Shown: positions 1-64,000 of the stretch, piece after piece
Numbering within the stretch: the first letter of the stretch is position 1
Layout: each line of letters begins with the position of its first letter
Source: Oryzicola mucosus
Lineage (GTDB): Bacteria > Pseudomonadota > Alphaproteobacteria > Rhizobiales > Rhizobiaceae
Reading direction: 5' to 3'
DNA length: 64,000 bases
NCBI RefSeq assembly: GCF_014534685.1
Contig: NZ_JACVVX010000008.1
Coordinates: forward strand, 1-64,000
Position numbers and translations under genes: made by a program
The notes under the pieces: generated by a model
What the model was told of the DNA's origin: nothing
The model's database searches: none
The model's input: the letters and a program-made list of their open reading frames with translations, nothing else

Positions 1-515
1 TCGCGAACCTTCTCGTAGCGCGCATCGAGGATGAGATAGGGAAAGGGCTCCTGAAGCGGTCGTTCGGCAAATGCCTTCAGGCTCTCGTCCAGGCGCTTGT
101 TGATGGCCGAGATCGACGAGGCCAAGAAGGCGTGGCCGCACAGTTCTTCCGTGATCGCCTTGACCTTGCGGGTCGAGACGCCCTGAACATACATCTCCGC
201 CAGTGTCGCGACCAAGGCCCTCTCTGATCGCTGGTAGCGCTCGAACAGCTCGGTCGAGAAGCGGCCCGCCCGGTCCTGAGGAACCCTGAGCTCCAGCTTG
301 CCGACGCGGGTGACCAGCGTGCGGCCGTAATAGCCCGACCGATAGCCGAGCCGTTCCGGCGTGCGCTCACCCTTCGACGCACCCAGCGCCTCATCCATCT
401 CGGCCTCCAGAACCTCCTGCATCACCGCGTGGATCACATCGCGAAGCCCATCCGGGTTCTGGAGCAGAATGTCTTTGACGGCGGTGCTGGCGGTCATACC
501 TTCAGTCTTGGTCAT
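1..515 (-). CDS. IS256-family transposase, N-terminal part (cut by window edge)
   Basis: Reading the minus strand from the ATG at 515 gives an uninterrupted frame that runs off the left edge. It starts MTKTEGMTAS and contains the block GYRSGYYGRTLVTRVGKLEL followed by VPQDRAGRFSTELFERYQRS and MYVQGVSTRKVKAI. These are hallmarks of the N-terminal half of Mutator/IS256 transposases, DDE enzymes that move the element by a copy-out mechanism. About 171 codons are visible of the usual 400 or so, so the catalytic acidic residues lie outside the window. A purine-rich GAAGGAACG precedes the ATG. The element's outer end should lie between 515 and about 620 but the terminal repeat could not be fixed. 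The visible part has no frameshift. Confidence 0.88.
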   Translation of the reverse strand, partial: MTKTEGMTASTAVKDILLQNPDGLRDVIHAVMQEVLEAEMDEALGASKGERTPERLGYRSGYYGRTLVTRVGKLELRVPQDRAGRFSTELFERYQRSERALVATLAEMYVQGVSTRKVKAITEELCGHAFLASSISAINKRLDESLKAFAERPLQEPFPYLILDARYEKVR

Positions 516-1165
516 GGTGGCGTTCCTTCGCGGGAATCAGGTGACGTTGAACATCACCAGCCTGCCATGACCGCCCCTCTCAGCGAATTTGCAGAACTCT
601 CAACACACTACCATAGCAGCAACCTGCCTCTAGGATGGAACCTACTAATTCCGATTGAGATGTGAATCACGGCCTCATCAACAGAGACCGTGATTCACAT
701 CCCAATCCAAATTAATAGATTCTGAGCCTAGCGACATATTGCGGTCAATAGCTTTGAGCCTACGAGTTCAGTGGCGATGATCGGAACTCCGAAACCAGGC
801 ATACGGCGTTAACATAGCACTTCGCGGTACACAGTCGAATGTCCGCTTTTGAGCGACCGATACAACCGTCTGAACGGCAGGCATGGAGGCGCAAAGTTGA
901 CGTTGCGCATATCCGGATGTTCCTGTCGAAGATCAAAAATAGCAACGTTCGCGTGTACATGTCGATTTCCCGAATAGGAATACCGCCATCTTCCAACTTG
1001 TGGACTGCATTTCGCGCCGCAGTCCGCGTCATTCTGGTCACTTCATTACGCTGTTTTCCCTTTCACGAAGTCCGGCTCCAGCGTACGGTCTGTAAAAGTC
1101 CTATTCGATCAAGCGTCAACGCGAGGATGCTGATCTGCCGCTAGCACGCCATAATCGGAGATGAA
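516..1165. other. Non-coding stretch between the IS256 element and the VOC gene
   Basis: No convincing gene is seen here. The frames that stay open (for example 839-1144 plus, 760-1041 minus) have no recognisable motif or good ribosome binding site and are rich in Cys, Arg and Ser in the way of chance ORFs. The left end must hold the terminus of the IS256 element. The only strong structure is the inverted repeat at 659-701, listed separately. Confidence 0.5.
659..701. repeat. Perfect 14-bp inverted repeat with 15-base spacer
   Basis: GATGTGAATCACGG at 659-672 is matched by its exact reverse complement at 688-701, separated by 15 bases. It lies about 145 bp upstream of the transposase start and far from any other gene. 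It has no T-run on either side, so it is not a typical intrinsic terminator. It could be a target-site or IS-end structure, or an orphan operator. Function unknown. Confidence 0.7.
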
Positions 1166-1540
1166 ATGTTTACCCATGTCATGATCGGGAGCAATGATTT
1201 GGACCGGTCGCGAAAGTTCTATGATGCCACGTTCAAAGCGTTGGGAGGAAATGCTGGTGAGGCCGACGCAAGGGGCAGATTGATCTATGTCCACGAGGGC
1301 AGTCGGCTCATGATCACGAAGCCCATCGATGGCAAGCCCGCGACTGCGGCCAACGGTGGGACAATCGGCATTCTTGCTACAAGTCCCGAAAAGGTCTCAG
1401 CGTGGCACGTCGCTGGTACTGAAAATGGCGGCACGCCTATTGAGACGCCACCCTCGCAGCGTCCGAATGGTTCGTTCGTCGCTTATCTTCGGGATCCCGA
1501 TGGAAACAAGCTGTCTGCCAGAACTCGCCCCTCCCAGTAG
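1166..1540 (+). CDS. VOC-superfamily (glyoxalase/bleomycin-resistance fold) protein
   Basis: A 124-residue protein beginning MFTHVMIGSNDLDRSRKFYD, the usual first beta-alpha module of vicinal-oxygen-chelate proteins, and ending with the second module (GSFVAYLRDPDGNKL). The YLRDPDGNKL motif is the classic C-terminal VOC signature, whose acidic residue often helps bind metal. Length fits single-domain VOC proteins, which dimerise to form one metal site. The ATG has GGAG about 6 bases upstream. Members include glyoxalase I, fosfomycin-resistance enzymes and dioxygenases, and the substrate cannot be told here. It stands alone, between an IS256 element and the convergent sox operon. Confidence 0.8.
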   Translation: MFTHVMIGSNDLDRSRKFYDATFKALGGNAGEADARGRLIYVHEGSRLMITKPIDGKPATAANGGTIGILATSPEKVSAWHVAGTENGGTPIETPPSQRPNGSFVAYLRDPDGNKLSARTRPSQ

Positions 1541-1952
1541 CGAAGGGGCTATAAACTCCCTCTTCCAAAGATGCGATGCTCTCAGAAACAAAGCTGCAAA
1601 CGGCAGACAAGCAATTTGTGTCCGTACGCATTGCGATGGCTGCAACATGAGCCATGCGTGCTAGGTTAGCGTCCTGGGAAGATACACCACGCACCACAGC
1701 AGGCTCCACGTTAGGAGGATCCAGATTGTATACGTGATACTGCTTTCCGAGGCACAGCCCCCTAAGCCATCAACGTCTGGGTAGAGAGCGATCGTGACGC
1801 CTGTGAAGAGAGCCGGAAGGAACGACGTGTTCTTCAACCTCCAATCACCACCATCTCTCTGGAACCCCGCGAGAGCCTGACAGGCTCCGGCCCGATTGCC
1901 GCCGGCGACACCGCAGAAAGCGAATGATCGAGGACGCCAGCGCGTATATTGG
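1541..1952. other. Convergent intergenic region, no gene seen
   Basis: Lies between the 3' ends of the VOC gene and soxG. Open frames on both strands (for example 1661-2122 minus, which runs into soxG out of frame) show no family features. No clear hairpin plus T-run terminator was found. Confidence 0.4.
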
Positions 1953-2537
1953 TCATTCGGCGGGTCCAGCAAGCGCGTTGCGCCCTGCCTGTCTACCTTT
2001 CCCGCCATCGCTCTCACCCGCATCGAATTCGGCCGCAACTCCAAGCCATTGCCACAGGAAAGCTGCATGTCCTCTGTCGACGTGGAGCCGTAGGGCATCT
2101 TCGAACCTGTACAGAATCGCATTCACACCCGCGAACACCAAAGCGGCGGAAGGGCTGCCACCATCGACGGGTAAGTCCGTACCTCGCTTTATAACTTCGT
2201 TCGCCGAAGTCCCTCGGATCTCGAACACTGCAAGTGCAGCGCTCATTTCAGTCAGCGCATAGCCGCCGTCACGCCAACCTTGTTCCGGCAGGACGCGATC
2301 CCCGGTTACAATCAACATCCTGTCCCGCGCGAGCCGTACGGAATATCGCCCACCGAACGCAAGCCCTCCCGTGCCCACGCCACGGGCATCCACGCCGAAT
2401 TTCATCGTCGCCAATGCCAAATCACCGCTTATCATGGACTGGGAAAGGCCGATAATGCTGCGGATTGCGAGGCCGGGTGTAGCGAGACGAAGCTCACCTC
2501 CAGGCAATCGAGACCATTTCCGTTCCTCATCATGCAT
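1953..2537 (-). CDS. soxG: Sarcosine oxidase, gamma subunit
   Basis: Last gene of the soxBDAG operon, a 194-residue protein overlapping the end of soxA by 8 bp. SoxG is the small structural subunit of heterotetrameric sarcosine oxidase, a cytoplasmic enzyme that oxidises sarcosine to glycine and passes the one-carbon unit to tetrahydrofolate as methylene-THF, releasing H2O2. The family is poorly conserved. The supporting features are GYALTEMSAALAVFEIRG, which resembles the SoxG/GcvT-like fold (here a strand-rich domain with TDLPVDGGSPS), the length near 200 residues and the position after soxA. The identification rests partly on context. Confidence 0.82.
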   Translation of the reverse strand: MHDEERKWSRLPGGELRLATPGLAIRSIIGLSQSMISGDLALATMKFGVDARGVGTGGLAFGGRYSVRLARDRMLIVTGDRVLPEQGWRDGGYALTEMSAALAVFEIRGTSANEVIKRGTDLPVDGGSPSAALVFAGVNAILYRFEDALRLHVDRGHAAFLWQWLGVAAEFDAGESDGGKGRQAGRNALAGPAE

Positions 2538-5358
2538 TGAGACGCTCTCCTTCCGGATCGAAAGCGCACGGCGGAGCGATACGGGCCTGCCTCATCTCGC
2601 CGAGATGTTGCACATCGATGACCTCGCCATGCCTCGCCGCCCCTCTTTCAATGAGGCCAAGGGCGATCGGCCTTCCGAGGGTCGGGCTATGGTAGCTGGA
2701 CGTGACATAGCCGAGGCTTCGCTTGCCGCTCCCCGTCTTTAGCACGCCATGTGCGCCGGTCGGAAAGCGACCTCCGCCATCGATGACTTCGAGGCCGACC
2801 AACTGAGTTCGGTCCGGACGCTGGGCTTCTTCAGTGAACAGTGATCTCTTTCCCAGGTAGTCTACCTTTTTCTTGGACAATGGGGCTGACGAACCTAAAT
2901 CCATGGGTAGGGTCATGCCATCGCTGTCCTTGCCGGTGACGATAAATCCTTTCTCCGCACGGAGGGTCATAAGCGCCTCGAGGCCCATCAGAACCGCGTT
3001 ATGACTTTGACCAATATGCTTGAGACGTGACCACAGAGCTTCCGCCCGGTCTGCTCTGATCGACAGCTCGTAGGACCTGTCTCCCGTGAAGCTCACCCTG
3101 GTGACGCGGACCTGAGTCCCATCGAATGATCCCCAGCCAGTCGCCATGTGCGGTAGGGACGCGTCATCGAACGAAATACCAAGGCCAACCGCGTCGAGCA
3201 GAACCTTTGAGCGTGGCCCGGAAACGGTGAGAGTCGCCGTCTGCGCAGTGGCGTTGTGGATGTAGAGACGCCGGCGGTCGAAACGGTCCTGCCGCCACTC
3301 TTCGAGCATCGCATACACGCCGGGCACGTGAGAAGATGAACACGACACGATGAATCGGTTCTCTTCGAGGCGGACGAGTACGCCGTCGTCATAGACGATC
3401 CCCGACTCTCTCAAGATGAAGCCATATCGGCAGCGGCCCGGCTTGAGTGTGGACATCGTATTGTAGTAGATGAAGTCCATGAACTCTGCCGCCTGAGGAC
3501 CCATCACTTCGATCTTCCCAAGCGGGGAGCCGTCGAAAAGAGCGACGGATTTGCGCGCCTGCATCGCCTCCCGTTGAACCGCCCTCTCCTCGGCTTCGTC
3601 GCCGTACCAGGCTGGACGAAGCCATCCGCCATATTCGCGCAAATGAGCACCATCGTCCCGGTGTAGGTTCTCCAGCACAAGGCGCCGAGGAGGATTAAGA
3701 AGAACGCCGCCGCGCGCGCCGGCAAACGAACCGAACGGCACCGGCGTGAACGGCGGGCGATAGGTTGTCGTTCCTACTTCCGGCACCGTCCTTCCCGTCA
3801 GTTCTGCCATCAACGCCAAGCCGGCCAAGTTGGAGGTCTTGCCCTGATCGGTGGCCATACCCAGGGTCGTATAGCGCTTTAGATGCTCCACGGACACGAA
3901 ATTCTCCCGCGCCGCCAGCTCGATGTCCTTGGTCGTGACATCGTGCTGCAAGTCGATCCAGACCCGCCCCTCCATCTTCGGCTTGGGCCAAGTCTCGACA
4001 ATTTCAAAGCTCGAAGAATGTCCTTCAAGCCGCGGCATCGCAGGAGCTTCGCAACCAATCTTTCTCAGCGCATTTCCGGCGCTCTCAAATACTTCGCCGA
4101 GCCCAAAGTTGGCATCTGCAGCACCGATGATCGAAACGTTCGGCACGTCTTCTCCCGCGCGGAAGACGAGCAATTTATCATCCCATTTTAGCTTTCCGCG
4201 TGCCTGACAAAAGAGATGGATGGTCGGCGTGAAGCCCCCTGACACAAGTACGGCGTCTGCCTGGATCACCGAGCCATTTGAAAGTTCTACGGCATCAACC
4301 CTGGACCCACCATGCGCCCCGACAATGCGGACACCTCTGCGGTAGTCCACCTCTCGAACGTCTGCGATCGGCGCAAAAGCTTCCGCTACCTCCTTTGTCA
4401 TGCTGTTGTTCGTTGCCACGACGATGCGTTTTCCAGCCGCGGCCCCGAAGCGGCGCAGATAGGCCAGCCCGGCCTCTGCCGACATGATCCCCGGAAGATC
4501 GTTATTCGCAAAAGGAAGCGGTCTTTCGATGGCACCTGTCGCGAGGAAGACTGCCGAAGGACGCACGCGCCATAGGCGGTCAGCCCCGACGGGCCTTCGT
4601 TCATTAAGGCCGACCAGATTGTGGTCATAGATGCCAAAAGCGGTCGTGCGGGTCAGAACCTTTGCTCCGAGCGTGTGCAGCTCCTGTCTGCACCGTCGGA
4701 CCCACTCGAATCCATCAACTCCATCGATCATGGCCCGGTGATGCAGCAAAGAGCCGCCAAGCTCTAGACCATCGTCACAGAGGACTACGGATCTGCCCGA
4801 CCTGGCAGCGATCAGTGCCGATAAAAGGCCCGCCGGGCCTCCCCCCACGACCAGCAAATCGCATGTCTCGTTGATCTGATCAGCTGGCTGCGGATAGGTT
4901 GCAATGGGGTCAATCACACCCAGTCCGGCCATTTTGCGAATGTGCGGCTCAAACAGGTGCCAGTTCGGCCACATGAAAGTCTTATAGTAGAAGGCGGATG
5001 GAATGAAGCGTGCAAACCGATCGACGAAGGAATGGCGATCGCGGGCAGCTGACGGGCTGGCGTTCACGCTCCGAACGTCCATGCCGTCGACCAGCATCTC
5101 CGTCGTTGCCCGAGCGTTCACGAGGGAGCGGGTCCCGGAGACGTCAACAAAGGCGTTGGGCTCTTCTACGCCGACACCCCAAAGCCCTCTTGGACGGTGG
5201 TATTTGAAACTGCGGCCAACGATCGAAACGTCTGAGGCCAGCAGCGCAGAGGCGATCGTGTCGCCTTCAAGGCCTTCCAGACGCTGACCATCGAAGGTGA
5301 ACCGGACGACCTTCTCAGTGAGTGAATTTGCGGGCTGCAGTGTACGGAAGGAGGTCAA
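2530..5358 (-). CDS. soxA: Sarcosine oxidase, alpha subunit
   Basis: A 942-residue protein in three parts: an N-terminal region (about 1-110) with the FKYHRPRGLWGVGVEEPNAF signature typical of SoxA, a dinucleotide-binding domain starting at LLVVGGGPAGL (about 168-178) that binds NAD, and a C-terminal GcvT-like folate-binding domain (from about 570) that takes up the formaldehyde equivalent. Slightly shorter than the 960-1000 residues common in the family, but all blocks are present. It overlaps soxD by 4 bp (start) and soxG by 8 bp (end), so translation is probably coupled. With SoxB it forms the catalytic core of the heterotetramer. Multi-subunit SoxA paralogues also occur in other N-methyl amino acid and opine oxidases, so sarcosine is the likely but not proven substrate. 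Confidence 0.94.
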   Translation of the reverse strand: MTSFRTLQPANSLTEKVVRFTFDGQRLEGLEGDTIASALLASDVSIVGRSFKYHRPRGLWGVGVEEPNAFVDVSGTRSLVNARATTEMLVDGMDVRSVNASPSAARDRHSFVDRFARFIPSAFYYKTFMWPNWHLFEPHIRKMAGLGVIDPIATYPQPADQINETCDLLVVGGGPAGLLSALIAARSGRSVVLCDDGLELGGSLLHHRAMIDGVDGFEWVRRCRQELHTLGAKVLTRTTAFGIYDHNLVGLNERRPVGADRLWRVRPSAVFLATGAIERPLPFANNDLPGIMSAEAGLAYLRRFGAAAGKRIVVATNNSMTKEVAEAFAPIADVREVDYRRGVRIVGAHGGSRVDAVELSNGSVIQADAVLVSGGFTPTIHLFCQARGKLKWDDKLLVFRAGEDVPNVSIIGAADANFGLGEVFESAGNALRKIGCEAPAMPRLEGHSSSFEIVETWPKPKMEGRVWIDLQHDVTTKDIELAARENFVSVEHLKRYTTLGMATDQGKTSNLAGLALMAELTGRTVPEVGTTTYRPPFTPVPFGSFAGARGGVLLNPPRRLVLENLHRDDGAHLREYGGWLRPAWYGDEAEERAVQREAMQARKSVALFDGSPLGKIEVMGPQAAEFMDFIYYNTMSTLKPGRCRYGFILRESGIVYDDGVLVRLEENRFIVSCSSSHVPGVYAMLEEWRQDRFDRRRLYIHNATAQTATLTVSGPRSKVLLDAVGLGISFDDASLPHMATGWGSFDGTQVRVTRVSFTGDRSYELSIRADRAEALWSRLKHIGQSHNAVLMGLEALMTLRAEKGFIVTGKDSDGMTLPMDLGSSAPLSKKKVDYLGKRSLFTEEAQRPDRTQLVGLEVIDGGGRFPTGAHGVLKTGSGKRSLGYVTSSYHSPTLGRPIALGLIERGAARHGEVIDVQHLGEMRQARIAPPCAFDPEGERLNA

Positions 5359-5621
5359 CGGTGGCCTCCTTCCGTGAGCGCCTTCGACCCGGCAACGGAA
5401 TGCGTGAGCGTATCCCGGTCAAGTTGGAATAATTCTCCGCAGGTCATATGCATCCAGATACTAGGTGACATACCCTTCTGATTGTGACGCATGTAGAGAT
5501 ACGAGGACCACCGGTCCGCGCTCACCTCATCTTCGTCCGGGCGGACGTTTCCGGCATCTCCCCCGAAGTGGAATTCGGCTTCGCTCCGAGGGCCACAAAA
5601 CGGACATGGGAAAAGTTGCAT
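5355..5621 (-). CDS. soxD: Sarcosine oxidase, delta subunit
   Basis: An 88-residue protein starting MQLFPCPFCGPRSEAEFHF, the diagnostic N-terminus of SoxD. SoxD carries a structural zinc site; the CPFC pair is visible and a further Cys occurs in HMTCGELF, followed by the RDTLTHSV segment normal for the family. A longer frame begins at 5663, but the ATG at 5621 gives the conserved N-terminus and leaves a 10-bp gap to soxB instead of an overlap. It overlaps soxA by 4 bp. Gene order B-D-A-G is the standard one. Confidence 0.93.
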   Translation of the reverse strand: MQLFPCPFCGPRSEAEFHFGGDAGNVRPDEDEVSADRWSSYLYMRHNQKGMSPSIWMHMTCGELFQLDRDTLTHSVAGSKALTEGGHR

Positions 5622-5631
5622 GGCCTTCACC

Positions 5632-6885
5632 TCAGTGTGTGATGCCGGAACCGGCGGCTTCATCGATTAGACGGCCACTTGAAAAGCGGTCCAGGCCAAA
5701 CGGACGGCTGATGTCGTGATGCCTTCCGGTGGCCAGAAGATGGGCCAGCAGTGTTCCTCCGGCCGGAATCGCCTTGAAGCCGCCCGTTCCCCACCCGCAA
5801 TTGATGAACAGGCCCGGAAGAGGCGTCTCGTCCAGGATCGGTGAGCTGTCAGGAACGACATCTACGATGCCGGACCACTGGCGCATGAGCTTAAGCTGCC
5901 GGAAGCTGGGGAACATCTCCAGAAGGCCTGCAATCGCCGTCTCTAGGACAGGCAAGTTTCCCCGCTGGCTGTATGATGGAATCCTGTCGAGACCTCCGCC
6001 GACGACCATCTCACCCTTGTCCGACTGGCTCACATAGGTTCCCGTCGCGGGGGAAAGGACAACGGTGTCGAGGGCCGGCTTGACAGGTTCGCTGACGCAT
6101 GCCTGAAGCGCGTAGGAGACAACGGGTAGCCGGAATCCGGCCCTCTCCGCCATCTGTGAGGAGTGACCGGCCACCGCTACTCCGACCCGATCCGCCAGGA
6201 TTTCTCCCTTGGTGGTCCGCACGCCGCAGCAGATACCGCCGTTCTGAATGAAATCCTGCACCTCGCAGTTCTGGATGATGTCGACGCCAAAGCGGTCAGC
6301 CGCCCGAGCGTATCCCCAGGCTACGGCATCGTGGCGAGCTGTTCCCGCACGGCGCTGGATCACCGCTCCGTGCACCGGATAACGTGACTCCTTAGAGAAG
6401 TTGTACAGCGGCAGGAGCTCCCGCACTTGATCCCGGGACAGAAGCTCCGCGTCGACGCCATTAATTTGCATCGCGTTAGCGCTACGGGCAGCCATCTCCA
6501 TCTCAGGCATCGAGTGGGCGAGACTCAGCATGCCCCGCTGCGAAAGCATGATGTTGTAGTTGAGCTCACTCGAGAGCTTTTCAAAGAGTTTCAAGGAGAG
6601 GTCATAGAGCGCAACGCTTTGCGGGAAGAAGTAGTTCGAACGGACCACAGTGGTGTTGCGCCCGGTATTGCCGCCGCCGATCCATCCGCGTTCGATCACT
6701 GCGACGTTTCGGATGCCATGGTTCTTCGCGAGATAATATGCCGTTGCCAGTCCATGGCCGCCACCCCCGACGACAATTACGTCGTAGCGCTTCTTCGGCT
6801 CAGGGGATCGCCAGGCCTTCTGCCAACCCTTCTGGCTGTTCAGGCCTTCCTTGAACACGGACAGGGCCGAGTAATGTCTCGTCAT
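5632..6885 (-). CDS. soxB: Sarcosine oxidase, beta subunit
   Basis: First gene of the operon, 417 residues. A Rossmann-type FAD site is seen at YDVIVVGGGGHGLATAYYLA (about 34-53) with the ERGWIGGGNTGRN block after it. SoxB holds non-covalent FAD, where sarcosine is oxidised, and covalent FMN on a histidine; the conserved RRAGTARHDAVAWGYARAA segment with His at about 185 is the expected FMN attachment region. The C-terminal DSSPILDETPLPGLFINCGWGTGGFKA is the usual DAO-family closing motif. The start MTRHYSALSVFKEGL matches typical SoxB N-termini. A 287-base gap separates it from the putative TetR box at 7171-7180. Confidence 0.95.
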   Translation of the reverse strand: MTRHYSALSVFKEGLNSQKGWQKAWRSPEPKKRYDVIVVGGGGHGLATAYYLAKNHGIRNVAVIERGWIGGGNTGRNTTVVRSNYFFPQSVALYDLSLKLFEKLSSELNYNIMLSQRGMLSLAHSMPEMEMAARSANAMQINGVDAELLSRDQVRELLPLYNFSKESRYPVHGAVIQRRAGTARHDAVAWGYARAADRFGVDIIQNCEVQDFIQNGGICCGVRTTKGEILADRVGVAVAGHSSQMAERAGFRLPVVSYALQACVSEPVKPALDTVVLSPATGTYVSQSDKGEMVVGGGLDRIPSYSQRGNLPVLETAIAGLLEMFPSFRQLKLMRQWSGIVDVVPDSSPILDETPLPGLFINCGWGTGGFKAIPAGGTLLAHLLATGRHHDISRPFGLDRFSSGRLIDEAAGSGITH

Positions 6886-7872
6886 CGTGGGCGGCCTTTG
6901 TTCTTAGGAGAACGGGATGGTTTTATGGCCGCTGGGCAAGTAGCGAGCGAGAACCACGAGCTCGTATCGGTCTCACCTATCAGTTTCAGCATCAGGCTGA
7001 GCCTGAGTGTCTTCTGGACCATGGGAGTCCTATCCGCTCCAAATTCCATCCGCACGTATGGAGCACGTTCGGCCGAGGATGCTCCTCCGACCCGCCCGCA
7101 CTTCCTATGTGGTTGAGCAGCCGATTTGTCGGCGACCCATCCGTTCGAACTGCGACTTAGCCGCAGGTCAAGTACAGTAACAGGCTTAGCTTTTATGGAC
7201 ACATATGTCTACAGCGATATTCTAAGATGGTTCCGGCTACAAGATTCGTCAGACGGGGCGACAAGCCTGCTGAGGCCACCGGCGATGATGCGGCATCGGC
7301 CGTTGCTGGGCAGCAAGTTCGGTGAGGTGGGCAAACAGCGCAAGACCGTCGCGCGTTTCGGCTACCCCATTTCGTCCGTTATCAACGCTACTCGGTCCGC
7401 GTTGGGCCACGACCGAGAAATCCGGCGTTCGATAGGAAGCTCCAGCATCGCCAGAGTCCAAGAGGTCTCGATCTCGATAAGCCGCTACACGAGTGCCCAG
7501 CTCTCGCTACCGACAAGCCATGGTCGAACACCAACATCGTGGTCCGGCCATTGGTACCCTGGCAGAAAGCCGTTCGCACGAAGGCCCTTCCGCCTTCGAC
7601 GGACGAATAACACAAACTGTTAGGATCGAACCGCGAGGGATCGACTGGTCACGCGGTCTCGCTAAGGTATGGCAGACAGCCAGTCGACTTGACGTTCGCG
7701 CCTGGAGTGTGGCGTTCTACACCCGTGTCTCATGGCGGCTTGACGACTCCTTCGCGATGGCCACCCGTCTCGGCAGCGAAAATGTGCTGAGGCAAGACAA
7801 CCGCGCCCCGTGGATGTGGACAAAAATGTACAGGCCACTTAGGTATGAGAACAGTTGGCGGGAGATGTCGTG
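6886..7872. other. Divergent intergenic region between soxB and the TetR gene
   Basis: Almost 1 kb without a convincing gene. It separates soxB (minus) from the regulator (plus), so both promoters should be here. ORFs on both strands (7126-7623, 7249-7461, 7493-7873) lack motifs and good start sites. It contains the AGTACAGTAA box at 7171-7180 and a related half site, TGTACAGG, at 7828-7835, 38 bp before the regulator start. The length suggests a long leader or a decayed gene, but no family could be recognised. Confidence 0.45.
7171..7180 (+). promoter_or_regulatory. Putative TetR-regulator box upstream of soxB
   Basis: AGTACAGTAA on the plus strand. The same ten bases occur on the minus strand at 15702-15711 in front of the ABC-importer binding-protein gene, and 8 of 10 occur at 10005-10014 (minus strand) in front of the amidohydrolase gene. 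The site is 287 bp from the soxB start, farther than usual for an operator, which weakens the call. Confidence 0.4.
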
Positions 7873-8514
7873 ATGTCAGTAGACCGGGCAACGACTGGTA
7901 CAGCGCTTGAGGAAACCGGACGCTCCACTAAGGAAGACTGGTTGAACCTGGCGGTGGAAACTCTCGTCGCGGAAGGCATAGATCAGGTCAAGGTTCAGGT
8001 AATGGCCAAGACGCTCGGCGTTTCCCGATCGAGCTTTTACTGGTTTTTCGAGAGCATTCCGGATCTTCAAAACCAGCTTCTGGACTTTTGGCTGCGGCGA
8101 AACACCGGGCCGATCATCGAAGGTGCGATGCGCCCGGCAAAAACGATCAACAAAGCAGTCTGCAACGTCTTCGAGTGCTGGGTCGACCGCACCCGATTTG
8201 ATCCGGACCTGGATAACGCGGTACGATTTTGGGCCCGGCGTGAAGCACGCATCCGAAAGATCGTAGATGAAGCCGACAGCCAGCGCGTCGAAGCACTCAC
8301 CCGCATGTTTCATCGTTTCGATTACCCACTCGAGGAGGCGAACACCAGGGCCAGGGTACTGTACTATACGCAGATCGGACACTTCACACTGCAGCCTAGG
8401 GAGACGGCCCGGGAGCGCTTTTCGCATGTTCCGTCCTATCTCGTCACGTTCACCGGCGTTCAGCCAGAACAGACTGACATGGAGGCCTTGAAGACCCTCA
8501 TGACCCAGAATTGA
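7873..8514 (+). CDS. TetR/AcrR-family transcriptional regulator
   Basis: A 213-residue protein with an N-terminal helix-turn-helix: WLNLAVETLVAEGIDQVKVQ, then VMAKTLGVSRSSFYWFFES at about residues 46-66, the standard TetR DNA-binding helices (GVSRSSFYWFF). The C-terminal half is the ligand-binding, dimerising all-helical domain. A TTG at 7855 would add six residues, but the ATG at 7873 has GGGAG 8 bases upstream and is preferred. It is divergent from soxBDAG and convergent with the amidohydrolase/ABC operon. Shared boxes at 7171, 10004 and 15697 suggest that it controls both operons and perhaps itself. The ligand is unknown; sarcosine or an imported precursor would be reasonable. Confidence 0.88.
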   Translation: MSVDRATTGTALEETGRSTKEDWLNLAVETLVAEGIDQVKVQVMAKTLGVSRSSFYWFFESIPDLQNQLLDFWLRRNTGPIIEGAMRPAKTINKAVCNVFECWVDRTRFDPDLDNAVRFWARREARIRKIVDEADSQRVEALTRMFHRFDYPLEEANTRARVLYYTQIGHFTLQPRETARERFSHVPSYLVTFTGVQPEQTDMEALKTLMTQN

Positions 8515-8704
8515 CCCTGACCGTCGACCTTCATCCTCCACTCCAAAGCGCTATTCCTAGGGCCCCAAGCCCGCGGAAGGTCCGCGTCACAGTTTCTGCC
8601 TGCGCCGCAGCCTGCAACGACTAAGCCTCCTCGTTCACGAGCCTTTTGCTAAACGAGAAGGTATTGTTGCACAATTGAAATCGCGCTTGCCTCGACTAGT
8701 CGTG

Positions 8705-9937
8705 TCAGTGCTCACGCCGATGGAAGACGCCGGCTTGCATTATCATCGGGATATTGCGCCCCCCTTGATTCATGATCCGTACGTTGGCGAGAGGGTCTCC
8801 ATCGACCACGATCAAATCGGCGACCGCCCCCGGAGCTACGACACCCAACCGCCCATTCTGTCCGAGAATCTCCGCTGCGAGGCTTGTGGCCGAAACCAGG
8901 ATCTCATGAGCCGACAATACGTCCGCCCTGAGTTCGAACTCGATAAGCTGCTGGTCTTCGAGGGGCCCCAGCAAATCCGTCCCATAGCCCATCTTCACGC
9001 CTGCGCGCTTCATGATCTCAAGACTTCCCATCGCTACGTCATGGACACCACCCAGCTTCTCTAGGCTTGCCTCTGGCAAACCGAGCGCCCGCCCCTGCCT
9101 GCTGAAGGCACTCGTAACAGCAAGCGTCGGAACGACGTAGGTGTCGGCAGAGCCAGCCACTGCTCGTGCTGTCTGGTCATCGATGAATATTCCGTGCTCG
9201 ATCGTTCTGATGCCCATTTCAAGAGCCTTCTGGATCGAATTCAGAGGGATGCAGTGTGCGAAGCAGTACGTCCCACGGCGCGTGACTTCTTCAACCGCGA
9301 CGCGGATCTCTTCATCTGAAAACTGCACTCGCTCCAGGGGATCGGTTGGAGAGGCGACGCCCCCTGACAGCATGAGCTTGATCTGCGTCGCACCGCGCCG
9401 AAGCTCCTCGCGGACCGCGTGACGCATGGCATCGGGACCATCGACCACCGCTGTGAAACGGGTCATGCCGTCATCCATCGCATTGCCTACACCGCGGTCG
9501 GCTTCATTCGCCTCACGCCAGTCAGTATGTCCACCGGTCTGCGACATCATTCGCCCGGACGGGAAAAGGCGCGGCGCGGGAATGAAACCCTTTTCAATCG
9601 CTAAAGCGAAACTCGGATCGGTGCCGCCAGCGTCTCGGATCGTCGTGAAGCCCCGGTCAAGCGCACGACGCATCCATCCCGCGGCATACACAGAGAGATA
9701 TTCCGTCCGTTGGCGGCTTACTCGGCCCAGGTTGAGCTCGGAAATCCAAGGGTGCGTGTGGAGGTCGATGAGACCGGGCATAAGCGTACGACCCGCAAGA
9801 TCGATGCGCTCTCCAGAGCCTCCTCTGCGTCGATCCGACACTTCTTTGATGGTGCCGCCCTCAATGACAACGGTAGCACCATCCAATGGTTCGGCCGCAA
9901 CGCCGTCGAAGACACGTGCATTTTCGAAAGTGATCAT
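8705..9937 (-). CDS. Metal-dependent amidohydrolase (imidazolonepropionase/prolidase-like)
   Basis: A 410-residue cytoplasmic amidohydrolase. After a short beta-sandwich N-terminus comes MPGLIDLHTHPW with the HxH metal motif at His60 and His62. Later blocks are GVASPTDPLERVQFSDEEI, the His-containing CFAHCIPLNSIQKALEMG and IRTIEHGIFIDD, and the closing GYGTDLLGP Asp motif, followed by the family ending GRLGVVAPGAVADLIVVDGDPL. This subgroup includes Xaa-Pro and N-acyl amino acid hydrolases and imidazolonepropionase-like enzymes, so hydrolysis of a peptide-like or cyclic amide bond is expected. It follows the ABC operon after 141 bp and has its own box region at 9988-10020. An enzyme releasing an N-methyl amino acid for sarcosine oxidase is possible but is inference. 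Confidence 0.85.
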   Translation of the reverse strand: MITFENARVFDGVAAEPLDGATVVIEGGTIKEVSDRRRGGSGERIDLAGRTLMPGLIDLHTHPWISELNLGRVSRQRTEYLSVYAAGWMRRALDRGFTTIRDAGGTDPSFALAIEKGFIPAPRLFPSGRMMSQTGGHTDWREANEADRGVGNAMDDGMTRFTAVVDGPDAMRHAVREELRRGATQIKLMLSGGVASPTDPLERVQFSDEEIRVAVEEVTRRGTYCFAHCIPLNSIQKALEMGIRTIEHGIFIDDQTARAVAGSADTYVVPTLAVTSAFSRQGRALGLPEASLEKLGGVHDVAMGSLEIMKRAGVKMGYGTDLLGPLEDQQLIEFELRADVLSAHEILVSATSLAAEILGQNGRLGVVAPGAVADLIVVDGDPLANVRIMNQGGRNIPMIMQAGVFHRREH

Positions 9938-9987
9938 CTCTTTCTCTCTCCCTGAACTTTCCGGCGATTTAACAGACGAACTGCGAC

Positions 9988-10020
9988 AGTACTTACAGTT
10001 CTGTAGTGTACTGGTACGTA
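9988..10020. promoter_or_regulatory. Operator-like region upstream of the amidohydrolase
   Basis: This 33-bp stretch, 51 bp before the amidohydrolase ATG, holds several GTAC units and the inverted repeat TACAG-TT-CTGTA. On the minus strand it reads CCAGTACACTA, close to CCAGTACAGTA in front of the binding-protein gene (15703-15713). The density of TGTAC/GTACA half sites suggests a dimeric repressor site, most simply for the TetR-type protein at 7873. Confidence 0.45.
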
Positions 10021-10078
10021 CCGCCCGAACCCAAGCATCTGCGAAGCCAACTTCGAACTCAGCATGGAACGGTCCGGC

Positions 10079-11083
10079 TCAGGCTGAGCCATCATTGAGA
10101 TGGCATGCGCTGAAGTGACTGGCAGCGATCTGCCTGATGGCCGGACGTTCGCTTCTGCATCGTGCGAACGCATGCGGGCAGCGGGGATGAAAATGGCATC
10201 CCGTGGGTGGACTGAACGGCGATGGTATCTCACCCTTCACGACCGCGAAGGAGGACTTTCGGTTCTCGATTCGGGGCACAGCTGCCAACAGGGACTGCGT
10301 ATAGGGATGGTTGGCCATAGCGAAAATCTCTTCCGTCGGGGCCTCTTCGACGATTCTTCCCAGATACATGATTGCTACGCGGTCGCTCAGATGTTCGACT
10401 ACGCCCAGATCGTGGCTGATGAAAAGATAAGTGAGATTCAGCTCGTCCCGCAGCTTCATGAACAGATTTATTACCTGCGCCTGGATCGACACGTCGAGCG
10501 CCGCGACCGATTCATCGCATACGAGGAATTCCGGTTGAACCGCCAACGCCCGAGCGATGCTGATGCGTTGGCGTTGGCCGCCAGAAAACTGATGCGGATA
10601 GCGTTTCTTGTAGGCCGGATCGAGGCCTGCCCGGACGAGTTGCTCGTCGACATAGGCATTGATATCTCGTCTCGGGACAAGACCGTGAACCAACGGCGCT
10701 TCGCCGACGATTTCGGCTACCCGCATGCGCGGGTTGAGCGACGACATCGGGTCCTGGAAGATCATCTGGATGCCAGGTTTCGCCCTGCGGACTTCTACTT
10801 GAGAAGGGCGGTTGGCATTGTCGCCGTGCCAGCGCACTACTCCCTCGGTAGGAGGTATGATACCCGCAACGATCCGGCCGAGCGTCGACTTTCCGCAGCC
10901 GGATTCACCCACGAGACCTAGAATCTGCCCTTTCGCGATCCCGAGGTCTACGCCGTCGATGGCATGGACCGTTTTCTGCGGCCTGTACCCGCCGAAACGT
11001 CTGGCGAGCCGGTCGCCGAAAGTCGGCGCCTTCCCGAAGCGCTTGGAAACGTTGAGGATTTCCACCATAGGAACATGGCTCAT
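10079..11083 (-). CDS. Peptide-type ABC transporter, ATP-binding protein (DppF/OppF type)
   Basis: A 334-residue ATPase with Walker A GESGCGKST, the Q-loop (IFQDPMSSLNP), signature FSGGQRQRISIARAL, Walker B FLVCDESVAALDV and the H-loop in FISHDLGVVEHLSD. The C-terminal oligopeptide-transporter extension is present with its cysteine pattern (CHFHPRCPHAFARC). It pairs with the other ATPase, whose frame it overlaps by 4 bp. Together they drive import of a peptide-like solute through the two permeases encoded upstream. Confidence 0.92.
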   Translation of the reverse strand: MSHVPMVEILNVSKRFGKAPTFGDRLARRFGGYRPQKTVHAIDGVDLGIAKGQILGLVGESGCGKSTLGRIVAGIIPPTEGVVRWHGDNANRPSQVEVRRAKPGIQMIFQDPMSSLNPRMRVAEIVGEAPLVHGLVPRRDINAYVDEQLVRAGLDPAYKKRYPHQFSGGQRQRISIARALAVQPEFLVCDESVAALDVSIQAQVINLFMKLRDELNLTYLFISHDLGVVEHLSDRVAIMYLGRIVEEAPTEEIFAMANHPYTQSLLAAVPRIENRKSSFAVVKGEIPSPFSPPTGCHFHPRCPHAFARCRSERPAIRQIAASHFSACHLNDGSA

Positions 11084-12066
11084 GTGAAATCCTCCGTCGG
11101 ATGATAAGGACGATGGCAGCGTGCCGTATGATCATGCAGCCATTCTCGCGTGAGCGGAACCTGCTTGCAGATTTCGGCCTCACGTGGGCAGCGGGTGCGA
11201 AACGAGCAGCCTTCCGGCAGATCGGCCAGTGACGGCGTCATACCTTTGATTTGGTTGAGCGCCGCGCCGCGCCTGTTGCGGTTCGGCACACTGTCGATCA
11301 GGCCCTTCGTGTAAGGGTGCAATGGATGATCGAGGACCTCGCCCACCTTGCCCTGTTCCACCAGCCTTCCGGCGTACATGACCGCGATCTCATCCGCCAA
11401 CGCCGCCACCACTGACAGGTCATGGCTGATCCAGATCAGGCTGGTTCCGAACTTGCTTGTGAGTTTCTGCACCTCAGCAAGGATCTGCCCCTGGATCGTC
11501 ACGTCGAGAGCGGTGGTGGGCTCGTCCGCGATGATTAAATCCGGCTTATGCAGGAATGCGATGGCGATAGCCACTCGCTGACGCATGCCTCCGGAAAATT
11601 GATGAGGATAGGCTTTCAGCCTTTCCTCCGGACTGGGTATGCCGACCATACCCAAGGCATCGCGGGCGCGCCGGAGCGCCTCTTCGCGGCTGGTCTTCTC
11701 GTGGGCGCGGATGGTCTCCACCATCTGCGTGTCGATGCGGAGGACCGGGTTAAGCGTCATCATCGGATCTTGGAAGATCATCGCGATACGATTGCCTCGG
11801 AGGCGGCGCATCTCCTCCTCCGATATGCGCGCCAGGTCAGTGCCCTGGAACAGGATGTTTCCACCTGCAATGAAGCCAGGAGACTCGACCAGGCGCATGA
11901 TGGAAAAGCCAGTCACGGTCTTGCCGGACCCGCTCTCGCCCACCAGTCCGAGAATCTGGCCGCGCCGCACAGAAAGGGACACGCCGTCGACGGCCTTTAT
12001 CGTTCCGGCAGAGAGGCGGAAATGGGTGCTGAGGTCGCGCACCTCAATGGTCATTGGGGTCGCCAC
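11080..12066 (-). CDS. Peptide-type ABC transporter, ATP-binding protein (DppD/OppD type)
   Basis: A 328-residue ATPase with Walker A GESGSGKT, signature FSGGMRQRVAIAIAF, Walker [15 protein letters not shown] and the switch histidine in WISHDLSVVAALAD. The C-terminal extension has CSFRTRCPREAEIC, as in DppD/OppD. It lies 4 bp after the DppC-type gene and overlaps the DppF-type gene by 4 bp. Confidence 0.92.
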   Translation of the reverse strand: MATPMTIEVRDLSTHFRLSAGTIKAVDGVSLSVRRGQILGLVGESGSGKTVTGFSIMRLVESPGFIAGGNILFQGTDLARISEEEMRRLRGNRIAMIFQDPMMTLNPVLRIDTQMVETIRAHEKTSREEALRRARDALGMVGIPSPEERLKAYPHQFSGGMRQRVAIAIAFLHKPDLIIADEPTTALDVTIQGQILAEVQKLTSKFGTSLIWISHDLSVVAALADEIAVMYAGRLVEQGKVGEVLDHPLHPYTKGLIDSVPNRNRRGAALNQIKGMTPSLADLPEGCSFRTRCPREAEICKQVPLTREWLHDHTARCHRPYHPTEDFT

Positions 12067-12070
12067 GGAG

Positions 12071-12991
12071 CTAGGTCTTCAGCCGAGGATTGAGGACATC
12101 TCTCAATTGATCGCCAACTAAATTGATCGCCACGATGGTGACGAGCAGCGCGACACCTGGATAGAAGCTGACCCAATAGTTGCCTGAGAGCATAAACTGA
12201 TACCCGTTGGAAATGAGCAGGCCAAGCGATGGCTCCGTGACCGGAACGCCGAGACCAAGGAAGGAAAGCGTCGCCTCGAGCGCGATCGCGCTGGCGACCT
12301 GCATGGTTCCGATGACGATCAGAGGGGGGAGACAGTTCGGCAGTAGGTGTCTATACACGATCCTGCTTGTCGGCAACGCCAGGCACTGAGCCGCCTCGAT
12401 ATACTCGCGTCCACGCTCAACCAACGCCGCGGCCCGCGCGGTTCGCGCGTAGTACGCCCATTCCACAATCACCAGCGCGAGCATGACATTCAACACCCCT
12501 CGTCCGAGGAGCGACAGGATGAGCAGCGCCACCAATATTGCCGGGAAGGAGAGCTGGAGATCGACCCATCTCATGATAGCCGCGTCGACCTTACCACCGA
12601 AGTATGCAGCTGTCAGTCCCAGGGTAGCGCCGATCACGAACGCAAGGATTGCAGAGCCCAAGCCGACGAACAGGCTGATGCGCAAACCAAAGAAGATTGC
12701 TGACAGCATGTCGCGGCCTTGCTCGTCCGTTCCGAGCCAGTACGGGTAGCCCCCGCCGCCGACGGTGCCGGGTTGCAGCATGCCATCCAAGATGTCGAGT
12801 TGCGCGAGATCGTAGGGATTCTGGGGCGCCAACAGCGGGGCGAATATGGCTATCAGCACTACCAAGCCAAGCACGAAGAGCCCCAAAACCGCCAATCTAC
12901 TGACGATGAAATCGGACACGAAACGACGGAAAGGCGTCTGTTCCCCGCGCTTGCGAATTTCAGGCTTTGGACTATGAACACTTGTGGCCAT
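12071..12991 (-). CDS. Peptide-type ABC transporter, permease (DppC type)
   Basis: A 306-residue inner-membrane permease with an N-terminal cytoplasmic stretch, a first membrane helix (LAVLGLFVLGLVVLIAIFAPLL), the conserved LGTDEQGRDMLSAIFFGLRISL segment and the EAA loop EAAQCLALPTSRIVYRHLLPN that docks with the ATPases. About six helices are predicted. It overlaps the DppB-type stop by 1 bp. Confidence 0.92.
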   Translation of the reverse strand: MATSVHSPKPEIRKRGEQTPFRRFVSDFIVSRLAVLGLFVLGLVVLIAIFAPLLAPQNPYDLAQLDILDGMLQPGTVGGGGYPYWLGTDEQGRDMLSAIFFGLRISLFVGLGSAILAFVIGATLGLTAAYFGGKVDAAIMRWVDLQLSFPAILVALLILSLLGRGVLNVMLALVIVEWAYYARTARAAALVERGREYIEAAQCLALPTSRIVYRHLLPNCLPPLIVIGTMQVASAIALEATLSFLGLGVPVTEPSLGLLISNGYQFMLSGNYWVSFYPGVALLVTIVAINLVGDQLRDVLNPRLKT

Positions 12992-13962
12992 TACCTGCTT
13001 TCCAGACGCACTCGCGGATCAAGCACCATGTACGCCAGGTCGACGAGCAAGTTGATGACGACGAACATCAGCACCATGAGCATTAGATAGGCCACGATCA
13101 CCGGACGATCGAGAACGTTGATGCTGTCGATGATTAGCTTCCCCATCCCAGGCCAAGAGAAGATGGTCTCGGTGACCACAGCAAATGCGATCACGGTGCC
13201 CAGGTTCAGGCCGACGACCGTGATAACGGGGATCAGGATGTTCTTCAGAACATGGACGAGTATTATACGCGTCTCCGTCAGACCCTTTGCCCGGGCGAAT
13301 TTGACGTAGTCAGACAGGATAACTTCGCGCACTCCCGCTCTAGTCAACCTGATCACCATGCTGATTTGGAACAAGGCGAGGTTCAATACAGGCATGGCCA
13401 TGTGGGCAAGACCGTCCGTAGTCAGGAATGACCAACGTGCGCCTAACCAGTACACGGTATCGCCGCGGCCACCTGACGGCAACCAGCCAAGATGGACGGA
13501 AAACAGCATGATCATCACGATACCGACCCAAAAGCTGGGCAGCGAGAAGCCGAGGATTGATCCTGCCATAATAGAGGTTGAGACCCGCGAATTCGGCGCA
13601 AGCCCGGCATACAGCCCAAATGGCATGCCGATCACGAGACCGAGAAGGGTCGACGCAAGTGCAAGTTCAAGCGTCGCGGGTAGACGCTCCATGATGAGAT
13701 GCAGGGCCGACACGTTGAACACGAAAGACCGGCCGACGTCACCCTGAAACAGGTTAACCAGGAAGCTCCAGTATTGCTGCCAGATCGGTAGATCGAGGCC
13801 CAGTGCCCGGATCGCGTTGTCTCGTTCAGTAGCAGTTGCTTGCGGGCTAATTAGGATGTCGACGGGATTGCCAATTGCGAACACGCCTACGAACACGACC
13901 ACTGACATCACGAGCATGGTCAGTGCGGCCTGCGGGAGCCTTCGTAGAAGATAGGAGACCAT
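12991..13962 (-). CDS. Peptide-type ABC transporter, permease (DppB type)
   Basis: A 323-residue permease starting MVSYLLRRLPQAALTMLVMSVVVF, the typical DppB first helix. It contains the GDVGRSFVFN segment, the EAA-like loop YVKFARAKGLTETRIILVHVLKNILIP and the C-terminal VDLAYMVLDPRVRLESR that is nearly invariant in this family. It forms the membrane pore with the DppC-type protein and follows the binding-protein gene after 130 bp. Confidence 0.92.
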   Translation of the reverse strand: MVSYLLRRLPQAALTMLVMSVVVFVGVFAIGNPVDILISPQATATERDNAIRALGLDLPIWQQYWSFLVNLFQGDVGRSFVFNVSALHLIMERLPATLELALASTLLGLVIGMPFGLYAGLAPNSRVSTSIMAGSILGFSLPSFWVGIVMIMLFSVHLGWLPSGGRGDTVYWLGARWSFLTTDGLAHMAMPVLNLALFQISMVIRLTRAGVREVILSDYVKFARAKGLTETRIILVHVLKNILIPVITVVGLNLGTVIAFAVVTETIFSWPGMGKLIIDSINVLDRPVIVAYLMLMVLMFVVINLLVDLAYMVLDPRVRLESR

Positions 13963-14092
13963 TTCTTACTCTCGCTGGAATGAGACTCGGCGTTGAACAG
14001 CAGCTACGGCACCCGTTTCGACATGCGTGCGCCCATGCCGTCGGAAACACGTCATCGCATTATCAAAACGGAGCAGGCGCGAGGCCGGAACC

Positions 14093-15655
14093 TCATTTGG
14101 ATGCGGGTTTCGCACGCCAAGTCAGCGTCTCTTCCGTGGGGTCCGTCGTATATGTCAGGTCCGCTCGACTCGCTGTCAGCACTCTCTGAAAGTACAGCGG
14201 AAGCACCACCACCTCTTCCGCAGTGCGTTTGACGGCTTCGCGCATCAGTTGGTCACGCTGATCCCCGTCAAGGGTCACGACGGCATCAGCGATGTTCTTG
14301 TCCAGCGCAGGATTGACGTAGCCGCCGAAATTGTAGCCGCCGTAACCAGCATCGCGGTCGACGGAATGCACTATGTGCCCTAGCGTCTGCGGACGCGTTC
14401 CCTGCGCACCCATACCGAGCATGGCCAAGCCGAAGTCGCCTCCCTGCATTGCCTTCAGCAGGACGCTCATAGGCTGCGTCTCGACCTTTGGTTGCAACCC
14501 AGCCCGGGCTAGCATCTGCCCCACAGCCTGGCAGACGCGCGCATCATTCGGATAGCGGTTGTTTGAACAGGCGATGCTTATGCCGAATCCTTCCGGATAG
14601 CCGGCTTCCGCGAGCAACACCCTGGCACCGTTCGGATCCGCGGCCTCCATCGTGAGGTCGGAATCATAGCCCTCCATCCCAGGCATCGCGACCTGCGTTG
14701 CTACGTCTGCAGCCCCATTCATGATGCGCTCGACGATCGCCTTCCTGTCGACAGCCTTGGATATCGCCTGTCGGACACGCAAATCCTTAAGGGGATTCTG
14801 CTCTAGTGGGCGTCCACTCGCATCGGTCAGCGCGCCTACCTTTCCGTCGCGAAAGTTCAACTGCAGAACTATCATGCGTGTACTCGGCCCGTCGTGCACA
14901 GCGACGTCGGGAGTTTCGAGCAACCTTTTTACGTCGCTTGGTGGCACGAAGTCGATCAGATCGACATCCTTTGCAAGCAAGGCAGCGACGCGCGAGGCGT
15001 CGTTTGGCATGATGCGAAACGTAACACGCTTCCAATGGGGCTTCTCGCCCCAATAGTCCTCATTACGCTCGAGAACGAGGCGGTCGCCGGGGGAAAAGCT
15101 GCTGACCCGATATGGGCCGTACTCACCAATCCCAGCTTCCGACGTAAAGTCGCCGGTCGATTTTCCATCGGTGGCCTTCTGCGGTACGATGGCAACCTGG
15201 CTGAGGTTGTCCGGAACATACGGGTTAGGAGCGTCCGTCGTAATGCGAACGGTGGATGGCCCAACCGCCTCGAATTTTGTGATGGATTCGAGGCGGACCG
15301 TGTACGGGCTCGGGTTGCCAGGAAGCGACTTAACGCGGTTGAGTGAATACACAACGTCTTCGGCGGACAAAGTCGAGCCATCTTCGAACTTCACATCGTC
15401 TCGCAGCCGGAACTCCCAGGTATGATCGTCGACAAGCTTGTAGGATTCGGCCAGACTGGGCCCTATCCGCCCCTCTTCGTCGTGCATGGTCAGGCTGCCG
15501 TAGATGTGACGCCAGAAGGCAACGTTGGTGCCGATGTACATGTAATGCGGGTCGAGAGAGGGATCACCCTGGCTGCCAACGACGAGTTCTTGTGTCCGGG
15601 CGGATGCTGCTCCTGCCAGAAGAAGAGCCGCAGCGAGAATGGATAAGGTTTTCAT
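14093..15655 (-). CDS. Peptide-type ABC transporter, periplasmic substrate-binding protein
   Basis: First gene of the importer operon, 520 residues from the ATG at 15655. That start gives a classic signal peptide (MKTLSILAAALLLAGAASA) and has GGGGAAGG just upstream; a longer frame back to 15742 is not used. The mature protein has the SBP_bac_5 blocks typical of dipeptide, nickel and oligopeptide binders (LDPHYMYIGTN, PSLAESYKLVDDHTWEFRLRD, GEYGPYRVSSFSPGDRLVLERNEDYWG). The ligand cannot be read from sequence. An operator-like sequence lies 42-58 bp upstream of the start. Confidence 0.92.
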   Translation of the reverse strand: MKTLSILAAALLLAGAASARTQELVVGSQGDPSLDPHYMYIGTNVAFWRHIYGSLTMHDEEGRIGPSLAESYKLVDDHTWEFRLRDDVKFEDGSTLSAEDVVYSLNRVKSLPGNPSPYTVRLESITKFEAVGPSTVRITTDAPNPYVPDNLSQVAIVPQKATDGKSTGDFTSEAGIGEYGPYRVSSFSPGDRLVLERNEDYWGEKPHWKRVTFRIMPNDASRVAALLAKDVDLIDFVPPSDVKRLLETPDVAVHDGPSTRMIVLQLNFRDGKVGALTDASGRPLEQNPLKDLRVRQAISKAVDRKAIVERIMNGAADVATQVAMPGMEGYDSDLTMEAADPNGARVLLAEAGYPEGFGISIACSNNRYPNDARVCQAVGQMLARAGLQPKVETQPMSVLLKAMQGGDFGLAMLGMGAQGTRPQTLGHIVHSVDRDAGYGGYNFGGYVNPALDKNIADAVVTLDGDQRDQLMREAVKRTAEEVVVLPLYFQRVLTASRADLTYTTDPTEETLTWRAKPASK

Positions 15656-16084
15656 TGCAATACCTTCCCCTTGGTGGGTGCAGTCCAGCACCTTGCGTAC
15701 ATTACTGTACTGGGCGCTTGTGTCAACAGGCTTTGGTTTCACTCAAGCACAGCAGCCTTTGCTCCATTGTTGGCCGACCCGGGGTGATCTTGACGCTGCA
15801 CGCAGTAGATATGCCGCAGACAGGTGTGCCTAGATTGTCGCGGCGGGTTGTCAAGCCTTTGCACCTGACGGCTACCGCCGACGCTGAAAGTTTACCTGGG
15901 AACGCGTCGAAGCTGGGCACCATACGACATCCCGCAGTTTGACATTGTACTGCGTGTCGATCTGCCTCTTAGGATCCAGCCAAGTAAGAGACAATGAAGT
16001 TCGCCACCGCTGCCGGAGGCGGGATTTGATGGAGCGAGCCTGTGCCATCATTGGCTGGAACGGCCGCATTCTTACGATTAAGTG
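15656..16084. other. Importer operon leader, then non-coding stretch
   Basis: The first 60 bp hold the importer promoter and operator. From about 15720 to 16084 no gene is seen. The sequence leads into the integrase remnant at 16085 and may include further decayed pieces of it, but none could be aligned by eye. Confidence 0.4.
15697..15713 (-). promoter_or_regulatory. Operator-like sequence upstream of the ABC importer operon
   Basis: On the minus strand this reads CCAGTACAGTAATGTAC and contains GTAC-N6-GTAC, a palindromic arrangement. Ten bases (AGTACAGTAA) are identical to 7171-7180 upstream of soxB. Its position about 50 bp before the start codon fits a repressor site overlapping the promoter. 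Confidence 0.5.
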
Positions 16085-16283
16085 CCAAACGACACATGGA
16101 CCGCACAACATTCGAGATATTCTGGCCACTCACATCCTGAAGCAGACCGGCTCATACGAACAGGCCAGCTATGCCATCCAGGACACGCCGGATGTCGTGC
16201 AGCAGCACTACGGGCGGTTCCTGCCTCAGGACAAAGCTGCCCTTGCGGCGAAAATCCTCAATCAGGTTTGGGAAGCGGCTTAG
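16085..16283 (+). pseudogene. Tyrosine recombinase, C-terminal fragment
   Basis: This stretch encodes GPHNIRDILATHILKQTGSY, then EQASYAIQDTPDVVQQHYGRF and a final DKAALAAKILNQVWEAA, the C-terminal catalytic end of a phage-type integrase. The HxxR box (HNIRDILATH) and the nucleophilic tyrosine context (QQHYGRF) are visible. Upstream, the reading frame loses similarity and the N-terminal and core domains are missing, so this is a relic. It lies on the left side of the DUF1403/recombinase zone. Confidence 0.75.
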
Positions 16284-16475
16284 GAGTTACCGCTTGATCA
16301 ATCGTCATGGCCACCAGCCGACGGCTAGTTCTAGGTCCCGACGTAGAAGTGATGCTTCCCCAGGTCTTGATAAGCCCGGCAAACCTGTTCGGAAACAGGC
16401 GGGGCTGTCGAACAGAGCAGGTTCGGCACATCCAGCGGGAGTTAGAGCGACCCGCTGTCGTAAGCCCCGTCATTG

Positions 16476-17432
16476 TCACAATCCAAATATCCGGAAGGAG
16501 GACCGGCCCGAAAGCTCACGCACGGCGCCAAAACTTTCCAGCCGCTCGAACAGCCGCGTGCTGGCCCAGCGCGAGAGGTTGGCACCGGACGCGGAAGCTG
16601 CAACGGCGTCCTCGTCGAGCAGTTTGCGGACAACAGCCTCGGCACCTTTGGTGCGGAGCTTTGGCGCTACTTCCAGAAGCCGGTCGGCCCGCCGTTGGAT
16701 CTCTGCTGCGGAGAGCAAGCCAGCGTCGGCGCTGTCGACCAGAGCGAGGCAAACGGCGCGTGGAAAGCCTGGCTCGCCCGGCCGAACGCGTTCCCTGCCC
16801 CCACTTGCCTTGAAGGCCGGGCCGTAGCGCTCTGCCAGTAACAACGGCACGGATTTTTGCCATTTCAGCCGTGTCGCAATCAGCCAGTCGGCAAGACCCC
16901 AGGCCAGCGTTTCGACATCCGCACGCTCGGAACAGATCGCAGTAACCAGATCGGCTGCGGCAAACGGCACAGCGCGACCCGACTGCAGAGCTTCGTTGGT
17001 CCGGTCGATGACGGTGGCAGCAAGAGGTTCGTCCCATCGCAGCGAGAGCCGTTTGGCCAGCTCGGCCAGAAATGCTGGAGTGAGAGGTTCCCTTTTTGCC
17101 ACCAGCCGCTCAATCGCCAGGAAGGTATTGCCGGCAGGCCCCGGATCGTCGCCAGCGGCGGTGAGCAAAGCCGCATCACGCAATGCGTGTTCGTCCTCCT
17201 TGCGACCGCTCAGCCGCACGGCTGTAGCGGCTGATTTCAGGGCCTGTCGCGAGCGCCAGCAGCCGATCCAAGGTGGGGCGGCGCGGACCAAATCATCGAG
17301 AGATTTCACGGCGATACCGGCGGCGAAGGCAGCGTCTGCTTCGTTGCGGTCGCCGCCGCGTGCCTGCGCCCAGACGGGCAGACGGGGCGACCACAATGAG
17401 GCGCGTTCTGTGACTGAGGTGATATCGTCCAT
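16476..17432 (-). CDS. DUF1403-family protein
   Basis: A 318-residue protein from the ATG at 17432 ([20 protein letters not shown]). A longer frame to 17624 is unlikely because the added part crosses the repeat element. Recognisable DUF1403 blocks are [22 protein letters not shown] and [19 protein letters not shown] in the N-terminal third and [23 protein letters not shown] in the middle. The family is mostly alpha-helical, is found mainly in alphaproteobacteria, often on plasmids, and has no known function. It is divergent from a broken tyrosine recombinase with a palindromic element between them, so a role tied to that mobile unit is possible. Confidence 0.8.
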
Positions 17433-17451
17433 GCAACTCAGTATTAACCAT

Positions 17452-17541
17452 GCGAGCGGTTTGTGCCACATTTTATTAACCAAACCGCACAGCCTGTCGG
17501 CAAAACAAAACGCCCGATAATCTTGCATTATCGGACGTTTT
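17452..17541. repeat. 90-bp imperfect direct repeat, copy A
   Basis: Aligns without gaps to 36074-36163 in the same orientation; by hand count 61 of 90 bases match (about 68 percent), including the identical 18-base core AAACCGCACAGCCTGTCG. Both copies start with an inverted repeat, GCGGTTT-N19-AAACCGC (17456-17488 here), and end in a second palindromic block. Copy A lies between the DUF1403 start and the broken recombinase, as a recombinase target or promoter would. Confidence 0.8.
17511..17537. other. Candidate tyrosine-recombinase crossover core
   Basis: CGCCCGATAAT (17511-17521), CTTGC (17522-17526), ATTATCGGACG (17527-17537). The 11-bp arms are inverted repeats with a single mismatch around a 5-bp centre. 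This 11-5-11 geometry resembles the core sites of tyrosine recombinases, and recombinase relics lie on both sides. The T-run after the right arm also allows reading it as a terminator-like hairpin. Confidence 0.5.
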
Positions 17542-17769
17542 ATTCTTTGTATAAGAAATAGCTCAAACCGTCGAGCAGAAGCCAAAAAACACGTCGATCG
17601 ACCCTCTGGACCATCCCACAGCACGGGGGCGCAGGATAGAGTTTTGGGCGCGCGCTCGTCGGCAAGCCCGGAGGCGAACGCCGCAGACGTTTGCCCGATA
17701 TCATCGACCTCATCATTGAATGTGCCGCGTCTCGGAGCAAGCCGACCCGGAGACGCCTTCCCTTCCCCT

Positions 17770-18306
17770 GCTGTCGCAACGTCCGAAACCGAGCTGCTTC
17801 CGGAAATCTGGAGACACTTGCAGATCGGACGTGGCTATGTGGAAGTGGCGAGCTCGGCGAACACGCCACGTGCCTACGGATCGGACTGAGCCACTTTGCC
17901 AGCTGGTGCCGACGGCAGGGCGTCGAGATGCTTCCACCTGACCCGCTAATCGCCGGCTCTACATCACCGCCTGCGCTTCCGGCATGGCGACTGGCGAGAA
18001 GAAACCTAATTTAGACTCGACGGTCGAGAGGCGCCTCTCCTGCCTGACGGGGAATTTTGCACAGCACGGCCAGCCACTGGACCCGAAAGACCGGCGTATC
18101 GCGACCGTCATGGCCGGCATTGTAAAACGCAAGCCGCCTCCCCTCGACAACAGAAGGAGGCAGTGCTGCCGGAAGATCTGATCGCCATGTTGGAAACGCT
18201 CGATCGGGCAGCCTTCGCGACCACGTCATGCTGCTGGTTGGCTTTGCCGGTGGCCTGCGCCGTTCCGAAATCGTTGGTCTCGACGTCGGACGCGACCAGA
18301 CCGAGG
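17770..18306 (+). pseudogene. Tyrosine recombinase/integrase, frameshifted remnant
   Basis: Pieces of one integrase are read in order but in changing frames: [20 protein letters not shown] (N-terminal SAM-like domain), HFASWCRRQGVEMLPPDPLI, then LYITACASGMATGEKKPNLD and NFAQHGQPLDPKDRRIATVM, then AVLPEDLIAMLETLDRA, and finally MLLVGFAGGLRRSEIVGLDV with the first catalytic arginine context (GLRRSE). At least four frameshifts separate them and the C-terminal catalytic half is missing. It is divergent from DUF1403, with the repeat element between them, an arrangement that suggests an old plasmid-borne integrase module. Confidence 0.75.
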
Positions 18307-18435
18307 TTTGTAACGATCTCGACTGCATCGTCCCCGCCTGCTTCGAGCAGCAGGACACTTGTGTTTCCATTGTCTGCCAGCGGCGCGCGACAGCCGAGCC
18401 GCTGGACCCGGCGGCGCAGACGATGAAGTCGATAA

Positions 18436-18618
18436 CATTGCCGATCTCTTGCTGCGGAGGAGCCATATTTCCGGGTGCGTTTTGGTCATGACTATTCAGC
18501 TTCACATCACTACCTCTATGAATGGATTGAGGAACATTGCAAAATTGCTAGGGGCGAAGACGCGCACGAATTCCCGCTCAAGGATCCTGTGGGCTTTACG
18601 TGCTCGCTTTACTGCTGA
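18436..18618 (+). other. Open frame without start codon, protein-like fragment of unknown family
   Basis: After a TAA at 18433 this frame is open for 60 codons to a TGA at 18616-18618. It reads AAEEPYFRVRFGHDYSASHH, then LYEWIEEHCKIARGEDAHEF and PLKDPVGFTCSLYC. The balanced composition (aromatics, acidic residues, few Arg/Ser runs) looks like real protein, unlike the neighbouring frames. No ATG/GTG start or ribosome site is seen, so it is probably the tail of a gene whose front was lost beside the integrase relic. Family not recognised. Confidence 0.4.
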
Positions 18619-18690
18619 CGCGCCTGGCTTAATGAACCTCGTTCGTGGTCATCGGGACAGTGCGGACCGTCCCGATGACGCGGGGGTCCA

Positions 18691-19488
18691 TCACCGCTTC
18701 TTTGCCGAGACGGCCCTGGCGGCCTGATCAATGGTATCGGCGATGACCTTGGGCTGTGTCATGAAGAGGGCGTGGCTTGCGGAAACCTTGGTGATCTTCG
18801 CCTTGATGCGCTCTGCCATGTGGATCAGCATGGCCTGGTCGAATGCTTTGTCTTCGGTGGCGATGACGGCCCAGCTCGGCTTGGTGCGCCATGCAGCATT
18901 TTCCAGCTTCGTGCCGAACGCCGACATGTTGATCGGGACCTGTGCATCCCTCATCAACGCAACATCCGCATCGCCAACGTCATGAGCAAAGCCAGCCTTG
19001 AACTTTGCCGGGCTGACATATCCAAAACCATCCTTCGTCGTCTCGATGACGAATTCCGTGGCGGGAGCAAATCCTTCGTATTGTTGAGCTGTTGTTTCGC
19101 CGGCATCCGGGGAGAGAGCAGAGACATAGACGAGGCCTGCGACCTTTGTATCGACGCCAGCTTCCGTGATAACCGTGCCGCCCCAGGAATGTCCGACGAG
19201 AATGACCGGACCATCCTGTCGCTCCAGCGCCCGCTTGGTGGCGGCAACGTCGTCTGCCAGAGAGGTCAGCGGGTTCTGCACAATGGTGACGCGATAGCCG
19301 CGCCGTGAGAGATTTTCATAAACACCCCTCCAGCCCGAACCGTCCGCAAAGGCACCGTGGACGAGTACAACATTTCTGACGGACTGGTCTTGAGGAATGG
19401 TATCGGCAGAGTTCGCCGGCACCGCGGCGGCGGACATTGAGGCTGCAGCAGTAATTGCGACTACGGTGGTCGTGGTCTTGCGTGTCAT
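18691..19488 (-). CDS. Exported alpha/beta-hydrolase
   Basis: A 265-residue protein with an N-terminal signal segment (MTRKTTTTVVAITAAASMSA) and an alpha/beta-hydrolase fold: VVLVHGAFADGSGW (oxyanion region), the nucleophile elbow GHSWGG, and the C-terminal histidine in VSASHALFMTQP. The ATG at 19488 is preferred over 19494 because AAGGAG sits 6 bases before it, while the upstream ATG touches that site. Similar hydrolases are periplasmic esterases or salicylate-esterase-like enzymes; the substrate is unknown. A 23-bp palindrome lies 17 bp upstream, and the divergent gene is an OhrR-type regulator, so it is probably induced under that regulator's control. Confidence 0.85.
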   Translation of the reverse strand: MTRKTTTTVVAITAAASMSAAAVPANSADTIPQDQSVRNVVLVHGAFADGSGWRGVYENLSRRGYRVTIVQNPLTSLADDVAATKRALERQDGPVILVGHSWGGTVITEAGVDTKVAGLVYVSALSPDAGETTAQQYEGFAPATEFVIETTKDGFGYVSPAKFKAGFAHDVGDADVALMRDAQVPINMSAFGTKLENAAWRTKPSWAVIATEDKAFDQAMLIHMAERIKAKITKVSASHALFMTQPKVIADTIDQAARAVSAKKR

Positions 19489-19504
19489 GTACATCTCCTT
19501 TTCA

Positions 19505-19527
19505 ATTGCGATAACTGTTATCGCAAT
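19505..19527. promoter_or_regulatory. 23-bp perfect palindrome, likely operator of the OhrR/MarR protein
   Basis: ATTGCGATAA (19505-19514), CTG, TTATCGCAAT (19518-19527): two perfect 10-bp arms. It lies just upstream of the hydrolase start and about 105 bp before the regulator gene. A smaller related site, TATCGCGATA at 19572-19581, lies nearer the regulator. Two sites in one divergent region fit autoregulation plus control of the hydrolase. Confidence 0.75.
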
Positions 19528-19571
19528 ATGTTTAGGGTGTCAGGCTTTTTAGCCTCCGTCAAGATAATTCT

Positions 19572-19581
19572 TATCGCGATA
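19572..19581. promoter_or_regulatory. Second operator-like palindrome
   Basis: TATCGCGATA, a 10-bp palindrome built from the same GATA/TATC elements as 19505-19527, 50 bp before the regulator start codon. Confidence 0.5.
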
Positions 19582-19630
19582 TTTAATTTCGCCATTGCAT
19601 AGGCTATATGGAGACCGACAGGAGCTCACA

Positions 19631-20098
19631 ATGACCGAACGCCATAACGACCCGCCTCCACTGCACGACCAACTGTGCTACGCGATTTACACTGCCGCAA
19701 TTGCAGTCCAGCGTGCTTACAAGCCCCTTCTCGACGAACTGGGCCTCACGTACCCTCAGTATCTCGTGCTCAACGTGCTGTGGAGCAAGGATGAGCAGAC
19801 TGTAGGCGCCGTCGCCCACGCCCTTGCCCTGGAATCCAGCACCCTGACGCCGCTTCTAAAGCGCCTCGAAGTATCCGGCCTGCTGCGTCGGACGAGAAAC
19901 CTGAGCAACGAGCGCCAAGTGTTGATTGCGTTGACCGACGAAGGCCGAGCCTTGCAGCATAGGGCAGGCTGTCTCAGTGACACCTTGCTCGCTGCCTCGA
20001 CCCAGACACCGCAGGACTTGGCCGCTCTGAACCGCGACGTGCGTCATCTGCGCAACGCGATCTATTCGCAGATCGGCGGGTGGGACGCGCCGATCTGA
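19631..20098 (+). CDS. MarR-family regulator, OhrR-like
   Basis: A 155-residue protein. The N-terminus LHDQLCYAIYTAAIAVQRAYKPLL contains the single cysteine that senses peroxides in OhrR proteins, followed by LDELGLTYPQYLVLNVLW, the usual OhrR helix. The winged helix follows with LALESSTLTPLLKRLEVSG and wing residues LSNERQVLIALT. The start at 19631 has AGGAG about 7 bases upstream; an upstream in-frame ATG (19595) has none. OhrR proteins repress a thiol peroxidase gene until their Cys is oxidised; here the divergent partner is an exported hydrolase, so the inducer may differ. Confidence 0.88.
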   Translation: MTERHNDPPPLHDQLCYAIYTAAIAVQRAYKPLLDELGLTYPQYLVLNVLWSKDEQTVGAVAHALALESSTLTPLLKRLEVSGLLRRTRNLSNERQVLIALTDEGRALQHRAGCLSDTLLAASTQTPQDLAALNRDVRHLRNAIYSQIGGWDAPI

Positions 20099-20118
20099 TT
20101 TTCCGCGCATGTCGGCGC

Positions 20119-20898
20119 CTAGGCTGTTGGCACTGTCCCTCCGTCGATCGTATATTCGACACCAGTGATCGAAGCAGCCCGGTCGGACGCGAGGAAGGCA
20201 ATCAGGTTTGCGACCTCTTCCGGCTTTGCCGGACGCCCCAGCGGAATGCCGCCCAGCCCGTCCATGATGATCTTTTTGCCTCCCTCAAGGTCTGTTCCGG
20301 CCTGCTTGGCCAAGCGCTCTGCAAGGTGCACCGAAGCTTGCGTTTCGATCCAGCCTGGCGACACCCGAACGACACGAACACCTTTGGGCGAAACTTCCTT
20401 CGACATCGCCTTGCTGTAGGTCGAAAGCGCTGCCTTGGCCGCAGCATAGGCCGTCGTCGATTCCGGAAGCGGCAGGACTCTCTGGATAGATGTTACATGC
20501 ACCACCACACCGTTTCCTTGAGCGACCATGTCCGGAACCAGTTGCCGATCCAGGCGAACGGCTGGAAAGAGGTTGAGCGACAGCTCCTTATGCCAGTCGT
20601 CTTCCGACAGTGCAGAAAATCCACCTCCGGCCGCCGAAGAGCCACCCAGCATGTGGACGATGACGTCTAAGCCGCCAAGGCGCCGCCGCGTGGCCTCTAC
20701 GACGATTGCACATCCCTCTTCCGTGGTCAGGTCCGCCTCGACAAACAGCTCTTCCGACAGGCTTTCCGGACGGGCCCGAGCGGTTGTCAGCACCTCTGCG
20801 CCGAGCTCCCGAAACAGGCTGACGGTCGCAGCGCCGGCACCCTTGGTTCCAGCCGTAATGAGGGCCCGTTTGCCCCTCAGGGTGAGAAAGTCGGTCAT
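20119..20898 (-). CDS. Short-chain dehydrogenase/reductase (SDR)
   Basis: A 259-residue SDR. The glycine-rich cofactor site reads [16 protein letters not shown] (TGxxxGxG type), the NxxG-like motif is [11 protein letters not shown], and the catalytic YxxxK is in [19 protein letters not shown] with Ser in [10 protein letters not shown]. The C-terminal [27 protein letters not shown] is the normal SDR ending. It overlaps the NTF2-like gene by 4 bp and shares its promoter. The substrate is unknown; likely a cytoplasmic NAD(P)-dependent oxidoreductase of small alcohols or ketones. Confidence 0.9.
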
Positions 20899-21218
20899 GG
20901 ACGGATCTCCAGCCTGACGATCCTGTCGTCCTTGATGGTGAAGGCGTGGGTGAGCATCACCGGGCTACCGGGAAACTGGCCGCTCACCCTTGCCCGGACG
21001 AGTACCTTGTGGCCGTCCAACGCGGATTCCACGGGTTCTATGCTGTAATGGGTAGCGTTCTTCGCAGCCAACCACCATTCACGGATTGCAACACCGCCTT
21101 GATGGCGCGCTTTTTCGTCCTCGACCGCCGCTTCGACCGCAAATGTTTTCAACAGCGCATCGGCATCATTGCGGCTGTCGGCGTCAAAGTACATGTTCAC
21201 AATAGAGGGCACATTCAT
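20895..21218 (-). CDS. NTF2-like/SnoaL-type protein
   Basis: A 107-residue single-domain protein starting [26 protein letters not shown] with [20 protein letters not shown], the cone-shaped alpha+beta NTF2-like fold, and ending in [15 protein letters not shown]. Family members include SnoaL cyclases, ketosteroid isomerases and many proteins of unknown role. AAGGAG precedes the ATG. It is first in a two-gene unit with the SDR gene and divergent from a LysR regulator, a common arrangement for a small inducible detoxification operon. Confidence 0.85.
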
Positions 21219-21313
21219 TGTATTTCTCCTTCTGAGTTGCGCCTAAGTTAGCGCTCGACCATTGCGTGGATAAGTGGGATAAATCGGCATGCGATGTTGA
21301 ACAGATCGGGATA

Positions 21314-22240
21314 ATGGAACACGCCAACCTCAAGGAGCTTGAATCGGTCATCGCGATTGCCCGGCGCGGGACATTCCGCGCAGCGGCCATTGATCTCGGC
21401 ATGTCGACGACCGCGCTGAGCCACACGATAGGCAGGCTTGAAGCGGGGCTGGGTGTACGATTGTTCAACCGGACCACACGCAGTGTGTCGCTGACAGATG
21501 CCGGCAGGCTCTTTGTGCAGCAGGTCGCGCCATCGCTCCAGGATCTCCATGCCGCTCTGGAACTTGTGCGCTCGCAACGCGAGACACCGTCCGGAACGAT
21601 AAGGATCAACGCCGCTCCGTTTGCGGCGCGCGCGATCACCTCACCGCTCGTGCTTGAGTTCCTGCGCCGCTATCCCGACATGAACATCGATATCGTTACC
21701 GAAGGAAAAATGGTCGATATCGTCAAGGACGGTTTCGATCTGGGCGTCAGGGTTGCAAGCCTCGTTCCCAGCGACATGATCGCCGTTTCACTCGGCCGGC
21801 CCCAACGGCACGCCGTGGTTGGTTCTCCAGTGTATTTCGAGCAGCATGGCAAGCCCATGGTTCCTCCTGACCTGCTCAATCACAGATGCATTCGCGTTCG
21901 GTTGCCGGACGGCTCCTTGTTTAGATGGCGGTTTGAGAAGGACGGCGAGCAGGTGCAGATTGATGTGCGGGGACCGATTGCGCTCGACGAAGCCAGCCTG
22001 ACAAGGACTGCGGTGCTTGAAGGTGCCGGCGTCGGCTATATCTTTGAACAAGACATTCTTCCGGAGATCGAGGCGGGGCGCGTCATCCGTATCCTGGAAG
22101 ATTGGACTCCCCCATATCCGGGGCTTTGTCTGTATTATCCCGGGCGCCGAAACCTATCGGCTGGAGTCAGAGCGTTCTTGGAACTAGCACGTGAGCTCGC
22201 GATCGGCAGTCGGGTGAACCGCTCACCAAGCGCCCGTTAA
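21314..22240 (+). CDS. LysR-family transcriptional regulator
   Basis: A 308-residue regulator from the ATG at 21314. The N-terminal winged helix reads [20 protein letters not shown], then [20 protein letters not shown] and [15 protein letters not shown]. The C-terminal part is the usual two-lobed co-inducer domain. The [10 protein letters not shown] segment places it in the LysR group that includes DsdC/GcvA-like and CrgA-type proteins. It is divergent from the NTF2/SDR pair with a 95-bp gap and probably controls it. A longer frame back to 21266 adds no conserved sequence. Confidence 0.9.
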
Positions 22241-22298
22241 ACCAACTGCCCCGCCTTGGTCGGAATCGAACTACAAACCCTGCGATTACTCGAGCTTT

Positions 22299-22348
22299 GC
22301 AGTTGAAAGGATCGAACCAACGTCCGGTCATTCTAAAAGCCCAACTGC
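22299..22348 (-). other. tRNA-like degenerate fold
   Basis: On the minus strand GCAGTTG (22342-22348) pairs perfectly with CAACTGC (22299-22305), like a 7-bp acceptor stem, and between them is GGTTCGATCC, which resembles a T-arm and loop. The unit is only 50 bases, has no D-arm and no clean anticodon stem, so it cannot be a working tRNA. It may be a remnant of a tRNA-end attachment site. Confidence 0.35.
22304..22336 (+). repeat. Short direct repeat, copy 1
   Basis: TGAAAGGATCGAACCA, a 10-base spacer, ATTCTAA. Copy 2 at 22488-22517 has the same 16-base left block with one change (TGAAACGATCGAACCA), a 7-base spacer and the same ATTCTAA. Confidence 0.6.
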
Positions 22349-22487
22349 GCGATATTAGGCAGCCACGCGAGAAGGTGGAACGAGCGGAGTGCACTTCAAA
22401 GGCAGACGCCCGTCTGGCCCATCAAGCCATATGCTTTGTCTCCCCGGTCCTCAGGATACGGTGGCCGCATAGCGCTGGGGCGCTGAC

Positions 22488-22517
22488 TGAAACGATCGAA
22501 CCACCTCTGGATTCTAA
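22488..22517 (+). repeat. Short direct repeat, copy 2
   Basis: TGAAACGATCGAACCA, spacer CCTCTGG, ATTCTAA; partner of the copy at 22304-22336, 184 bp away in the same orientation. Confidence 0.6.
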
Positions 22518-22864
22518 CGCATTCTGATGGGATCGGTACGGCGTAGGAGTCTCTCGCATATTGCAGCGTCGCCATCGCGACATAGTCAGCCGGCGGACCT
22601 GCTTGCCGGTAATGAACAGCTCTTCGCCCATCAGCCTCCCGATGAGCCGCAGCTGACCAAAATACCGGTCTGCACAGATTTCGGCGGCCTCCTGGCTTAG
22701 GCGCACCACGCCGTCCAAGTTCACTGCCGTGGCGTGCCCATAGCCCGAAGAATGTCAGCGGCTCATCGAATATATGAATGAGTTACCGGACCTCCGCCCG
22801 CTCTGCCGGCGTGCGCGGCGCATATCGGTTCCGGAACCTCTCTTCAATATATTCATGTGGATTC

Positions 22865-23542
22865 TCATGTGGTCATGACCCAGCCGCGAAACGAAAGAGC
22901 GGCATAAAACAGCGCCGGCCGACGAAAGCCCGCCTCCTGAAAACAGTCCTCTTCCTGAGGCGGCGAAAGGAGCGGCAGCCGCTCTGCCATCGCCCTGGCC
23001 GATGTTGCGGCGTGGCCGGGATCCGATTTCAAACCCGCGGCAAATGCCGCGGACCTCGCCAGCCAGGTTTCTGCTTGCCCATCGACAGCCGTATGGTGGG
23101 CCGTGACAAGAACGCCGCCTGGCCTGAGACGTCTGCGAATCTCCTGGAGCGTCTCCAGCCGTTCGCTTCTCTCGAGGAAGTGCAGCGTCAGGAGACACAC
23201 CGCGGCATCGAACGGACCGGCAGGTGCATCAACCGCCGTGCCGAGAACAAGGTCTGTTCGTTCCGCGTAGGTTGAGGTCGTCTGGCGAGCGATGTCCAGC
23301 ATGGCTTGCGAGGGATCGACGCCGGTAAATCGCCAGTCCGGTCGCGCCTCCGCCATGGCCCGGATCTCCAAGCCACCACCAGCGCCAACCACCAGCATTT
23401 CTGCAACGCCGGGCGCCTGTTCAGCAAGAAGCAGCGTCGTCATCCTGTGAAGGTCTGCGAGACCCGGCACTTTACGAGGCGCTTCGTGAACATAGGCGAT
23501 CACGGAAGCTGGATCCAGGAAGGGGGTGAGATTGCCGCTCAT
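22865..23542 (-). CDS. Class I SAM-dependent methyltransferase
   Basis: A 225-residue methyltransferase. Motif I is LVVGAGGGLEIRAMAEARPDW, motif II FTGVDPSQAMLDIAR, and later blocks LTLHFLERSERLETLQEI and RRRLRPGGVLVTAHHT match the Rossmann-like SAM fold. The substrate is not predictable; small-molecule or quinone-type acceptors are common for this subgroup. It is divergent from an Rrf2 regulator across a 107-bp region with several TGTATCA elements, so it is probably under that regulator. Confidence 0.88.
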   Translation of the reverse strand: MSGNLTPFLDPASVIAYVHEAPRKVPGLADLHRMTTLLLAEQAPGVAEMLVVGAGGGLEIRAMAEARPDWRFTGVDPSQAMLDIARQTTSTYAERTDLVLGTAVDAPAGPFDAAVCLLTLHFLERSERLETLQEIRRRLRPGGVLVTAHHTAVDGQAETWLARSAAFAAGLKSDPGHAATSARAMAERLPLLSPPQEEDCFQEAGFRRPALFYAALSFRGWVMTT

Positions 23543-23599
23543 ACTGCACCTTCTTATGTATCAGATGAAGGTTCATAACACAGTGGCACTCTTGTATCA

Positions 23600-23612
23600 A
23601 TGTATGGTACAT
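23600..23612. promoter_or_regulatory. Candidate Rrf2-type operator
   Basis: ATGTA-TGG-TACAT, a perfect 5-3-5 inverted repeat in the methyltransferase/Rrf2 intergenic region. TGTATCA occurs twice nearby (about 23560 and 23594). The position fits a site regulating one or both divergent genes. Confidence 0.4.
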
Positions 23613-23649
23613 GATTGGCAGGAGAAGACGGAATGCGCCGAGGCAATGA

Positions 23650-24123
23650 ATGAACAAGGATACGAGACTGTCCGACGTGCTGCATGTCCTCTTGCACATG
23701 GCGCAGGTCGAGGAGCCGCTGACGTCGGAAGTTCTTGCGAAAAGCATGCGCACTAACCCGGCGGTCTTGCGAAGGACCATGGCGGGTTTGCGCCGGGCGG
23801 GCCATGTCAAATCCGGCAGGGGACATGGCGGGGGCTGGCAACTGGCGCGGCCACTTGAAGAGATCACACTGCTGGCCGTTTATGAAGCGCTGGATCGGCC
23901 GACGCTTTTTGCCATCGGTTCTCGGAGCCGGCACTCGGATTGCAGCGTCGAAAAGACTGTTAACGCAACGCTCGCGGATACGATGCTGCGCGCGGAAAAC
24001 CTGCTGCTGGAGCGGTTTGGGCAGGTGACGCTGGATCAGCTGATGCCGTCGCAGCTAAAGGCGATGTCGGAGGAATGTGGCAGCGCTACGCTTGCCGAAC
24101 GGAGCCCAAAAGAGGCTTCCTAG
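23650..24123 (+). CDS. Rrf2-family transcriptional regulator
   Basis: A 157-residue protein with the Rrf2 N-terminal helix (LSDVLHVLLHMAQVEEPLTS), helix-turn-helix LAKSMRTNPAVLRRTMAGLR, and the glycine-rich wing SGRGHGGGWQLARPLEEITL. Classical Fe-S-sensing members (IscR, NsrR, RirA) carry three cysteines; here the Cys residues are at SRHSDCSVEK and SEECGSAT only, so Fe-S binding as in RirA is unlikely. It may be a redox or small-molecule sensor for the divergent methyltransferase gene. Confidence 0.88.
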   Translation: MNKDTRLSDVLHVLLHMAQVEEPLTSEVLAKSMRTNPAVLRRTMAGLRRAGHVKSGRGHGGGWQLARPLEEITLLAVYEALDRPTLFAIGSRSRHSDCSVEKTVNATLADTMLRAENLLLERFGQVTLDQLMPSQLKAMSEECGSATLAERSPKEAS

Positions 24124-24288
24124 AGGCGCATTCGCATGGCGTCGTAAGACCGGCGCTGCCCGGGAATTTTGCAATCAGACAGGCCGATGGTTCAGGCCAT
24201 GTCAGGTACTTGCGGTCGGCCGAACGACGATGTCGAGCTCGGGCCTTCACAATACCTGAACACGAGCCCCTAGGCCTCGACGGAGCAG

Positions 24289-24432
24289 CTAATCCTCGTC
24301 GTCGATAAGAATGCGTTCGGCCGCACCGTCGAGATCGTCGAACTGACCGCTCGAGAGCGACCACAGGAAAGCCGCCAGGCCAAGTCCGCCGAGAAACAGC
24401 GCAACCGGCAGAAGATAGAGAAGCATGGTCAT
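24289..24432 (-). CDS. ccoS: cbb3-type oxidase maturation protein CcoS
   Basis: A 47-residue protein: a single membrane helix (LLYLLPVALFLGGLGLAAFLW) followed by SLSSGQFDDLDGAAERIL and an acidic tail. This matches CcoS/FixS, needed for assembly of heme and copper into cbb3 oxidase. The ATG at 24432 overlaps the ccoI stop (ATGA); a second in-frame ATG at 24426 is also possible. Last gene of ccoGHIS, the alternative name being fixS. Confidence 0.93.
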   Translation of the reverse strand: MTMLLYLLPVALFLGGLGLAAFLWSLSSGQFDDLDGAAERILIDDED

Positions 24433-26729
24433 ACCGGTGCTCCCAAGAGCGTTCCGTTTCCCGTCAAACTATCAGCTCCGTTTCCCGTCGGGCTATCGGA
24501 TGCCTTCGCGATTCGAGCTGTGCCGCCTGCGCCCAGTCGCAGGCCGTTGGCGATGACGATGACCGACGACAGCGACATAGCAAGCGCAGCGACCAGCGGC
24601 GTGACATAGCCAAACAGAGCGATAGGCACGGCGATCAGGTTGTAAACGATGGCGAGTCCCAGATTCTGTCGGATCAGCCGATTTGACCGAATCGCGACGT
24701 CGCGGGCCAGCGGCACGGCCAGAAGGCTGTCGCGAAGGAAGACAAAGTCTGCTGCACTCCGCCCGATGTCGGCAGCGGTCGCCGGTGCCATCGAAACATG
24801 AGCGGCGGCCAGCGCTGGCGCATCGTTGAGCCCATCGCCGACCATCAACACACGATGTCCAGCGGCCTTTAGCGTCTGCAGCCGCGCGACCTTATCCTCG
24901 GGCAACATGCCCGGCGTCGCCAGACCGATATCGAGGCTCTTTGCAATGTTCTCCACCGCATCCGCCCTGTCGCCCGACACCATCTCCGTACCGACTCCGG
25001 CCGCCTGCAGCCGATGCACCGCCTCAAAAGCATCTATGCGCAGACTATCCTCGAATGAAAAAGCTGCAAGCAGTTTACCATTGCGTGAGAGGACCGTGCC
25101 GGTGGTTGCCGATCCCTCGGCTAAGGCCCACGCCGCCCGACCCAGCCGATAGTGATCTCCGTTGGCTTGTGATTCCATACCGAAACCTGGCAATTCAGTC
25201 ACACCGTCGAAACGAGGCGCCGTCGCCATCCATCTTATGCCAGCACGATACAACGCCTGCGACAGCGGGTGCCTTGACCGTGCGCCGAGGGCCGCCGCAA
25301 TGCCCAACTCCTCCGGGTTGACGTTGTCAGCCGTCAGAAGGAGCGGTTGTCCCATCGTCAAGGTGCCTGTCTTGTCGAAGGCGACGCGGTCTATTTCGGC
25401 AAGCCGCTCCAGGGCCGAGCCATCCTTCACCATGATGCCGTTTTCGAACAGCTTTCGTGCCGCCGCAACCTGCACGATCGGCACCGCCAGCCCAAGCGCG
25501 CAAGGACAGGTGATGATCAGCACTGCAATCGCGATGGTGATGGCATGGTGGAAATCGCCATCGATAAACAGCCAGGCCACGAAGGCCAGAAACGCGGTCA
25601 AATGCACGACCGGCGCGTAAAGCGTCGAAGCGCGGTCGGCAATGCGACGATAACCGCCCCTGCCGCTCTCCGCAGCCTCCATCAGCCGCACCATTTCTGC
25701 CAGAAACGAATCCGCAGCTGCGGCCGTGGCTTCGATCTCCAGTGCTCCGGTCAGGTTCAGCGTCCCGGCGCGGATCGTATCGCCCGGCGCGACCGCCTGC
25801 GGAGCGCTCTCGCCCGACACGATGGCGCAATCCAGTTCGGACCGACCTGCAACGACGACGGCGTCCACCGGCACGCGTTCACCGGCGGCAAGTTGCAGGC
25901 GTACGCCCGGCACGATCTCGCTCACCGGCCTGTAGTTGCGAGAACCATCTTCGTCGATCACCGTCGCGCCCCGCGCGGCCAGCCGCGCCAGCCCCTTGAC
26001 GGCGACGCGGGCGCGTTCTCGCATCATGTGATCGAGCGTGCGGCCGATCAGCAGGAAGAACAGCAGCGAGGCTGCGGCGTCGAAATAGGCATGCGGCCCG
26101 CTGGTCGCGGTCTCGTAAAGGCTCAAGCCGAAGGCAAGCAGGATGCCGATCGAGATCGGCACATCCATGTTTGTGCGCCCGTTGCGCACTGCGCCCCAGG
26201 CCGAGCGGAAGAAGATGCGCCCTGCAAAGGCCAGTGCCGGCAGAGCGATCAGTGCCGACAGCCAGTGGAACATGTCGCGCGTGGCAGCATCCGCGCCAGA
26301 CCAGACCGACACCGACAGCAGCATGATGTTACCGGCTGCAAATCCCGCCACCGCAAGCCCCCGTACCAGCTCGGCCATGGTATCGTCGCGTTCCTCATCC
26401 CCCGCCTCGAACAGGTGTGCCTCATAGCCCAGCTCGTTCAGCGTTTCCGTCAGCGCCGGCACCGCCGCATCTGCGCGCCAGTCCACGCCAACGCGCTTGG
26501 TTGACAGGTTGACGCGCGCGCGCTCCACGCCAGCCAAAGCGCCCAGCGCCCGCTCGACGTTCCTGATGCAGTCGCTGCAGTGGACGCCCGGCACCGAGAG
26601 GTCGACATGGCGCAGACCGGCCGGCGAAAGCCTACTCGTCAGGCCGATTTCTTCACGAGACGGCCCCGTAGCGCCGTGGACCGGTATGCCGAGCGCGACC
26701 TCAGCGTCGGGTGCGCAGCAAACGGTCAT
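24429..26729 (-). CDS. ccoI: Copper-transporting P1B-type ATPase CcoI (FixI)
   Basis: A 766-residue P-type ATPase. The N-terminal HMA domain carries HCSDCIRNVERALG (Cys51, Cys54), followed by eight predicted membrane helices with the ion-path motif TCPCALGLAVP and the phosphorylation motif FDKTGTLTMGQP. The hinge GDGLNDAPALAAAHVSMA is near the C-terminus. The family supplies copper for the CuB site of cbb3 oxidase by exporting it toward the periplasm. It starts 4 bp inside ccoH and its stop overlaps ccoS. Confidence 0.95.
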   Translation of the reverse strand: MTVCCAPDAEVALGIPVHGATGPSREEIGLTSRLSPAGLRHVDLSVPGVHCSDCIRNVERALGALAGVERARVNLSTKRVGVDWRADAAVPALTETLNELGYEAHLFEAGDEERDDTMAELVRGLAVAGFAAGNIMLLSVSVWSGADAATRDMFHWLSALIALPALAFAGRIFFRSAWGAVRNGRTNMDVPISIGILLAFGLSLYETATSGPHAYFDAAASLLFFLLIGRTLDHMMRERARVAVKGLARLAARGATVIDEDGSRNYRPVSEIVPGVRLQLAAGERVPVDAVVVAGRSELDCAIVSGESAPQAVAPGDTIRAGTLNLTGALEIEATAAAADSFLAEMVRLMEAAESGRGGYRRIADRASTLYAPVVHLTAFLAFVAWLFIDGDFHHAITIAIAVLIITCPCALGLAVPIVQVAAARKLFENGIMVKDGSALERLAEIDRVAFDKTGTLTMGQPLLLTADNVNPEELGIAAALGARSRHPLSQALYRAGIRWMATAPRFDGVTELPGFGMESQANGDHYRLGRAAWALAEGSATTGTVLSRNGKLLAAFSFEDSLRIDAFEAVHRLQAAGVGTEMVSGDRADAVENIAKSLDIGLATPGMLPEDKVARLQTLKAAGHRVLMVGDGLNDAPALAAAHVSMAPATAADIGRSAADFVFLRDSLLAVPLARDVAIRSNRLIRQNLGLAIVYNLIAVPIALFGYVTPLVAALAMSLSSVIVIANGLRLGAGGTARIAKASDSPTGNGADSLTGNGTLLGAPV

Positions 26730-27229
26730 CTGACGCTTCCTTTCACAATCTCGACGCGATGGTTCTCACGGAAGGGACGGCTTGTGCCGCTATCGGCGAA
26801 GGCTTGGATATCGACTAGCCAAAGCCCGTCGCCGATTTGAGGTGTGATCGCAAAACTGCCGTCAGCCGCGCGCAACAATTCGAGCGTCATGTCCTCGGCC
26901 TCATAGGAGGGGCGGCGAAACATCACTGAAACACCCTCCAGCCGGATTGGGGCGCCCGACGCGTCCAGGAGACGGTAACGCGCAACCCCTCGTTCGAAAC
27001 TGAAAACCCCTTTCCAGCCCAGCGCGTCCTGCTCGCGCGCCTCCGCGACTTTTTCATTGAACTCCTGGCCTGCAACATAGGAATTCTGCACAACCAACCC
27101 GGTCCAGCTTTTCCCGGCAAAGGTGGCCATGGTGACATTGACCCCGATAATGGTGCCGAAGAACAGCGCCATCACCCCAAGCATGTGCCACCCGGTGAAA
27201 GTTTTCGGGCGAAAGATATGGCCGATCAT
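26726..27229 (-). CDS. ccoH: cbb3 oxidase assembly protein CcoH (FixH)
   Basis: A 167-residue membrane-anchored protein: RPKTFTGWHMLGVMALFFGTIIGVNVTMATFA forms one N-terminal helix and is followed by WTGLVVQNSYVAGQEFNE, the conserved FixH signature, and a periplasmic beta-rich domain (ending EIVKGSVR). FixH stabilises the oxidase during assembly. Overlaps its neighbours by 4 bp on both sides. Confidence 0.93.
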   Translation of the reverse strand: MIGHIFRPKTFTGWHMLGVMALFFGTIIGVNVTMATFAGKSWTGLVVQNSYVAGQEFNEKVAEAREQDALGWKGVFSFERGVARYRLLDASGAPIRLEGVSVMFRRPSYEAEDMTLELLRAADGSFAITPQIGDGLWLVDIQAFADSGTSRPFRENHRVEIVKGSVR

Positions 27230-28812
27230 CGTGTGGCTCCTGGTGCTAGAAAGGTGGCGCTGTAGGATGCACTCTCGGCGCCTGCCTGGTCCTCGACAAC
27301 GAACGCAAAGCCCTGCGTCTCACTTGTCACGGCGTCGGCAGCCAGGCGCACATAGACCTTCAGCGTTTTCAGCCGGTCCGGATCGATCAGCATCGTCACC
27401 GCGCGCGATTCGGCTTCGGCAACGCCGATAATGCTCATCGTGGCGCCCTCCAGCCCCTCCAGGCTCAACCGCACGGTGCGGGGCTCTGGAATCATGTTCA
27501 GCAGCTTGATCGTGTACCCATTGCGGATTCCGCCATCGGAGAGGCGGACGAATTGCGGGTTGCGGTCGTGCAAAACGTTAATCTCCAGTCGGTCGCGGCT
27601 GAACAGCGAGACCAGCAGCGCCACGCCGACCAGCGCCCACAAGCCGGCATAGATATAGGTGCGCGGACGGAAGATTTTGGCGAGTCGGAAATGCGCCAGC
27701 TTAGCGTTCAGTACGCCTGCCTCGTCGCGCACCCGGCGCGGGTCGATGACCTTCTTTGCGGGATCGGTGGCCACGGCCATATTGGCCTCGTAATCGGCAA
27801 GCGTCGCGTAGGAGATCAAGCCACGCTCACGGCCGAGCTTGTCCATCACTCCATCGCAGGCATCGATACACAGGGCGCAGGTGATGCACTCCAACTGCTG
27901 CCCATCGCGGATGTCGATACCCATCGGGCAGACGGCGACGCAGGCGTTGCAGTCGACGCAGTCGCCCACTGCGATGCCACCCGCCGCAGCCTTTTTTGCA
28001 TGGCGCGACCGTGGCTCGCCGCGCCAGTCGTTGTAGGTGACCGTTAGCGAATTTTCGTCGAGCATCGCCGCCTGGATGCGCGGCCAAGGGCACATATACG
28101 TGCAGACCTGCTCGCGCATCAGTCCGCCGAACACATAAGTGGTGAAGGTCAGCACCACGACAGTCATATAGGCCACCATGGCCGCCTGCCCTGTCACAAG
28201 GTCGCGCAGAAGCACAGGTGCGTCCGCGAAATAGAAAATCCATGCTCCGCCGGTCAGCACGGCAATGACCAGCCAAATTGCATGCTTTGCAATCCGCTTC
28301 GATAGTTTGTTCACCGACCACGGTGCGGCATCCAGTTTTATCCGGGCGTTGCGGTCACCCTCCAGCCAGCGCTCCACCACCAGGAACAGGTCGACCCAAA
28401 CCGTCTGCGGACAGGTGTAGCCGCACCAGGCCCGGCCGACGGTGGAAGTAACGAGAAACAGGCCGATCCCTGCCATGACCAGCATGCCGGCGACATAGAA
28501 GAACTCCTGCGGCCAGATCTCGATGGCGAAGGCGTAGAAGCGGCGGTTGGCGATATCGAGGAGCACCGCCTGATCCGGCGCAAATTCCCCCCGGTCCCAG
28601 CGCACCCAGGGCGTCAGATAATAGATGCCGAGCGTCACCGCCATAATCAACCATTTGAACTGGCGGAAACGACCGGAAGCCCGCTTCGGGAAAATCTTCT
28701 TCCGCTTCTCGTAGAGCGGCTTGCGCAGCTTGGCCGAATTCAGCGGCTCGACGTCGAGAAGCTCGACACCGGACGAATCCGTCATTGTTGCAGGGGTGGG
28801 GTTGGCAGTCAT
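27226..28812 (-). CDS. ccoG: cbb3 oxidase-associated ferredoxin-like protein CcoG (FixG)
   Basis: A 528-residue membrane protein from the ATG at 28812 (MTANPTPATM); the frame extends upstream to 28854 without conserved sequence. It has several membrane helices in the N-terminal half (WCGYTCPQTVWVDLF is a typical FixG loop), then two 4Fe-4S ferredoxin-type cysteine runs (CVDCNACVAVCPMGID and CITCALCIDACDGVMD) and a C-terminal Ig-like domain. CcoG reduces Cu(II) for delivery to CcoI or the oxidase. An FNR box lies 52-65 bp upstream of the start. Confidence 0.94.
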   Translation of the reverse strand: MTANPTPATMTDSSGVELLDVEPLNSAKLRKPLYEKRKKIFPKRASGRFRQFKWLIMAVTLGIYYLTPWVRWDRGEFAPDQAVLLDIANRRFYAFAIEIWPQEFFYVAGMLVMAGIGLFLVTSTVGRAWCGYTCPQTVWVDLFLVVERWLEGDRNARIKLDAAPWSVNKLSKRIAKHAIWLVIAVLTGGAWIFYFADAPVLLRDLVTGQAAMVAYMTVVVLTFTTYVFGGLMREQVCTYMCPWPRIQAAMLDENSLTVTYNDWRGEPRSRHAKKAAAGGIAVGDCVDCNACVAVCPMGIDIRDGQQLECITCALCIDACDGVMDKLGRERGLISYATLADYEANMAVATDPAKKVIDPRRVRDEAGVLNAKLAHFRLAKIFRPRTYIYAGLWALVGVALLVSLFSRDRLEINVLHDRNPQFVRLSDGGIRNGYTIKLLNMIPEPRTVRLSLEGLEGATMSIIGVAEAESRAVTMLIDPDRLKTLKVYVRLAADAVTSETQGFAFVVEDQAGAESASYSATFLAPGATR

Positions 28813-28863
28813 GAGGCGCACCATCTTTCGATGCTTCCATGCCCGGCTTGCCATTCCCCCGCC

Positions 28864-28877
28864 TTGACATAGGTCAA
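28864..28877. promoter_or_regulatory. FNR/FixK-type box between ccoG and the SRPBCC gene
   Basis: TTGACATAGGTCAA, a perfect 5-4-5 palindrome differing from the consensus TTGAT-N4-ATCAA by one base in each arm. Its centre is 58 bp from the ccoG ATG and 43 bp from the divergent gene's ATG. It probably lets the FNR-type regulator at 33841 turn on ccoGHIS at low oxygen. Confidence 0.75.
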
Positions 28878-28913
28878 CGATGGGTCGAAGCCTTTCGAAA
28901 AATGGAGACAGCC

Positions 28914-29324
28914 ATGCCGACTACGACGGCGCGTATCGTCCACGCCAGCATCGAGCGCGACTGGCGCGACGTCTATAGCTTCGCCTCAAAGCCGGAAAAC
29001 ATGCCGCTTTGGGCATCTGGGCTCGCCTCCGGCCTGACCCGGGATGGCGATGACTGGATTGCCGATGGCGGCCCCATCGGCGCGGTTCGCGTGCGCTTCG
29101 CACCCGACAACACTTTTGGTGTTATCGATCATACTGTGACGCTTGAGACCGGGCTTGTTGTTGAAAATGCCCTGCGTGTCGTGCCTAATGGCGATGGCTG
29201 CGAAGTGATGTTCACTCTACTGCGTCAGCCCGATATGGGCGATGACGCCTTTGAAGCGGATGCCGCCCACATCGCAAAGGATCTGGCGACGCTGAAGTCG
29301 CTGATGGAACATAGGGGGTCCTAG
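28914..29324 (+). CDS. SRPBCC (START-like) family protein
   Basis: A 136-residue protein from the ATG at 28914. The fold is supported by ARIVHASIERDWRDVYSFAS, which matches the SRPBCC opening strand and helix (I..pa..Vy.f), FGVIDHTVTLETGLVVENAL in the sheet, and the long C-terminal helix FEADAAHIAKDLATLKSLME. The family binds hydrophobic ligands in a deep cavity. Its stop codon overlaps the VOC start by one base (TAGTG), so the two form a pair. It is an unexpected plus-strand insertion between the two cco operons. Confidence 0.8.
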   Translation: MPTTTARIVHASIERDWRDVYSFASKPENMPLWASGLASGLTRDGDDWIADGGPIGAVRVRFAPDNTFGVIDHTVTLETGLVVENALRVVPNGDGCEVMFTLLRQPDMGDDAFEADAAHIAKDLATLKSLMEHRGS

Positions 29325-29680
29325 TGGGTGACAAAAGTGCGGATCGCAAGATCGACTATATCGAGTTCAACGTCGCCGACATCGGCGCGTCGAAAGCGTT
29401 TTACGGCGAGGCCTTCGGCTGGACCTTCACCGACTACGGGCCCGATTATTGCGAGTTCCAGGACGGGCGGCTGACCGGCGGCTTCGCAAAATCAGACACC
29501 GTGTCCGCCAAGGGCGGACCGCTGGTCATCTTGTTCGCCACCGACATTGAGGATGCCGAAAGACGGGTCAAGGATGCCGGAGGCGCTATCGTTGCACCTG
29601 TCTTTTCCTTCCCCGGCGGCCGCCGCTTCCACTTCGCCGATCCCGACGGCTACGAACTGGCCGTATGGTCGGATAAGTAG
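29324..29680 (+). CDS. VOC-family protein, GTG start
   Basis: A 118-residue protein with the VOC fold: KIDYIEFNVADIGASKAFYG and EAFGWTFTDYGPDYCEFQDG (first module), then LVILFATDIEDAERRVKDAG and FPGGRRFHFADPDGYELAVW (second module, with the common C-terminal motif). It starts with GTG one base into the SRPBCC stop. It could be an isomerase, lyase or carrier; no substrate can be assigned. Confidence 0.85.
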   Translation: MGDKSADRKIDYIEFNVADIGASKAFYGEAFGWTFTDYGPDYCEFQDGRLTGGFAKSDTVSAKGGPLVILFATDIEDAERRVKDAGGAIVAPVFSFPGGRRFHFADPDGYELAVWSDK

Positions 29681-29770
29681 CCTTACCTGAACAGGCTTCC
29701 GGCGCTGATTCGACATCCTATAACAGTGGTGGGGCCCGCTTGCGTCGCGCCTGCATCCGCCTCGCAGTCC

Positions 29771-30640
29771 CTATTCGCCACCGCCGAGAGAATGCACGTA
29801 GACGGCAAGCTCCTTGACCTTGACGTCGCCTAGCCTCTCACTCCAGGCCGGCATGACGCCATGGCGTGGATGGCGCACCTGCTGGGCGATAGCGGCCTCG
29901 CCGGAGCCATAGAGCCAGATCGCGTCCGTCAGGTTCGGCGCGCCGAGATCCTTGTTGCCGACGGCCTTTTCACCATGGCAAGCCGCGCAATTGTCGGCAA
30001 AGACCTGAGCCCCCGGCTCCACCAACGAGAGATCGGAGGGCTTGCCTCCCGACAGGCTGTAAACATACGCAGCCACCTCCCGGATCTGGCCAGGTTCGAG
30101 AATTTCTCCATAGGCCGGCATCTCGGACAGATGCGTGTCGTCGTCGCCGGCAAAGCGAATGCCATGACCGATGGTCGCGTAGATTTGCTCTGCCGAGCCG
30201 CCCCACATCCAGTCGTCGTCATTCAGGTTGGGATAGCCAGCGGAGCCTTCGGCACCCGAACCATGGCACTGCACGCAATTGACCTTGAACGCGGCCGACC
30301 CGGACGCGATGGCGAAGTCGCGCAGGCTGTCGTCGGCGAGAATCTCCTCCACGTTCTTGTCAGCGATTGCGGTCACGTAGTCACCGCGCGCCGCTTCCGC
30401 CGCATCGAGCTGGCCACGGACATTGCTGCGGCTTGAATAGCCCAAAATGCCTGAGGTAGTGGAATTGATCATCGGCCAGGCCGGGTAAAAGACTGTAAAG
30501 CCGATCGCCCAGATGATGGTGGCGTAGAATGTTAACAGCCACCAGCGTGGCATCGGATTGTCGAGTTCTTTGATGCCGTCCCATTCATGTCCGGTGGTCT
30601 GGACGCCGGACAACTCGTCTACGTTCTTCTCGTCGCTCAC
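29771..30640 (-). CDS. ccoP: cbb3-type cytochrome c oxidase subunit III, di-heme cytochrome (CcoP)
   Basis: A 289-residue protein: N-terminal segment DELSGVQTTGHEWDGIKELD, the single membrane anchor WWLLTFYATIIWAIGFTVFY, then two class I cytochrome c domains with heme sites CVQCH and CAACH. The axial Met candidates are in LSEMPAYGEI and GVMPAWSERL. The two hemes take electrons from a periplasmic donor and pass them to CcoO/N. It lies 3 bp from ccoQ in the order ccoNOQP. Confidence 0.96.
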   Translation of the reverse strand: MSDEKNVDELSGVQTTGHEWDGIKELDNPMPRWWLLTFYATIIWAIGFTVFYPAWPMINSTTSGILGYSSRSNVRGQLDAAEAARGDYVTAIADKNVEEILADDSLRDFAIASGSAAFKVNCVQCHGSGAEGSAGYPNLNDDDWMWGGSAEQIYATIGHGIRFAGDDDTHLSEMPAYGEILEPGQIREVAAYVYSLSGGKPSDLSLVEPGAQVFADNCAACHGEKAVGNKDLGAPNLTDAIWLYGSGEAAIAQQVRHPRHGVMPAWSERLGDVKVKELAVYVHSLGGGE

Positions 30641-30643
30641 TGG

Positions 30644-30799
30644 TCAGTCCTCGTCCCTCAGGGGAATTTGCGCGGCGTCGTCAGCTGCCTTTCGTCCGCC
30701 AGGACGGAAGGCGAACAACGCGGCGCCGATAAAGAAGAGCAGCATTGCCAAAAGGCCCCAACTGTCGGCGAAGTGCCTCAATGCAGTGTATGTGTCCAA
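30644..30799 (-). CDS. ccoQ: cbb3 oxidase small subunit CcoQ (FixQ), TTG start
   Basis: A 51-residue protein with a single membrane helix (WGLLAMLLFFIGAALFAF) after TYTALRHFADS and a short hydrophilic tail (RPGGRKAADDAAQIPL). This matches FixQ, which stabilises the oxidase. No ATG is available; the frame begins with TTG at 30799 with AGGAGG at 30804-30809 on the minus strand, a perfect ribosome site with 4-base spacing. It was found by reading the gap between ccoO and ccoP. Confidence 0.9.
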   Translation of the reverse strand: MDTYTALRHFADSWGLLAMLLFFIGAALFAFRPGGRKAADDAAQIPLRDED

Positions 30800-30808
30800 G
30801 GCGGCCTC

Positions 30809-31540
30809 CTATCGGCTTCCCGTGGCTTCGTTGTAGGTGGAAAAATCGACCAGCGTGCCGAGCATCTGCAGATAGGCTATCAGGGCATCCATCTCCGTCA
30901 GCGCCTGTGGATTGCCGTCGAAATCGCCAATTTTTGCTTTCGGATAGCGCGCCAGCAGATCGGTCGTATCCGCATCCGGATTGGCCTGCGCATGCATATC
31001 AGCATCGGCACTGGCGATCATCTCATCGCTGTAGGGTACTCCGACGCGGCGATTGGCTATCAGGTCGTAGTCTATCCGGCTTACCTTTAACGGGGTCGAC
31101 TTCAGAAATGCATAGCTCGGCATCACCGATTCCGGCACGACCGAGCGCGGCTCGATGAGGTGCTGGACATGCCATTCGTTGGAATAGCGGTCGCCGACGC
31201 GCGCCAAGTCAGGTCCGGTGCGCTTCGAGCCCCATTGGAACGAATGGTCATACATGGATTCCGCTGCCAGGCTGTAATGACCGTAGCGCTCGACCTCGTC
31301 GCGAAACGGGCGGATCATTTGGCTGTGGCAGACATAACAGCCTTCGCGGACATAGATGTTGCGGCCGACCAGTTCGAGCGGTGAATAAGGACGCATCCCT
31401 TCCACCTTTTCGATAGTGTTCTGCAGGTAGAACAGCGGTGCGATTTCGACGATGCCGCCAATGGTTACGACCGCCAGCGAGCCGATCAGAAGAAGGGTCG
31501 CGTTCTTTTCCAGAATGCGGTGCTTATCGAGGATGGACAT
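30809..31540 (-). CDS. ccoO: cbb3-type cytochrome c oxidase subunit II, mono-heme (CcoO)
   Basis: A 243-residue protein with one membrane helix near the N-terminus ([20 protein letters not shown]) and a heme c site CYVCH (in [15 protein letters not shown]). The blocks [20 protein letters not shown] and [13 protein letters not shown] are characteristic. It receives electrons from CcoP. It starts 12 bp after the ccoN stop. Confidence 0.96.
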
Positions 31541-31552
31541 ATCTGGAAACTC

Positions 31553-33169
31553 CTATTCGGCGGGCTGCAGCTGCGGAGCTGAGCCTGGAATCGGCTCCTC
31601 CTCCCGCTGGTGGCCGAGAATTGTCATGGTCACGTTCCAAGCCATGAGGAGCGCGCCGGCGAGGAACAGCAGGCCTCCAAACATGCGGGCAACGTAATAG
31701 GGGAACATGGCGGCGACGGTCTCGGCGAAGGAATAGACCAGAAAACCCTGCTCGTTATACTCGCGCCACATCAGTCCCTGCTGGATGCCCGCCACCCACA
31801 TGGAGGCGGCGTAGACGACGATGCCGAGCGTAGCGAGCCAGAAATGCCAGGACACCATGCGGATCGAGTAGAGCCGCTCGCGCCCCCACAATTTCGGCAC
31901 GAGGAAGTAGATCGCACCGAAGGTGATCAGTCCGTTCCAGCCAAGAGCGCCGGAATGCACGTGTCCGATGGTCCAGTCGGTATAGTGGCTTAGCGCATTG
32001 ACCGAGCGGATTGACATCACAGGCCCCTCGAAGGTCGCCATGCCGTAAAAGGCCACAGCCATCACCATCATCCGGATGATCGGGTCGGTGCGGATTTTGT
32101 CCCAGGCGCCCGACAGTGTCATCAGTCCGTTGATCATGCCGCCCCACGAAGGCATCCACAGCATGATCGAGAACACCATACCCAGCGTCTGCGCCCAGTC
32201 GGGCAGCGCGGTAAAGTGCAGGTGGTGAGGACCAGCCCAGATATAGAGGAAAATCAGCGACCAGAAGTGAATGATTGAAAGCCGGTAGGAATAGATCGGC
32301 CGGTTGGCCTGCTTGGGAATGAAGTAGTACATCATGCCCAAAAAGCCTGCGGTCAAGAAGAAGCCAACGGCATTGTGGCCGTACCACCATTGCGTCAACG
32401 CATCCTGCACACCGGCGAACGCAGAGTAGCTCTTAGTGCCAAGGAAGGACACCGGCACTGCCAGGTTGTTGACCACATGAAGCATTGCAATGGTGACGAT
32501 GAAAGACAGGAAGAACCAGTTCGCAACGTAGATATGCGGTTCCTTGCGCGTCAGGATCGTACCGAAGAAGACGATGAGATAAGCGACCCAGACAACGGTC
32601 AGGAAGATATCGACATACCATTCTGGCTCTGCGTATTCGCGGCTCTGGGTGATGCCCAGCAGGTAGCCTGTGGCCGCCATGACGATGAACAATTGGTAGC
32701 CCCAGAAAACGTACCAGGCGAGATTGCCGCCGAATAGCCGTACGCGCGAGGTGCGCTGCACGACATACATCGAGGTAGCTATCAGGGCATTCCCGCCGAA
32801 GGCGAAAATCACGGCCGAAGTGTGCAGCGGGCGCATCCGCCCGAAGTTGAACCAAGGCTCTATGTTGAGATCTGGAAAGGCGAGCTGGGCTGCCACCACC
32901 ACGCCCACCAGAAGCCCGACTACGGCCCAGAACACGGTGGCTATGACGCCATATCGGATCGGCCCCTCCATATAGACGGAATTGTCGACGGGGCCGGCCG
33001 GCCGCATGTCGAAACTGGTGTTGCGCAGCAGCACGATGGCACCGGCGGCCAGCGCGAAAACCAGCACCCACATATGAGACGCGAAAAGGTCGTCATGAGC
33101 GAATGCAGCGCCCAGCATCGCCAGAAAGGCGCCCAGGCTAAGCAGGATGATTTCTGTTCCGAATTTCAT
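31553..33169 (-). CDS. ccoN: cbb3-type cytochrome c oxidase catalytic subunit I (CcoN)
   Basis: A 538-residue, roughly 12-helix heme-copper oxidase subunit. The ATG at 33169 ([15 protein letters not shown]) is chosen; a frame open further upstream to 33274 runs through the FNR box and is not coding. Heme and CuB ligand regions are visible: [20 protein letters not shown] (low-spin heme His), [18 protein letters not shown] (CuB His), and [21 protein letters not shown] (CuB His pair). The family reduces O2 with very high affinity and supports respiration at low oxygen. First gene of ccoNOQP. Confidence 0.97.
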
Positions 33170-33260
33170 GAACGACCCCTGGCAAATTGATGCGGGGCCT
33201 TGCGAACCCGTCGCGCCCACCCCACCGCTGCAGCAATCCTCCACATGAGCCTGTGCCGCC

Positions 33261-33274
33261 TTGATCTGAATCAA
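33261..33274. promoter_or_regulatory. FNR/FixK box between ccoN and the hemerythrin gene
   Basis: TTGATCTGAATCAA, an exact match to TTGAT-N4-ATCAA. Its centre is about 98 bp from the ccoN ATG and 64 bp from the divergent gene, so it can serve both. Confidence 0.9.
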
Positions 33275-33331
33275 GGTGAAGGAACGTCATCGCGCCAATT
33301 GTGCCGCTACGGCTGCGATTGCGCGCCGGTG

Positions 33332-33835
33332 ATGGACCAATCCATGGTGTCGACTATTTCCACTTCCGGCCCGGGCGGCAGTCGTTCAGAGGCAACCGAG
33401 CTACCCTTAGGGGCGCTCGCCGCCATGAAGGGTGCGCACGCCTCAAAGCTTGCCTTGTGCGAGATGCTGGAACAGATCGCCGATTCTCTCCCGAATCGAC
33501 TGGACCGAGCGCAATGCGAGACGGCGGCAAAACTCTTGACCAGCGCCGTCGCCCGCTTTCACCGTTTCGAAGAGGATATAGTTTTTCCCGTCTACTCCGC
33601 CTGCGCAGTTGGAGATAACGGCGCATTGCAGACGGTGGAACGGCTTCGCTTCGAGCATCGCCAGGACGAGGATTTCGCCTTCGAACTCAGCGAGCAGTTG
33701 CTCGCCGCCGCGACCGCCAAGGCCTTCAACGCCGAAATGCTTGGTTTCATGCTACGCGGCTTCTTCACTTCCATGCGCCGCCACATCGCTTTCGAAAGCG
33801 AGCATGTCATCGCGCGACTGGAGGCAGTGGGCTGA
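33332..33835 (+). CDS. Hemerythrin-domain (HHE) protein
   Basis: A 167-residue protein with the four-helix HHE pattern: the first His in MKGAHASKLALCEMLEQIAD, then AVARFHRFEEDIVFPVYSA (HxxxE), FEHRQDEDFAFE (HxxxD) and MRRHIAFESEHVIARL (HxxxE). It probably holds a di-iron site that binds oxygen, nitric oxide or iron. The ATG at 33332 is preferred; the frame is open further upstream to 33200 but there it runs through the FNR box. Its site between ccoN and fnrN, with an FNR box in front, suggests a low-oxygen or NO-response role. Confidence 0.75.
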   Translation: MDQSMVSTISTSGPGGSRSEATELPLGALAAMKGAHASKLALCEMLEQIADSLPNRLDRAQCETAAKLLTSAVARFHRFEEDIVFPVYSACAVGDNGALQTVERLRFEHRQDEDFAFELSEQLLAAATAKAFNAEMLGFMLRGFFTSMRRHIAFESEHVIARLEAVG

Positions 33836-33840
33836 CGCCG

Positions 33841-34566
33841 TCAGAGGTTAGCGCGGTCTTCAAGCCGTTCTAGGCTGAACACAGTCACATGCCGATTGTT
33901 CTCCACAGCGATGACACCCTCGGTGCGAAGCTTGGTAATCTGCCGGCTTACCGTCTCGATGGTCAAGCCGAGGAAGTCGGCAATATCGGCCCTCGTTAAC
34001 GGGAGGTCGAAGACGACTGTCCCTTTGGCCTCGATTTCAGGATCGACGTGACGGGCGATGAGGTGCAGGAAACTCGCGACCTTCTCAGCTGCGGTCTTGC
34101 GGCCGAGCGTAAGCATCCAATCGCGCGCTTCGTCCAACTCGTTCAACGCCTGCAAATGCAAGCGGTGACCGAGTTCCGGCGACTGCGCAATCATCCGATC
34201 CAGCGCGCGCTTTGGGAAGGCGCAGACGTGCACATCCGTCGCAGCCTCGGCGCGGATCATGTTTTCATCCCGGAATGGACGGCCAATGAAATCCGGCGCG
34301 AACTGCAGTCCGACGATCTGTTGGCGCCCATCGGCCATGGTCTTGGTCAGTTTCACGACACCGGACAGGATGTTGGCGTAGCTCTCTGCCGGCTCTGCCT
34401 CCGAGACCAGTTCAATCCCACTGTCCAGTGCCTTGCGGGTAGAGGTTTTCGCAAGTTCCTTGAGTTGCTGGGGGTTGAGCGCGCCGCAGACACCGCGATG
34501 CCGTGCTTCGCACGCCCGGCAGAGAACAGGAATATCCGAATTGTGTATGTCTAGGCGCGAGGTCAT
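33841..34566 (-). CDS. fnrN: FNR/FixK-type oxygen-responsive regulator (FnrN-like)
   Basis: A 241-residue Crp/Fnr regulator. An N-terminal cysteine set (Cys16, Cys19, Cys27) plus a central Cys115 fits a [4Fe-4S]-binding FNR rather than a Cys-free FixK. After the cyclic-nucleotide-like fold comes the HTH RADIADFLGLTIETVSRQITKL with the E-x-x-SR residues that read TTGAT. It is divergent from hemN, with an exact FNR box between them that may also allow autoregulation. It is the best candidate regulator for all three boxes in this region. Confidence 0.93.
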   Translation of the reverse strand: MTSRLDIHNSDIPVLCRACEARHRGVCGALNPQQLKELAKTSTRKALDSGIELVSEAEPAESYANILSGVVKLTKTMADGRQQIVGLQFAPDFIGRPFRDENMIRAEAATDVHVCAFPKRALDRMIAQSPELGHRLHLQALNELDEARDWMLTLGRKTAAEKVASFLHLIARHVDPEIEAKGTVVFDLPLTRADIADFLGLTIETVSRQITKLRTEGVIAVENNRHVTVFSLERLEDRANL

Positions 34567-34654
34567 CGTGAAATCCGATCTGATAGCGTTGTTACACGTG
34601 CGCGCCTGAAAAAAACCGTGTCAAAGTGTCCAAGGGATATTCACACGTCGATTG

Positions 34655-34668
34655 TTGATCGAAATCAA
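34655..34668. promoter_or_regulatory. FNR/FixK box between fnrN and hemN
   Basis: TTGATCGAAATCAA, an exact TTGAT-N4-ATCAA. Its centre is 59 bp from the hemN start and 95 bp from the fnrN start. Confidence 0.9.
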
Positions 34669-34720
34669 GGAAAATATGTTCGCTTCCCATAGAACCCAAT
34701 CACAATTCTTGGGGTTCGCC

Positions 34721-36073
34721 ATGATCGACAAACGGCTTATTGAAAAATACTCGGTCGCGGTTCCGCGCTACACGAGCTATCCAACGGCACCGCACTTCCA
34801 CACGGACATCGGTGCACTTGACTATAAGAAGTGGCTTAGCGAGTTGGCAACGCCAACCACCGCCTCCCTGTATATTCATATCCCCTACTGCGACCGGTTG
34901 TGCTGGTTTTGCGCCTGCCACACGAAACAGGTAAGGCAATATAGTCCAGTCGCACGCTATCTCGATGCGCTTTTTGCGGAAATCGCTACAGTCGGCTCCG
35001 CTGCCGCAGAGCGTCTCACCGTTACCGCCTTGCATCTCGGCGGCGGATCGCCCACCATGTTGGAGCCGACAGATATGTTACGGGTTGGTGAGGCTTTGCG
35101 CCGGCGCTTCACCTTCAGCGACGCGGCTGAAATCAGCGTCGAGATGGACCCCAATGACATGGACGAAGCACGCTATGACGCGCTCGCCAGGATGGGCATG
35201 ACGCGCACCAGCATGGGCGTGCAGGATTTTGACGAGCGCGTGCAAAAGGCAATCAATAGAGAGCAGAGCTTTGAGCAGACCCAAGCGGCCGTCGATGCGG
35301 TGCGTGTGCGCGGTGTGCGTTCGGTCAATCTCGACATGCTTTACGGTCTGCCGTTTCAGACACTCGGCACCATAACTGAGACCACCGGAAAGGTTCTGTC
35401 GCTCCGTCCCGATCGCATCGCGCTATTCGGTTACGCGCATGTGCCGTGGATGAAGAAACATCAGACTATGATCGACGAGGCTGCTCTGCCGAACGTCTTT
35501 CAGCGCTTCGAACAGGCTACTCGCGCTGCCGAAATGATCATCGCCGATGGCTACATCCCGGTCGGCATCGATCATTTTGCTCTGCCGGGAGACACGCTTG
35601 CCCAGGCCGCGTGCAACGGCACAATGCGCCGCAATTTTCAGGGCTACACTGTAGAACTGGCGGAGGCGTTGATAGGTCTCGGCGCCTCCGCCATCGGGCT
35701 ATTACCTCAAGGCTACGTCCAGAACATGCCCGCTACCGGCGAGTACGAGAAATTGGCCCTTTCGGGCAGTCTTGCTACAGTCCGCGGGTTCGCACTTACT
35801 GCCGCAGACCGTATGCGCGCTTGGATCATCGAAAGGCTTATGTGCGATTTTTCTTTTTCGCGCTGCGCTCTACTGGCGCAGTTTGGAGACGCTGCTCGTC
35901 CTCTCATCGTGGAGGCGGAGCAGCTGGTCGGCACCGACCGAGACGGTCTGATCGTCAAGGCGGGCAATCGCTACGTGGTCACGCCGCAAGGCCGCATCTT
36001 TATCCGCTCGATCGCCGCACACTTCGATGCCTATCTCGGACAAGGTAGCGGACGCCATTCTGTCGCTGTGTGA
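34721..36073 (+). CDS. hemN: Oxygen-independent coproporphyrinogen III oxidase
   Basis: A 450-residue radical SAM enzyme from the ATG at 34721 (MIDKRLIEKYSVAVPRYTSY). The cluster motif is YCDRLCWFCACH (CxxxCxxC), with the SAM-related LHLGGGSPTMLEP and SVEMDPNDMD blocks and YGLPFQT. The C-terminal HemN domain is present. It decarboxylates coproporphyrinogen III to protoporphyrinogen IX without oxygen, supplying heme for cbb3 oxidase under microaerobic conditions. An FNR box lies 53-66 bp upstream. An upstream in-frame extension to 34652 has no conserved residues. Confidence 0.95.
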   Translation: MIDKRLIEKYSVAVPRYTSYPTAPHFHTDIGALDYKKWLSELATPTTASLYIHIPYCDRLCWFCACHTKQVRQYSPVARYLDALFAEIATVGSAAAERLTVTALHLGGGSPTMLEPTDMLRVGEALRRRFTFSDAAEISVEMDPNDMDEARYDALARMGMTRTSMGVQDFDERVQKAINREQSFEQTQAAVDAVRVRGVRSVNLDMLYGLPFQTLGTITETTGKVLSLRPDRIALFGYAHVPWMKKHQTMIDEAALPNVFQRFEQATRAAEMIIADGYIPVGIDHFALPGDTLAQAACNGTMRRNFQGYTVELAEALIGLGASAIGLLPQGYVQNMPATGEYEKLALSGSLATVRGFALTAADRMRAWIIERLMCDFSFSRCALLAQFGDAARPLIVEAEQLVGTDRDGLIVKAGNRYVVTPQGRIFIRSIAAHFDAYLGQGSGRHSVAV

Positions 36074-36163
36074 TCGAGCGGTTTCATCGCCAATTTGTTG
36101 ATCAAACCGCACAGCCTGTCGATGACCTAGAATGTCCGATAAACCTGGCATCGGGGAGCTTTT
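36074..36163. repeat. 90-bp imperfect direct repeat, copy B
   Basis: Partner of 17452-17541. It begins at the base after the hemN stop codon, keeps GCGGTTT-N19-AAACCGC (36078-36110), the identical core AAACCGCACAGCCTGTCG and a weaker second palindrome (CCGAT at 36136-36140, ATCGG at 36150-36154). Copy B is the more degenerate in the second palindrome. Confidence 0.8.
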
Positions 36164-36954
36164 CCGGCCAAGGGCCTGACCCTATCGACTTATTTACCGC
36201 ATTGCGCGGGCATTGCAAAGTCGCCGACGAGATATCGTGCCAACAGCTCGCAATAGAATTCCGATGACCCAAGACGCGTTATCGGACATCGCAGATGCGG
36301 ATACCAATGGCTTGAGCCTTCTTTGGCAGCCTCAACGTCATGCGAATGTTAGATCATGGAGGATATCGTTTAGATTGGCGGAAAGTGTCCTACGGAACCC
36401 TTTCAGCGGTCTACGCCGACTGCGAAGCCCAGCCGCCGTTTGACTCGGCTGCCTACCATACTACGATAAACCTGCTTCCATCGTTGCTGCCTTGGACGCT
36501 TGATCTATTCCGCTAGCCCTTGCGTGAGCTTTGCATCGAGGCGTTATAGACAAGATACGCAAGGCAATCATCGCATGTTCGCGAGATCCGGCTGCGAGGT
36601 CAGGATTTCACCGTTGTTAATCTGTAGCGGCTGTCGCTAGGGCGACTAGATAGCTCGGAGTTCGAGATAGGCGCTAACGATTCGTTCAAAACAGCTTTAC
36701 GAACGACGCCGTTCTATGGCTTATCAATACGCTGGTGGCTACAGACTCAGGCGCTTCACGGTCAGCTAGGATATCGAAGCCGTCGCGTCGACGTTGCCAG
36801 AGCACGCTATTCGCCGCGTTGTACTTAGGAAGGTTCGTGCGCGCGGACGGTGGCGTCGCTTACTCGCCATTCTCTGGCGCAGGGTTCCCATCAATAGTCG
36901 CGTCATGCCGGATTTCACTACGCGAAGGCTTGTCCCCCAGCCCACGACGGAAAA
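36164..36954. other. Non-coding stretch right of repeat copy B
   Basis: About 800 bp with no recognised gene. A short frame at 36285-36443 (MTQDALSDIADADTNGLSLL) could not be matched to a family. The high stop density suggests degenerated sequence. Confidence 0.4.
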
Positions 36955-37329
36955 GGGCAGCCAAGGCACAAATCATCCGCTAGATATTCGGCCGCCTCGC
37001 CGCGCTTATGCAGACCGAACGAAACGTCGCCGACATCCGCACGGCTGGACCGCTTACCGAGGAGCTCGCCGCTCCCGTCGCGTGGTCGCAGACAAGGGCC
37101 AGGGCTACGACAGCTCCTGCACAACGACTACGGCGACGGAGATTACGACAATTACCCTTCGGCCCGCTCCGACAGTGAACAGCCTCTACGACAGTCGCTG
37201 CTGCGACAGCAGGCTGCTAGGACCATATCCTACTGTCTACGTGTCCGCCGCATGGCGACTTTTATAACAAGCTCGTAGCGGACTTTCACGCGCCCATCGC
37301 CCTAGCATCGGCGGTAAGGTTTTGACATG
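36955..37329 (+). pseudogene. IS5-family transposase remnant
   Basis: Pieces of an IS5-type transposase are read in several frames: NVADIRTAGPLTEELAA (about 37025-37075), then VVADKGQGYDSS (the usual LADKGYD box), then DYDNYPSARSDSEQPLRQSL, and finally DFYNKLVADFHAPIALASAVRF at 37257-37329, which resembles the C-terminal RYDKLA..F.A.VALAS ending. Frameshifts and in-frame stops separate them. Terminal repeats were not identified. Confidence 0.5.
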
Positions 37330-37529
37330 AGGCGGCAATGGCATTCTGCTCTCGTCGGCCGACACGATGCACACAAGCCCGTTAACAACGTCCGCTCATG
37401 ATTCGAGACCGGGAACTTAAAGAAGAGTGACGGTGGTTGTCACGGGCTCTTTCCGCCATACGGCCGAAGGATGATCGAATCTAAAACCATGATATCCGCA
37501 GAGGTAGCGTCGAGCCCGTTGTTGGACTT

Positions 37530-37544
37530 GATAACAGCTGTTAC
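37530..37544. other. parS-like partition site 1
   Basis: GATAACAGCTGTTAC, centred on the palindrome TAACAGCTGTTA. The second copy is at 37660-37673. Both lie downstream of repC, one of the places where RepB (ParB-type) sites occur in repABC plasmids. Confidence 0.75.
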
Positions 37545-37620
37545 TTCTCCCCAGACGGGTGATGATCTACGGTCTGCTGCCCCCTCTCCTTGCGCGCGTC
37601 GCAGGCGCGGCGCCTTATGC

Positions 37621-37641
37621 CCACGTCTAATCAAGACGTGG
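37621..37641. repeat. 8-bp inverted repeat between the parS-like sites
   Basis: CCACGTCT-AATCA-AGACGTGG, a perfect stem of 8 bp. It is not followed by a T-run on either strand, so its role (structure or terminator of repC mRNA) is unclear. Confidence 0.55.
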
Positions 37642-37659
37642 CGGCTGGAGGCGATACAT

Positions 37660-37673
37660 ATAACAGCTGTTAT
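37660..37673. other. parS-like partition site 2
   Basis: ATAACAGCTGTTAT, a perfect 14-bp palindrome, the same core as 37530-37544, 130 bp away. Confidence 0.75.
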
Positions 37674-37776
37674 TCCACTAGCGAGCCTTTCCAGCGCAGG
37701 TCTGCGGCACCTACCAAACAGGCAAGCCACCTCCGAAACACTCTCCCTCAGAACCACAGGGAAGTGCCTGGTGTAA

Positions 37777-39105
37777 TTACAGAACCCTACCTGCGCCGTC
37801 TGCATTCGGATCGATAGGCTCTCGCCCACTGACGAATTTGCCTTTCGCGAGGCCATACAAGGTTCGATGGAGCCTTAGACCACCTTCCCTTGCGCGCTCG
37901 GTCATCGCTCGAAAATAGCCGTCAGGTCTCGAAATTTGTTCAGGATCCCGCAATGTCTTTTCAAGCACCGTCGCTAGAATTACAGCGCTGCCAAAATGAC
38001 CCAGTGTACCGACGGCTTGGTCCCAAGCGCCGTCCGTGACCCCAATCATTCGACGCATCGTCCCCGCGGACCCAGAAATTGCCGCGTTCCCGTTGAACTC
38101 TACACCAATAAACTGTTGCGTCTCACCGCAGGCAGCTTTTACAAGCGTAGTTGTTACCCCGTGTAAGACGTTTGTTGTCGCTGAGGTTGAGCGGCTGATG
38201 TCCGCTACGTGACTAGGATTGGCATCCACGTTTGGCTCACAGCTTTTTTCCGAAGCCGTCTGCAAGGCGGCGCCGTTACTGTTCTTATTGATTTCTTGGG
38301 TTGTAATTATATTAGGCCTGACATCGATGTCACCCTCGCCTGACAACTCATGACGTTCAGCTTCGTTCGGTTCTTCAATAGCACGTTCGTAAATGTCGGT
38401 TAGTAAGACGGCTTTCTGTGCAGGGTGCATTGATGCATTGATTGCTGCATGGAGCTCTGCACGTATTGCAGCGGCCTCTTCGCCTATGCTTTCACAAACG
38501 TCCAAAATCGCCCTGCTCAGCCGCGAGACATCTCGGCTTGCTGCCATATTCGCGTTAACCTCCCGCCGATAAATGTCTACAGCCGCCTTCAGTTCATCGA
38601 CCCGTGCGCGGGCCGGGGTGAAGTCTAAGCCATACCCTTTATCGATCACTCCATCATCTGAACGATAGACAAACCGCCGGCCGGTAGGGCTGTCGCGATA
38701 GGCGAGGATACCGGCCTCGACAAGCCGCTTGATGCAGCGTGTCACCGTTCGCTCCGAACGCATTGTGTATTCCGCAAGCTTGGCATTCGAGATCGCGACA
38801 ATCGGGCGTCGGCGGCCTTTCCAGTCTTCAGCTTGCGAGAGGCCAAGCAGAATATCCATGATATGATAGGTCGTGCCATCGATGCCGAGGATCGGCGCGG
38901 CCTTCTTTAAAAGCACGGCAACTTCTGCCTTGGAAGTATCGGGCAGGTTGTTTGCCATTGCCAACCGGGCGCTGGCTAAAATTCCAGGCGTCACACGGCG
39001 GAATGACGCAATGGTCATTTTTTGGGCCATAAATAACCGCTCTACGATCTTTGATCGCAGCTCCATCTTCCTAGTTGGATGAAAGCCAAAAAAATGGCGC
39101 AACAA
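37777..39105 (-). CDS. repC: Plasmid replication initiator RepC
   Basis: A 442-residue protein. The RepC N-terminal region is seen in KKAAPILGIDGTTYHIMDIL and the winged-helix-like SNAKLAEYTMRSERTVTRCI with KRLVEAGILAYRDSPTGRRF and VYRSDDGVIDKGYGLDFTP. RepC binds the origin inside its own gene and starts replication. The start is a TTG at 39105, or the next TTG at 39102, preceded by a full AGGAGG (minus strand, 39110-39115). Later ATGs (39066, 39030) have poor ribosome sites. It is divergent in sequence from the best-known RepC proteins. Confidence 0.9.
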   Translation of the reverse strand: MLRHFFGFHPTRKMELRSKIVERLFMAQKMTIASFRRVTPGILASARLAMANNLPDTSKAEVAVLLKKAAPILGIDGTTYHIMDILLGLSQAEDWKGRRRPIVAISNAKLAEYTMRSERTVTRCIKRLVEAGILAYRDSPTGRRFVYRSDDGVIDKGYGLDFTPARARVDELKAAVDIYRREVNANMAASRDVSRLSRAILDVCESIGEEAAAIRAELHAAINASMHPAQKAVLLTDIYERAIEEPNEAERHELSGEGDIDVRPNIITTQEINKNSNGAALQTASEKSCEPNVDANPSHVADISRSTSATTNVLHGVTTTLVKAACGETQQFIGVEFNGNAAISGSAGTMRRMIGVTDGAWDQAVGTLGHFGSAVILATVLEKTLRDPEQISRPDGYFRAMTERAREGGLRLHRTLYGLAKGKFVSGREPIDPNADGAGRVL

Positions 39106-39130
39106 AACGCCTCCTGCCGCAAGGCAAGGC

Positions 39131-39159
39131 TTGATTGTGCGAGCGGTCCATCATAGAAT
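39131..39159 (+). promoter_or_regulatory. Promoter of the counter-transcribed RNA
   Basis: TTGATT at 39131-39136 and TAGAAT at 39154-39159 with exactly 17 bases between, on the strand opposite to repABC. It lies in the repB-repC gap, where such promoters are known in repABC plasmids. Confidence 0.7.
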
Positions 39160-39165
39160 CAGATT

Positions 39166-39253
39166 GTTAGAGCTGATGTCGACGGGACCACAACATTCCG
39201 TTGGCTGGATTTGAAGGGTCTGTCGACTGCAATCGGCAGACCCTTATCTCTTT
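39166..39253 (+). ncRNA. Antisense (counter-transcribed) RNA controlling repC
   Basis: Predicted from the promoter at 39131-39159 and the terminator at 39216-39253; about 85 nt, antisense to the repB-repC leader. In repABC plasmids such RNAs limit repC expression and set incompatibility and copy number. The repC ribosome site (39110-39115) lies just outside the RNA on the repC side, so control would be through folding of the leader. Confidence 0.65.
39216..39253 (+). terminator. Intrinsic terminator of the antisense RNA
   Basis: GGGTCTGTCGA-CTGCA-ATCGGCAGACCC hairpin at 39216-39243 followed by TTATCTCTTT. The stem has a single mismatch (G-U in RNA). Confidence 0.7.
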
Positions 39254-39259
39254 CGATAG

Positions 39260-40303
39260 TCAGCCCATGCTGTCCTTCTCCTCTTTTGTCACGTCGCGAA
39301 ACTCTTGAACGAGTTGCGGCAATTTTCGCAGCAGCCAAGTGGCCAGGCCGGGTTCCTTGAATTCGGCAATAGAAAGCTGGGTTTGTCGTCCGGTGCGTTT
39401 GACGGAAATTGAAAGGCCGCCACCGAGGTCGATTTCTTCAACGCCCGTTGTCCCGACCGCCTTCCGCGTCAAAGCGTTGAATAGCAGCGCAAACTTTTCG
39501 TCGCTCGTGGCGGAATGCCATTCGCCCGTCGACGTTATTCTTTCGATGTTGACGCCAGACTCCGTGGCCAGCTTCTGGTCATGAAAATAGCTGCCCAGTT
39601 TCTCCCATTTCGGCCTGCCAACGGATGGAGCCGGTCCGATCTTTCGTACTAGATCATGGGGAAGGGCGGACGCCACAGATGTCAGCATCGAGATGTAAAC
39701 GAGGTTTTGCCCCTCGGCGCGACCAAGCGCCGTAGCGATAGTCTCCCGATCAAAACCCTTCTCCCGCAGCGTAAGGGCGAAGAAGGCTTGTTCTATAAAG
39801 GACAGGTTGGCGCGCTCGGTATTCTCTACGCCTTGCGCAATAATCAACTCCTTGTCCGATAAGTCTCGGACGATCGCTTTTACCCGCCGCCCCAAAATCT
39901 GACAGGCCCTTAGTCGGCGATGTCCGTAGGCAACCTGATAGTAGCCAGGTTTGTTGGCCAGCGGGCGGACCAAGATGGGCAATTTCTGGCCGGCCTCTCG
40001 CAAAGCCTCGACAAAAACAGTGAATTGTGGGTCACCCTCCAGGTCGAGCCTATCCTTTACAAAGGATGGGACGACATGCGTCGCCTCCAATTCAACGACT
40101 GCCTCGGCGTTGACCAACTGCTCGCGCAACCGCTCATTGTCCTCCTCGATTGACACGAAGGCCCGGTCCATCGACTTCACGGCGCCCGACGACACCTTTC
40201 TCTCCTGCACGGCAGGGGAGGGGAGGTGCTTTGCCAGTTCGGTGGCATCGACATTCCCGAAGAGATGCCGCATCCGATCGTTACGTTGCTTTGGGCTGTT
40301 CAT
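39260..40303 (-). CDS. repB: Plasmid partition protein RepB (ParB-like)
   Basis: A 347-residue protein with the ParB N-terminal domain (LPILVRPLANKPGYYQVAYG and HRRLRACQILGRRVKAIV), followed by the HTH region (SFIEQAFFALTLREKGFDRE and TIATALGRAEGQNLVYIS). It binds parS-type sites such as those at 37530 and 37660 and works with RepA in partition. It overlaps repA by 4 bp (ATGA). The antisense-RNA locus follows its stop. Confidence 0.95.
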   Translation of the reverse strand: MNSPKQRNDRMRHLFGNVDATELAKHLPSPAVQERKVSSGAVKSMDRAFVSIEEDNERLREQLVNAEAVVELEATHVVPSFVKDRLDLEGDPQFTVFVEALREAGQKLPILVRPLANKPGYYQVAYGHRRLRACQILGRRVKAIVRDLSDKELIIAQGVENTERANLSFIEQAFFALTLREKGFDRETIATALGRAEGQNLVYISMLTSVASALPHDLVRKIGPAPSVGRPKWEKLGSYFHDQKLATESGVNIERITSTGEWHSATSDEKFALLFNALTRKAVGTTGVEEIDLGGGLSISVKRTGRQTQLSIAEFKEPGLATWLLRKLPQLVQEFRDVTKEEKDSMG

Positions 40304-41520
40304 GTGCGCCCCCAGACCGATTTGATATGATTGAAGATTTCCGCGTTGACCGCATCAACCGATTCAAGTGCCCTGTTGAGGGTGTCGCGTCCGACGCTGC
40401 CCTTGGCCATCTCGTACAGGCTTTTCTTTTCGAGCCCGGCATTGGCGATGGCCGTGGTGTCGACAACGACGGGCGCGAGAACATCCTCGCCAAAGAGGGA
40501 CCGGAGCAGCGCTACGACATTGACCTGCGGCACATCGTTCGGATTGTGCCGGGTGAGAACATAGCGGATAAAATCGTGTTCGAGCACGCCGCCACGCTCC
40601 TCGATGACATGCATGATGTCGCTCATCATGGCCAGGAACTGGTTCATGCTGGCAACATCGATCATGGCCGGGTGAATGGTGATCAGCAGGGACGTCGCTG
40701 CGCAAAGCGCGCCGAGGGTAAGATATCCCAATTGCGGCGGAGCATCGATGAGCACCACATCATAGTCGTCCGCAACATCAGAGATGACGGCCCCAAGCCT
40801 GCGGAAAAAGATCGCGTCTCCGCGGCCTACACCATCAGCGATGGCCTGAGGAGTTTCGTGTTCGTACTCCATAAGCTCGAGATTGCCGGGCACCACGTCG
40901 ATCCCAGGAAAATAGCTCTTTCGGATCACGTCACGCAGAGGGCGCCGCTGGTCTTCGTCGTAGCGTATGGACGCATAGATTGTCTGGTTCTCCTCGACGT
41001 CGAACTCAGGCTGGTAGCCGAACATGGCAGACAATGACGCCTGGGGGTCAAGGTCGATCGCGAGTACGCGCAGTCCCTGGATTGCGAGATAATGCGCAAG
41101 ATGGACCGTCGTCGTCGTCTTTGCCGACCCGCCCTTGAAGTTGGCAATCGTCAGAACCTGAAGCTTGTCGCCTCGCTGCCGCTGAGGATGGAAGGAGAAA
41201 GCCTCCGATGGACGCTTCTGCGCGAGATGCCTGCGGATTTCATTGATCTGCGCTAAGGTGTAGATGCGTCGGCCATTGTCTTGACGCTCGGGGATGGCGC
41301 TTTCGCCATCGAGGGACATTTGTCGCAGCGTTGACTCAGCTATACCCAGAAGCGACGATACCTCCCGCGAGGTGAAGGTCTTCAGCGATTTCATAGCTTC
41401 CGGAGGGTACATGCGCGTGCGGATCGACTGCAACTGCGCCGACAGCATCTGAGCTTGCCGCGTGATCTTGTCAGCGGACGACTCTATCGACCTTTTGTGT
41501 GCAACCAAGTTCATTCCCAC
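40300..41520 (-). CDS. repA: Plasmid partition ATPase RepA (ParA-like)
   Basis: A 406-residue ParA-type ATPase with an N-terminal HTH-like segment (TFTSREVSSLLGIAESTLRQ, about 49-68) that allows DNA binding and autorepression, then the deviant Walker A FKGGSAKTTTT at about 128-138, Walker A' (LAIDLDPQASLS) and Walker B (VVLIDAPPQLGYLT). RepA represses the operon with RepB. First gene of repABC. An imperfect inverted repeat at 41602-41624 lies 82 bp upstream of the start. Confidence 0.96.
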   Translation of the reverse strand: MGMNLVAHKRSIESSADKITRQAQMLSAQLQSIRTRMYPPEAMKSLKTFTSREVSSLLGIAESTLRQMSLDGESAIPERQDNGRRIYTLAQINEIRRHLAQKRPSEAFSFHPQRQRGDKLQVLTIANFKGGSAKTTTTVHLAHYLAIQGLRVLAIDLDPQASLSAMFGYQPEFDVEENQTIYASIRYDEDQRRPLRDVIRKSYFPGIDVVPGNLELMEYEHETPQAIADGVGRGDAIFFRRLGAVISDVADDYDVVLIDAPPQLGYLTLGALCAATSLLITIHPAMIDVASMNQFLAMMSDIMHVIEERGGVLEHDFIRYVLTRHNPNDVPQVNVVALLRSLFGEDVLAPVVVDTTAIANAGLEKKSLYEMAKGSVGRDTLNRALESVDAVNAEIFNHIKSVWGRT

Positions 41521-41996
41521 CTCGCGACGGACTTTTGCCGATCATCATGCAATTTCCGTCGCATGACGGTTACGCGATTCTGAAGTTTGGTCAAACGCTC
41601 TTTGGTTAACGAGGCGTTAGCCAACTGGAGGTAGGAAATCAGATGGAGAAGAATATCTCAAACTATTCAGGGCCTTAAGGCGATTTTTCTCGTTTCCGGC
41701 ATGCATCGCTGCCTTGGCGTGAAAATGCGACCTTCATCCTTGGCTCGACCTTTTCAGGGCTAGTGCCGTTTCGACATCGGCTCCACAGCTATAAGCCTTA
41801 TGATAATAGAATCACGTGAACACATCTCAACGACCCCAGATATGGTCCGTGAGATAGTTGACTTTTTGACCGGAAAGCGGCCCATGCATGCAGCTGAGAG
41901 TGCTTAGGGGCGCCGCTAAGACGAGAAGTTACGCAACTAGTCCTTCTAAAGACCAGTACTCAGGCCGATATGGCGTGACATCATTGAGACAATAGC
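41521..41996. other. Divergent region between repA and bioM
   Basis: About 475 bp with no gene. It must hold the repA and bioMNY promoters. The imperfect inverted repeat at 41602-41624 is the only clear palindrome near repA. No BioR-type box was confirmed before bioM. Confidence 0.55.
41602..41624. repeat. Imperfect inverted repeat upstream of repA
   Basis: TTGGTTAAC-GAGGC-GTTAGCCAA: 9-bp arms with one mismatch. A plausible RepA operator. Confidence 0.5.
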
Positions 41997-42677
41997 TTGG
42001 ACATCCTTTTTTCCGACTGCACCGTCCGATTCGGTGCCCGCGTTGCCTTGCATCCGCTATCGCTACGGCTTGAGGGGCGGCGCGTTGGTGTCATCGGTTT
42101 GAACGGATCGGGCAAGACCACGTTCGCGCGATTGATCAACGGGCTGACTCTTCCGAACGAAGGACGTGTCACGGTCAACGGGGTCGACATCGCCGCCGAG
42201 CCCGAGCGGGCTAGGATGGAGGCGGGATTCGTTTTCCAGAACCCTCAGAACCAGCTGATCATGCCTATCGTATCGGAAGATATCCTGTTTGGGTTGAGGG
42301 CGCGGGGGGCAAAAGGCGCAGAGGCGGAAGCACGCATGGCGACGACGCTCAGCCGTTTCGGCATCGAGGCTCTGGAGAGACGCCGTGTACACGAGTTGTC
42401 CGGCGGAGAAATGCAGCTTGCTGCGATGGCAAGCGTTTGTGCGCTCCACCCGCGGATTCTTGTCCTTGATGAGCCGACTAACCAACTTGATCTGAGGAAC
42501 CGCCGACTTGTCCTCAACGCCATCGAAACGATGGATGAGGATGCTGTCGTCATAACGCACGACCTGGATTTCGCTCTGCGTTTGCCGCGTCTTTTGCTTT
42601 TCCACGAAGGACAGCTCCTGGCGGACGGTGCACCTGAGGACACGATCGCACTCTACCGAAAGATTGCCGAATGTTGA
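41997..42677 (+). CDS. bioM: Biotin ECF transporter ATPase BioM, TTG start
   Basis: A 226-residue ATPase of the energy-coupling-factor type, read from TTG at 41997 (MDILFSDCTVRFGARVALHP). Walker A is GLNGSGKTTFARL, the Q-loop FVFQNPQNQLIMPIV is the ECF-type signature, and the signature loop is ELSGGEMQLAAMASVCA with Walker B ILVLDEPTNQLDLR. With BioN and BioY it forms the biotin importer. It overlaps bioN by 7 bp. Confidence 0.93.
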   Translation: MDILFSDCTVRFGARVALHPLSLRLEGRRVGVIGLNGSGKTTFARLINGLTLPNEGRVTVNGVDIAAEPERARMEAGFVFQNPQNQLIMPIVSEDILFGLRARGAKGAEAEARMATTLSRFGIEALERRRVHELSGGEMQLAAMASVCALHPRILVLDEPTNQLDLRNRRLVLNAIETMDEDAVVITHDLDFALRLPRLLLFHEGQLLADGAPEDTIALYRKIAEC

Positions 42678-43324
42678 GCAGCCTTTACGTCCAAGGGCAG
42701 GGGCCATTACGCCGGCTTAACGCTGGGTGCAAGCTCGGTTTACTCGCTGTAGCCGGTGCAACTCTATTTTTCATCCATTCACCATGGCTTCTTGGTTTGG
42801 CTTTTGTCTTGGCCGCCGCCGTGTATTTTACCGTTGGGCTTCCGCCCCGCGAGGCGTTGATGCGGATTCGCCTGACATTGTATTCGCTGCTCTTTCTCAT
42901 GGTGCTCAACCTCATCTTTCTGCCTCTGGCAGAGGTGCAGATTCTCACATTGAGGTTTCTAGCCCTTGTTTTTGCCGCTGCTGCGGTCACGGCCACAACG
43001 CCGCTCGATGCCATGATGGATGTCGTGAACCGGATTATGCGCCCATTTGAAAAGCTGGGGTTCGTACGTCAGGGGGACGCCGGTCTGACGGTTGGGCTTT
43101 GCGTGCGTTTCGTCCCTGAGATATTGGCACGGCATCACGCGCTTGTCGAAGCGCACAAAGCAAGGGGTTTGAAGGTCCGGCCATTGACGCTGCTCGGCCC
43201 GTTGATCATCCTTACTTTGAAGCAGGCCGACGATGTGGCCGCAGCAATAGATGCGCGCGGTCTGCGCGGTGCTCAGGCAATTTCGATTTCGTCACAACCC
43301 AATGAAAGGCATACTCGTCCATGA
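42671..43324 (+). CDS. bioN: Biotin ECF transporter transmembrane subunit BioN
   Basis: A 217-residue EcfT-type protein with several membrane helices (LGLLAVAGATLFFIHSPWLL, LTLYSLLFLMVLNLIFLPLA) and the two coupling-helix Ala-Arg-Gly type motifs (EAHKARGLKV and AIDARGLRGA) that contact the ATPase. Overlaps bioM and bioY by a few bases. Confidence 0.93.
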   Translation: MLSSLYVQGQGPLRRLNAGCKLGLLAVAGATLFFIHSPWLLGLAFVLAAAVYFTVGLPPREALMRIRLTLYSLLFLMVLNLIFLPLAEVQILTLRFLALVFAAAAVTATTPLDAMMDVVNRIMRPFEKLGFVRQGDAGLTVGLCVRFVPEILARHHALVEAHKARGLKVRPLTLLGPLIILTLKQADDVAAAIDARGLRGAQAISISSQPNERHTRP

Positions 43325-43881
43325 CCACCCGCGATCTGGCGCTTTCGGCGCTGTTTGCCGCCATCATCATCGTCCTGGGCCTGGTTCCGCCTGTCCCGTT
43401 AGGCTTTATCCCTGTGCCTATCACGCTGCAGTCGATGGGCGTTATGCTTGCCGGCTGCATCATCGGGGCCAAGCGTGGCGCGCTCGCTTATGCCATTTTC
43501 GTGCTGCTGGCAGCGGCCGGCCTGCCGGTCCTTTCGGGCGGACGTGGCGGTCTGGCGATCCTGATGGGCCCGACGGGCGGATATATCCTTGGCTGGATCG
43601 TAGCTGCATTCGTCACTGGACTCATCGCCGAGCGGTTGGTTCGCCAAGACCAGAGCGAATGGCGCCAACTCGGCGGCTTTTTCGCCGCTTCGGTCATCGG
43701 GGGCATCGTCGTACTCTATGCCATTGGCATGCCTTGGGTGACAGCGGTCGCAGGAACGCCCTTCTACGCAGTGGCATCCGGCTCGGTAGTGTTTGTGCCT
43801 GGCGATCTGCTCAAAGCAGCTATTACCGCTCTGGCGGCGCGCGCCGTTCTTGCCGGCTATCCTCTGTTGCATCGCGCCTGA
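43321..43881 (+). CDS. bioY: Biotin-specific S-component BioY
   Basis: A 186-residue membrane protein with the BioY pattern: LALSALFAAIIIVLGLVPPV, then PVPITLQSMGVMLAGCIIGA (the PVPiTlQt box) and GGLAILMGPTGGYILGWIVA (the GPtgGY box). It binds biotin with high affinity. The bioMNY unit lies directly upstream of a biotin-dependent-carboxylase operon. Confidence 0.95.
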   Translation: MTTRDLALSALFAAIIIVLGLVPPVPLGFIPVPITLQSMGVMLAGCIIGAKRGALAYAIFVLLAAAGLPVLSGGRGGLAILMGPTGGYILGWIVAAFVTGLIAERLVRQDQSEWRQLGGFFAASVIGGIVVLYAIGMPWVTAVAGTPFYAVASGSVVFVPGDLLKAAITALAARAVLAGYPLLHRA

Positions 43882-43906
43882 GACGTCTCGCAACGACGGG
43901 CGGCGG

Positions 43907-44812
43907 TCATCCGCCGCCTCCCATCGTGACGGACATAAACGCTCTGAATGCGGCGGCGGCCGGATCAATGGGTCTTTGGCGTGACCAGGCGAGCCCGACA
44001 TCCATGCTAGGGATCGGCTCGACCACGCCACGAACTTCGATACGCTGGCCTTCAAGAGACCAAGGCCGGTACACCATATCCGATAAGATTGTCACTCCAA
44101 TCCCGGAAGCAACGAGAGATCGCACCGCTTCGACGGAGCTTGTTATCAGGACTGGTTTCGGAGCAAGTCCAGCGGCATCCCAATAGCGCGCAGCTGTCGT
44201 TCTGGCTTCGTCCACGGTCAGCATAACGTAATCTTCCGCGGCAACGTCGGCCAGGCTGATTTCGGGCTTTCCCAGAAGATGATGGTCGGCCGAAAGCCAA
44301 AGCCTTCGGCTCGACCGCATCAAAACTTCCTGGGCAAGCTCGTCGCTATGTTCAAGGTTGGAAACCAGCATCACCGCCATGTCGATGTCGCCGACCATCA
44401 GCCCGGTTTCGAGCGCATCGCGCGGCAGTTCGAGAATCTCGACGTCGATCTGCGGATAGGTTTTTCGAAACCGCGCATAATAACGCGACATGTAATAACC
44501 TACGACCGTGTAGGTCATACCAAGTTTGAACTTGCCCGCCGGTCCTGCATGCTCACGCAAAGGGCTCCGCACCGCAGCCGCTACCGCGCCGGTTATCACC
44601 CGCGCATGGTCGAGAAACCGCGAGCCCTCCATCGTCAACCGTACACCGGCGTGGGTGCGTTCGAAAAGCTTTACGCCCAGATTGGCCTCAAGCATCTTGA
44701 TCGCCGCTGTGACGGCGGATTGTGAGATATTGAGTTCCACAGCGGCATGGCTAACCTGGCCGCTTTCCGCAGTGGCAATAAAATAATCGAGTTGTTTCAA
44801 AGTGATGGTCAT
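43907..44812 (-). CDS. LysR-family regulator, divergent from pxpA
   Basis: A 301-residue LysR regulator: MTITLKQLDYFIATAESGQV, then SHAAVELNISQSAVTAAIKM and LEANLGVKLFERTHAGVRLT form the winged helix, and the co-inducer domain follows. The 134-bp gap to pxpA puts it in position to control the pxpA-BCCP-carboxylase operon. Confidence 0.92.
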   Translation of the reverse strand: MTITLKQLDYFIATAESGQVSHAAVELNISQSAVTAAIKMLEANLGVKLFERTHAGVRLTMEGSRFLDHARVITGAVAAAVRSPLREHAGPAGKFKLGMTYTVVGYYMSRYYARFRKTYPQIDVEILELPRDALETGLMVGDIDMAVMLVSNLEHSDELAQEVLMRSSRRLWLSADHHLLGKPEISLADVAAEDYVMLTVDEARTTAARYWDAAGLAPKPVLITSSVEAVRSLVASGIGVTILSDMVYRPWSLEGQRIEVRGVVEPIPSMDVGLAWSRQRPIDPAAAAFRAFMSVTMGGGG

Positions 44813-44946
44813 TGATGGAACCGGCCGCTCGCGGGTATCTGTTTTTTTGATATCATATTCAATAAACTACTATTTCCCATATGCCTAAAGCTAGGGCAAG
44901 TATGTTGCAACGCCGCAAAAGACGGCAATGCACGGGGAATACATGA

Positions 44947-45669
44947 ATGAACGTCACGCTGAACTGTGACATGGGCGAAAGCTTCGGCCTCTATAAGGTT
45001 GGTGATGATGCCGGCATGATGCCGATCATCGACGTAGCGAATGTTGCCTGTGGGTTTCACGCATCCGATCCAGATCACATGTTGGCTGCAGTTCGAAGCG
45101 CCAAGACCCATGGCGTGAAAGTCGGCGCCCATCCCGGTCTGCCCGACCTTCAGGGCTTTGGTCGGCGCGAAATGCGCATGACGCGCGACGAGGTCCGGAA
45201 CACCATCATCTATCAGGTTGGCGCGCTCTCCGGGTTCTTAAAAGCCGAGGGTGTGGAACTCCACCACATCAAGCCGCATGGCAGCCTGTATTTCATGGCC
45301 ATGCAGCAGGAAGCCGTCGCTCATGGCGTGTGCGATGCGGCGGAGATATATGGCGTGCCGCTTTTCGGAATGACGGGCACGATGCACGAGAAAATCTACC
45401 AGGAGCGGGGCATTCCGTTCATAGCAGAATTTTATGCCGATCTCGACTACGACAGTTCCGGCAAATTGATTCTGACCCGTGTCCACGATGCCAAGGACCC
45501 TGCAGAGATGGCCGAGCGTTGCGTACGCGCTATTAGCAAAGGCGAGGGCACGGCGGAGGACGGCAGTTTCTTCCCAGTTCGTTGCGAGACCATTTGCGTC
45601 CATTCCGACACGCCCAACGCTATCGAAATCGCCAAGGCTGTTAGAACCTCCATCGCGCCCTGGCACTGA
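44947..45669 (+). CDS. pxpA: LamB/YcsF family protein (PxpA type)
   Basis: A 240-residue protein starting MNVTLNCDMGESFGLYKVGD with ANVACGFHASDPDHM, VKVGAHPGLPDLQGFGRREM and PHGSLYFMAM, the conserved LamB/YcsF segments. PxpA is the ATP-dependent lactam-opening subunit of 5-oxoprolinase and works with PxpB and PxpC. Family members also occur with biotin-carboxylase genes, as here, where the substrate may differ. Start at 44947; an ATG at 44943 is out of frame. Confidence 0.9.
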   Translation: MNVTLNCDMGESFGLYKVGDDAGMMPIIDVANVACGFHASDPDHMLAAVRSAKTHGVKVGAHPGLPDLQGFGRREMRMTRDEVRNTIIYQVGALSGFLKAEGVELHHIKPHGSLYFMAMQQEAVAHGVCDAAEIYGVPLFGMTGTMHEKIYQERGIPFIAEFYADLDYDSSGKLILTRVHDAKDPAEMAERCVRAISKGEGTAEDGSFFPVRCETICVHSDTPNAIEIAKAVRTSIAPWH

Positions 45670-45728
45670 AGTCGACTGAACCTTACGCCCGCGTTTTTTA
45701 GTCCCTCCACAGTTTTCCGGAGCTTATC

Positions 45729-45962
45729 ATGGCCCAGATTCTTTCACCTCTTCCCGGTACATTCTATCGAAGCGCTTCGCCGGACCAGCCGCCGTACAAG
45801 GCAGACGGCGATGCCGTCTCGGCAGGAGATGTCATCGGTCTCATCGAGGTGATGAAGTCGTTCCACGAAGTGAAGGCCGAGTCGGCAGGCACCAATATCC
45901 GTTTTCTCGCCGACAACGAAGATCCAGTCATGGCCGGCGCACCACTCGCGGATCTCGACTGA
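45729..45962 (+). CDS. Biotin carboxyl carrier-type protein
   Basis: A 77-residue single biotinyl domain: ILSPLPGTFYRSASPDQPPY, then GDVIGLIEVMKSFHEVKAES. The biotinylated lysine is Lys43 in EVMKSF, a variant of the common AMKM/VMKM site; this EVMK(S/L) form is typical of AccB-like and urea-carboxylase-type carriers. Its stop overlaps the biotin carboxylase start (TGATG). The biotin acceptor would carry CO2 from the carboxylase to the carboxyltransferase subunits. Confidence 0.9.
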   Translation: MAQILSPLPGTFYRSASPDQPPYKADGDAVSAGDVIGLIEVMKSFHEVKAESAGTNIRFLADNEDPVMAGAPLADLD

Positions 45963-47326
45963 TGTTGAAAAAGCTTCTGGTCGCCAATCGAGGAGAGATA
46001 GCGGTCAGGATCATCCGGGCCGCGCAGGATCTTGGCATCGCCACGGTGGCGGTTTTTTCCGCAGCGGATGCGGAATCGTTGCATGTCCAGATTGCCGATG
46101 AGGCGGTAAACATTGGCCCGCCCGCGGCAAAGAAGTCCTATTTGAACATCGATGCCATCCTGCAAGCGGCCAAAGACACCGGCTGCGACAGTGTTCACCC
46201 CGGCTACGGCTTCCTTGCGGAAAATGCCGCCTTTTCCGATGCGGTCACAACTGCCGGCTTGGTCTTTGTCGGACCATCCGGCGACGCCATCCGACTCATG
46301 GGCGACAAGGTTTCAGCGCGTACGGCCGCAGCTTCTGCGGGTGTTCCGGTGGTGCCTGGCTCGGCCGGAAGGGTTGAAGGCATCGAGGCTGGACGTGATG
46401 TGCTGACCGAAACCGGTTTTCCGGTGATGATCAAGGCCGCGGCCGGCGGCGGCGGGCGCGGCATCCGCATCGCCAACTCGCTCGCCGAATTCGAGCAAGC
46501 TTTCCCACAAGCCCAGGCCGAAGCGCTCGCCGCATTCGGCGATGGTGGGCTATACATGGAAAAGGTGATTGGCAAGGCTCGCCACATCGAGGTTCAAGTC
46601 TTGGCGGACGGCAGCGATGCCATCCATTGTTACGAACGCGAGTGCTCCTTGCAGCGGCGACGCCAGAAAGTATGGGAAGAAGCGCCATCGCGGGCGCTTT
46701 CCGATGCACTGCGCGAGGAACTCTGCGCTTCGGCGGTGGCCTTGGCCAAAGCGGTCAATTATTCGGGTGCCGGCACCGTGGAATATCTCTATGACGACGA
46801 GGCCGACCGCTTTTATTTCATCGAGATGAACACCCGCATCCAGGTCGAGCATCCCGTCACAGAGGCGGTCACGGGTATCGATCTGGTCGCCGAGATGCTG
46901 CGGATCGCGGGCGGCGAGAAGCTGAGGCTTGAGCAAAGCGATATTTCGGTCAAGGGGCATGCGATCGAGGTGCGTCTCAACGCAGAGGACCCTGCACGGG
47001 ATTTCGCGCCATTCCCCGGGAAAGTTGAGGATCTTCGCATACCCGGAGGCCCCGGCGTGCGGTTCGATTCCATGCTTTATCCCGGCTATCAGGTGCCGCC
47101 GTTTTACGACTCGCTGCTGGCGAAGCTGATCGTTCATGCAGAGACGCGCGAGGCTGCGATCCTGCGCCTTACCCGGGCACTCAACGAGCTCACGATCGGC
47201 GGGCTCAAGACCACAAAGCCGCTCTTTCTCGGGCTTGCCGCCGATGCGTCGGTCCAGGCCGGGGATGTGCACACACGCTGGCTGGAAGGCTGGCTTACTG
47301 AAAACGCTGCTGCGCTGGCAGACTGA
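45962..47326 (+). CDS. Biotin carboxylase
   Basis: A 454-residue protein with the biotin-carboxylase plan: KLLVANRGEIAVRIIRAAQD, HPGYGFLAEN, the ATP-grasp glycine loop AAAGGGGRGIRIAN, and the catalytic FIEMNTRIQVEHPVTE. Closest in type to AccC, though the neighbours indicate a dedicated enzyme complex rather than acetyl-CoA carboxylase. It carboxylates the BCCP biotin using bicarbonate and ATP. Confidence 0.94.
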   Translation: MLKKLLVANRGEIAVRIIRAAQDLGIATVAVFSAADAESLHVQIADEAVNIGPPAAKKSYLNIDAILQAAKDTGCDSVHPGYGFLAENAAFSDAVTTAGLVFVGPSGDAIRLMGDKVSARTAAASAGVPVVPGSAGRVEGIEAGRDVLTETGFPVMIKAAAGGGGRGIRIANSLAEFEQAFPQAQAEALAAFGDGGLYMEKVIGKARHIEVQVLADGSDAIHCYERECSLQRRRQKVWEEAPSRALSDALREELCASAVALAKAVNYSGAGTVEYLYDDEADRFYFIEMNTRIQVEHPVTEAVTGIDLVAEMLRIAGGEKLRLEQSDISVKGHAIEVRLNAEDPARDFAPFPGKVEDLRIPGGPGVRFDSMLYPGYQVPPFYDSLLAKLIVHAETREAAILRLTRALNELTIGGLKTTKPLFLGLAADASVQAGDVHTRWLEGWLTENAAALAD

Positions 47327-47336
47327 AAGGAGACCG

Positions 47337-48212
47337 ATGTCGATACGTTTCAACTTCGGCGGTGACGAACATATCTTCGGCGAAGTGTCCGAAGACATGT
47401 CGCTCGCCTCATTCTTCACTGGTCTTTCCATGACCAACGCGGTTCGCTCCGCCGGGATCAAGGGCGTCACGGAAATCTGCCCTGCGAATGCCAGTTTCCA
47501 GATCCGCTTCAACCCAGACTTGATCAAGCCGCAGGATTTGCTCGCTGAGCTGAAATCGATGGAGGCGGCCGCGTCCACGTCAGATTCCGTCCTGAAAACC
47601 CGGATCATCGAACTCCCGGTTTATTTCCAGGATCCGTGGACGCACGAAACCTGCCTCCGGTTTCGTGAGCGCCACCAGGACCCATCGTCGACCGATCTCG
47701 AATATTCTGCCCGTATCAACGGCTATGCCACGGTTGAAGACTTCATCGCCGCCTATTCCGGCCAGCCCTGGTTCGTCTCCATGGTCGGCTTCGTGGCCGG
47801 GTTGCCCTTCCTTTATCAGATGGTCGAGCGCCAAAAGCAGATTCAGGCACCGAAATATCTTCGTCCGCGCACCGATACACCGAAGCTGACGATCGGCCAT
47901 GGCGGCTGCTTTGCGGCGATCTATTCCGTGCGTGGGGCAGGCGGCTATCAGATGTACGGCGTCACTCCGGCACCGATCTATGATCCTGCCATGAAAGTTC
48001 GCTATCTCTCCGATGACATGTGCCTGTTCAAGCCAGGAGACATCGTCAAGTTCAAGGCTATCGGGCGCGACGACTACGACGCGACGCTGGAGGAGATCGA
48101 TGCCAACCGGTGGCAGCCGACGGTCCGCGAGTGCACCTTCAGCCTGACCGACTTCAACCGCGATATTTACGGCACCAATGCAAAGCTGATGGAGCTTATC
48201 GATGGCCGTTAA
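47337..48212 (+). CDS. pxpB: 5-oxoprolinase subunit B / carboxyltransferase-like subunit
   Basis: A 291-residue protein from the ATG at 47337, preceded by AAAGGAGA; the frame open to 47136 is shadow sequence inside the carboxylase. It is annotated PxpB/KipI by fold, but longer than the roughly 240-residue KipI type. The core SMVGFVAGLPFLYQMVERQK is PxpB-like, while AGGYQMYGVTPAPIYD and PKYLRPRTDTPKLTIGHGGC resemble the carboxyltransferase part of urea amidolyase. Its neighbours support a carboxyltransferase role with a biotinyl protein. Confidence 0.88.
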   Translation: MSIRFNFGGDEHIFGEVSEDMSLASFFTGLSMTNAVRSAGIKGVTEICPANASFQIRFNPDLIKPQDLLAELKSMEAAASTSDSVLKTRIIELPVYFQDPWTHETCLRFRERHQDPSSTDLEYSARINGYATVEDFIAAYSGQPWFVSMVGFVAGLPFLYQMVERQKQIQAPKYLRPRTDTPKLTIGHGGCFAAIYSVRGAGGYQMYGVTPAPIYDPAMKVRYLSDDMCLFKPGDIVKFKAIGRDDYDATLEEIDANRWQPTVRECTFSLTDFNRDIYGTNAKLMELIDGR

Positions 48213-49173
48213 GGTAATCTCTCCCGGCCTCTCAACCTCTGTGCAGGATCTCGGCAGGCCGGGCCACTACCATGTTGGCATCCCTGAGGGCGGTGGCATG
48301 GACCGCTTCGCCACGCGCATTGCCAACCTTCTGGTCGGCAACGAGCCTGGCGCAGCACTGCTCGAAGCCACATTCATGGGGCCGGAACTGGAATTTACCC
48401 AGGACGTAACCGTTGCCATCACTGGCGGCGAGTTGCCGCCGAAGCTCAATGGCGAGGAACGCCCAACCTGGGAGAGCTTTCCGGTCAAGGCCGGTGACCG
48501 GCTTTCCTTTGGCTTCCTCAAGGGTGGTGCGCGCGCCTATATCGCCATCTCTGGCGGTATCGACGTGCCGGTCGTGCTCGGCTCGCGTTCGACCTATATT
48601 CTCGGTGCGCTGGGCGGGTATCAGGGCCGTACCTTGAAAGCCGGCGACGAGCTTCCAATCGGAGAAGCTTCCGGGAAATCCGGCCTCTCGCTGCCTGTGA
48701 ACCTGCGTCGTGCCCAGACAGTTCCGTCGGAACTCAGGATGCTTCCGGGCCTTTACTGGCACCGCATCACCGAGGCGTCCGGCAAGCGGTTTTTCGATGA
48801 AACCTGGAAAGTCGCGCCCGAAGCCGACCGCATCGGCTACCGCTTCAAAGGTGGCACACCGCTGGAATTCGTCGAGCGCGAACAGCCCTTCGGCGCGGGC
48901 TCCGACCCGTCGAACATCGTCGACGCCTGTTATCCCTACGGATCGGTCCAGGTGCCCAGCGGCACCGAACCCATCGTTTTGCATCGAGACGCGGTTTCAG
49001 GGGGCGGCTATATGATGGTGGGTGTGGTAATATCGGCCGATATGGACCTGATAGCCCAGCTCCAGCCGCATACGCCCGCCCGCTTCGTTCCCGTGAGGCT
49101 GGAAGAAGCGCTGGCTGCCCGAGCTGATGGCAACGCTGCGCTGGCGCGTGCGGAGGAATACCTGGCCGGTTGA
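48202..49173 (+). CDS. pxpC: 5-oxoprolinase subunit C / carboxyltransferase-like subunit
   Basis: A 323-residue protein with MAVKVISPGLSTSVQDLGRP and GHYHVGIPEGGGMDRFATRI near the start, IAISGGIDVPVVLGSRSTY in the middle and PSGTEPIVLHRDAVSGGGYM near the end, all typical of PxpC/KipA and of the urea-carboxylase carboxyltransferase. It overlaps pxpB by 11 bp and is its usual partner. Confidence 0.93.
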   Translation: MAVKVISPGLSTSVQDLGRPGHYHVGIPEGGGMDRFATRIANLLVGNEPGAALLEATFMGPELEFTQDVTVAITGGELPPKLNGEERPTWESFPVKAGDRLSFGFLKGGARAYIAISGGIDVPVVLGSRSTYILGALGGYQGRTLKAGDELPIGEASGKSGLSLPVNLRRAQTVPSELRMLPGLYWHRITEASGKRFFDETWKVAPEADRIGYRFKGGTPLEFVEREQPFGAGSDPSNIVDACYPYGSVQVPSGTEPIVLHRDAVSGGGYMMVGVVISADMDLIAQLQPHTPARFVPVRLEEALAARADGNAALARAEEYLAG

Positions 49174-49424
49174 TCGAGGCCAGGGGGACTGCCGGCGGAG
49201 GAGCCGGAAGGGGAGGGGATCGGTCGGCCAATACCGGCCCTCCGCGCGCTGGAAGACAAAATCGAGCGCGCGAAACGACAAGACTTAAGCCGGTAAACGG
49301 CGTGAATTTGGCTAATCGAGCGATCCGCTAGAGATCGCCGGAACCGAAGGGGAATACTCGCAACAAGTCCGGCCGAAAGGCCTGATGCTGTGCGCCTTCC
49401 CTCGGCAACAAGAAGGAATGGCGC

Positions 49425-50177
49425 ATGAGTCATCTGAGCGCGGAGAACGTCTCAGTGGCGTTTGCAGGGCTGAAGGCCCTGTCGGCTGTCGACCTGCAGA
49501 TCACGCCCGGCCGTATCAGCGGCCTCATCGGCCCGAACGGCGCTGGCAAAACCACGCTCGTCAATGTGCTGACGGGCTTCCAGTCGCCTTCGGAAGGGGC
49601 AGTCAAGCTCGACGGCGAAGCTTTGGTAGGGCTCAAGCCGCATCAGGTTCGGCGGCGTGGCATCGCCCGTACCTTTCAGGGGGGGCGGCTGTTCCGCGAT
49701 CTGCCCGTAGTCGACAATCTCGAGGTGACCGGCGTAGGGCTCGGTATGAGCCGGCGCGCGGCAATCGCCGAGGCGGAAGCCATGCTCGACTGGATCGGCA
49801 TCGCATCGCTGGGCTCACGCATCGCCGGCACCTTGCCCTATACCGACGAGCGGCGGGTAGCCATCGGCCGTGCCCTCATGGGAAGGCCCTCCTACGTCCT
49901 GCTGGACGAACCGGCCGCAGGCATGAGCGGGCCGGAATCGAAGGAACTGTCGGCGCTCATCCGCCGCATCGCCACCGACCTTGGCTGCGGTGTTCTGCTC
50001 ATTGAGCACAATGTCGGGCTCGTGCTCGGACTTTGCGAGCATATCGTCGTTCTCGATTCCGGAGCCATTATCGAGGAAGGCCCCCCGGCATCGATCCGCG
50101 ACAGCGAAAAGGTGCGCCACGCCTATATGGGCACGGCCGCCAATACCGACCTGCCGGTGCTGGAGGTGATGGAATGA
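49425..50177 (+). CDS. livG: Branched-chain-amino-acid-type ABC transporter, ATPase (LivG type)
   Basis: A 250-residue ATPase with Walker A GPNGAGKTTLVN, the LivG-like insert GIARTFQGGRLFRDLPVVDN, signature YTDERRVAIGRALM (variant of LSGGQ) and Walker B VLLDEPAAGMSGPE. The RRGIARTFQ motif is typical of the LivG/BraF side. Its stop overlaps the livF start (ATGA). Confidence 0.9.
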   Translation: MSHLSAENVSVAFAGLKALSAVDLQITPGRISGLIGPNGAGKTTLVNVLTGFQSPSEGAVKLDGEALVGLKPHQVRRRGIARTFQGGRLFRDLPVVDNLEVTGVGLGMSRRAAIAEAEAMLDWIGIASLGSRIAGTLPYTDERRVAIGRALMGRPSYVLLDEPAAGMSGPESKELSALIRRIATDLGCGVLLIEHNVGLVLGLCEHIVVLDSGAIIEEGPPASIRDSEKVRHAYMGTAANTDLPVLEVME

Positions 50178-50908
50178 GCCTGCTTGCCCTTTCCGACATC
50201 ACCATTCGCTATAGCCGGCTCACCGCCGTTCGCGAGGTGTCTTTCTCCATGACCGAGGGAGAAATTCTGTTCATCACTGGGCCGAATGGGGCGGGCAAGT
50301 CGTCGCTTCTACGTGCCATCGCAGGGGTTACGCCGGTAGCCGGCGGGAAAATCCAGCTTGCCGGCCAGGACATCACTGGCCAAGCTCCCGAGAACATAGC
50401 CCGGCTTGGCCTTTCCATGGTGCCCGAAGGGCGCGAGGTCTTCGGCTCGCTGACGATCGAGGAAAACCTCCTGGTTGGCACTGGCATGCAAACCCGCGAC
50501 CGAAATTCGCGCGCCCGGACTGCAAGCGACCTGGAAGCTGTCTACACGATCTTTCCGATCCTGAAAGACCGACGCAATGGGCAGGCGGGTCTGCTTTCGG
50601 GTGGTCAGCAGCAGATGCTGGTCATAGGCCGCGCGCTGATGACCAATCCAAGGCTCATCGCCATCGACGAACCCTCGCTCGGCCTTGCGCCCAACATCAC
50701 CGACCAGGTCTACGAGCGGCTGATCGCCTTGCAGGCCCAACGCCAGCTTACACTGCTCATTGTCGAGCAGAGTTCGGCCCGCGCGATGATGGTCGGGGGA
50801 CGGATGATCCTGATGCGTGGCGGACAGATTGTGCTGGACGGCGACGCGCGAACGCTTGGCAGCGGCGAGGCCATCCAAGCCGCCTATTTCGGCTACGAGG
50901 ACCACTGA
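50174..50908 (+). CDS. livF: Branched-chain-amino-acid-type ABC transporter, ATPase (LivF type)
   Basis: A 244-residue ATPase from the ATG at 50174; the frame open back to 50033 is shadow of livG. Walker A is GPNGAGKSSLLRAI, signature LSGGQQQMLVIGRALM, Walker B LIAIDEPSLGLAP. The MVPEGREVFGSLTIEENL block is the LivF-type marker. Confidence 0.92.
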   Translation: MSLLALSDITIRYSRLTAVREVSFSMTEGEILFITGPNGAGKSSLLRAIAGVTPVAGGKIQLAGQDITGQAPENIARLGLSMVPEGREVFGSLTIEENLLVGTGMQTRDRNSRARTASDLEAVYTIFPILKDRRNGQAGLLSGGQQQMLVIGRALMTNPRLIAIDEPSLGLAPNITDQVYERLIALQAQRQLTLLIVEQSSARAMMVGGRMILMRGGQIVLDGDARTLGSGEAIQAAYFGYEDH

Positions 50909-50909
50909 G

Positions 50910-51815
50910 ATGCTCCAGACCCTGTTCGACGCACTCTCGCTCGGCTCGCTTTATGCACTCGGCGCACTCGGCATCGCGTTGATCTTCGGGGTCATGCGGC
51001 TGGTGAACTTCGCGCATGGCGATGTCATCGCTTTTTGCGTCTTCGCTCTTCTGTGGCCGTCAACAGATGCCATGGCCATTGTCTTTGCGGGTCAATTGCC
51101 CTGGTATCTGCTGGTACCGTTCGTACTCCTGTGCGGGGCGGGGCTGTCCGTGCTGTGTGAGATCGTGGTTTTCCGCCGCTTCCGCAACGCAAATCCGGCA
51201 ACCATGATGATTGCCTCTTTCGCGCTGGGCTTCGTCATCCGCTACTTCCTCCTGATGCTCTACAGCAGCCGGCCGAAATCCATCTCGCTGCTGCCTGCTC
51301 TGTCGCAACCTGTTGAAATCTTCGGCGCGCGGCTGCCCCTGCTGCAACTCATCACCATCGTCGCCACCATGGCCATACTGATCGGCCTGACCTTGTTCCT
51401 GCGTCAGACCCGCTTCGGGCTGGAAATGCGGGCGGCGGCGGAAAACTTCTCGATGGCCCGCATGCTCGGTGTCCGCGCCAACCGGGTTATCATGGGCGCC
51501 TTCGCTCTGTCTGGCGCACTGGCCGGAGCCATTGCGCTGATCTTCGGCAGCCAGACCGGCACGGTCGATATCCAGATGGGCGCATCGATCATGCTGATGG
51601 CCTTTATTGCCACTGTCATCGGCGGTCTGGGCAGCCTTGGAGGCGCTGTTCTGGCCGGCTTCCTTCTGGGCGCGGCGTCGGTCGTCATGCAGGTAGCGCT
51701 TCCTGTCGATGCCCGCCCGTTCCGCGATGCTTTCGTCTATGGGGCGGTGATACTCGTGCTCCTCTTCCGTCCTCAAGGACTCATTGCCGCGCGCGGCACG
51801 AAGGAAAGGGTCTGA
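50910..51815 (+). CDS. livH: Branched-chain-amino-acid-type ABC transporter, permease (LivH type)
   Basis: A 301-residue membrane protein from the ATG at 50910 (MLQTLFDALSLGSLYALGAL). Motifs GIALIFGVMRLVNFAHGDVI near the N-terminus and FIATVIGGLGSLGGAVLAGF near the C-terminus are characteristic of LivH/BraD permeases. One base separates it from the livF stop. Confidence 0.93.
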   Translation: MLQTLFDALSLGSLYALGALGIALIFGVMRLVNFAHGDVIAFCVFALLWPSTDAMAIVFAGQLPWYLLVPFVLLCGAGLSVLCEIVVFRRFRNANPATMMIASFALGFVIRYFLLMLYSSRPKSISLLPALSQPVEIFGARLPLLQLITIVATMAILIGLTLFLRQTRFGLEMRAAAENFSMARMLGVRANRVIMGAFALSGALAGAIALIFGSQTGTVDIQMGASIMLMAFIATVIGGLGSLGGAVLAGFLLGAASVVMQVALPVDARPFRDAFVYGAVILVLLFRPQGLIAARGTKERV

Positions 51816-51818
51816 CCC

Positions 51819-52910
51819 ATGTCTGCAGTCTCTTCCGCCCCCGAAACTCAGCTGACCGGCGATGTCATCGCCGCCAGGAAGCCGGCGCGATTCACGCTGG
51901 CACGCAAGACCATCGTCACGCCTGTCCTGCTTTCCTTGCTGCTGATCGCGATTACACTCATCACCGTGATGACGGGGTCGCGGCCCTTCAACCAGACCGT
52001 GATTGACGTTCTCGTCCGCGTGATCTTCGTCGTTGGGCTCTACATATTCATCGGCAATTCAGGCGTGCTGAGCTTCGGGCATATCGGCTTCACTTGCCTC
52101 GGCGCCTATGCCGCTGCCTGGCTAACGATCAACCCGATCATGAAAAGCAGCGCCTTGCCCGGCCTGCCTGATTGGCTGCTTCAGACGCGACTCATCTACT
52201 GGCAGGCGGCGATACTGGCAGCGCTTTTTGCCGGCGTGGCGGCGCTCATCTTTGGGAAGGTGCTGATGCGGCTTTCGGGGATCGCCGCCTCTATCGCCAC
52301 CTTCGCCGTGCTTGCGATGATCAATACGATCTATTCCAACTGGGACAGCGTCACCGGCGGGACCTCGTCGGTCGTTGGCATTCCCATCATCCGGACGATC
52401 TGGCCTTACCTGATCGGGGCCGTCGCAGCCATCTTCATCGCCTGGGCGCATGCGATTTCGCGGTCCGGCCTTGCACTGCGCGCCGCGCGCGACGAGCCCA
52501 CGGCCGCCGCTGCCTCCGGTGTCGATATTCCCAAGGAACGGCTTGTGGCCTTCGTCGTCTCCGGTGCGGTCATGGGGCTGGGCGGTGCCCTGATGGCTCA
52601 TTCCATCGGCGTGGTCACCCCCGACACTTTCTATCTCAGCCTCACATTCATCACCCTGTCCATGCTCGTTGTCGGCGGCATGGGAAGTCTCTCGGGTGGT
52701 GTTATCGGGGTGGTGCTCCTATCCGCCCTCATCCAGGCACTTCGCTGGATGGAAGGCGGCGTATCGCTCGGTGACGCCACCTTCGCTCTTCCGAAGGGAA
52801 TTCAGGAAATCGCACTCGGCGTCATCATGATCGTCATTCTCGCGCTTCGTCCATCAGGCCTTATGGGAAACCGCGAGATCACCTTAACCCGCAGCAAACG
52901 CAACATGTGA
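51819..52910 (+). CDS. livM: Branched-chain-amino-acid-type ABC transporter, permease (LivM type)
   Basis: A 363-residue membrane protein with an N-terminal extension and the LivM core: FIGNSGVLSFGHIGFTCLGA, then ISRSGLALRAARDEPTAAAA, GAVMGLGGALMAHSIG and MLVVGGMGSLSGGVIGVV. It pairs with LivH as the channel of the importer. Confidence 0.93.
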   Translation: MSAVSSAPETQLTGDVIAARKPARFTLARKTIVTPVLLSLLLIAITLITVMTGSRPFNQTVIDVLVRVIFVVGLYIFIGNSGVLSFGHIGFTCLGAYAAAWLTINPIMKSSALPGLPDWLLQTRLIYWQAAILAALFAGVAALIFGKVLMRLSGIAASIATFAVLAMINTIYSNWDSVTGGTSSVVGIPIIRTIWPYLIGAVAAIFIAWAHAISRSGLALRAARDEPTAAAASGVDIPKERLVAFVVSGAVMGLGGALMAHSIGVVTPDTFYLSLTFITLSMLVVGGMGSLSGGVIGVVLLSALIQALRWMEGGVSLGDATFALPKGIQEIALGVIMIVILALRPSGLMGNREITLTRSKRNM

Positions 52911-52950
52911 CTGGCGGCACAAGCCGACCGGAAGCAAAAAGGAGATGTGC

Positions 52951-54144
52951 ATGGCATACAAAATTAGAATTGTCGCGACGGCGCTGGCCTCGGTTTCCTT
53001 GGCATTCCCGGCTCTGGCCGATGACGAGAAGGTCGTCGTCGGATTCGCCACGGCCGAGTCGGGCTTCATGGAAGCCTACGATAAGCCCGCCCAGGAAGCG
53101 GCCATGATCCGTATTGAGGAAATCAATGCGGCCGGCGGTTTGCTTGGCAAGCAGATTGAGGTGGTCAAGGCCGATACCAAGTCTGACCGTGCCGAAGGTG
53201 CCAAGGCCGGTCTCTCCGTGCTCGATCAGGGCGCGGATCTCGTCGTCGTTTCGTGCGACTACGATTTCGGCTCGCCCGCAGCTCTCGCGGCCGAGGACGC
53301 AGGCCAGGTGTCGTTCTTCCTGTGCGCGGAATCGGTCAAGGCCGGTATCCAGGGCGTAGGCCCGCACAGCTTCTCTGCTTCGGTTCTCGCTCCGGTTCAA
53401 GGCGCGACCATGGCGGAATGGGCTTTCAAGGAAAAGGGCGCGAAGGATTTCTACCGGCTGCTTGACACCTGGACGGTCTACAACAAGGGCATCTGCGACG
53501 GCTTCGACTGGATGATGCCGAAGCTTGAGGCCCAGGGTGCGAAGCTCGTTGGCGAAGACACCTTCAAGAACGAAGACGCCTCCATCGCAGCCCAGATCAC
53601 CCGCATCAAGTCCCTGCCGAAGGAGCCCGATGCGATCATGCTCTGCACCATGATGCCAGGCGCCGTATCGGCGATCAAACAGCTGCGCGCTGCCGGCATC
53701 AACTCGATGATCCTGAACGGCTCGGGCGTCGATGGCAGCTATTGGCTCTCGGCGGTGCCCGATCTCACGAACTTCTACGTGCCGGTTCAGGGGTCGATCT
53801 ATGGCGACGACCCCAGCGCCGACGTTAACAAGTTCAACACCGTCTACAAGGAAAAGACCGGTGCCGAACCGTCAAGCCAGTATGTCTATCCCGGCTATGT
53901 CATGATCGACGTATGGGCAAAGGCGGTCGAACGTGCCGGTACCACGGACGCGGACGCCGTTGTTGCAGAACTGGAAAAAATGAAGGACGAGCCGACGCTG
54001 TTTGGCACCCGCACCTTTACGCCCGAACTGCATCACCAGAACCGGGCGCGGTACTTGATCGTCGAAACCAAGGCCGGAAAGCCAGGCGTCGTCGGCGAAT
54101 GGACGATTTCCGAACCCGTTCCGATGGAAGCGATCCTGAAGTAG
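52951..54144 (+). CDS. Branched-chain-amino-acid-type ABC transporter, substrate-binding protein
   Basis: A 397-residue periplasmic binding protein from the ATG at 52951; the ATG at 52945 directly touches the AAGGAG ribosome site, so the second one (6-base spacing) is used. A signal peptide ends at about FPALADD. The two-lobed peripla_BP_6 fold is shown by VVVGFATAESGFMEAYDKPA, then INAAGGLLGKQIEVVKADTK, VLDQGADLVVVSCDYDFGSP and TMMPGAVSAIKQLRAAGI. The ligand is unknown; the neighbouring carboxylase operon suggests its substrate or a related amide. Confidence 0.92.
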   Translation: MAYKIRIVATALASVSLAFPALADDEKVVVGFATAESGFMEAYDKPAQEAAMIRIEEINAAGGLLGKQIEVVKADTKSDRAEGAKAGLSVLDQGADLVVVSCDYDFGSPAALAAEDAGQVSFFLCAESVKAGIQGVGPHSFSASVLAPVQGATMAEWAFKEKGAKDFYRLLDTWTVYNKGICDGFDWMMPKLEAQGAKLVGEDTFKNEDASIAAQITRIKSLPKEPDAIMLCTMMPGAVSAIKQLRAAGINSMILNGSGVDGSYWLSAVPDLTNFYVPVQGSIYGDDPSADVNKFNTVYKEKTGAEPSSQYVYPGYVMIDVWAKAVERAGTTDADAVVAELEKMKDEPTLFGTRTFTPELHHQNRARYLIVETKAGKPGVVGEWTISEPVPMEAILK

Positions 54145-54178
54145 CGAAAAAGGGCCGGAGCAAACCGGGCCTGAATAG

Positions 54179-54206
54179 AAAAAGGCCGGCTTTCGCCGGC
54201 CTTTTT
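54179..54206. terminator. Strong bidirectional intrinsic terminator
   Basis: AAAAAGGCCGGC-TTTC-GCCGGCCTTTTT, a perfect 7-bp GC stem with A/T runs on both flanks, so it can stop transcription in both directions. It lies 35 bp after the binding-protein stop and 9 bp before the end of the convergent 54216-54809 gene. Confidence 0.95.
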
Positions 54207-54215
54207 GCGTAAAGT

Positions 54216-54809
54216 TCAACGCCTATAGCGGGCGCGCTCTTCTTCGATTTCGCTGGGACCATATGGATCGAGAGTATCGTCGAAACGAGTCCAGCCTTCC
54301 TCGGCATAGACGGCGCGGCGCTCGGTCGGATCGACCCAGTTGGAGTCGCGAAGAATGGCTTCGGCCGTCGGATAGACACTATCGTCAACCTTGGCCGTGA
54401 CCAGCGTGCCGCCGCGGCGGACGCCTTCTGCATAAACATGCGCGTCCTCTTCAGGGACACCCGATTCCGTCATTGCACCGATCAAACCGCCGGCGGCGCC
54501 GCCCGCAAGAGCGCCGGCCGCAGCACCGGCGGCCGTTGCTACAAGCCAACCTGCTGCCACGACAGGTCCGACTCCCGGGATGGCCATTACGCCAAGTCCG
54601 GTAAGAAGACCGCCGACACCACCAACTGCCGCTCCGATACCGGCACCTGTGCCGGCGCCCTCGGCCGCATTGGATTCGTTTCCGTGGCGCTCATCAGCGT
54701 TGTTGGAAACGATGCTGATGTCGCTTGACGGCACGCCTTGCGCTTCAAGAGCGCTGACGGCAGCACTCGCATCTGAATAATCGTCAAAAAGACCTGTCAC
54801 AGTTCTCAT
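54216..54809 (-). CDS. General-stress-type protein with glycine-rich hydrophobic core
   Basis: A 197-residue protein from the ATG at 54809 (MRTVTGLFDDYSDASAAVSA); an upstream frame to 54911 is not used. N-terminal FDDYSDASAAVSALEAQGVP with SDISIVSNN is the usual opening of YflT-like general-stress proteins. The middle (about 50-115) is a Gly/Ala-rich, hydrophobic segment able to insert into a membrane. The C-terminus, VYPTAEAILRDSNWVDPTER and beyond, is polar. No enzymatic motif. Confidence 0.75.
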   Translation of the reverse strand: MRTVTGLFDDYSDASAAVSALEAQGVPSSDISIVSNNADERHGNESNAAEGAGTGAGIGAAVGGVGGLLTGLGVMAIPGVGPVVAAGWLVATAAGAAAGALAGGAAGGLIGAMTESGVPEEDAHVYAEGVRRGGTLVTAKVDDSVYPTAEAILRDSNWVDPTERRAVYAEEGWTRFDDTLDPYGPSEIEEERARYRR

Positions 54810-54832
54810 AAAAACTCTCCTAAATCTGAAAA

Positions 54833-55147
54833 TTAATTGGCGGTGATATTGCCCTGGTAGTCCAGCGCAACATTCACGGACTTGCCGTCCTTCATCGCCG
54901 TACCGCGCCAAACACCCTTGTCGTCCAGGGTGAGGCCAGCGACATCGGCATATCCGCCTTCAACCAAGCGATCTCTTGCCTGTGCTTCAGTAAAACTGTT
55001 GGCACCTTCGACCGGCGCGGTGGGGTTAGTCGTCTCGGGCGTCGTAACAGCCGGCGTATTGCCATCTGTGGCGGGAGGTGTGGTCTGCGCAGCTGCGGCG
55101 AAGGTCGACGCCCCGACAAGTGCGGCGGCCATAAATAGCTTCTTCAT
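54833..55147 (-). CDS. Exported PepSY-like small protein
   Basis: A 104-residue protein: signal peptide MKKLFMAAALVGASTFAAAA, a Thr/Pro-rich linker (TTPPATDGNTPAVTTPETTN) and a C-terminal PepSY-like domain (SFTEAQARDRLVEGGYADVA, then MKDGKSVNVALDYQGNI). Likely periplasmic. Such domains are thought to modulate proteases or other periplasmic proteins. Stands 24 bp from the stress gene in the same orientation. Confidence 0.75.
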   Translation of the reverse strand: MKKLFMAAALVGASTFAAAAQTTPPATDGNTPAVTTPETTNPTAPVEGANSFTEAQARDRLVEGGYADVAGLTLDDKGVWRGTAMKDGKSVNVALDYQGNITAN

Positions 55148-55421
55148 TTTGGTATCCTCGTTTCGGCCCGTTGAGAGGCTCCTAGAGAACCCGCGCCACG
55201 ATGTTTGGTTCCCTGCGGATGATTTGAAAGGATCATCTCAGCGCAGTGAAAACGATGTCGATTAGCCGGATAAGGACAAGACAAGCACTCGAAGGAGGTG
55301 CAAATCGGCGCGCTATAAGCCGAATATGAGCGGTCTTGGTCTCCGCGCCGGACCTTTAGCTCAAGCCTTGTTGATGTCGAATTTTGCACCTAGCACGAGG
55401 GGACAGCAACCGAGGTTCGCC

Positions 55422-55859
55422 ATGCATCTCTCGTCTTCGTTTTGGGCCCTTACAATAGCGGTCGCGTTCGTGCCGGGCCTGACCGGCTGCACATCGGCGA
55501 AGGTTGCCAATTCAGCGCTTGCAGAACCGAATGTCATTATGGTGGCCAATCCACAGCCGCCGTACACTTACTGGGCGCCGGAAAATTCCACCATCCGCAA
55601 CCATCCGCGTGAACGAGGTATCTGGATTGCCGAAACCAAAGACGGCTCGCGCAAATATTATTTCGGCGACCAGTGCCGTGCATCGGACTATCAGCGCTTT
55701 GTTGGCCAACCCATGGATGCGTTGCCAAAGAAACCAGCGAATGCGACATGGCGTCTGGGGTGCTCAACCTGTGCTCACACCTCGGACCTGGTTAGGACCA
55801 GGATGAATGTCACCCATAGCGAGAAAACCGGGGCGATTAACGAAATCTATTGCGGTTAG
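55422..55859 (+). CDS. Lipoprotein of the I78 (Elastase/subtilisin-type) peptidase-inhibitor fold
   Basis: A 145-residue protein from the ATG at 55422. A lipobox PGLTGC follows a hydrophobic leader, so it is probably a lipoprotein. The mature part ends QCRASDYQRFVGQPMDALPK, then RTRMNVTHSEKTGAINEIYC, resembling the I78 inhibitor family (C...VG...RxN...G.I..xxCG). The frame open upstream to 55326 adds no signal. A second cysteine pair (GCSTCAH) is unusual for the family. Confidence 0.7.
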   Translation: MHLSSSFWALTIAVAFVPGLTGCTSAKVANSALAEPNVIMVANPQPPYTYWAPENSTIRNHPRERGIWIAETKDGSRKYYFGDQCRASDYQRFVGQPMDALPKKPANATWRLGCSTCAHTSDLVRTRMNVTHSEKTGAINEIYCG

Positions 55860-55894
55860 GGCCCCCTGCCCGAACGATCTCGCTCTTTCAAATA

Positions 55895-56797
55895 TTACCC
55901 CGGTCCTTGCTGAAGCACCTCCTTCAAAATTCCTGCGAAGGTCTGTGCGGCAAGGGATAGGGGTCGGCGCTTGGGGATGATCATGCCGACCGAGACAGGG
56001 ATGCGAGGCTCGAACTGGCGGACCGCTATATGATCGAACTCGTTGGCGTCCCAGACGGAGAAATGATCAACAAGGGCGACGCCGCGGCCGCGTTCGACCA
56101 GCCGCCGGATAAGCTGGCTCTGGTTGGAGATCAGCGTGTTGGAAGGTTTCACGCCTTCGTCCGATAGGGACCGGAAAATCGCCGCGCCGAACGGTACGGA
56201 GCGCGGATAGGTGACGAAGGGCTGGTCGGCGATGTCGCTGGCCAGGATGATGCGATGCTTCGCCAGCTTATGATCCGTCGGCATGATGCAGACCATGGAC
56301 GCCGTCTTCAGCGTCTGCGTCATCAGGTCGGACTCGTGCTCGGGATGATGAACAAGGCCGAAATCGTAGTTGCCGCGGCTGACATAAGTGTGGATTTTGT
56401 CGGAGTCGAGTAGGTCGGCCTGCACCTGGATTCCCGGATAGAGATTGTTGAATCGCTCTACCGCCATGGGAATGAGGGCAGTGCTGAAGGCGGAGAGTAT
56501 GCCGATATTCACATAGCCCTGGGCCATGGACGTAAGGTCCAGCGATAGGTTCTCGAACAGCATGAGTTCGTCCATCAACCGGGTAGCGTGAGCGAAAAGT
56601 ATTTCCGCTTCCGGCGTCGGCCGCAACCGCCCCGCGCTGCGCTCGAACAGTTTGACCCCGGCAAAATCCTCAAGCTGTTTCAGCGACTTGCTGGCGTTGG
56701 GCTGGGTTGTGTGAAGCACCTGCGCGGCCTCTGTAACGGACCCCGTTTTCATGAAAGCGGCGAGGGTATCGAGGTGGCGGAGTTTTATCCGGCGCAT
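55895..56797 (-). CDS. LysR-family regulator, divergent from hyuA
   Basis: A 300-residue LysR protein starting MRRIKLRHLDTLAAFMKTGS with VTEAAQVLHTTQPNASKSLK and QLEDFAGVKLFERSAGRLRP. The ATG at 56797 has CGGAGA 7 bases upstream on the minus strand; using the ATG at 56818 would place the start inside the palindrome at 56817-56831. It is the natural regulator of the hyuAB-SIS-kinase-ABC operon. Confidence 0.9.
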   Translation of the reverse strand: MRRIKLRHLDTLAAFMKTGSVTEAAQVLHTTQPNASKSLKQLEDFAGVKLFERSAGRLRPTPEAEILFAHATRLMDELMLFENLSLDLTSMAQGYVNIGILSAFSTALIPMAVERFNNLYPGIQVQADLLDSDKIHTYVSRGNYDFGLVHHPEHESDLMTQTLKTASMVCIMPTDHKLAKHRIILASDIADQPFVTYPRSVPFGAAIFRSLSDEGVKPSNTLISNQSQLIRRLVERGRGVALVDHFSVWDANEFDHIAVRQFEPRIPVSVGMIIPKRRPLSLAAQTFAGILKEVLQQGPG

Positions 56798-56816
56798 GAT
56801 GATGTCTCCGATTGAC

Positions 56817-56831
56817 ATTCCATTTTGGAAT
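56817..56831. promoter_or_regulatory. Candidate LysR operator
   Basis: ATTCCA-TTT-TGGAAT, a perfect 6-3-6 inverted repeat and a T-N11-A site in the LysR/hyuA intergenic region, 20 bp upstream of the LysR start. Confidence 0.6.
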
Positions 56832-56944
56832 GGAAAGCTTGATTAAATGAATTTTACATCCGCCGATAGCCGTCCCACACTTGCCCTCATCACAGGACAG
56901 GCGGGAGCTGAGGCGACCGCCCAAAGCACGAAGACTACATCATC

Positions 56945-58990
56945 ATGGGCAACATCAGGGTTGGCATCGATGTCGGCGGAACCTTCACGGATTTCACCGT
57001 ACTCGACGACGAAACGGGCGGGATGCGCCACTTCAAAGTGTCTTCGACACCGCATGATCCATCCGAGGCCATCGAGATCGGTATTGCCAGCTTCGAGGAG
57101 CGCGGCCTGAACGCGTCAGACGTTGTCCATTTCGGCCATGGCACCACGGTCGCGACCAACATGGTCATCGAGCGCCGCGGCGGCAAGACCGGTCTGTTGA
57201 CCACCGAAGGTTTCCGCGACGTGCTGGAGATCGGCCGGCAGACCCGCCCCGACCTTTTCGACATGAGCGTGCGCAAGCCAGACCCGCTGGTTGTGCGCTC
57301 GCTGCGCCTGGAAGTTGCCGAGCGCCTCGGCCCCGATGGCGAGGTCATCCGGCCACTCGACGAAGCTGGCGTCGAACAGGCCGCCATTCGCTTCAAGCAA
57401 GATGGCGTCGAGGCCATTGCCATTGGCTTCTTGCACTCATACCGCAACGCGGCTCACGAACGGCGCGCCGCTGAAATCATCCGCAAGCACCTGCCGGACG
57501 TCTTCATCAGCCTGTCGAGCGACGTTCTGCCGGAGTTCCGCGAATATGAGCGCATTTCCACGACGGTGATGAACGCTTATCTGATGCCCCGCATGGACGG
57601 CTATCTCGACCGCTTCATGAAGCGGTCGCGCGCGGCAGGCGTGGATGCCAAGCCGTACACTATCCATTCCAACGGCGGCTTGATGTCGACCGAGACGGCG
57701 CGCGACTATCCGGTGCGCACCTGCCTTTCGGGTCCGGCTGCAGGTGTGGTTGGCGCTGCCCTCGTCGGCAAGGCGGCATCCTTTCCAAACATCATCACTT
57801 ACGACGTCGGCGGCACGTCCACGGACGTAGCCCTCATCGCCGACGGGAAGCCCGCCTATTCGGCTGACCGCGACGTGGCGGGCTACTCCATTCGCTGCCC
57901 CATGGTCGATGTCAGCGTCATCGGCGCCGGCGGCGGCTCCATCGCTTGGCTGGACGATGCAGGCGGCCTGAAGGTCGGCCCGCAGAGTGCCGCTGCGGTT
58001 CCCGGCCCAGCCGCCTATGGCAAGGGTGGTGCCGACGCCACCATTACGGACGCCAATATAGTGCTGCAGCGGCTCAACCCGGTGGCGCTTTTGGACGGCG
58101 CCATGCCGGTCGACCGCGAGGCCGCGCTGATCGCAATCGGCGCCGTAGCTGAAAAGATCGGTCGCAGCGTCGAGGACACCGCTTGGGGCATCATCCGCAT
58201 CGCGGTCGCTAATATGGCGCGCGCCATCCGCGCCGTCTCCATGGACAAGGGCCACGACCTCAAGCAGTTCGCCCTGATGGCCTTCGGCGGGGCAGGCCCG
58301 CTGCATGCCTCCCTGGTGGCTGCTGAAACCGGCCTTGGCACCGTCATCATTCCGGAATCCCCTGGCACCATGTGCGCCCGAGGTGTTCTTCTATCCGATG
58401 TTACTCGCGACTTCGTGTCCACTCAGATCAAGCGGGCGCACGGCGAAAGCTGGGCTGAAATTACGACTGCGCTGGCAGGTCTTGAAACGCAGGGCCGGGA
58501 TTGGCTCGAAGCTGAGACAATCCCTGACGAAAAGCGTGCGTTACAGCACATCGCCGAAGCCCGCTATGCCGGCCAGAACCACGAAATCCGCGTCGAAGGT
58601 ATCCTGTTGAGCGCCGAGGATTTCGCCACCCGTTTCGGCGAGGCGCATCGCGTGGTCTACGGCTATGCGCTGGAAAACCATCCGGTCGAGATCGTCAACC
58701 TGCGCGTCCAGGCCATTGGCCATGCCGGACGGCCGCTGCGGACTGTCGAGAGTGCGACCGGCACCATGGCCAATGCCATGGTCGGCGAGCGCGAGGTCTA
58801 TGTGGGCCCAGAAGGCGGTTGGCAGACCATGCCCGTCTATAAGCGGTCGCTGATGCCGCAGAACGAAAAATTCACCGGCCCGGCAATCATCGAGGAACTG
58901 ACCTCGACCGCTTATTTGCTTCCCGACCAGACGGGCGTCGTCGATGCCTATGGCAACATCATCCTCAGCTTTGTGAAGGACCGTGCGTGA
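56945..58990 (+). CDS. hyuA: Hydantoinase/oxoprolinase family, A subunit (HyuA)
   Basis: A 681-residue protein of the ASKHA-like hydantoinase/oxoprolinase family: N-terminal RVGIDVGGTFTDFTVLDDET (phosphate-binding), then GHGTTVATNMVIERRGGKTG and LLTTEGFRDVLEIGRQTRPD, IHSNGGLMSTETARDYPVRT, and NIITYDVGGTSTDVALIADG. ATP-dependent opening of a cyclic amide (hydantoin, N-methylhydantoin or 5-oxoproline) is the family reaction. It overlaps hyuB by one base (TGATG). Confidence 0.92.
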   Translation: MGNIRVGIDVGGTFTDFTVLDDETGGMRHFKVSSTPHDPSEAIEIGIASFEERGLNASDVVHFGHGTTVATNMVIERRGGKTGLLTTEGFRDVLEIGRQTRPDLFDMSVRKPDPLVVRSLRLEVAERLGPDGEVIRPLDEAGVEQAAIRFKQDGVEAIAIGFLHSYRNAAHERRAAEIIRKHLPDVFISLSSDVLPEFREYERISTTVMNAYLMPRMDGYLDRFMKRSRAAGVDAKPYTIHSNGGLMSTETARDYPVRTCLSGPAAGVVGAALVGKAASFPNIITYDVGGTSTDVALIADGKPAYSADRDVAGYSIRCPMVDVSVIGAGGGSIAWLDDAGGLKVGPQSAAAVPGPAAYGKGGADATITDANIVLQRLNPVALLDGAMPVDREAALIAIGAVAEKIGRSVEDTAWGIIRIAVANMARAIRAVSMDKGHDLKQFALMAFGGAGPLHASLVAAETGLGTVIIPESPGTMCARGVLLSDVTRDFVSTQIKRAHGESWAEITTALAGLETQGRDWLEAETIPDEKRALQHIAEARYAGQNHEIRVEGILLSAEDFATRFGEAHRVVYGYALENHPVEIVNLRVQAIGHAGRPLRTVESATGTMANAMVGEREVYVGPEGGWQTMPVYKRSLMPQNEKFTGPAIIEELTSTAYLLPDQTGVVDAYGNIILSFVKDRA

Positions 58991-60615
58991 TGCAGCAGCA
59001 CGTCAAGCCACCGCGCGAGTTCGACGCTATCGAGATGGAGGTCTACTCCAACCGGTTCATGTCGATCACCGACGAAATGGGGCTCAGCCTCGTCCGCTCG
59101 TCCTTTTCCACCAATATCAAGGAACGTAAGGACTGCTCCGTCGGCCTGTTCGATGGCAAGGGGCGGCTGATCGTCCAGGCCTCGCACATCCCGGTACATC
59201 TGGGCTCGCTGCAAGGCGGTGTGGCGGCCGTTCTCGAGAACTACAAGCTCGAAGATATCAAGCCGGGCGATGCCTTTATCTGCAACGACCCCTATCTGGC
59301 GGGTGGCTCGCACACTCCCGACATCTCGATCCTGACGCCCGTCTTCTATGACGGCCGGCTTTGCTTCTTCGCCGCCAATCTCGGCCACCATTCTGATGTC
59401 GGCGGTGGCGTACCAGGCTCGTGCGATCCCAGCCAGACCAGCATCTTCGCCGAGGGCTTGCGCATTCCGGTGCTGAAGATCGTTCGCGAGGGTGTGCTCG
59501 ACGAGCAGATCGTCAAGCTGATCAGCACGAACAGTCGCGACCCGCTGGAACGCATCCTCGACCTCAAGGTCCAGGTAGCCACCAACGAAATCGGCCAGCG
59601 CAAGCTTGTCGGGCTTGCCGACCAGTTCGGCATCGCCACCGTTGAGAAGGCGATAGAAGACCTGATCGCCTATTCGGAGAGCCGTCTGCGCAAACGCATC
59701 AGGGAGATGCCGGACGGCGTCTACAAGGGCGAGGCCTTCATCGACGGCGACGGTGTCGGCTACGAGCCCTGCCGCATTCAGGTTGCAATCCAGGTGGAAG
59801 GCGAGGGTATCACCTTCGACTTTACCGGCACCGATCCGCAGGCGCGGGGCGCGGTCAACATCCCCAAGACTGCGCTCGACGCTACCTGCTACTACACCAT
59901 CAAGGCGCTGCTCGACCCGTCGCTGCCGCCCAACGAAGGCATGGCGCTTCCGGTGACCATCGTTGCCGAGGAGGGCACCTTGGTGCGGCCGAAGTTCCCC
60001 GCTGCCGTGGGTATCCGCTCGACAAGCTGCCAGCGCGTGGTGCGCGCGATTTTCCAGGCTTTCGCAGACGTGCTGCCGAAAGAGAAGGTGTTCGCCTCTT
60101 CCGCCGATATGAACGCGACGATGATCTTCTTTGGGCCGCACAAGACCCGCGAGGGAAACTTTGTCTATCTCGAAACGGTCGGCGGCGGCGCGGGCGCGAG
60201 CCACGACCATGACGGCATGAACGGAGTTCAGGTGCACATCACCAACACCTCGAACCTGCCGGCCGAGGCCCTTGAGATCGAATATCCACTGATGGTCCGT
60301 CGTTACGCGCTGGCCGACGGTTCTGGCGGCGAAGGCTACACCACGGGCGGCATGGGCATCGTTCGCGAAGTCGTCGCCATGACCGATGGCGTCCGGGCCA
60401 ATGCTTCCTGCGAAGGCTTGCGCACCCCGGCTGACGGCGTCTTCGGCGGCGGGCAGGGCGAGGTGGCGCGGCTGAAGTTCGGCACTGCCGATGGCACTGT
60501 CACGGATTACGACATCTCGATCACCAACATCCTTATGAACCGTGGGGACAGCCTGTTCCTGCAAACACCGGGCGGCGGTGGCTTCGGTCGCGCGTCCGAA
60601 CTGACTGGAGAATAA
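58990..60615 (+). CDS. hyuB: Hydantoinase/oxoprolinase family, B subunit (HyuB)
   Basis: A 541-residue protein from the ATG at 58990 overlapping hyuA by one base. Conserved blocks: MEVYSNRFMSITDEMGLSLV, FICNDPYLAGGSHTPDISIL, ANLGHHSDVGGGVPGSCDPS and GVQVHITNTSNLPAEALEIE, typical of the HyuB subunit. Together with HyuA it forms the complete enzyme. A 538-codon frame antisense to this gene is chance. Confidence 0.93.
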   Translation: MQQHVKPPREFDAIEMEVYSNRFMSITDEMGLSLVRSSFSTNIKERKDCSVGLFDGKGRLIVQASHIPVHLGSLQGGVAAVLENYKLEDIKPGDAFICNDPYLAGGSHTPDISILTPVFYDGRLCFFAANLGHHSDVGGGVPGSCDPSQTSIFAEGLRIPVLKIVREGVLDEQIVKLISTNSRDPLERILDLKVQVATNEIGQRKLVGLADQFGIATVEKAIEDLIAYSESRLRKRIREMPDGVYKGEAFIDGDGVGYEPCRIQVAIQVEGEGITFDFTGTDPQARGAVNIPKTALDATCYYTIKALLDPSLPPNEGMALPVTIVAEEGTLVRPKFPAAVGIRSTSCQRVVRAIFQAFADVLPKEKVFASSADMNATMIFFGPHKTREGNFVYLETVGGGAGASHDHDGMNGVQVHITNTSNLPAEALEIEYPLMVRRYALADGSGGEGYTTGGMGIVREVVAMTDGVRANASCEGLRTPADGVFGGGQGEVARLKFGTADGTVTDYDISITNILMNRGDSLFLQTPGGGGFGRASELTGE

Positions 60616-60620
60616 GCAGT

Positions 60621-61667
60621 ATGGCTCTCGAAAACCTGACGCCGAGCGAAGAAGAGATCAAGTCCGCTCCCAATCCGAATTATCTGGAAGGGGACTATCT
60701 GAAGGGCGTCCTGGAGATGACCTTCCGCGATGGTAACCCGCTGGCAGAAAAGCTTGTCGAAGATGTCTTCTCGTCGCGCGACATCCAGTCCGTCTATCTT
60801 GTCGGCGCCGGTGGTTCCAATTCCTACATCGAGCCGATCAAATACATCCTCGATAAATATTGCGACCTGCGCATCGAGCGCATCAACTCGACCGAGTTCG
60901 AGACGCGCCGCCCTAAGGCTGTTAACGAAAAGGCCGTGGTGCTGCTCACCTCGCACAATGGTGAGACCGAGGACACCGTGGTCGCCGCCCGTTGGGCTAA
61001 GACCACGGGTGCCGTGACAGTGGCGCTGACCTCGGGTCATGACAGCGGCCTTGCCAAGATTTGCGACTACCTGCTGCCCTACAGCAAGGAGCTGCCGGGC
61101 ATGCCGAAGACGATGGTCGCCTATCTGTTCGCCGCCTATCTGCTCAAGCGTCTTGGCAATCCGGTCGGCGCGCAGCTGATCAGCGACCTCGAGGCGATGC
61201 CGGCCAAGCTGCACGAGATCAAGAATGCCGAGCGTGAGCGCGGTATGGAACTTGCCCGCCGCTACAAGGACGAGAACATCTACTATGTGCTCTCCAGCGG
61301 CATCCTGTCTGGGCTGAACTACCAGTACTCGATTTGCATCTTCAACGAGATGCTGTGGCTCGACGCTTCCGACATCCATTCCGGCGAATTCCGCCACGGA
61401 CCGTTCGAGGTCGCCGATCCCGAGATGGCCTATGTCTTCCTCATGGACAATGGCGAGAACCGGAAGATCGACCAGCGCGCGCTGAAGTTCACCCGGCGCG
61501 TCACCGACAAGATCATCACCTTCGACGCAGGCCGCTACGAGGACGTCTCGCCGCTCCTGTCCCCGTTCGTGATCGGCGTCACCTGGTATTGGTTCGCCCA
61601 CACACTTTCGGTTCTGCGCGAGCATCCGCTCTCGGTTCGCCGCTACATGTGGAAGGTCGACTACTGA
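60621..61667 (+). CDS. SIS-domain sugar-amino acid deglycase (FrlB-like)
   Basis: A 348-residue protein with two SIS-like lobes: SVYLVGAGGSNSYIEPIKYI, then VVLLTSHNGETEDTVVAARW, and IYYVLSSGILSGLNYQYSIC with IFNEMLWLDASDIHSGEFRH. This is the pattern of fructoselysine- and fructoseglutamate-6-phosphate deglycases, which split phosphorylated Amadori products into glucose-6-phosphate and an amino acid. Beside a PfkB kinase, as in frl operons. Its stop overlaps the next small ORF. Confidence 0.88.
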   Translation: MALENLTPSEEEIKSAPNPNYLEGDYLKGVLEMTFRDGNPLAEKLVEDVFSSRDIQSVYLVGAGGSNSYIEPIKYILDKYCDLRIERINSTEFETRRPKAVNEKAVVLLTSHNGETEDTVVAARWAKTTGAVTVALTSGHDSGLAKICDYLLPYSKELPGMPKTMVAYLFAAYLLKRLGNPVGAQLISDLEAMPAKLHEIKNAERERGMELARRYKDENIYYVLSSGILSGLNYQYSICIFNEMLWLDASDIHSGEFRHGPFEVADPEMAYVFLMDNGENRKIDQRALKFTRRVTDKIITFDAGRYEDVSPLLSPFVIGVTWYWFAHTLSVLREHPLSVRRYMWKVDY

Positions 61668-61804
61668 TGAGCGCGCGCCTGCCCGCATGGTTGTTCCAGC
61701 CCCGCACGAGCGCTTCGCGCCGCGTGGTGGCGCAGCGCCTGCGGGCGGGCACCTGCCCGGTCACGGCCCGCGTTTCGAAGACAGAGAAGGCGGCTGAGAA
61801 ATGA
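61667..61804 (+). CDS. Small ORF between SIS and kinase genes, unknown
   Basis: A 45-codon frame whose start overlaps the SIS stop (TGATG) and whose stop overlaps the kinase start (ATGA). The product would be basic: MSARLPAWLFQPRTSASRRV and so on, with many Arg and Lys and no hydrophobic helix. Tight coupling on both sides is what a real gene or a translational-coupling leader would show, but the residue composition is also like a chance GC-rich frame. No family recognised. Confidence 0.35.
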   Translation: MSARLPAWLFQPRTSASRRVVAQRLRAGTCPVTARVSKTEKAAEK

Positions 61805-62694
61805 TGAAAGCCGACAACGACTTCCGTGGCTTGAAGGTGCTCGGTCTGGGCGACAACGTCGTTGATCGCTATCTCAATACGGGCAAGATGTATCCCGGCG
61901 GCAACGCCTTGAACTTTGCCGTCTACGCCAAAATGCTCGGGGCCGAAGCGGCATTCCTGGGCACGTTCGGCTCAGATGCGGCGGGACGCCATGTTCGGGC
62001 CACACTTGAAGCGCTTTCGGTGCCCACCGCGCTGTGCCGCATCGTCGAAGGCGAGAACGGCCACGCGGATGTGCGTGTCGTCGATGGGAACCGGGAGTTC
62101 GTGTTCTCCAACAAGGGTGGCGTCGCGCGGGAACATCCTTTCATGCCTGCACAAGCCGACCTCGACTACATTGCCAGCTTCGCGCTGGTGCACACCAGTT
62201 GCTACAGCCACCTCAACGTGCATCTCGCGACGTTCAAAGCGGCGAGCCGGTTGATATCCTACGATTTCTCCTATCGCTGGCAGGTCGACGATCTGATCGG
62301 ACCGGTCGCACCGCATCTCGACTTCGCGGCGCTGTCCGCAGGCGATGTCGGCCGCGAACGCGCCGTCTCCGTGCTGCGTGAAACCATCGCGCAGGGCTGC
62401 GGTTTGGCACTGGCGACGTTGGGGCCGGAGGGTGCAGTCGCTTACAATGGTATTGATTTCATCTCTGTGCCGCCAAAACCGACACAGGTTGTCGACACGC
62501 TCGGTGCGGGCGATGCCTTCATCACAGCGACGCTTCTGTCTCTCACGGCCAGCGGCTGGAAGCGTGGAAGCCGCCTGCCAGCCGCCACAATTCGCACCGC
62601 AATGGAAAAAGGCGCGGATTTCGCCGCCGACATCTGCCGGATTGAGGGCGCATTCGGCCATTCCGCAGCCATTCCCGCTGAAACCCCGGTCTGA
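61801..62694 (+). CDS. PfkB-family sugar kinase (FrlD-like)
   Basis: A 297-residue kinase. The N-terminus has GLKVLGLGDNVVDRYLNTGK and MYPGGNALNFAVYAKMLGAE, the C-terminus the PfkB motif VVDTLGAGDAFITATLL with catalytic Asp in GAGDA. Fructoselysine 6-kinases and related enzymes belong here, so it may phosphorylate the sugar-amino acid before the deglycase acts. ATG at 61801 is adjacent to a second ATG (61804). Confidence 0.88.
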   Translation: MMKADNDFRGLKVLGLGDNVVDRYLNTGKMYPGGNALNFAVYAKMLGAEAAFLGTFGSDAAGRHVRATLEALSVPTALCRIVEGENGHADVRVVDGNREFVFSNKGGVAREHPFMPAQADLDYIASFALVHTSCYSHLNVHLATFKAASRLISYDFSYRWQVDDLIGPVAPHLDFAALSAGDVGRERAVSVLRETIAQGCGLALATLGPEGAVAYNGIDFISVPPKPTQVVDTLGAGDAFITATLLSLTASGWKRGSRLPAATIRTAMEKGADFAADICRIEGAFGHSAAIPAETPV

Positions 62695-62700
62695 GGCGCG

Positions 62701-64000
62701 ATGCTCGAAGTCAGGAACCTTTCGATAGCCTTCAAGACCAGCGCAGGGTTAAAGCCCGCCGTGCGCGGCATCGACTTTACCATCAATCCGGGCGAAATCC
62801 TTGGGCTGGTCGGCGAAAGCGGCAGCGGCAAGACGATCACTTCGCTCGGTGTCATGGGCCTGTTGCCGCCCAATGCCGTTGTGACCGCCGGCGAAGTTCT
62901 GGTCGACGGGGTTGACATGCTCAAGCTGTCGCCAGCCGAACTGCGCAAGCTTCGCGGTCGTCACGTGGCGATGATTTTCCAGGACCCGATGGCGTCGTTG
63001 GACCCGATCTTTACGTGCGGCGACCAGATCGTCGAGGCGATCCTGTTGCACGAGAATATCAGTAAGACACAAGCCCGCAGGAAAGCGCTCGAACTCCTCG
63101 AAAAGGTTCATATTCCCGATCCGGCGCGGACGATGCGTTCCTATCCGCACGAGTTATCGGGCGGGCAGTGCCAGCGCGTGATGATCGCCATGGCGGTATC
63201 CTGCAAGCCGCGCATCATCATTGCAGACGAACCCACCACGGCGCTCGATGTGACCGTGCAGAAACAGGTTCTCGACCTGCTGCGCGGGCTGAACCAGGAG
63301 GTCGGCGCCGCGATCCTGCTCATTACGCACGATCTCGGCGTCATCTATGAGGTCGCCGACCGTGTCGTGGTGATGTATGCCGGCGAAAAAATGGAAGAGG
63401 CAACCACGCAGGACCTCTTCACCAACCCCAAAAGCGACTACGCCAAGGCGCTGATCGACTCCATGCCGGCGCTCGGCAGCAAGCATGGCCGCCTGCCGGT
63501 GATCGAGCGCGACGATGCCGGCAATGTTCGCAGCGTACGGCCCGAGCCACGAATCCGTCCCGCCCAAGCCGGTCCTGTGCCGGACAGTGCCGGCAGGGTA
63601 CCGCTGCTCGAACTCAGGGAACTGTGCAAGTCCTACTGGGTGAAACCTTCGCCGCTTTCCACACCGGTGGAGATGCGGGCGGTCGACAAGGTCAGTTTCG
63701 CCATCGCTCCGCGCACCACGCTCGGCCTGGTCGGCGAATCCGGCTGCGGCAAGACCACGCTGTCGCGCGCGGTGATAAGGCTGTCAAATCCGGATTCCGG
63801 CCAGATCCTGTTCAAAGGCAAGGACATCGCCAAACTGTCCGAAAGCGAGATGCTGCCGTTCCGGCGCGAAATCGCGATGGTGTTTCAGAATCCCTACGGC
63901 TCGCTTAATCCGCGCCAGACCGTGTCCGATCTTGTCGCCGCACCCATGATAATCGTCGGCGAGGGCGATTCCGGCGAGCGCGGCAGGCGCGTTGCCCATC
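62701..64000 (+). CDS. Peptide-type ABC transporter ATPase, two-domain fusion, 5' part (cut by window edge)
   Basis: Open from ATG 62701 to the edge. The first ATPase domain (about residues 1-265) has Walker [14 protein letters not shown], signature [18 protein letters not shown] and Walker [16 protein letters not shown]. After a linker (about 265-300) a second domain starts, [20 protein letters not shown], with Walker [14 protein letters not shown] and [18 protein letters not shown]. This is the DppD-DppF type fused in one chain, as in GsiA- and DdpDF-like importers. It lies 6 bp after the kinase stop, so the importer belongs to this operon. Binding protein and permeases should follow beyond the window. 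Confidence 0.92.

Follow-up and report, generated by a model that had tools for sequence, protein, structure and literature searches.

Two described systems bear most closely on the locus considered here, urea carboxylase and the prokaryotic 5-oxoprolinase PxpABC. In K. lactis urea carboxylase, K1605 has been termed the most likely general base, and the K1605A enzyme retains about 0.095 of kcat (PMC5770610). PxpA members of the LamB/YcsF family are described as lactam-opening. The available text of another report places biotin carboxylase (BC) and the biotin carrier (BCCP) within the S. aureus pxp operon, in the order pxpB-pxpC-accB-accC-pxpA (PMC11315280). For Lp. pentosus, a genome paper notes pxpB and pxpC as well as an additional BC/BCCP copy, with no link drawn between them in the available passages. 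By its title, PDB entry 9yx5 shows the long-chain acyl-CoA carboxylase complex with M. smegmatis MSMEG_0435-0436 attached. We found no functional study of the five-gene set described below in the open-licence literature searched.

In the window, by which we mean the whole 64-kb stretch of DNA that was analysed, five genes on the + strand at 44947-49173 encode PxpA-like, BCCP, biotin carboxylase, PxpB-like and PxpC-like proteins. These genes and their neighbours are as follows:

41997-42677, 42671-43324 and 43321-43881, + strand: BioM-BioN-BioY-type biotin importer (BioY by Pfam, 134.9 bits; BioM and BioN by eye and position)
43907-44812, - strand: LysR-type regulator, divergent (HTH_1 and LysR_substrate)
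44947-45669, + strand: PxpA-like LamB/YcsF hydrolase, 240 aa (Pfam LamB_YcsF, 297.5 bits; NCBIfam NF003814 and NF003816 above cut-off)
45729-45962, + strand: BCCP, 77 aa, with EVMKSF biotin site (Biotin_lipoyl, 47.6 bits; NF005457, 116.2 bits, cut-off 87)
45962-47326, + strand: biotin carboxylase, 454 aa (NF009471, 746 bits, cut-off 686)
47337-48212, + strand: PxpB-like carboxyltransferase subunit, 291 aa (Pfam CT_C_D, 116 bits)
48202-49173, + strand: PxpC-like carboxyltransferase subunit, 323 aa (Pfam CT_A_B, 297 bits)
49425-54144, + strand: Liv-type ABC importer, LivG, F, H and M plus binding protein (four named from annotated relatives)
52945-54144, + strand: Liv-type substrate-binding protein (Peripla_BP_6, 181.5 bits)
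56945-60612, + strand: HyuA-HyuB pair (Hydantoinase_A and Hydantoinase_B; nearest models caprolactamase alpha and beta)

An earlier sequence-only reading had placed a 77-residue EVMKSF carrier and a full biotin carboxylase between pxpA and pxpB, which the domain and model scores confirm, as the CT_C_D score does for its PxpB-type protein of 291 residues; the AGGYQMYGV and PKYLRPRTDTPK segments that it singled out are both found in that protein. The PxpB start was taken as the ATG at 47337, where the alignment of relatives begins (the mechanical ORF opens at 47136), and the PxpB and PxpC reading frames overlap by 11 bases. The biotin carboxylase has the Pfam domains Biotin_carb_N, CPSase_L_D2 and Biotin_carb_C and the motifs GGGGRG, QRRxQKxxEEAP and EMNxRxQVEHPVTE; in the wider set, 80 of 105 operon BCs matched all three under strict definitions, and the remaining 25 missed at least one. 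The biotin motif E[VI]MK[ST][FY] is present in all 103 operon BCCPs scored.

The PxpB-like subunit provides the most direct comparison with urea carboxylase, and its proposed resemblance to the carboxyltransferase domain of urea amidolyase held up in model scores, shared columns and fold. The urea carboxylase model gives the BC, PxpB-like and PxpC-like proteins 525.5, 96.2 and 225.7 bits, all below a cut-off of 1303.85 that applies to the whole chain; for the PxpB-like protein this compares with 60.5 bits on the PxpB model TIGR00370, under that model's cut-off of 145.55. Because of this difference in score and because the gene set recurs across genomes, we take the likeness to go beyond chance. 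Lys173 of PxpB aligns with K1605 of the K. lactis enzyme, and column 173 is lysine in 106/106 operon loci and in 12/12 urea-carboxylase-type ORFs (assigned from similarity and a length of at least about 1,170 aa), compared with arginine in 37/37 ordinary PxpBs. The operon count includes as lysine one locus (L078) whose PxpB has an internal stop and is split into two ORF pieces, one gapped and one with K at this column; the locus was omitted from the second PxpB alignment. Four f82 loci were fetched on their own and stand apart from this ordinary set. Neither BC nor BCCP was found beside the 37 ordinary PxpBs in the stretches fetched, 12 of which had less than 5 kb on one side. Lysine versus arginine at this position thus offers a residue test separating the operon type from ordinary 5-oxoprolinase subunits.

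Twenty-one PxpB columns are common to the operon type and urea carboxylase and rare among ordinary PxpBs, although this rarity consists partly of gaps because other aligned pieces were kept for some rows (12 of the 37 ordinary rows are gapped at column 173 in this alignment for that reason). Operon PxpB departs from urea carboxylase at 29 columns that are conserved in the latter, and at some of these (149, 152, 177 and 234) it carries the ordinary residue; column 152 is Asp in 12/12 urea-carboxylase-type ORFs and Phe in all 106 operon rows that are not gapped at it. Relative to ordinary PxpB, the operon protein also contains an insert near 96-118 and is extended at its C terminus.

Structure comparison with urea carboxylase, which the earlier reading had suggested for both carboxyltransferase subunits, favoured that relationship for PxpB and did not tell the readings apart for PxpC. 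The predicted PxpB model matches urea carboxylase 3va7 with Z 20.4 over 266 residues, versus 13.2-14.3 over 189-197 residues for ordinary types, the monomer model being poor at residues 173-203 (pLDDT <50). The PxpC fold match is non-discriminating, with Z 31.1 for E. coli YbgK and 30.9 for urea amidolyase. In the PxpC tree, however, the operon type, the urea carboxylases and the paralogs of one family split from ordinary PxpC with SH-aLRT 100, and 13 aligned PxpC columns are common to the operon type and urea carboxylase and rare among ordinary subunits. The PxpC-like protein reaches 219.7 bits on NF045499, below the cut-off of 500.

The PxpA-like protein scores 273.6 bits on NF003814, above the cut-off of 226, in agreement with a PxpA (LamB/YcsF) subunit, and it has L166 and T177 at positions occupied by arginine in ordinary PxpA (Arg166 in 30/30, Arg177 in 29/30). 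R177 is absent in 102/102 operon PxpAs, whereas R166 is absent in 81/102 and retained by 21/102. These arginines presumably have a functional role in ordinary PxpA, and the pocket of the operon protein has diverged.

The five-gene set is widely conserved. A scan of prokaryote genome contigs with a PxpB signature peptide returned at least 560 stretches encoding a relative, and among the best 80 of these, which were examined, the order PxpA-BCCP-BC-PxpB-PxpC was seen in 77, the other three being cut by a contig end but with BC. The same order occurs in 15/16 class-sample genomes with a long-type PxpB and in all 10 plasmid regions opened, from 60 matches listed; two haloarchaea keep all five genes with altered order or strand. 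Exceptions were also seen. In one gammaproteobacterial genus, two genomes encode PxpA and K-type PxpB/PxpC but lack an adjacent BC and BCCP; the best BCs elsewhere in these genomes are 53% identical and look like housekeeping enzymes. One further locus, on a short contig, has no BC, the best BC of its genome being 50% identical. In Lactiplantibacillus, BC and BCCP lie next to an arginine-type PxpB, and therefore the link between BC and lysine is not universal. Lysine and BC linkage mostly track one clade, so that the counts do not represent independent events.

Neighbouring genes give further context. A LysR match occurs in 91/106 operon loci, and the divergent LysR-type protein is probably the regulator of the operon. 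BioY lies within 6 kb of 13/41 non-redundant operon loci versus 0/37 ordinary pxp loci, and HyuA is nearby in 9/41 versus 0/37. The HyuA and HyuB of the window score best on caprolactamase models (570 and 272 bits, below cut-offs of 1000) and possibly belong to the same pathway, outside the core enzyme. The importer with LivG that the earlier reading had linked to the operon is indeed downstream in the window, with a like-ordered Liv set in near relatives, and is probably responsible for substrate uptake; the linkage is not universal, since importers are of Liv type in 9 of 41 clusters and of TorT/sugar type in 18. An XDH-type hydroxylase, a class III aminotransferase, an NTF2-like protein and a second PxpA were seen near many loci, most of them of one clade. 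Within 6 kb and with near copies removed, neither these neighbours (XDH 2/41 operon versus 2/37 ordinary loci, aminotransferase 0/41 versus 1/37) nor GABA genes were enriched at operon loci, and we therefore treat the neighbours as context and not as proof. Over about 10 kb, scored for operon clusters only, XDH was seen in 6/41, GABA aminotransferase in 4/41 and HyuA in 14/41. Further recurrent neighbours of 24 TorT-group loci were mostly ORFs that, by coordinates, look antisense to known genes, and these were dropped.

Our sequence comparisons support a model in which the operon probably encodes a four-subunit urea-carboxylase-type biotin-dependent carboxylase plus a LamB/YcsF hydrolase, probably acting on a cyclic amide. 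The sequence-only reading had anticipated both this set of modules and a substrate other than 5-oxoproline, and each gains support from Lys173, the urea-carboxylase columns, the PxpC tree, the PxpB fold, the loss of PxpA arginines and the nearby biotin importers with BioY. We favour a biotin enzyme over a 5-oxoprolinase because of Lys173, the PxpC grouping, the PxpA arginine loss and the proximity of BioY. The subunits would form a complex in which BC carboxylates BCCP-borne biotin using ATP and bicarbonate. Lys173 would serve as general base while the PxpB-PxpC pair transfers the carboxyl group to an amide nitrogen of the imported substrate, a cyclic amide. The PxpA-like protein, as the proposed ring-opening, amide-hydrolysing subunit, would hydrolyse the activated ring amide, and the carbamate formed would then shed CO2 to give an amino acid. 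The substrate that we favour would be a lactam (2-pyrrolidinone or valerolactam, for example) or another cyclic amide; the lactam is a guess from weak context, since XDH, aminotransferase and GABA genes are unenriched within 6 kb. With more doubt than confidence, we also consider a CO2-assisted lactamase, in which ATP would drive lactam hydrolysis via transient ring-nitrogen carboxylation by biotin-borne CO2, which would serve only to render the amide bond open to cleavage by the LamB/YcsF subunit and would then be released. If true, one principle would be common to urea amidolysis and lactam opening, and ordinary PxpABC would be a relative with the biotin step lost or borrowed in trans.

Other readings of the locus must be weighed against this model. 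An enzyme that carboxylates urea, an N-carbamoyl amino acid, guanidine or another open-chain ureido or guanidino compound, with PxpA as allophanate hydrolase, would fit the grouping with urea carboxylase in the tree, and HyuA/HyuB near some operons could produce ureido acids. The binding protein is also UrtA-like, but weakly so, its 63.7 bits being far from the cut-off of 492.75. We nonetheless consider this reading unlikely: the partner is a LamB/YcsF protein, a family whose PxpA members are described as lactam-opening, and urea itself appears an unlikely substrate because the Asp of all the urea-carboxylase-type ORFs is Phe152 in PxpB.

That the operon is an ordinary PxpABC acting on 5-oxo-L-proline, with BC and BCCP incidental or helpful, strikes us as quite unlikely, and 5-oxoproline is disfavoured as substrate. 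PxpA does lie above the PxpA subfamily cut-offs, no second CT_A_B/CT_C_D pair was found in the window's genome, and the Lactiplantibacillus arrangement, the two K-type genomes without a dedicated BC and the ordinary residues kept in PxpB all lean this way. However, PxpB and PxpC fall far under their own model cut-offs and carry urea-carboxylase-type columns, R177 is missing throughout the operon PxpAs, and an ordinary PxpB co-occurs with the long type in 2/16 class-sample genomes. It is more improbable still, to the point that we give it little weight, that BC and BCCP are a spare acetyl-CoA carboxylase pair serving fatty acid synthesis and located within a pxp operon by chance. NCBIfam and plasmid records do name them so, but contig C25 of the same genome already pairs an accB match over cut-off with an adjoining AccC-like BC (54% identical to the operon BC), the linkage to PxpB/PxpC persists from alphaproteobacteria to haloarchaea, and the operon carboxyltransferase subunits are CT_C_D plus CT_A_B and not of AccA/AccD type. 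The two separate database labels borne by the gene set, "5-oxoprolinase" and "acetyl-CoA carboxylase", are probably misleading. Read instead as one biotin-dependent enzyme with its hydrolase, the five genes would suggest that many alphaproteobacteria, as well as haloarchaea and some other proteobacteria, possess a catabolic pathway yet to be characterised, and would make the unclear chemistry of PxpABC testable.

In summary, the operon shares with urea carboxylase and urea amidolyase (K. lactis 3va7, 5i8i) the carboxyltransferase fold, many active-region columns, the general-base lysine and the logic of BC, carboxyltransferase and BCCP followed by an amide hydrolase. It differs in having four separate genes in place of one chain, Phe152 in place of Asp, and a LamB/YcsF hydrolase in place of allophanate hydrolase. 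With PxpABC it shares the same three families, PxpA, PxpB and PxpC; unlike PxpABC, it has its own BC and BCCP, Lys173 in place of Arg, the PxpB insert and C-terminal extension, and a PxpA always lacking R177 and usually R166 (81/102). The pxpB-pxpC-accB-accC-pxpA operons of S. aureus and Lactiplantibacillus likewise hold BC and BCCP but in another gene order, and in Lactiplantibacillus the one PxpB read is arginine-type and PxpC falls among ordinary PxpC on a long branch. M. smegmatis MSMEG_0435-0436, by the title of 9yx5, is likewise a PxpC/PxpB-type pair on a biotin-dependent carboxylase complex, although its PxpB is arginine-type and the complex is that of a long-chain acyl-CoA carboxylase.

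The five-gene operon is predicted to encode a split, urea-carboxylase-like biotin enzyme together with a putative ring-opening partner. Its neighbourhood, and two other loci referred to below, are as follows.

44947-49173, + strand: tightly packed genes for a LamB/YcsF (PxpA-like) protein, a 77-aa biotin carrier (BCCP), a biotin carboxylase (BC) and two carboxyltransferase subunits (PxpB- and PxpC-like)
Upstream of the operon: divergent LysR gene
Upstream of the operon: BioY gene with BioM- and BioN-like neighbours
Downstream of the operon: Liv-type importer
Downstream of the operon: HyuA-HyuB pair
37777-41520: RepC, with ORFs resembling repA and repB by eye
L190 (G000:C22:249000-268900), 7419-18163, another contig of the window's own genome: NTF2-like, class III aminotransferase, second PxpA, XDH-type hydroxylase, HyuA/HyuB
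L224, 6908-11961, Lactiplantibacillus plasmid: pxpB-pxpC-BCCP-BC-hydro-lyase-pxpA, with an arginine-type PxpB

The replication genes suggest that the window is part of a secondary replicon, and a scan of genome contigs placed its closest PxpB relatives in Mesorhizobium and other Hyphomicrobiales.

The clearest signature lies at PxpB position 173. Lys173 of the window aligns with Lys1605 of Kluyveromyces lactis urea carboxylase, described in excerpts of PMC5770610 as the most likely general base of carboxyl transfer, the K1605A mutant retaining ~0.095 of kcat. This position is Lys in all 106 operon loci (1 window, 15 class-sample, 80 scan and 10 plasmid) and in 12/12 urea-carboxylase-type ORFs, and Arg in all 37 ordinary PxpBs. 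The stretches fetched around the latter gave no match to BC or BCCP, although for 12 of them <5 kb was available on one side. Without exception, Lys also occupies this position in 14 additional long PxpBs of the phylum sample, in 13 further urea-carboxylase-type ORFs and in three further plasmid operons, and Arg does so in three further ordinary PxpBs. One of these three, however, from Lactiplantibacillus (L224), is a counterexample in that BC and BCCP adjoin it. Among nine PxpB-like paralogs of one multi-paralog family, seven have Lys and two Leu; two genomes of this family carry 4-5 such paralogs each (L047-L051, L179-L181).

The likeness extends beyond this residue. The operon type and urea carboxylase have in common 21 PxpB columns (thresholds 90/75/25%) and 13 PxpC columns (85/70/25%) that few ordinary subunits share. 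In the alignment, urea carboxylases have residues in a PxpB insert near 96-118 and in the C-terminal region, where ordinary rows are mostly gaps. Conversely, the operon type departs from urea carboxylase at 29 PxpB columns that are conserved in the latter, and at some of them (for example, 149, 152, 177 and 234) it has the residue of ordinary PxpBs. A PxpC tree (81 rows, 19 of them from the 106 operon loci; quick search with SH-aLRT as the sole support measure) united the operon type, including its haloarchaeal members, with urea carboxylases and the multi-paralog family (SH-aLRT 100), apart from ordinary PxpC. In predicted-fold comparison, the PxpB model matched urea carboxylase with Z 20.4 over 266 residues and ordinary types with Z 13.2-14.3, a gap not to be over-read because another entry for this yeast enzyme gave 16.7. 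Together with Lys173, these results bear out the resemblance to the urea amidolyase carboxyltransferase noticed in the sequence-only reading; with the conserved gene order, they also support its view of the set as urea-carboxylase-type modules plus a LamB/YcsF hydrolase.

Within the class sample, PxpB at ≥63% identity occurred in 16 of 289 genomes, the window's own counted (next match, 35%), and the order PxpA-BCCP-BC-PxpB-PxpC was kept in 15 of these 16. Importer genes separate PxpA from BCCP at one locus (L033), with the order otherwise kept. On a 4.7-kb contig (L039), BCCP directly precedes PxpB without BC, reflecting either deletion or an assembly gap; the best BC of that genome is 50% identical. 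The contig scan yielded at least 560 stretches encoding a PxpB relative; among the best 80, the five genes stood in order in 77, and the other three were cut by contig ends, with BC present. All 10 plasmid regions examined among 60 matches listed had the five genes in order. Two haloarchaeal plasmids retained the genes with altered order or strands, and one betaproteobacterial plasmid retained the order. Long PxpBs (E < 1e-140) were present in 16/398 phylum-sample genomes, own counted. Two of these genomes, from one gammaproteobacterial genus (L232, L233), have PxpA with lysine-type PxpB/PxpC and no adjoining BC or BCCP, their best BCs elsewhere being 53% identical. In a metagenome bin, PxpB is broken by a stop codon (L078, 3327-4358), and the annotation of an Agrobacterium plasmid (L133, 3765-8112) shows a CBASS defence locus immediately upstream of the operon.

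A simple 5-oxoprolinase is disfavoured. The window PxpB and PxpC score far under their model cut-offs, and two arginines of ordinary PxpA, which would bind the carboxylate of 5-oxoproline, are altered: R177 (29/30 ordinary PxpAs) in 102/102 operon PxpAs and R166 (30/30) in 81/102. These points agree with the earlier expectation of a substrate probably other than 5-oxoproline. As for the biotin genes, an accB match above cut-off adjoins a BC on another contig of the genome, and BioY lies within 6 kb of 18/105 operon loci (13/41 with near copies removed, vs 0/37 ordinary loci; p 1e-4). Urea is also disfavoured as the substrate: at PxpB column 152, Asp in 12/12 urea-carboxylase-type ORFs is replaced by Phe, a residue also found in ordinary PxpBs (25/25 rows with a residue), and the partner hydrolase is LamB/YcsF.

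For the split biotin enzyme, weak hints, partly from one clade, point to a lactam or other cyclic amide. PxpA is described as a probable lactamase (PMC8453981, in excerpt). Caprolactamase-type HyuA lies within 6 kb of 9/41 non-redundant operon loci vs 0/37 ordinary loci. GABA aminotransferase and succinate-semialdehyde dehydrogenase adjoin one annotated operon, and matches to both occur in the vicinity of another locus, L124. The second PxpA of the window's genome (L190) lacks its own pair, no second PxpB/PxpC being found in that genome; in Mesorhizobium, several L190-type genes adjoin the biotin operon. The importer type differs between groups of operon loci, so substrates may vary too.

Among the open-licence papers searched, we found none reporting functional work on the five-gene set. 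Split urea-carboxyltransferase genes were noted in 2011, without functional data (PMC3199775, section 8). In Staphylococcus aureus, the strong targets of CcpE include a six-gene operon with pxpB, pxpC, pxpA, accB and accC; excerpts of that report discuss accBC as fatty acid genes (PMC11315280). In Mycobacterium smegmatis, MSMEG_0435-0436 is bound to a long-chain acyl-CoA carboxylase complex, according to the title of PDB 9yx5.
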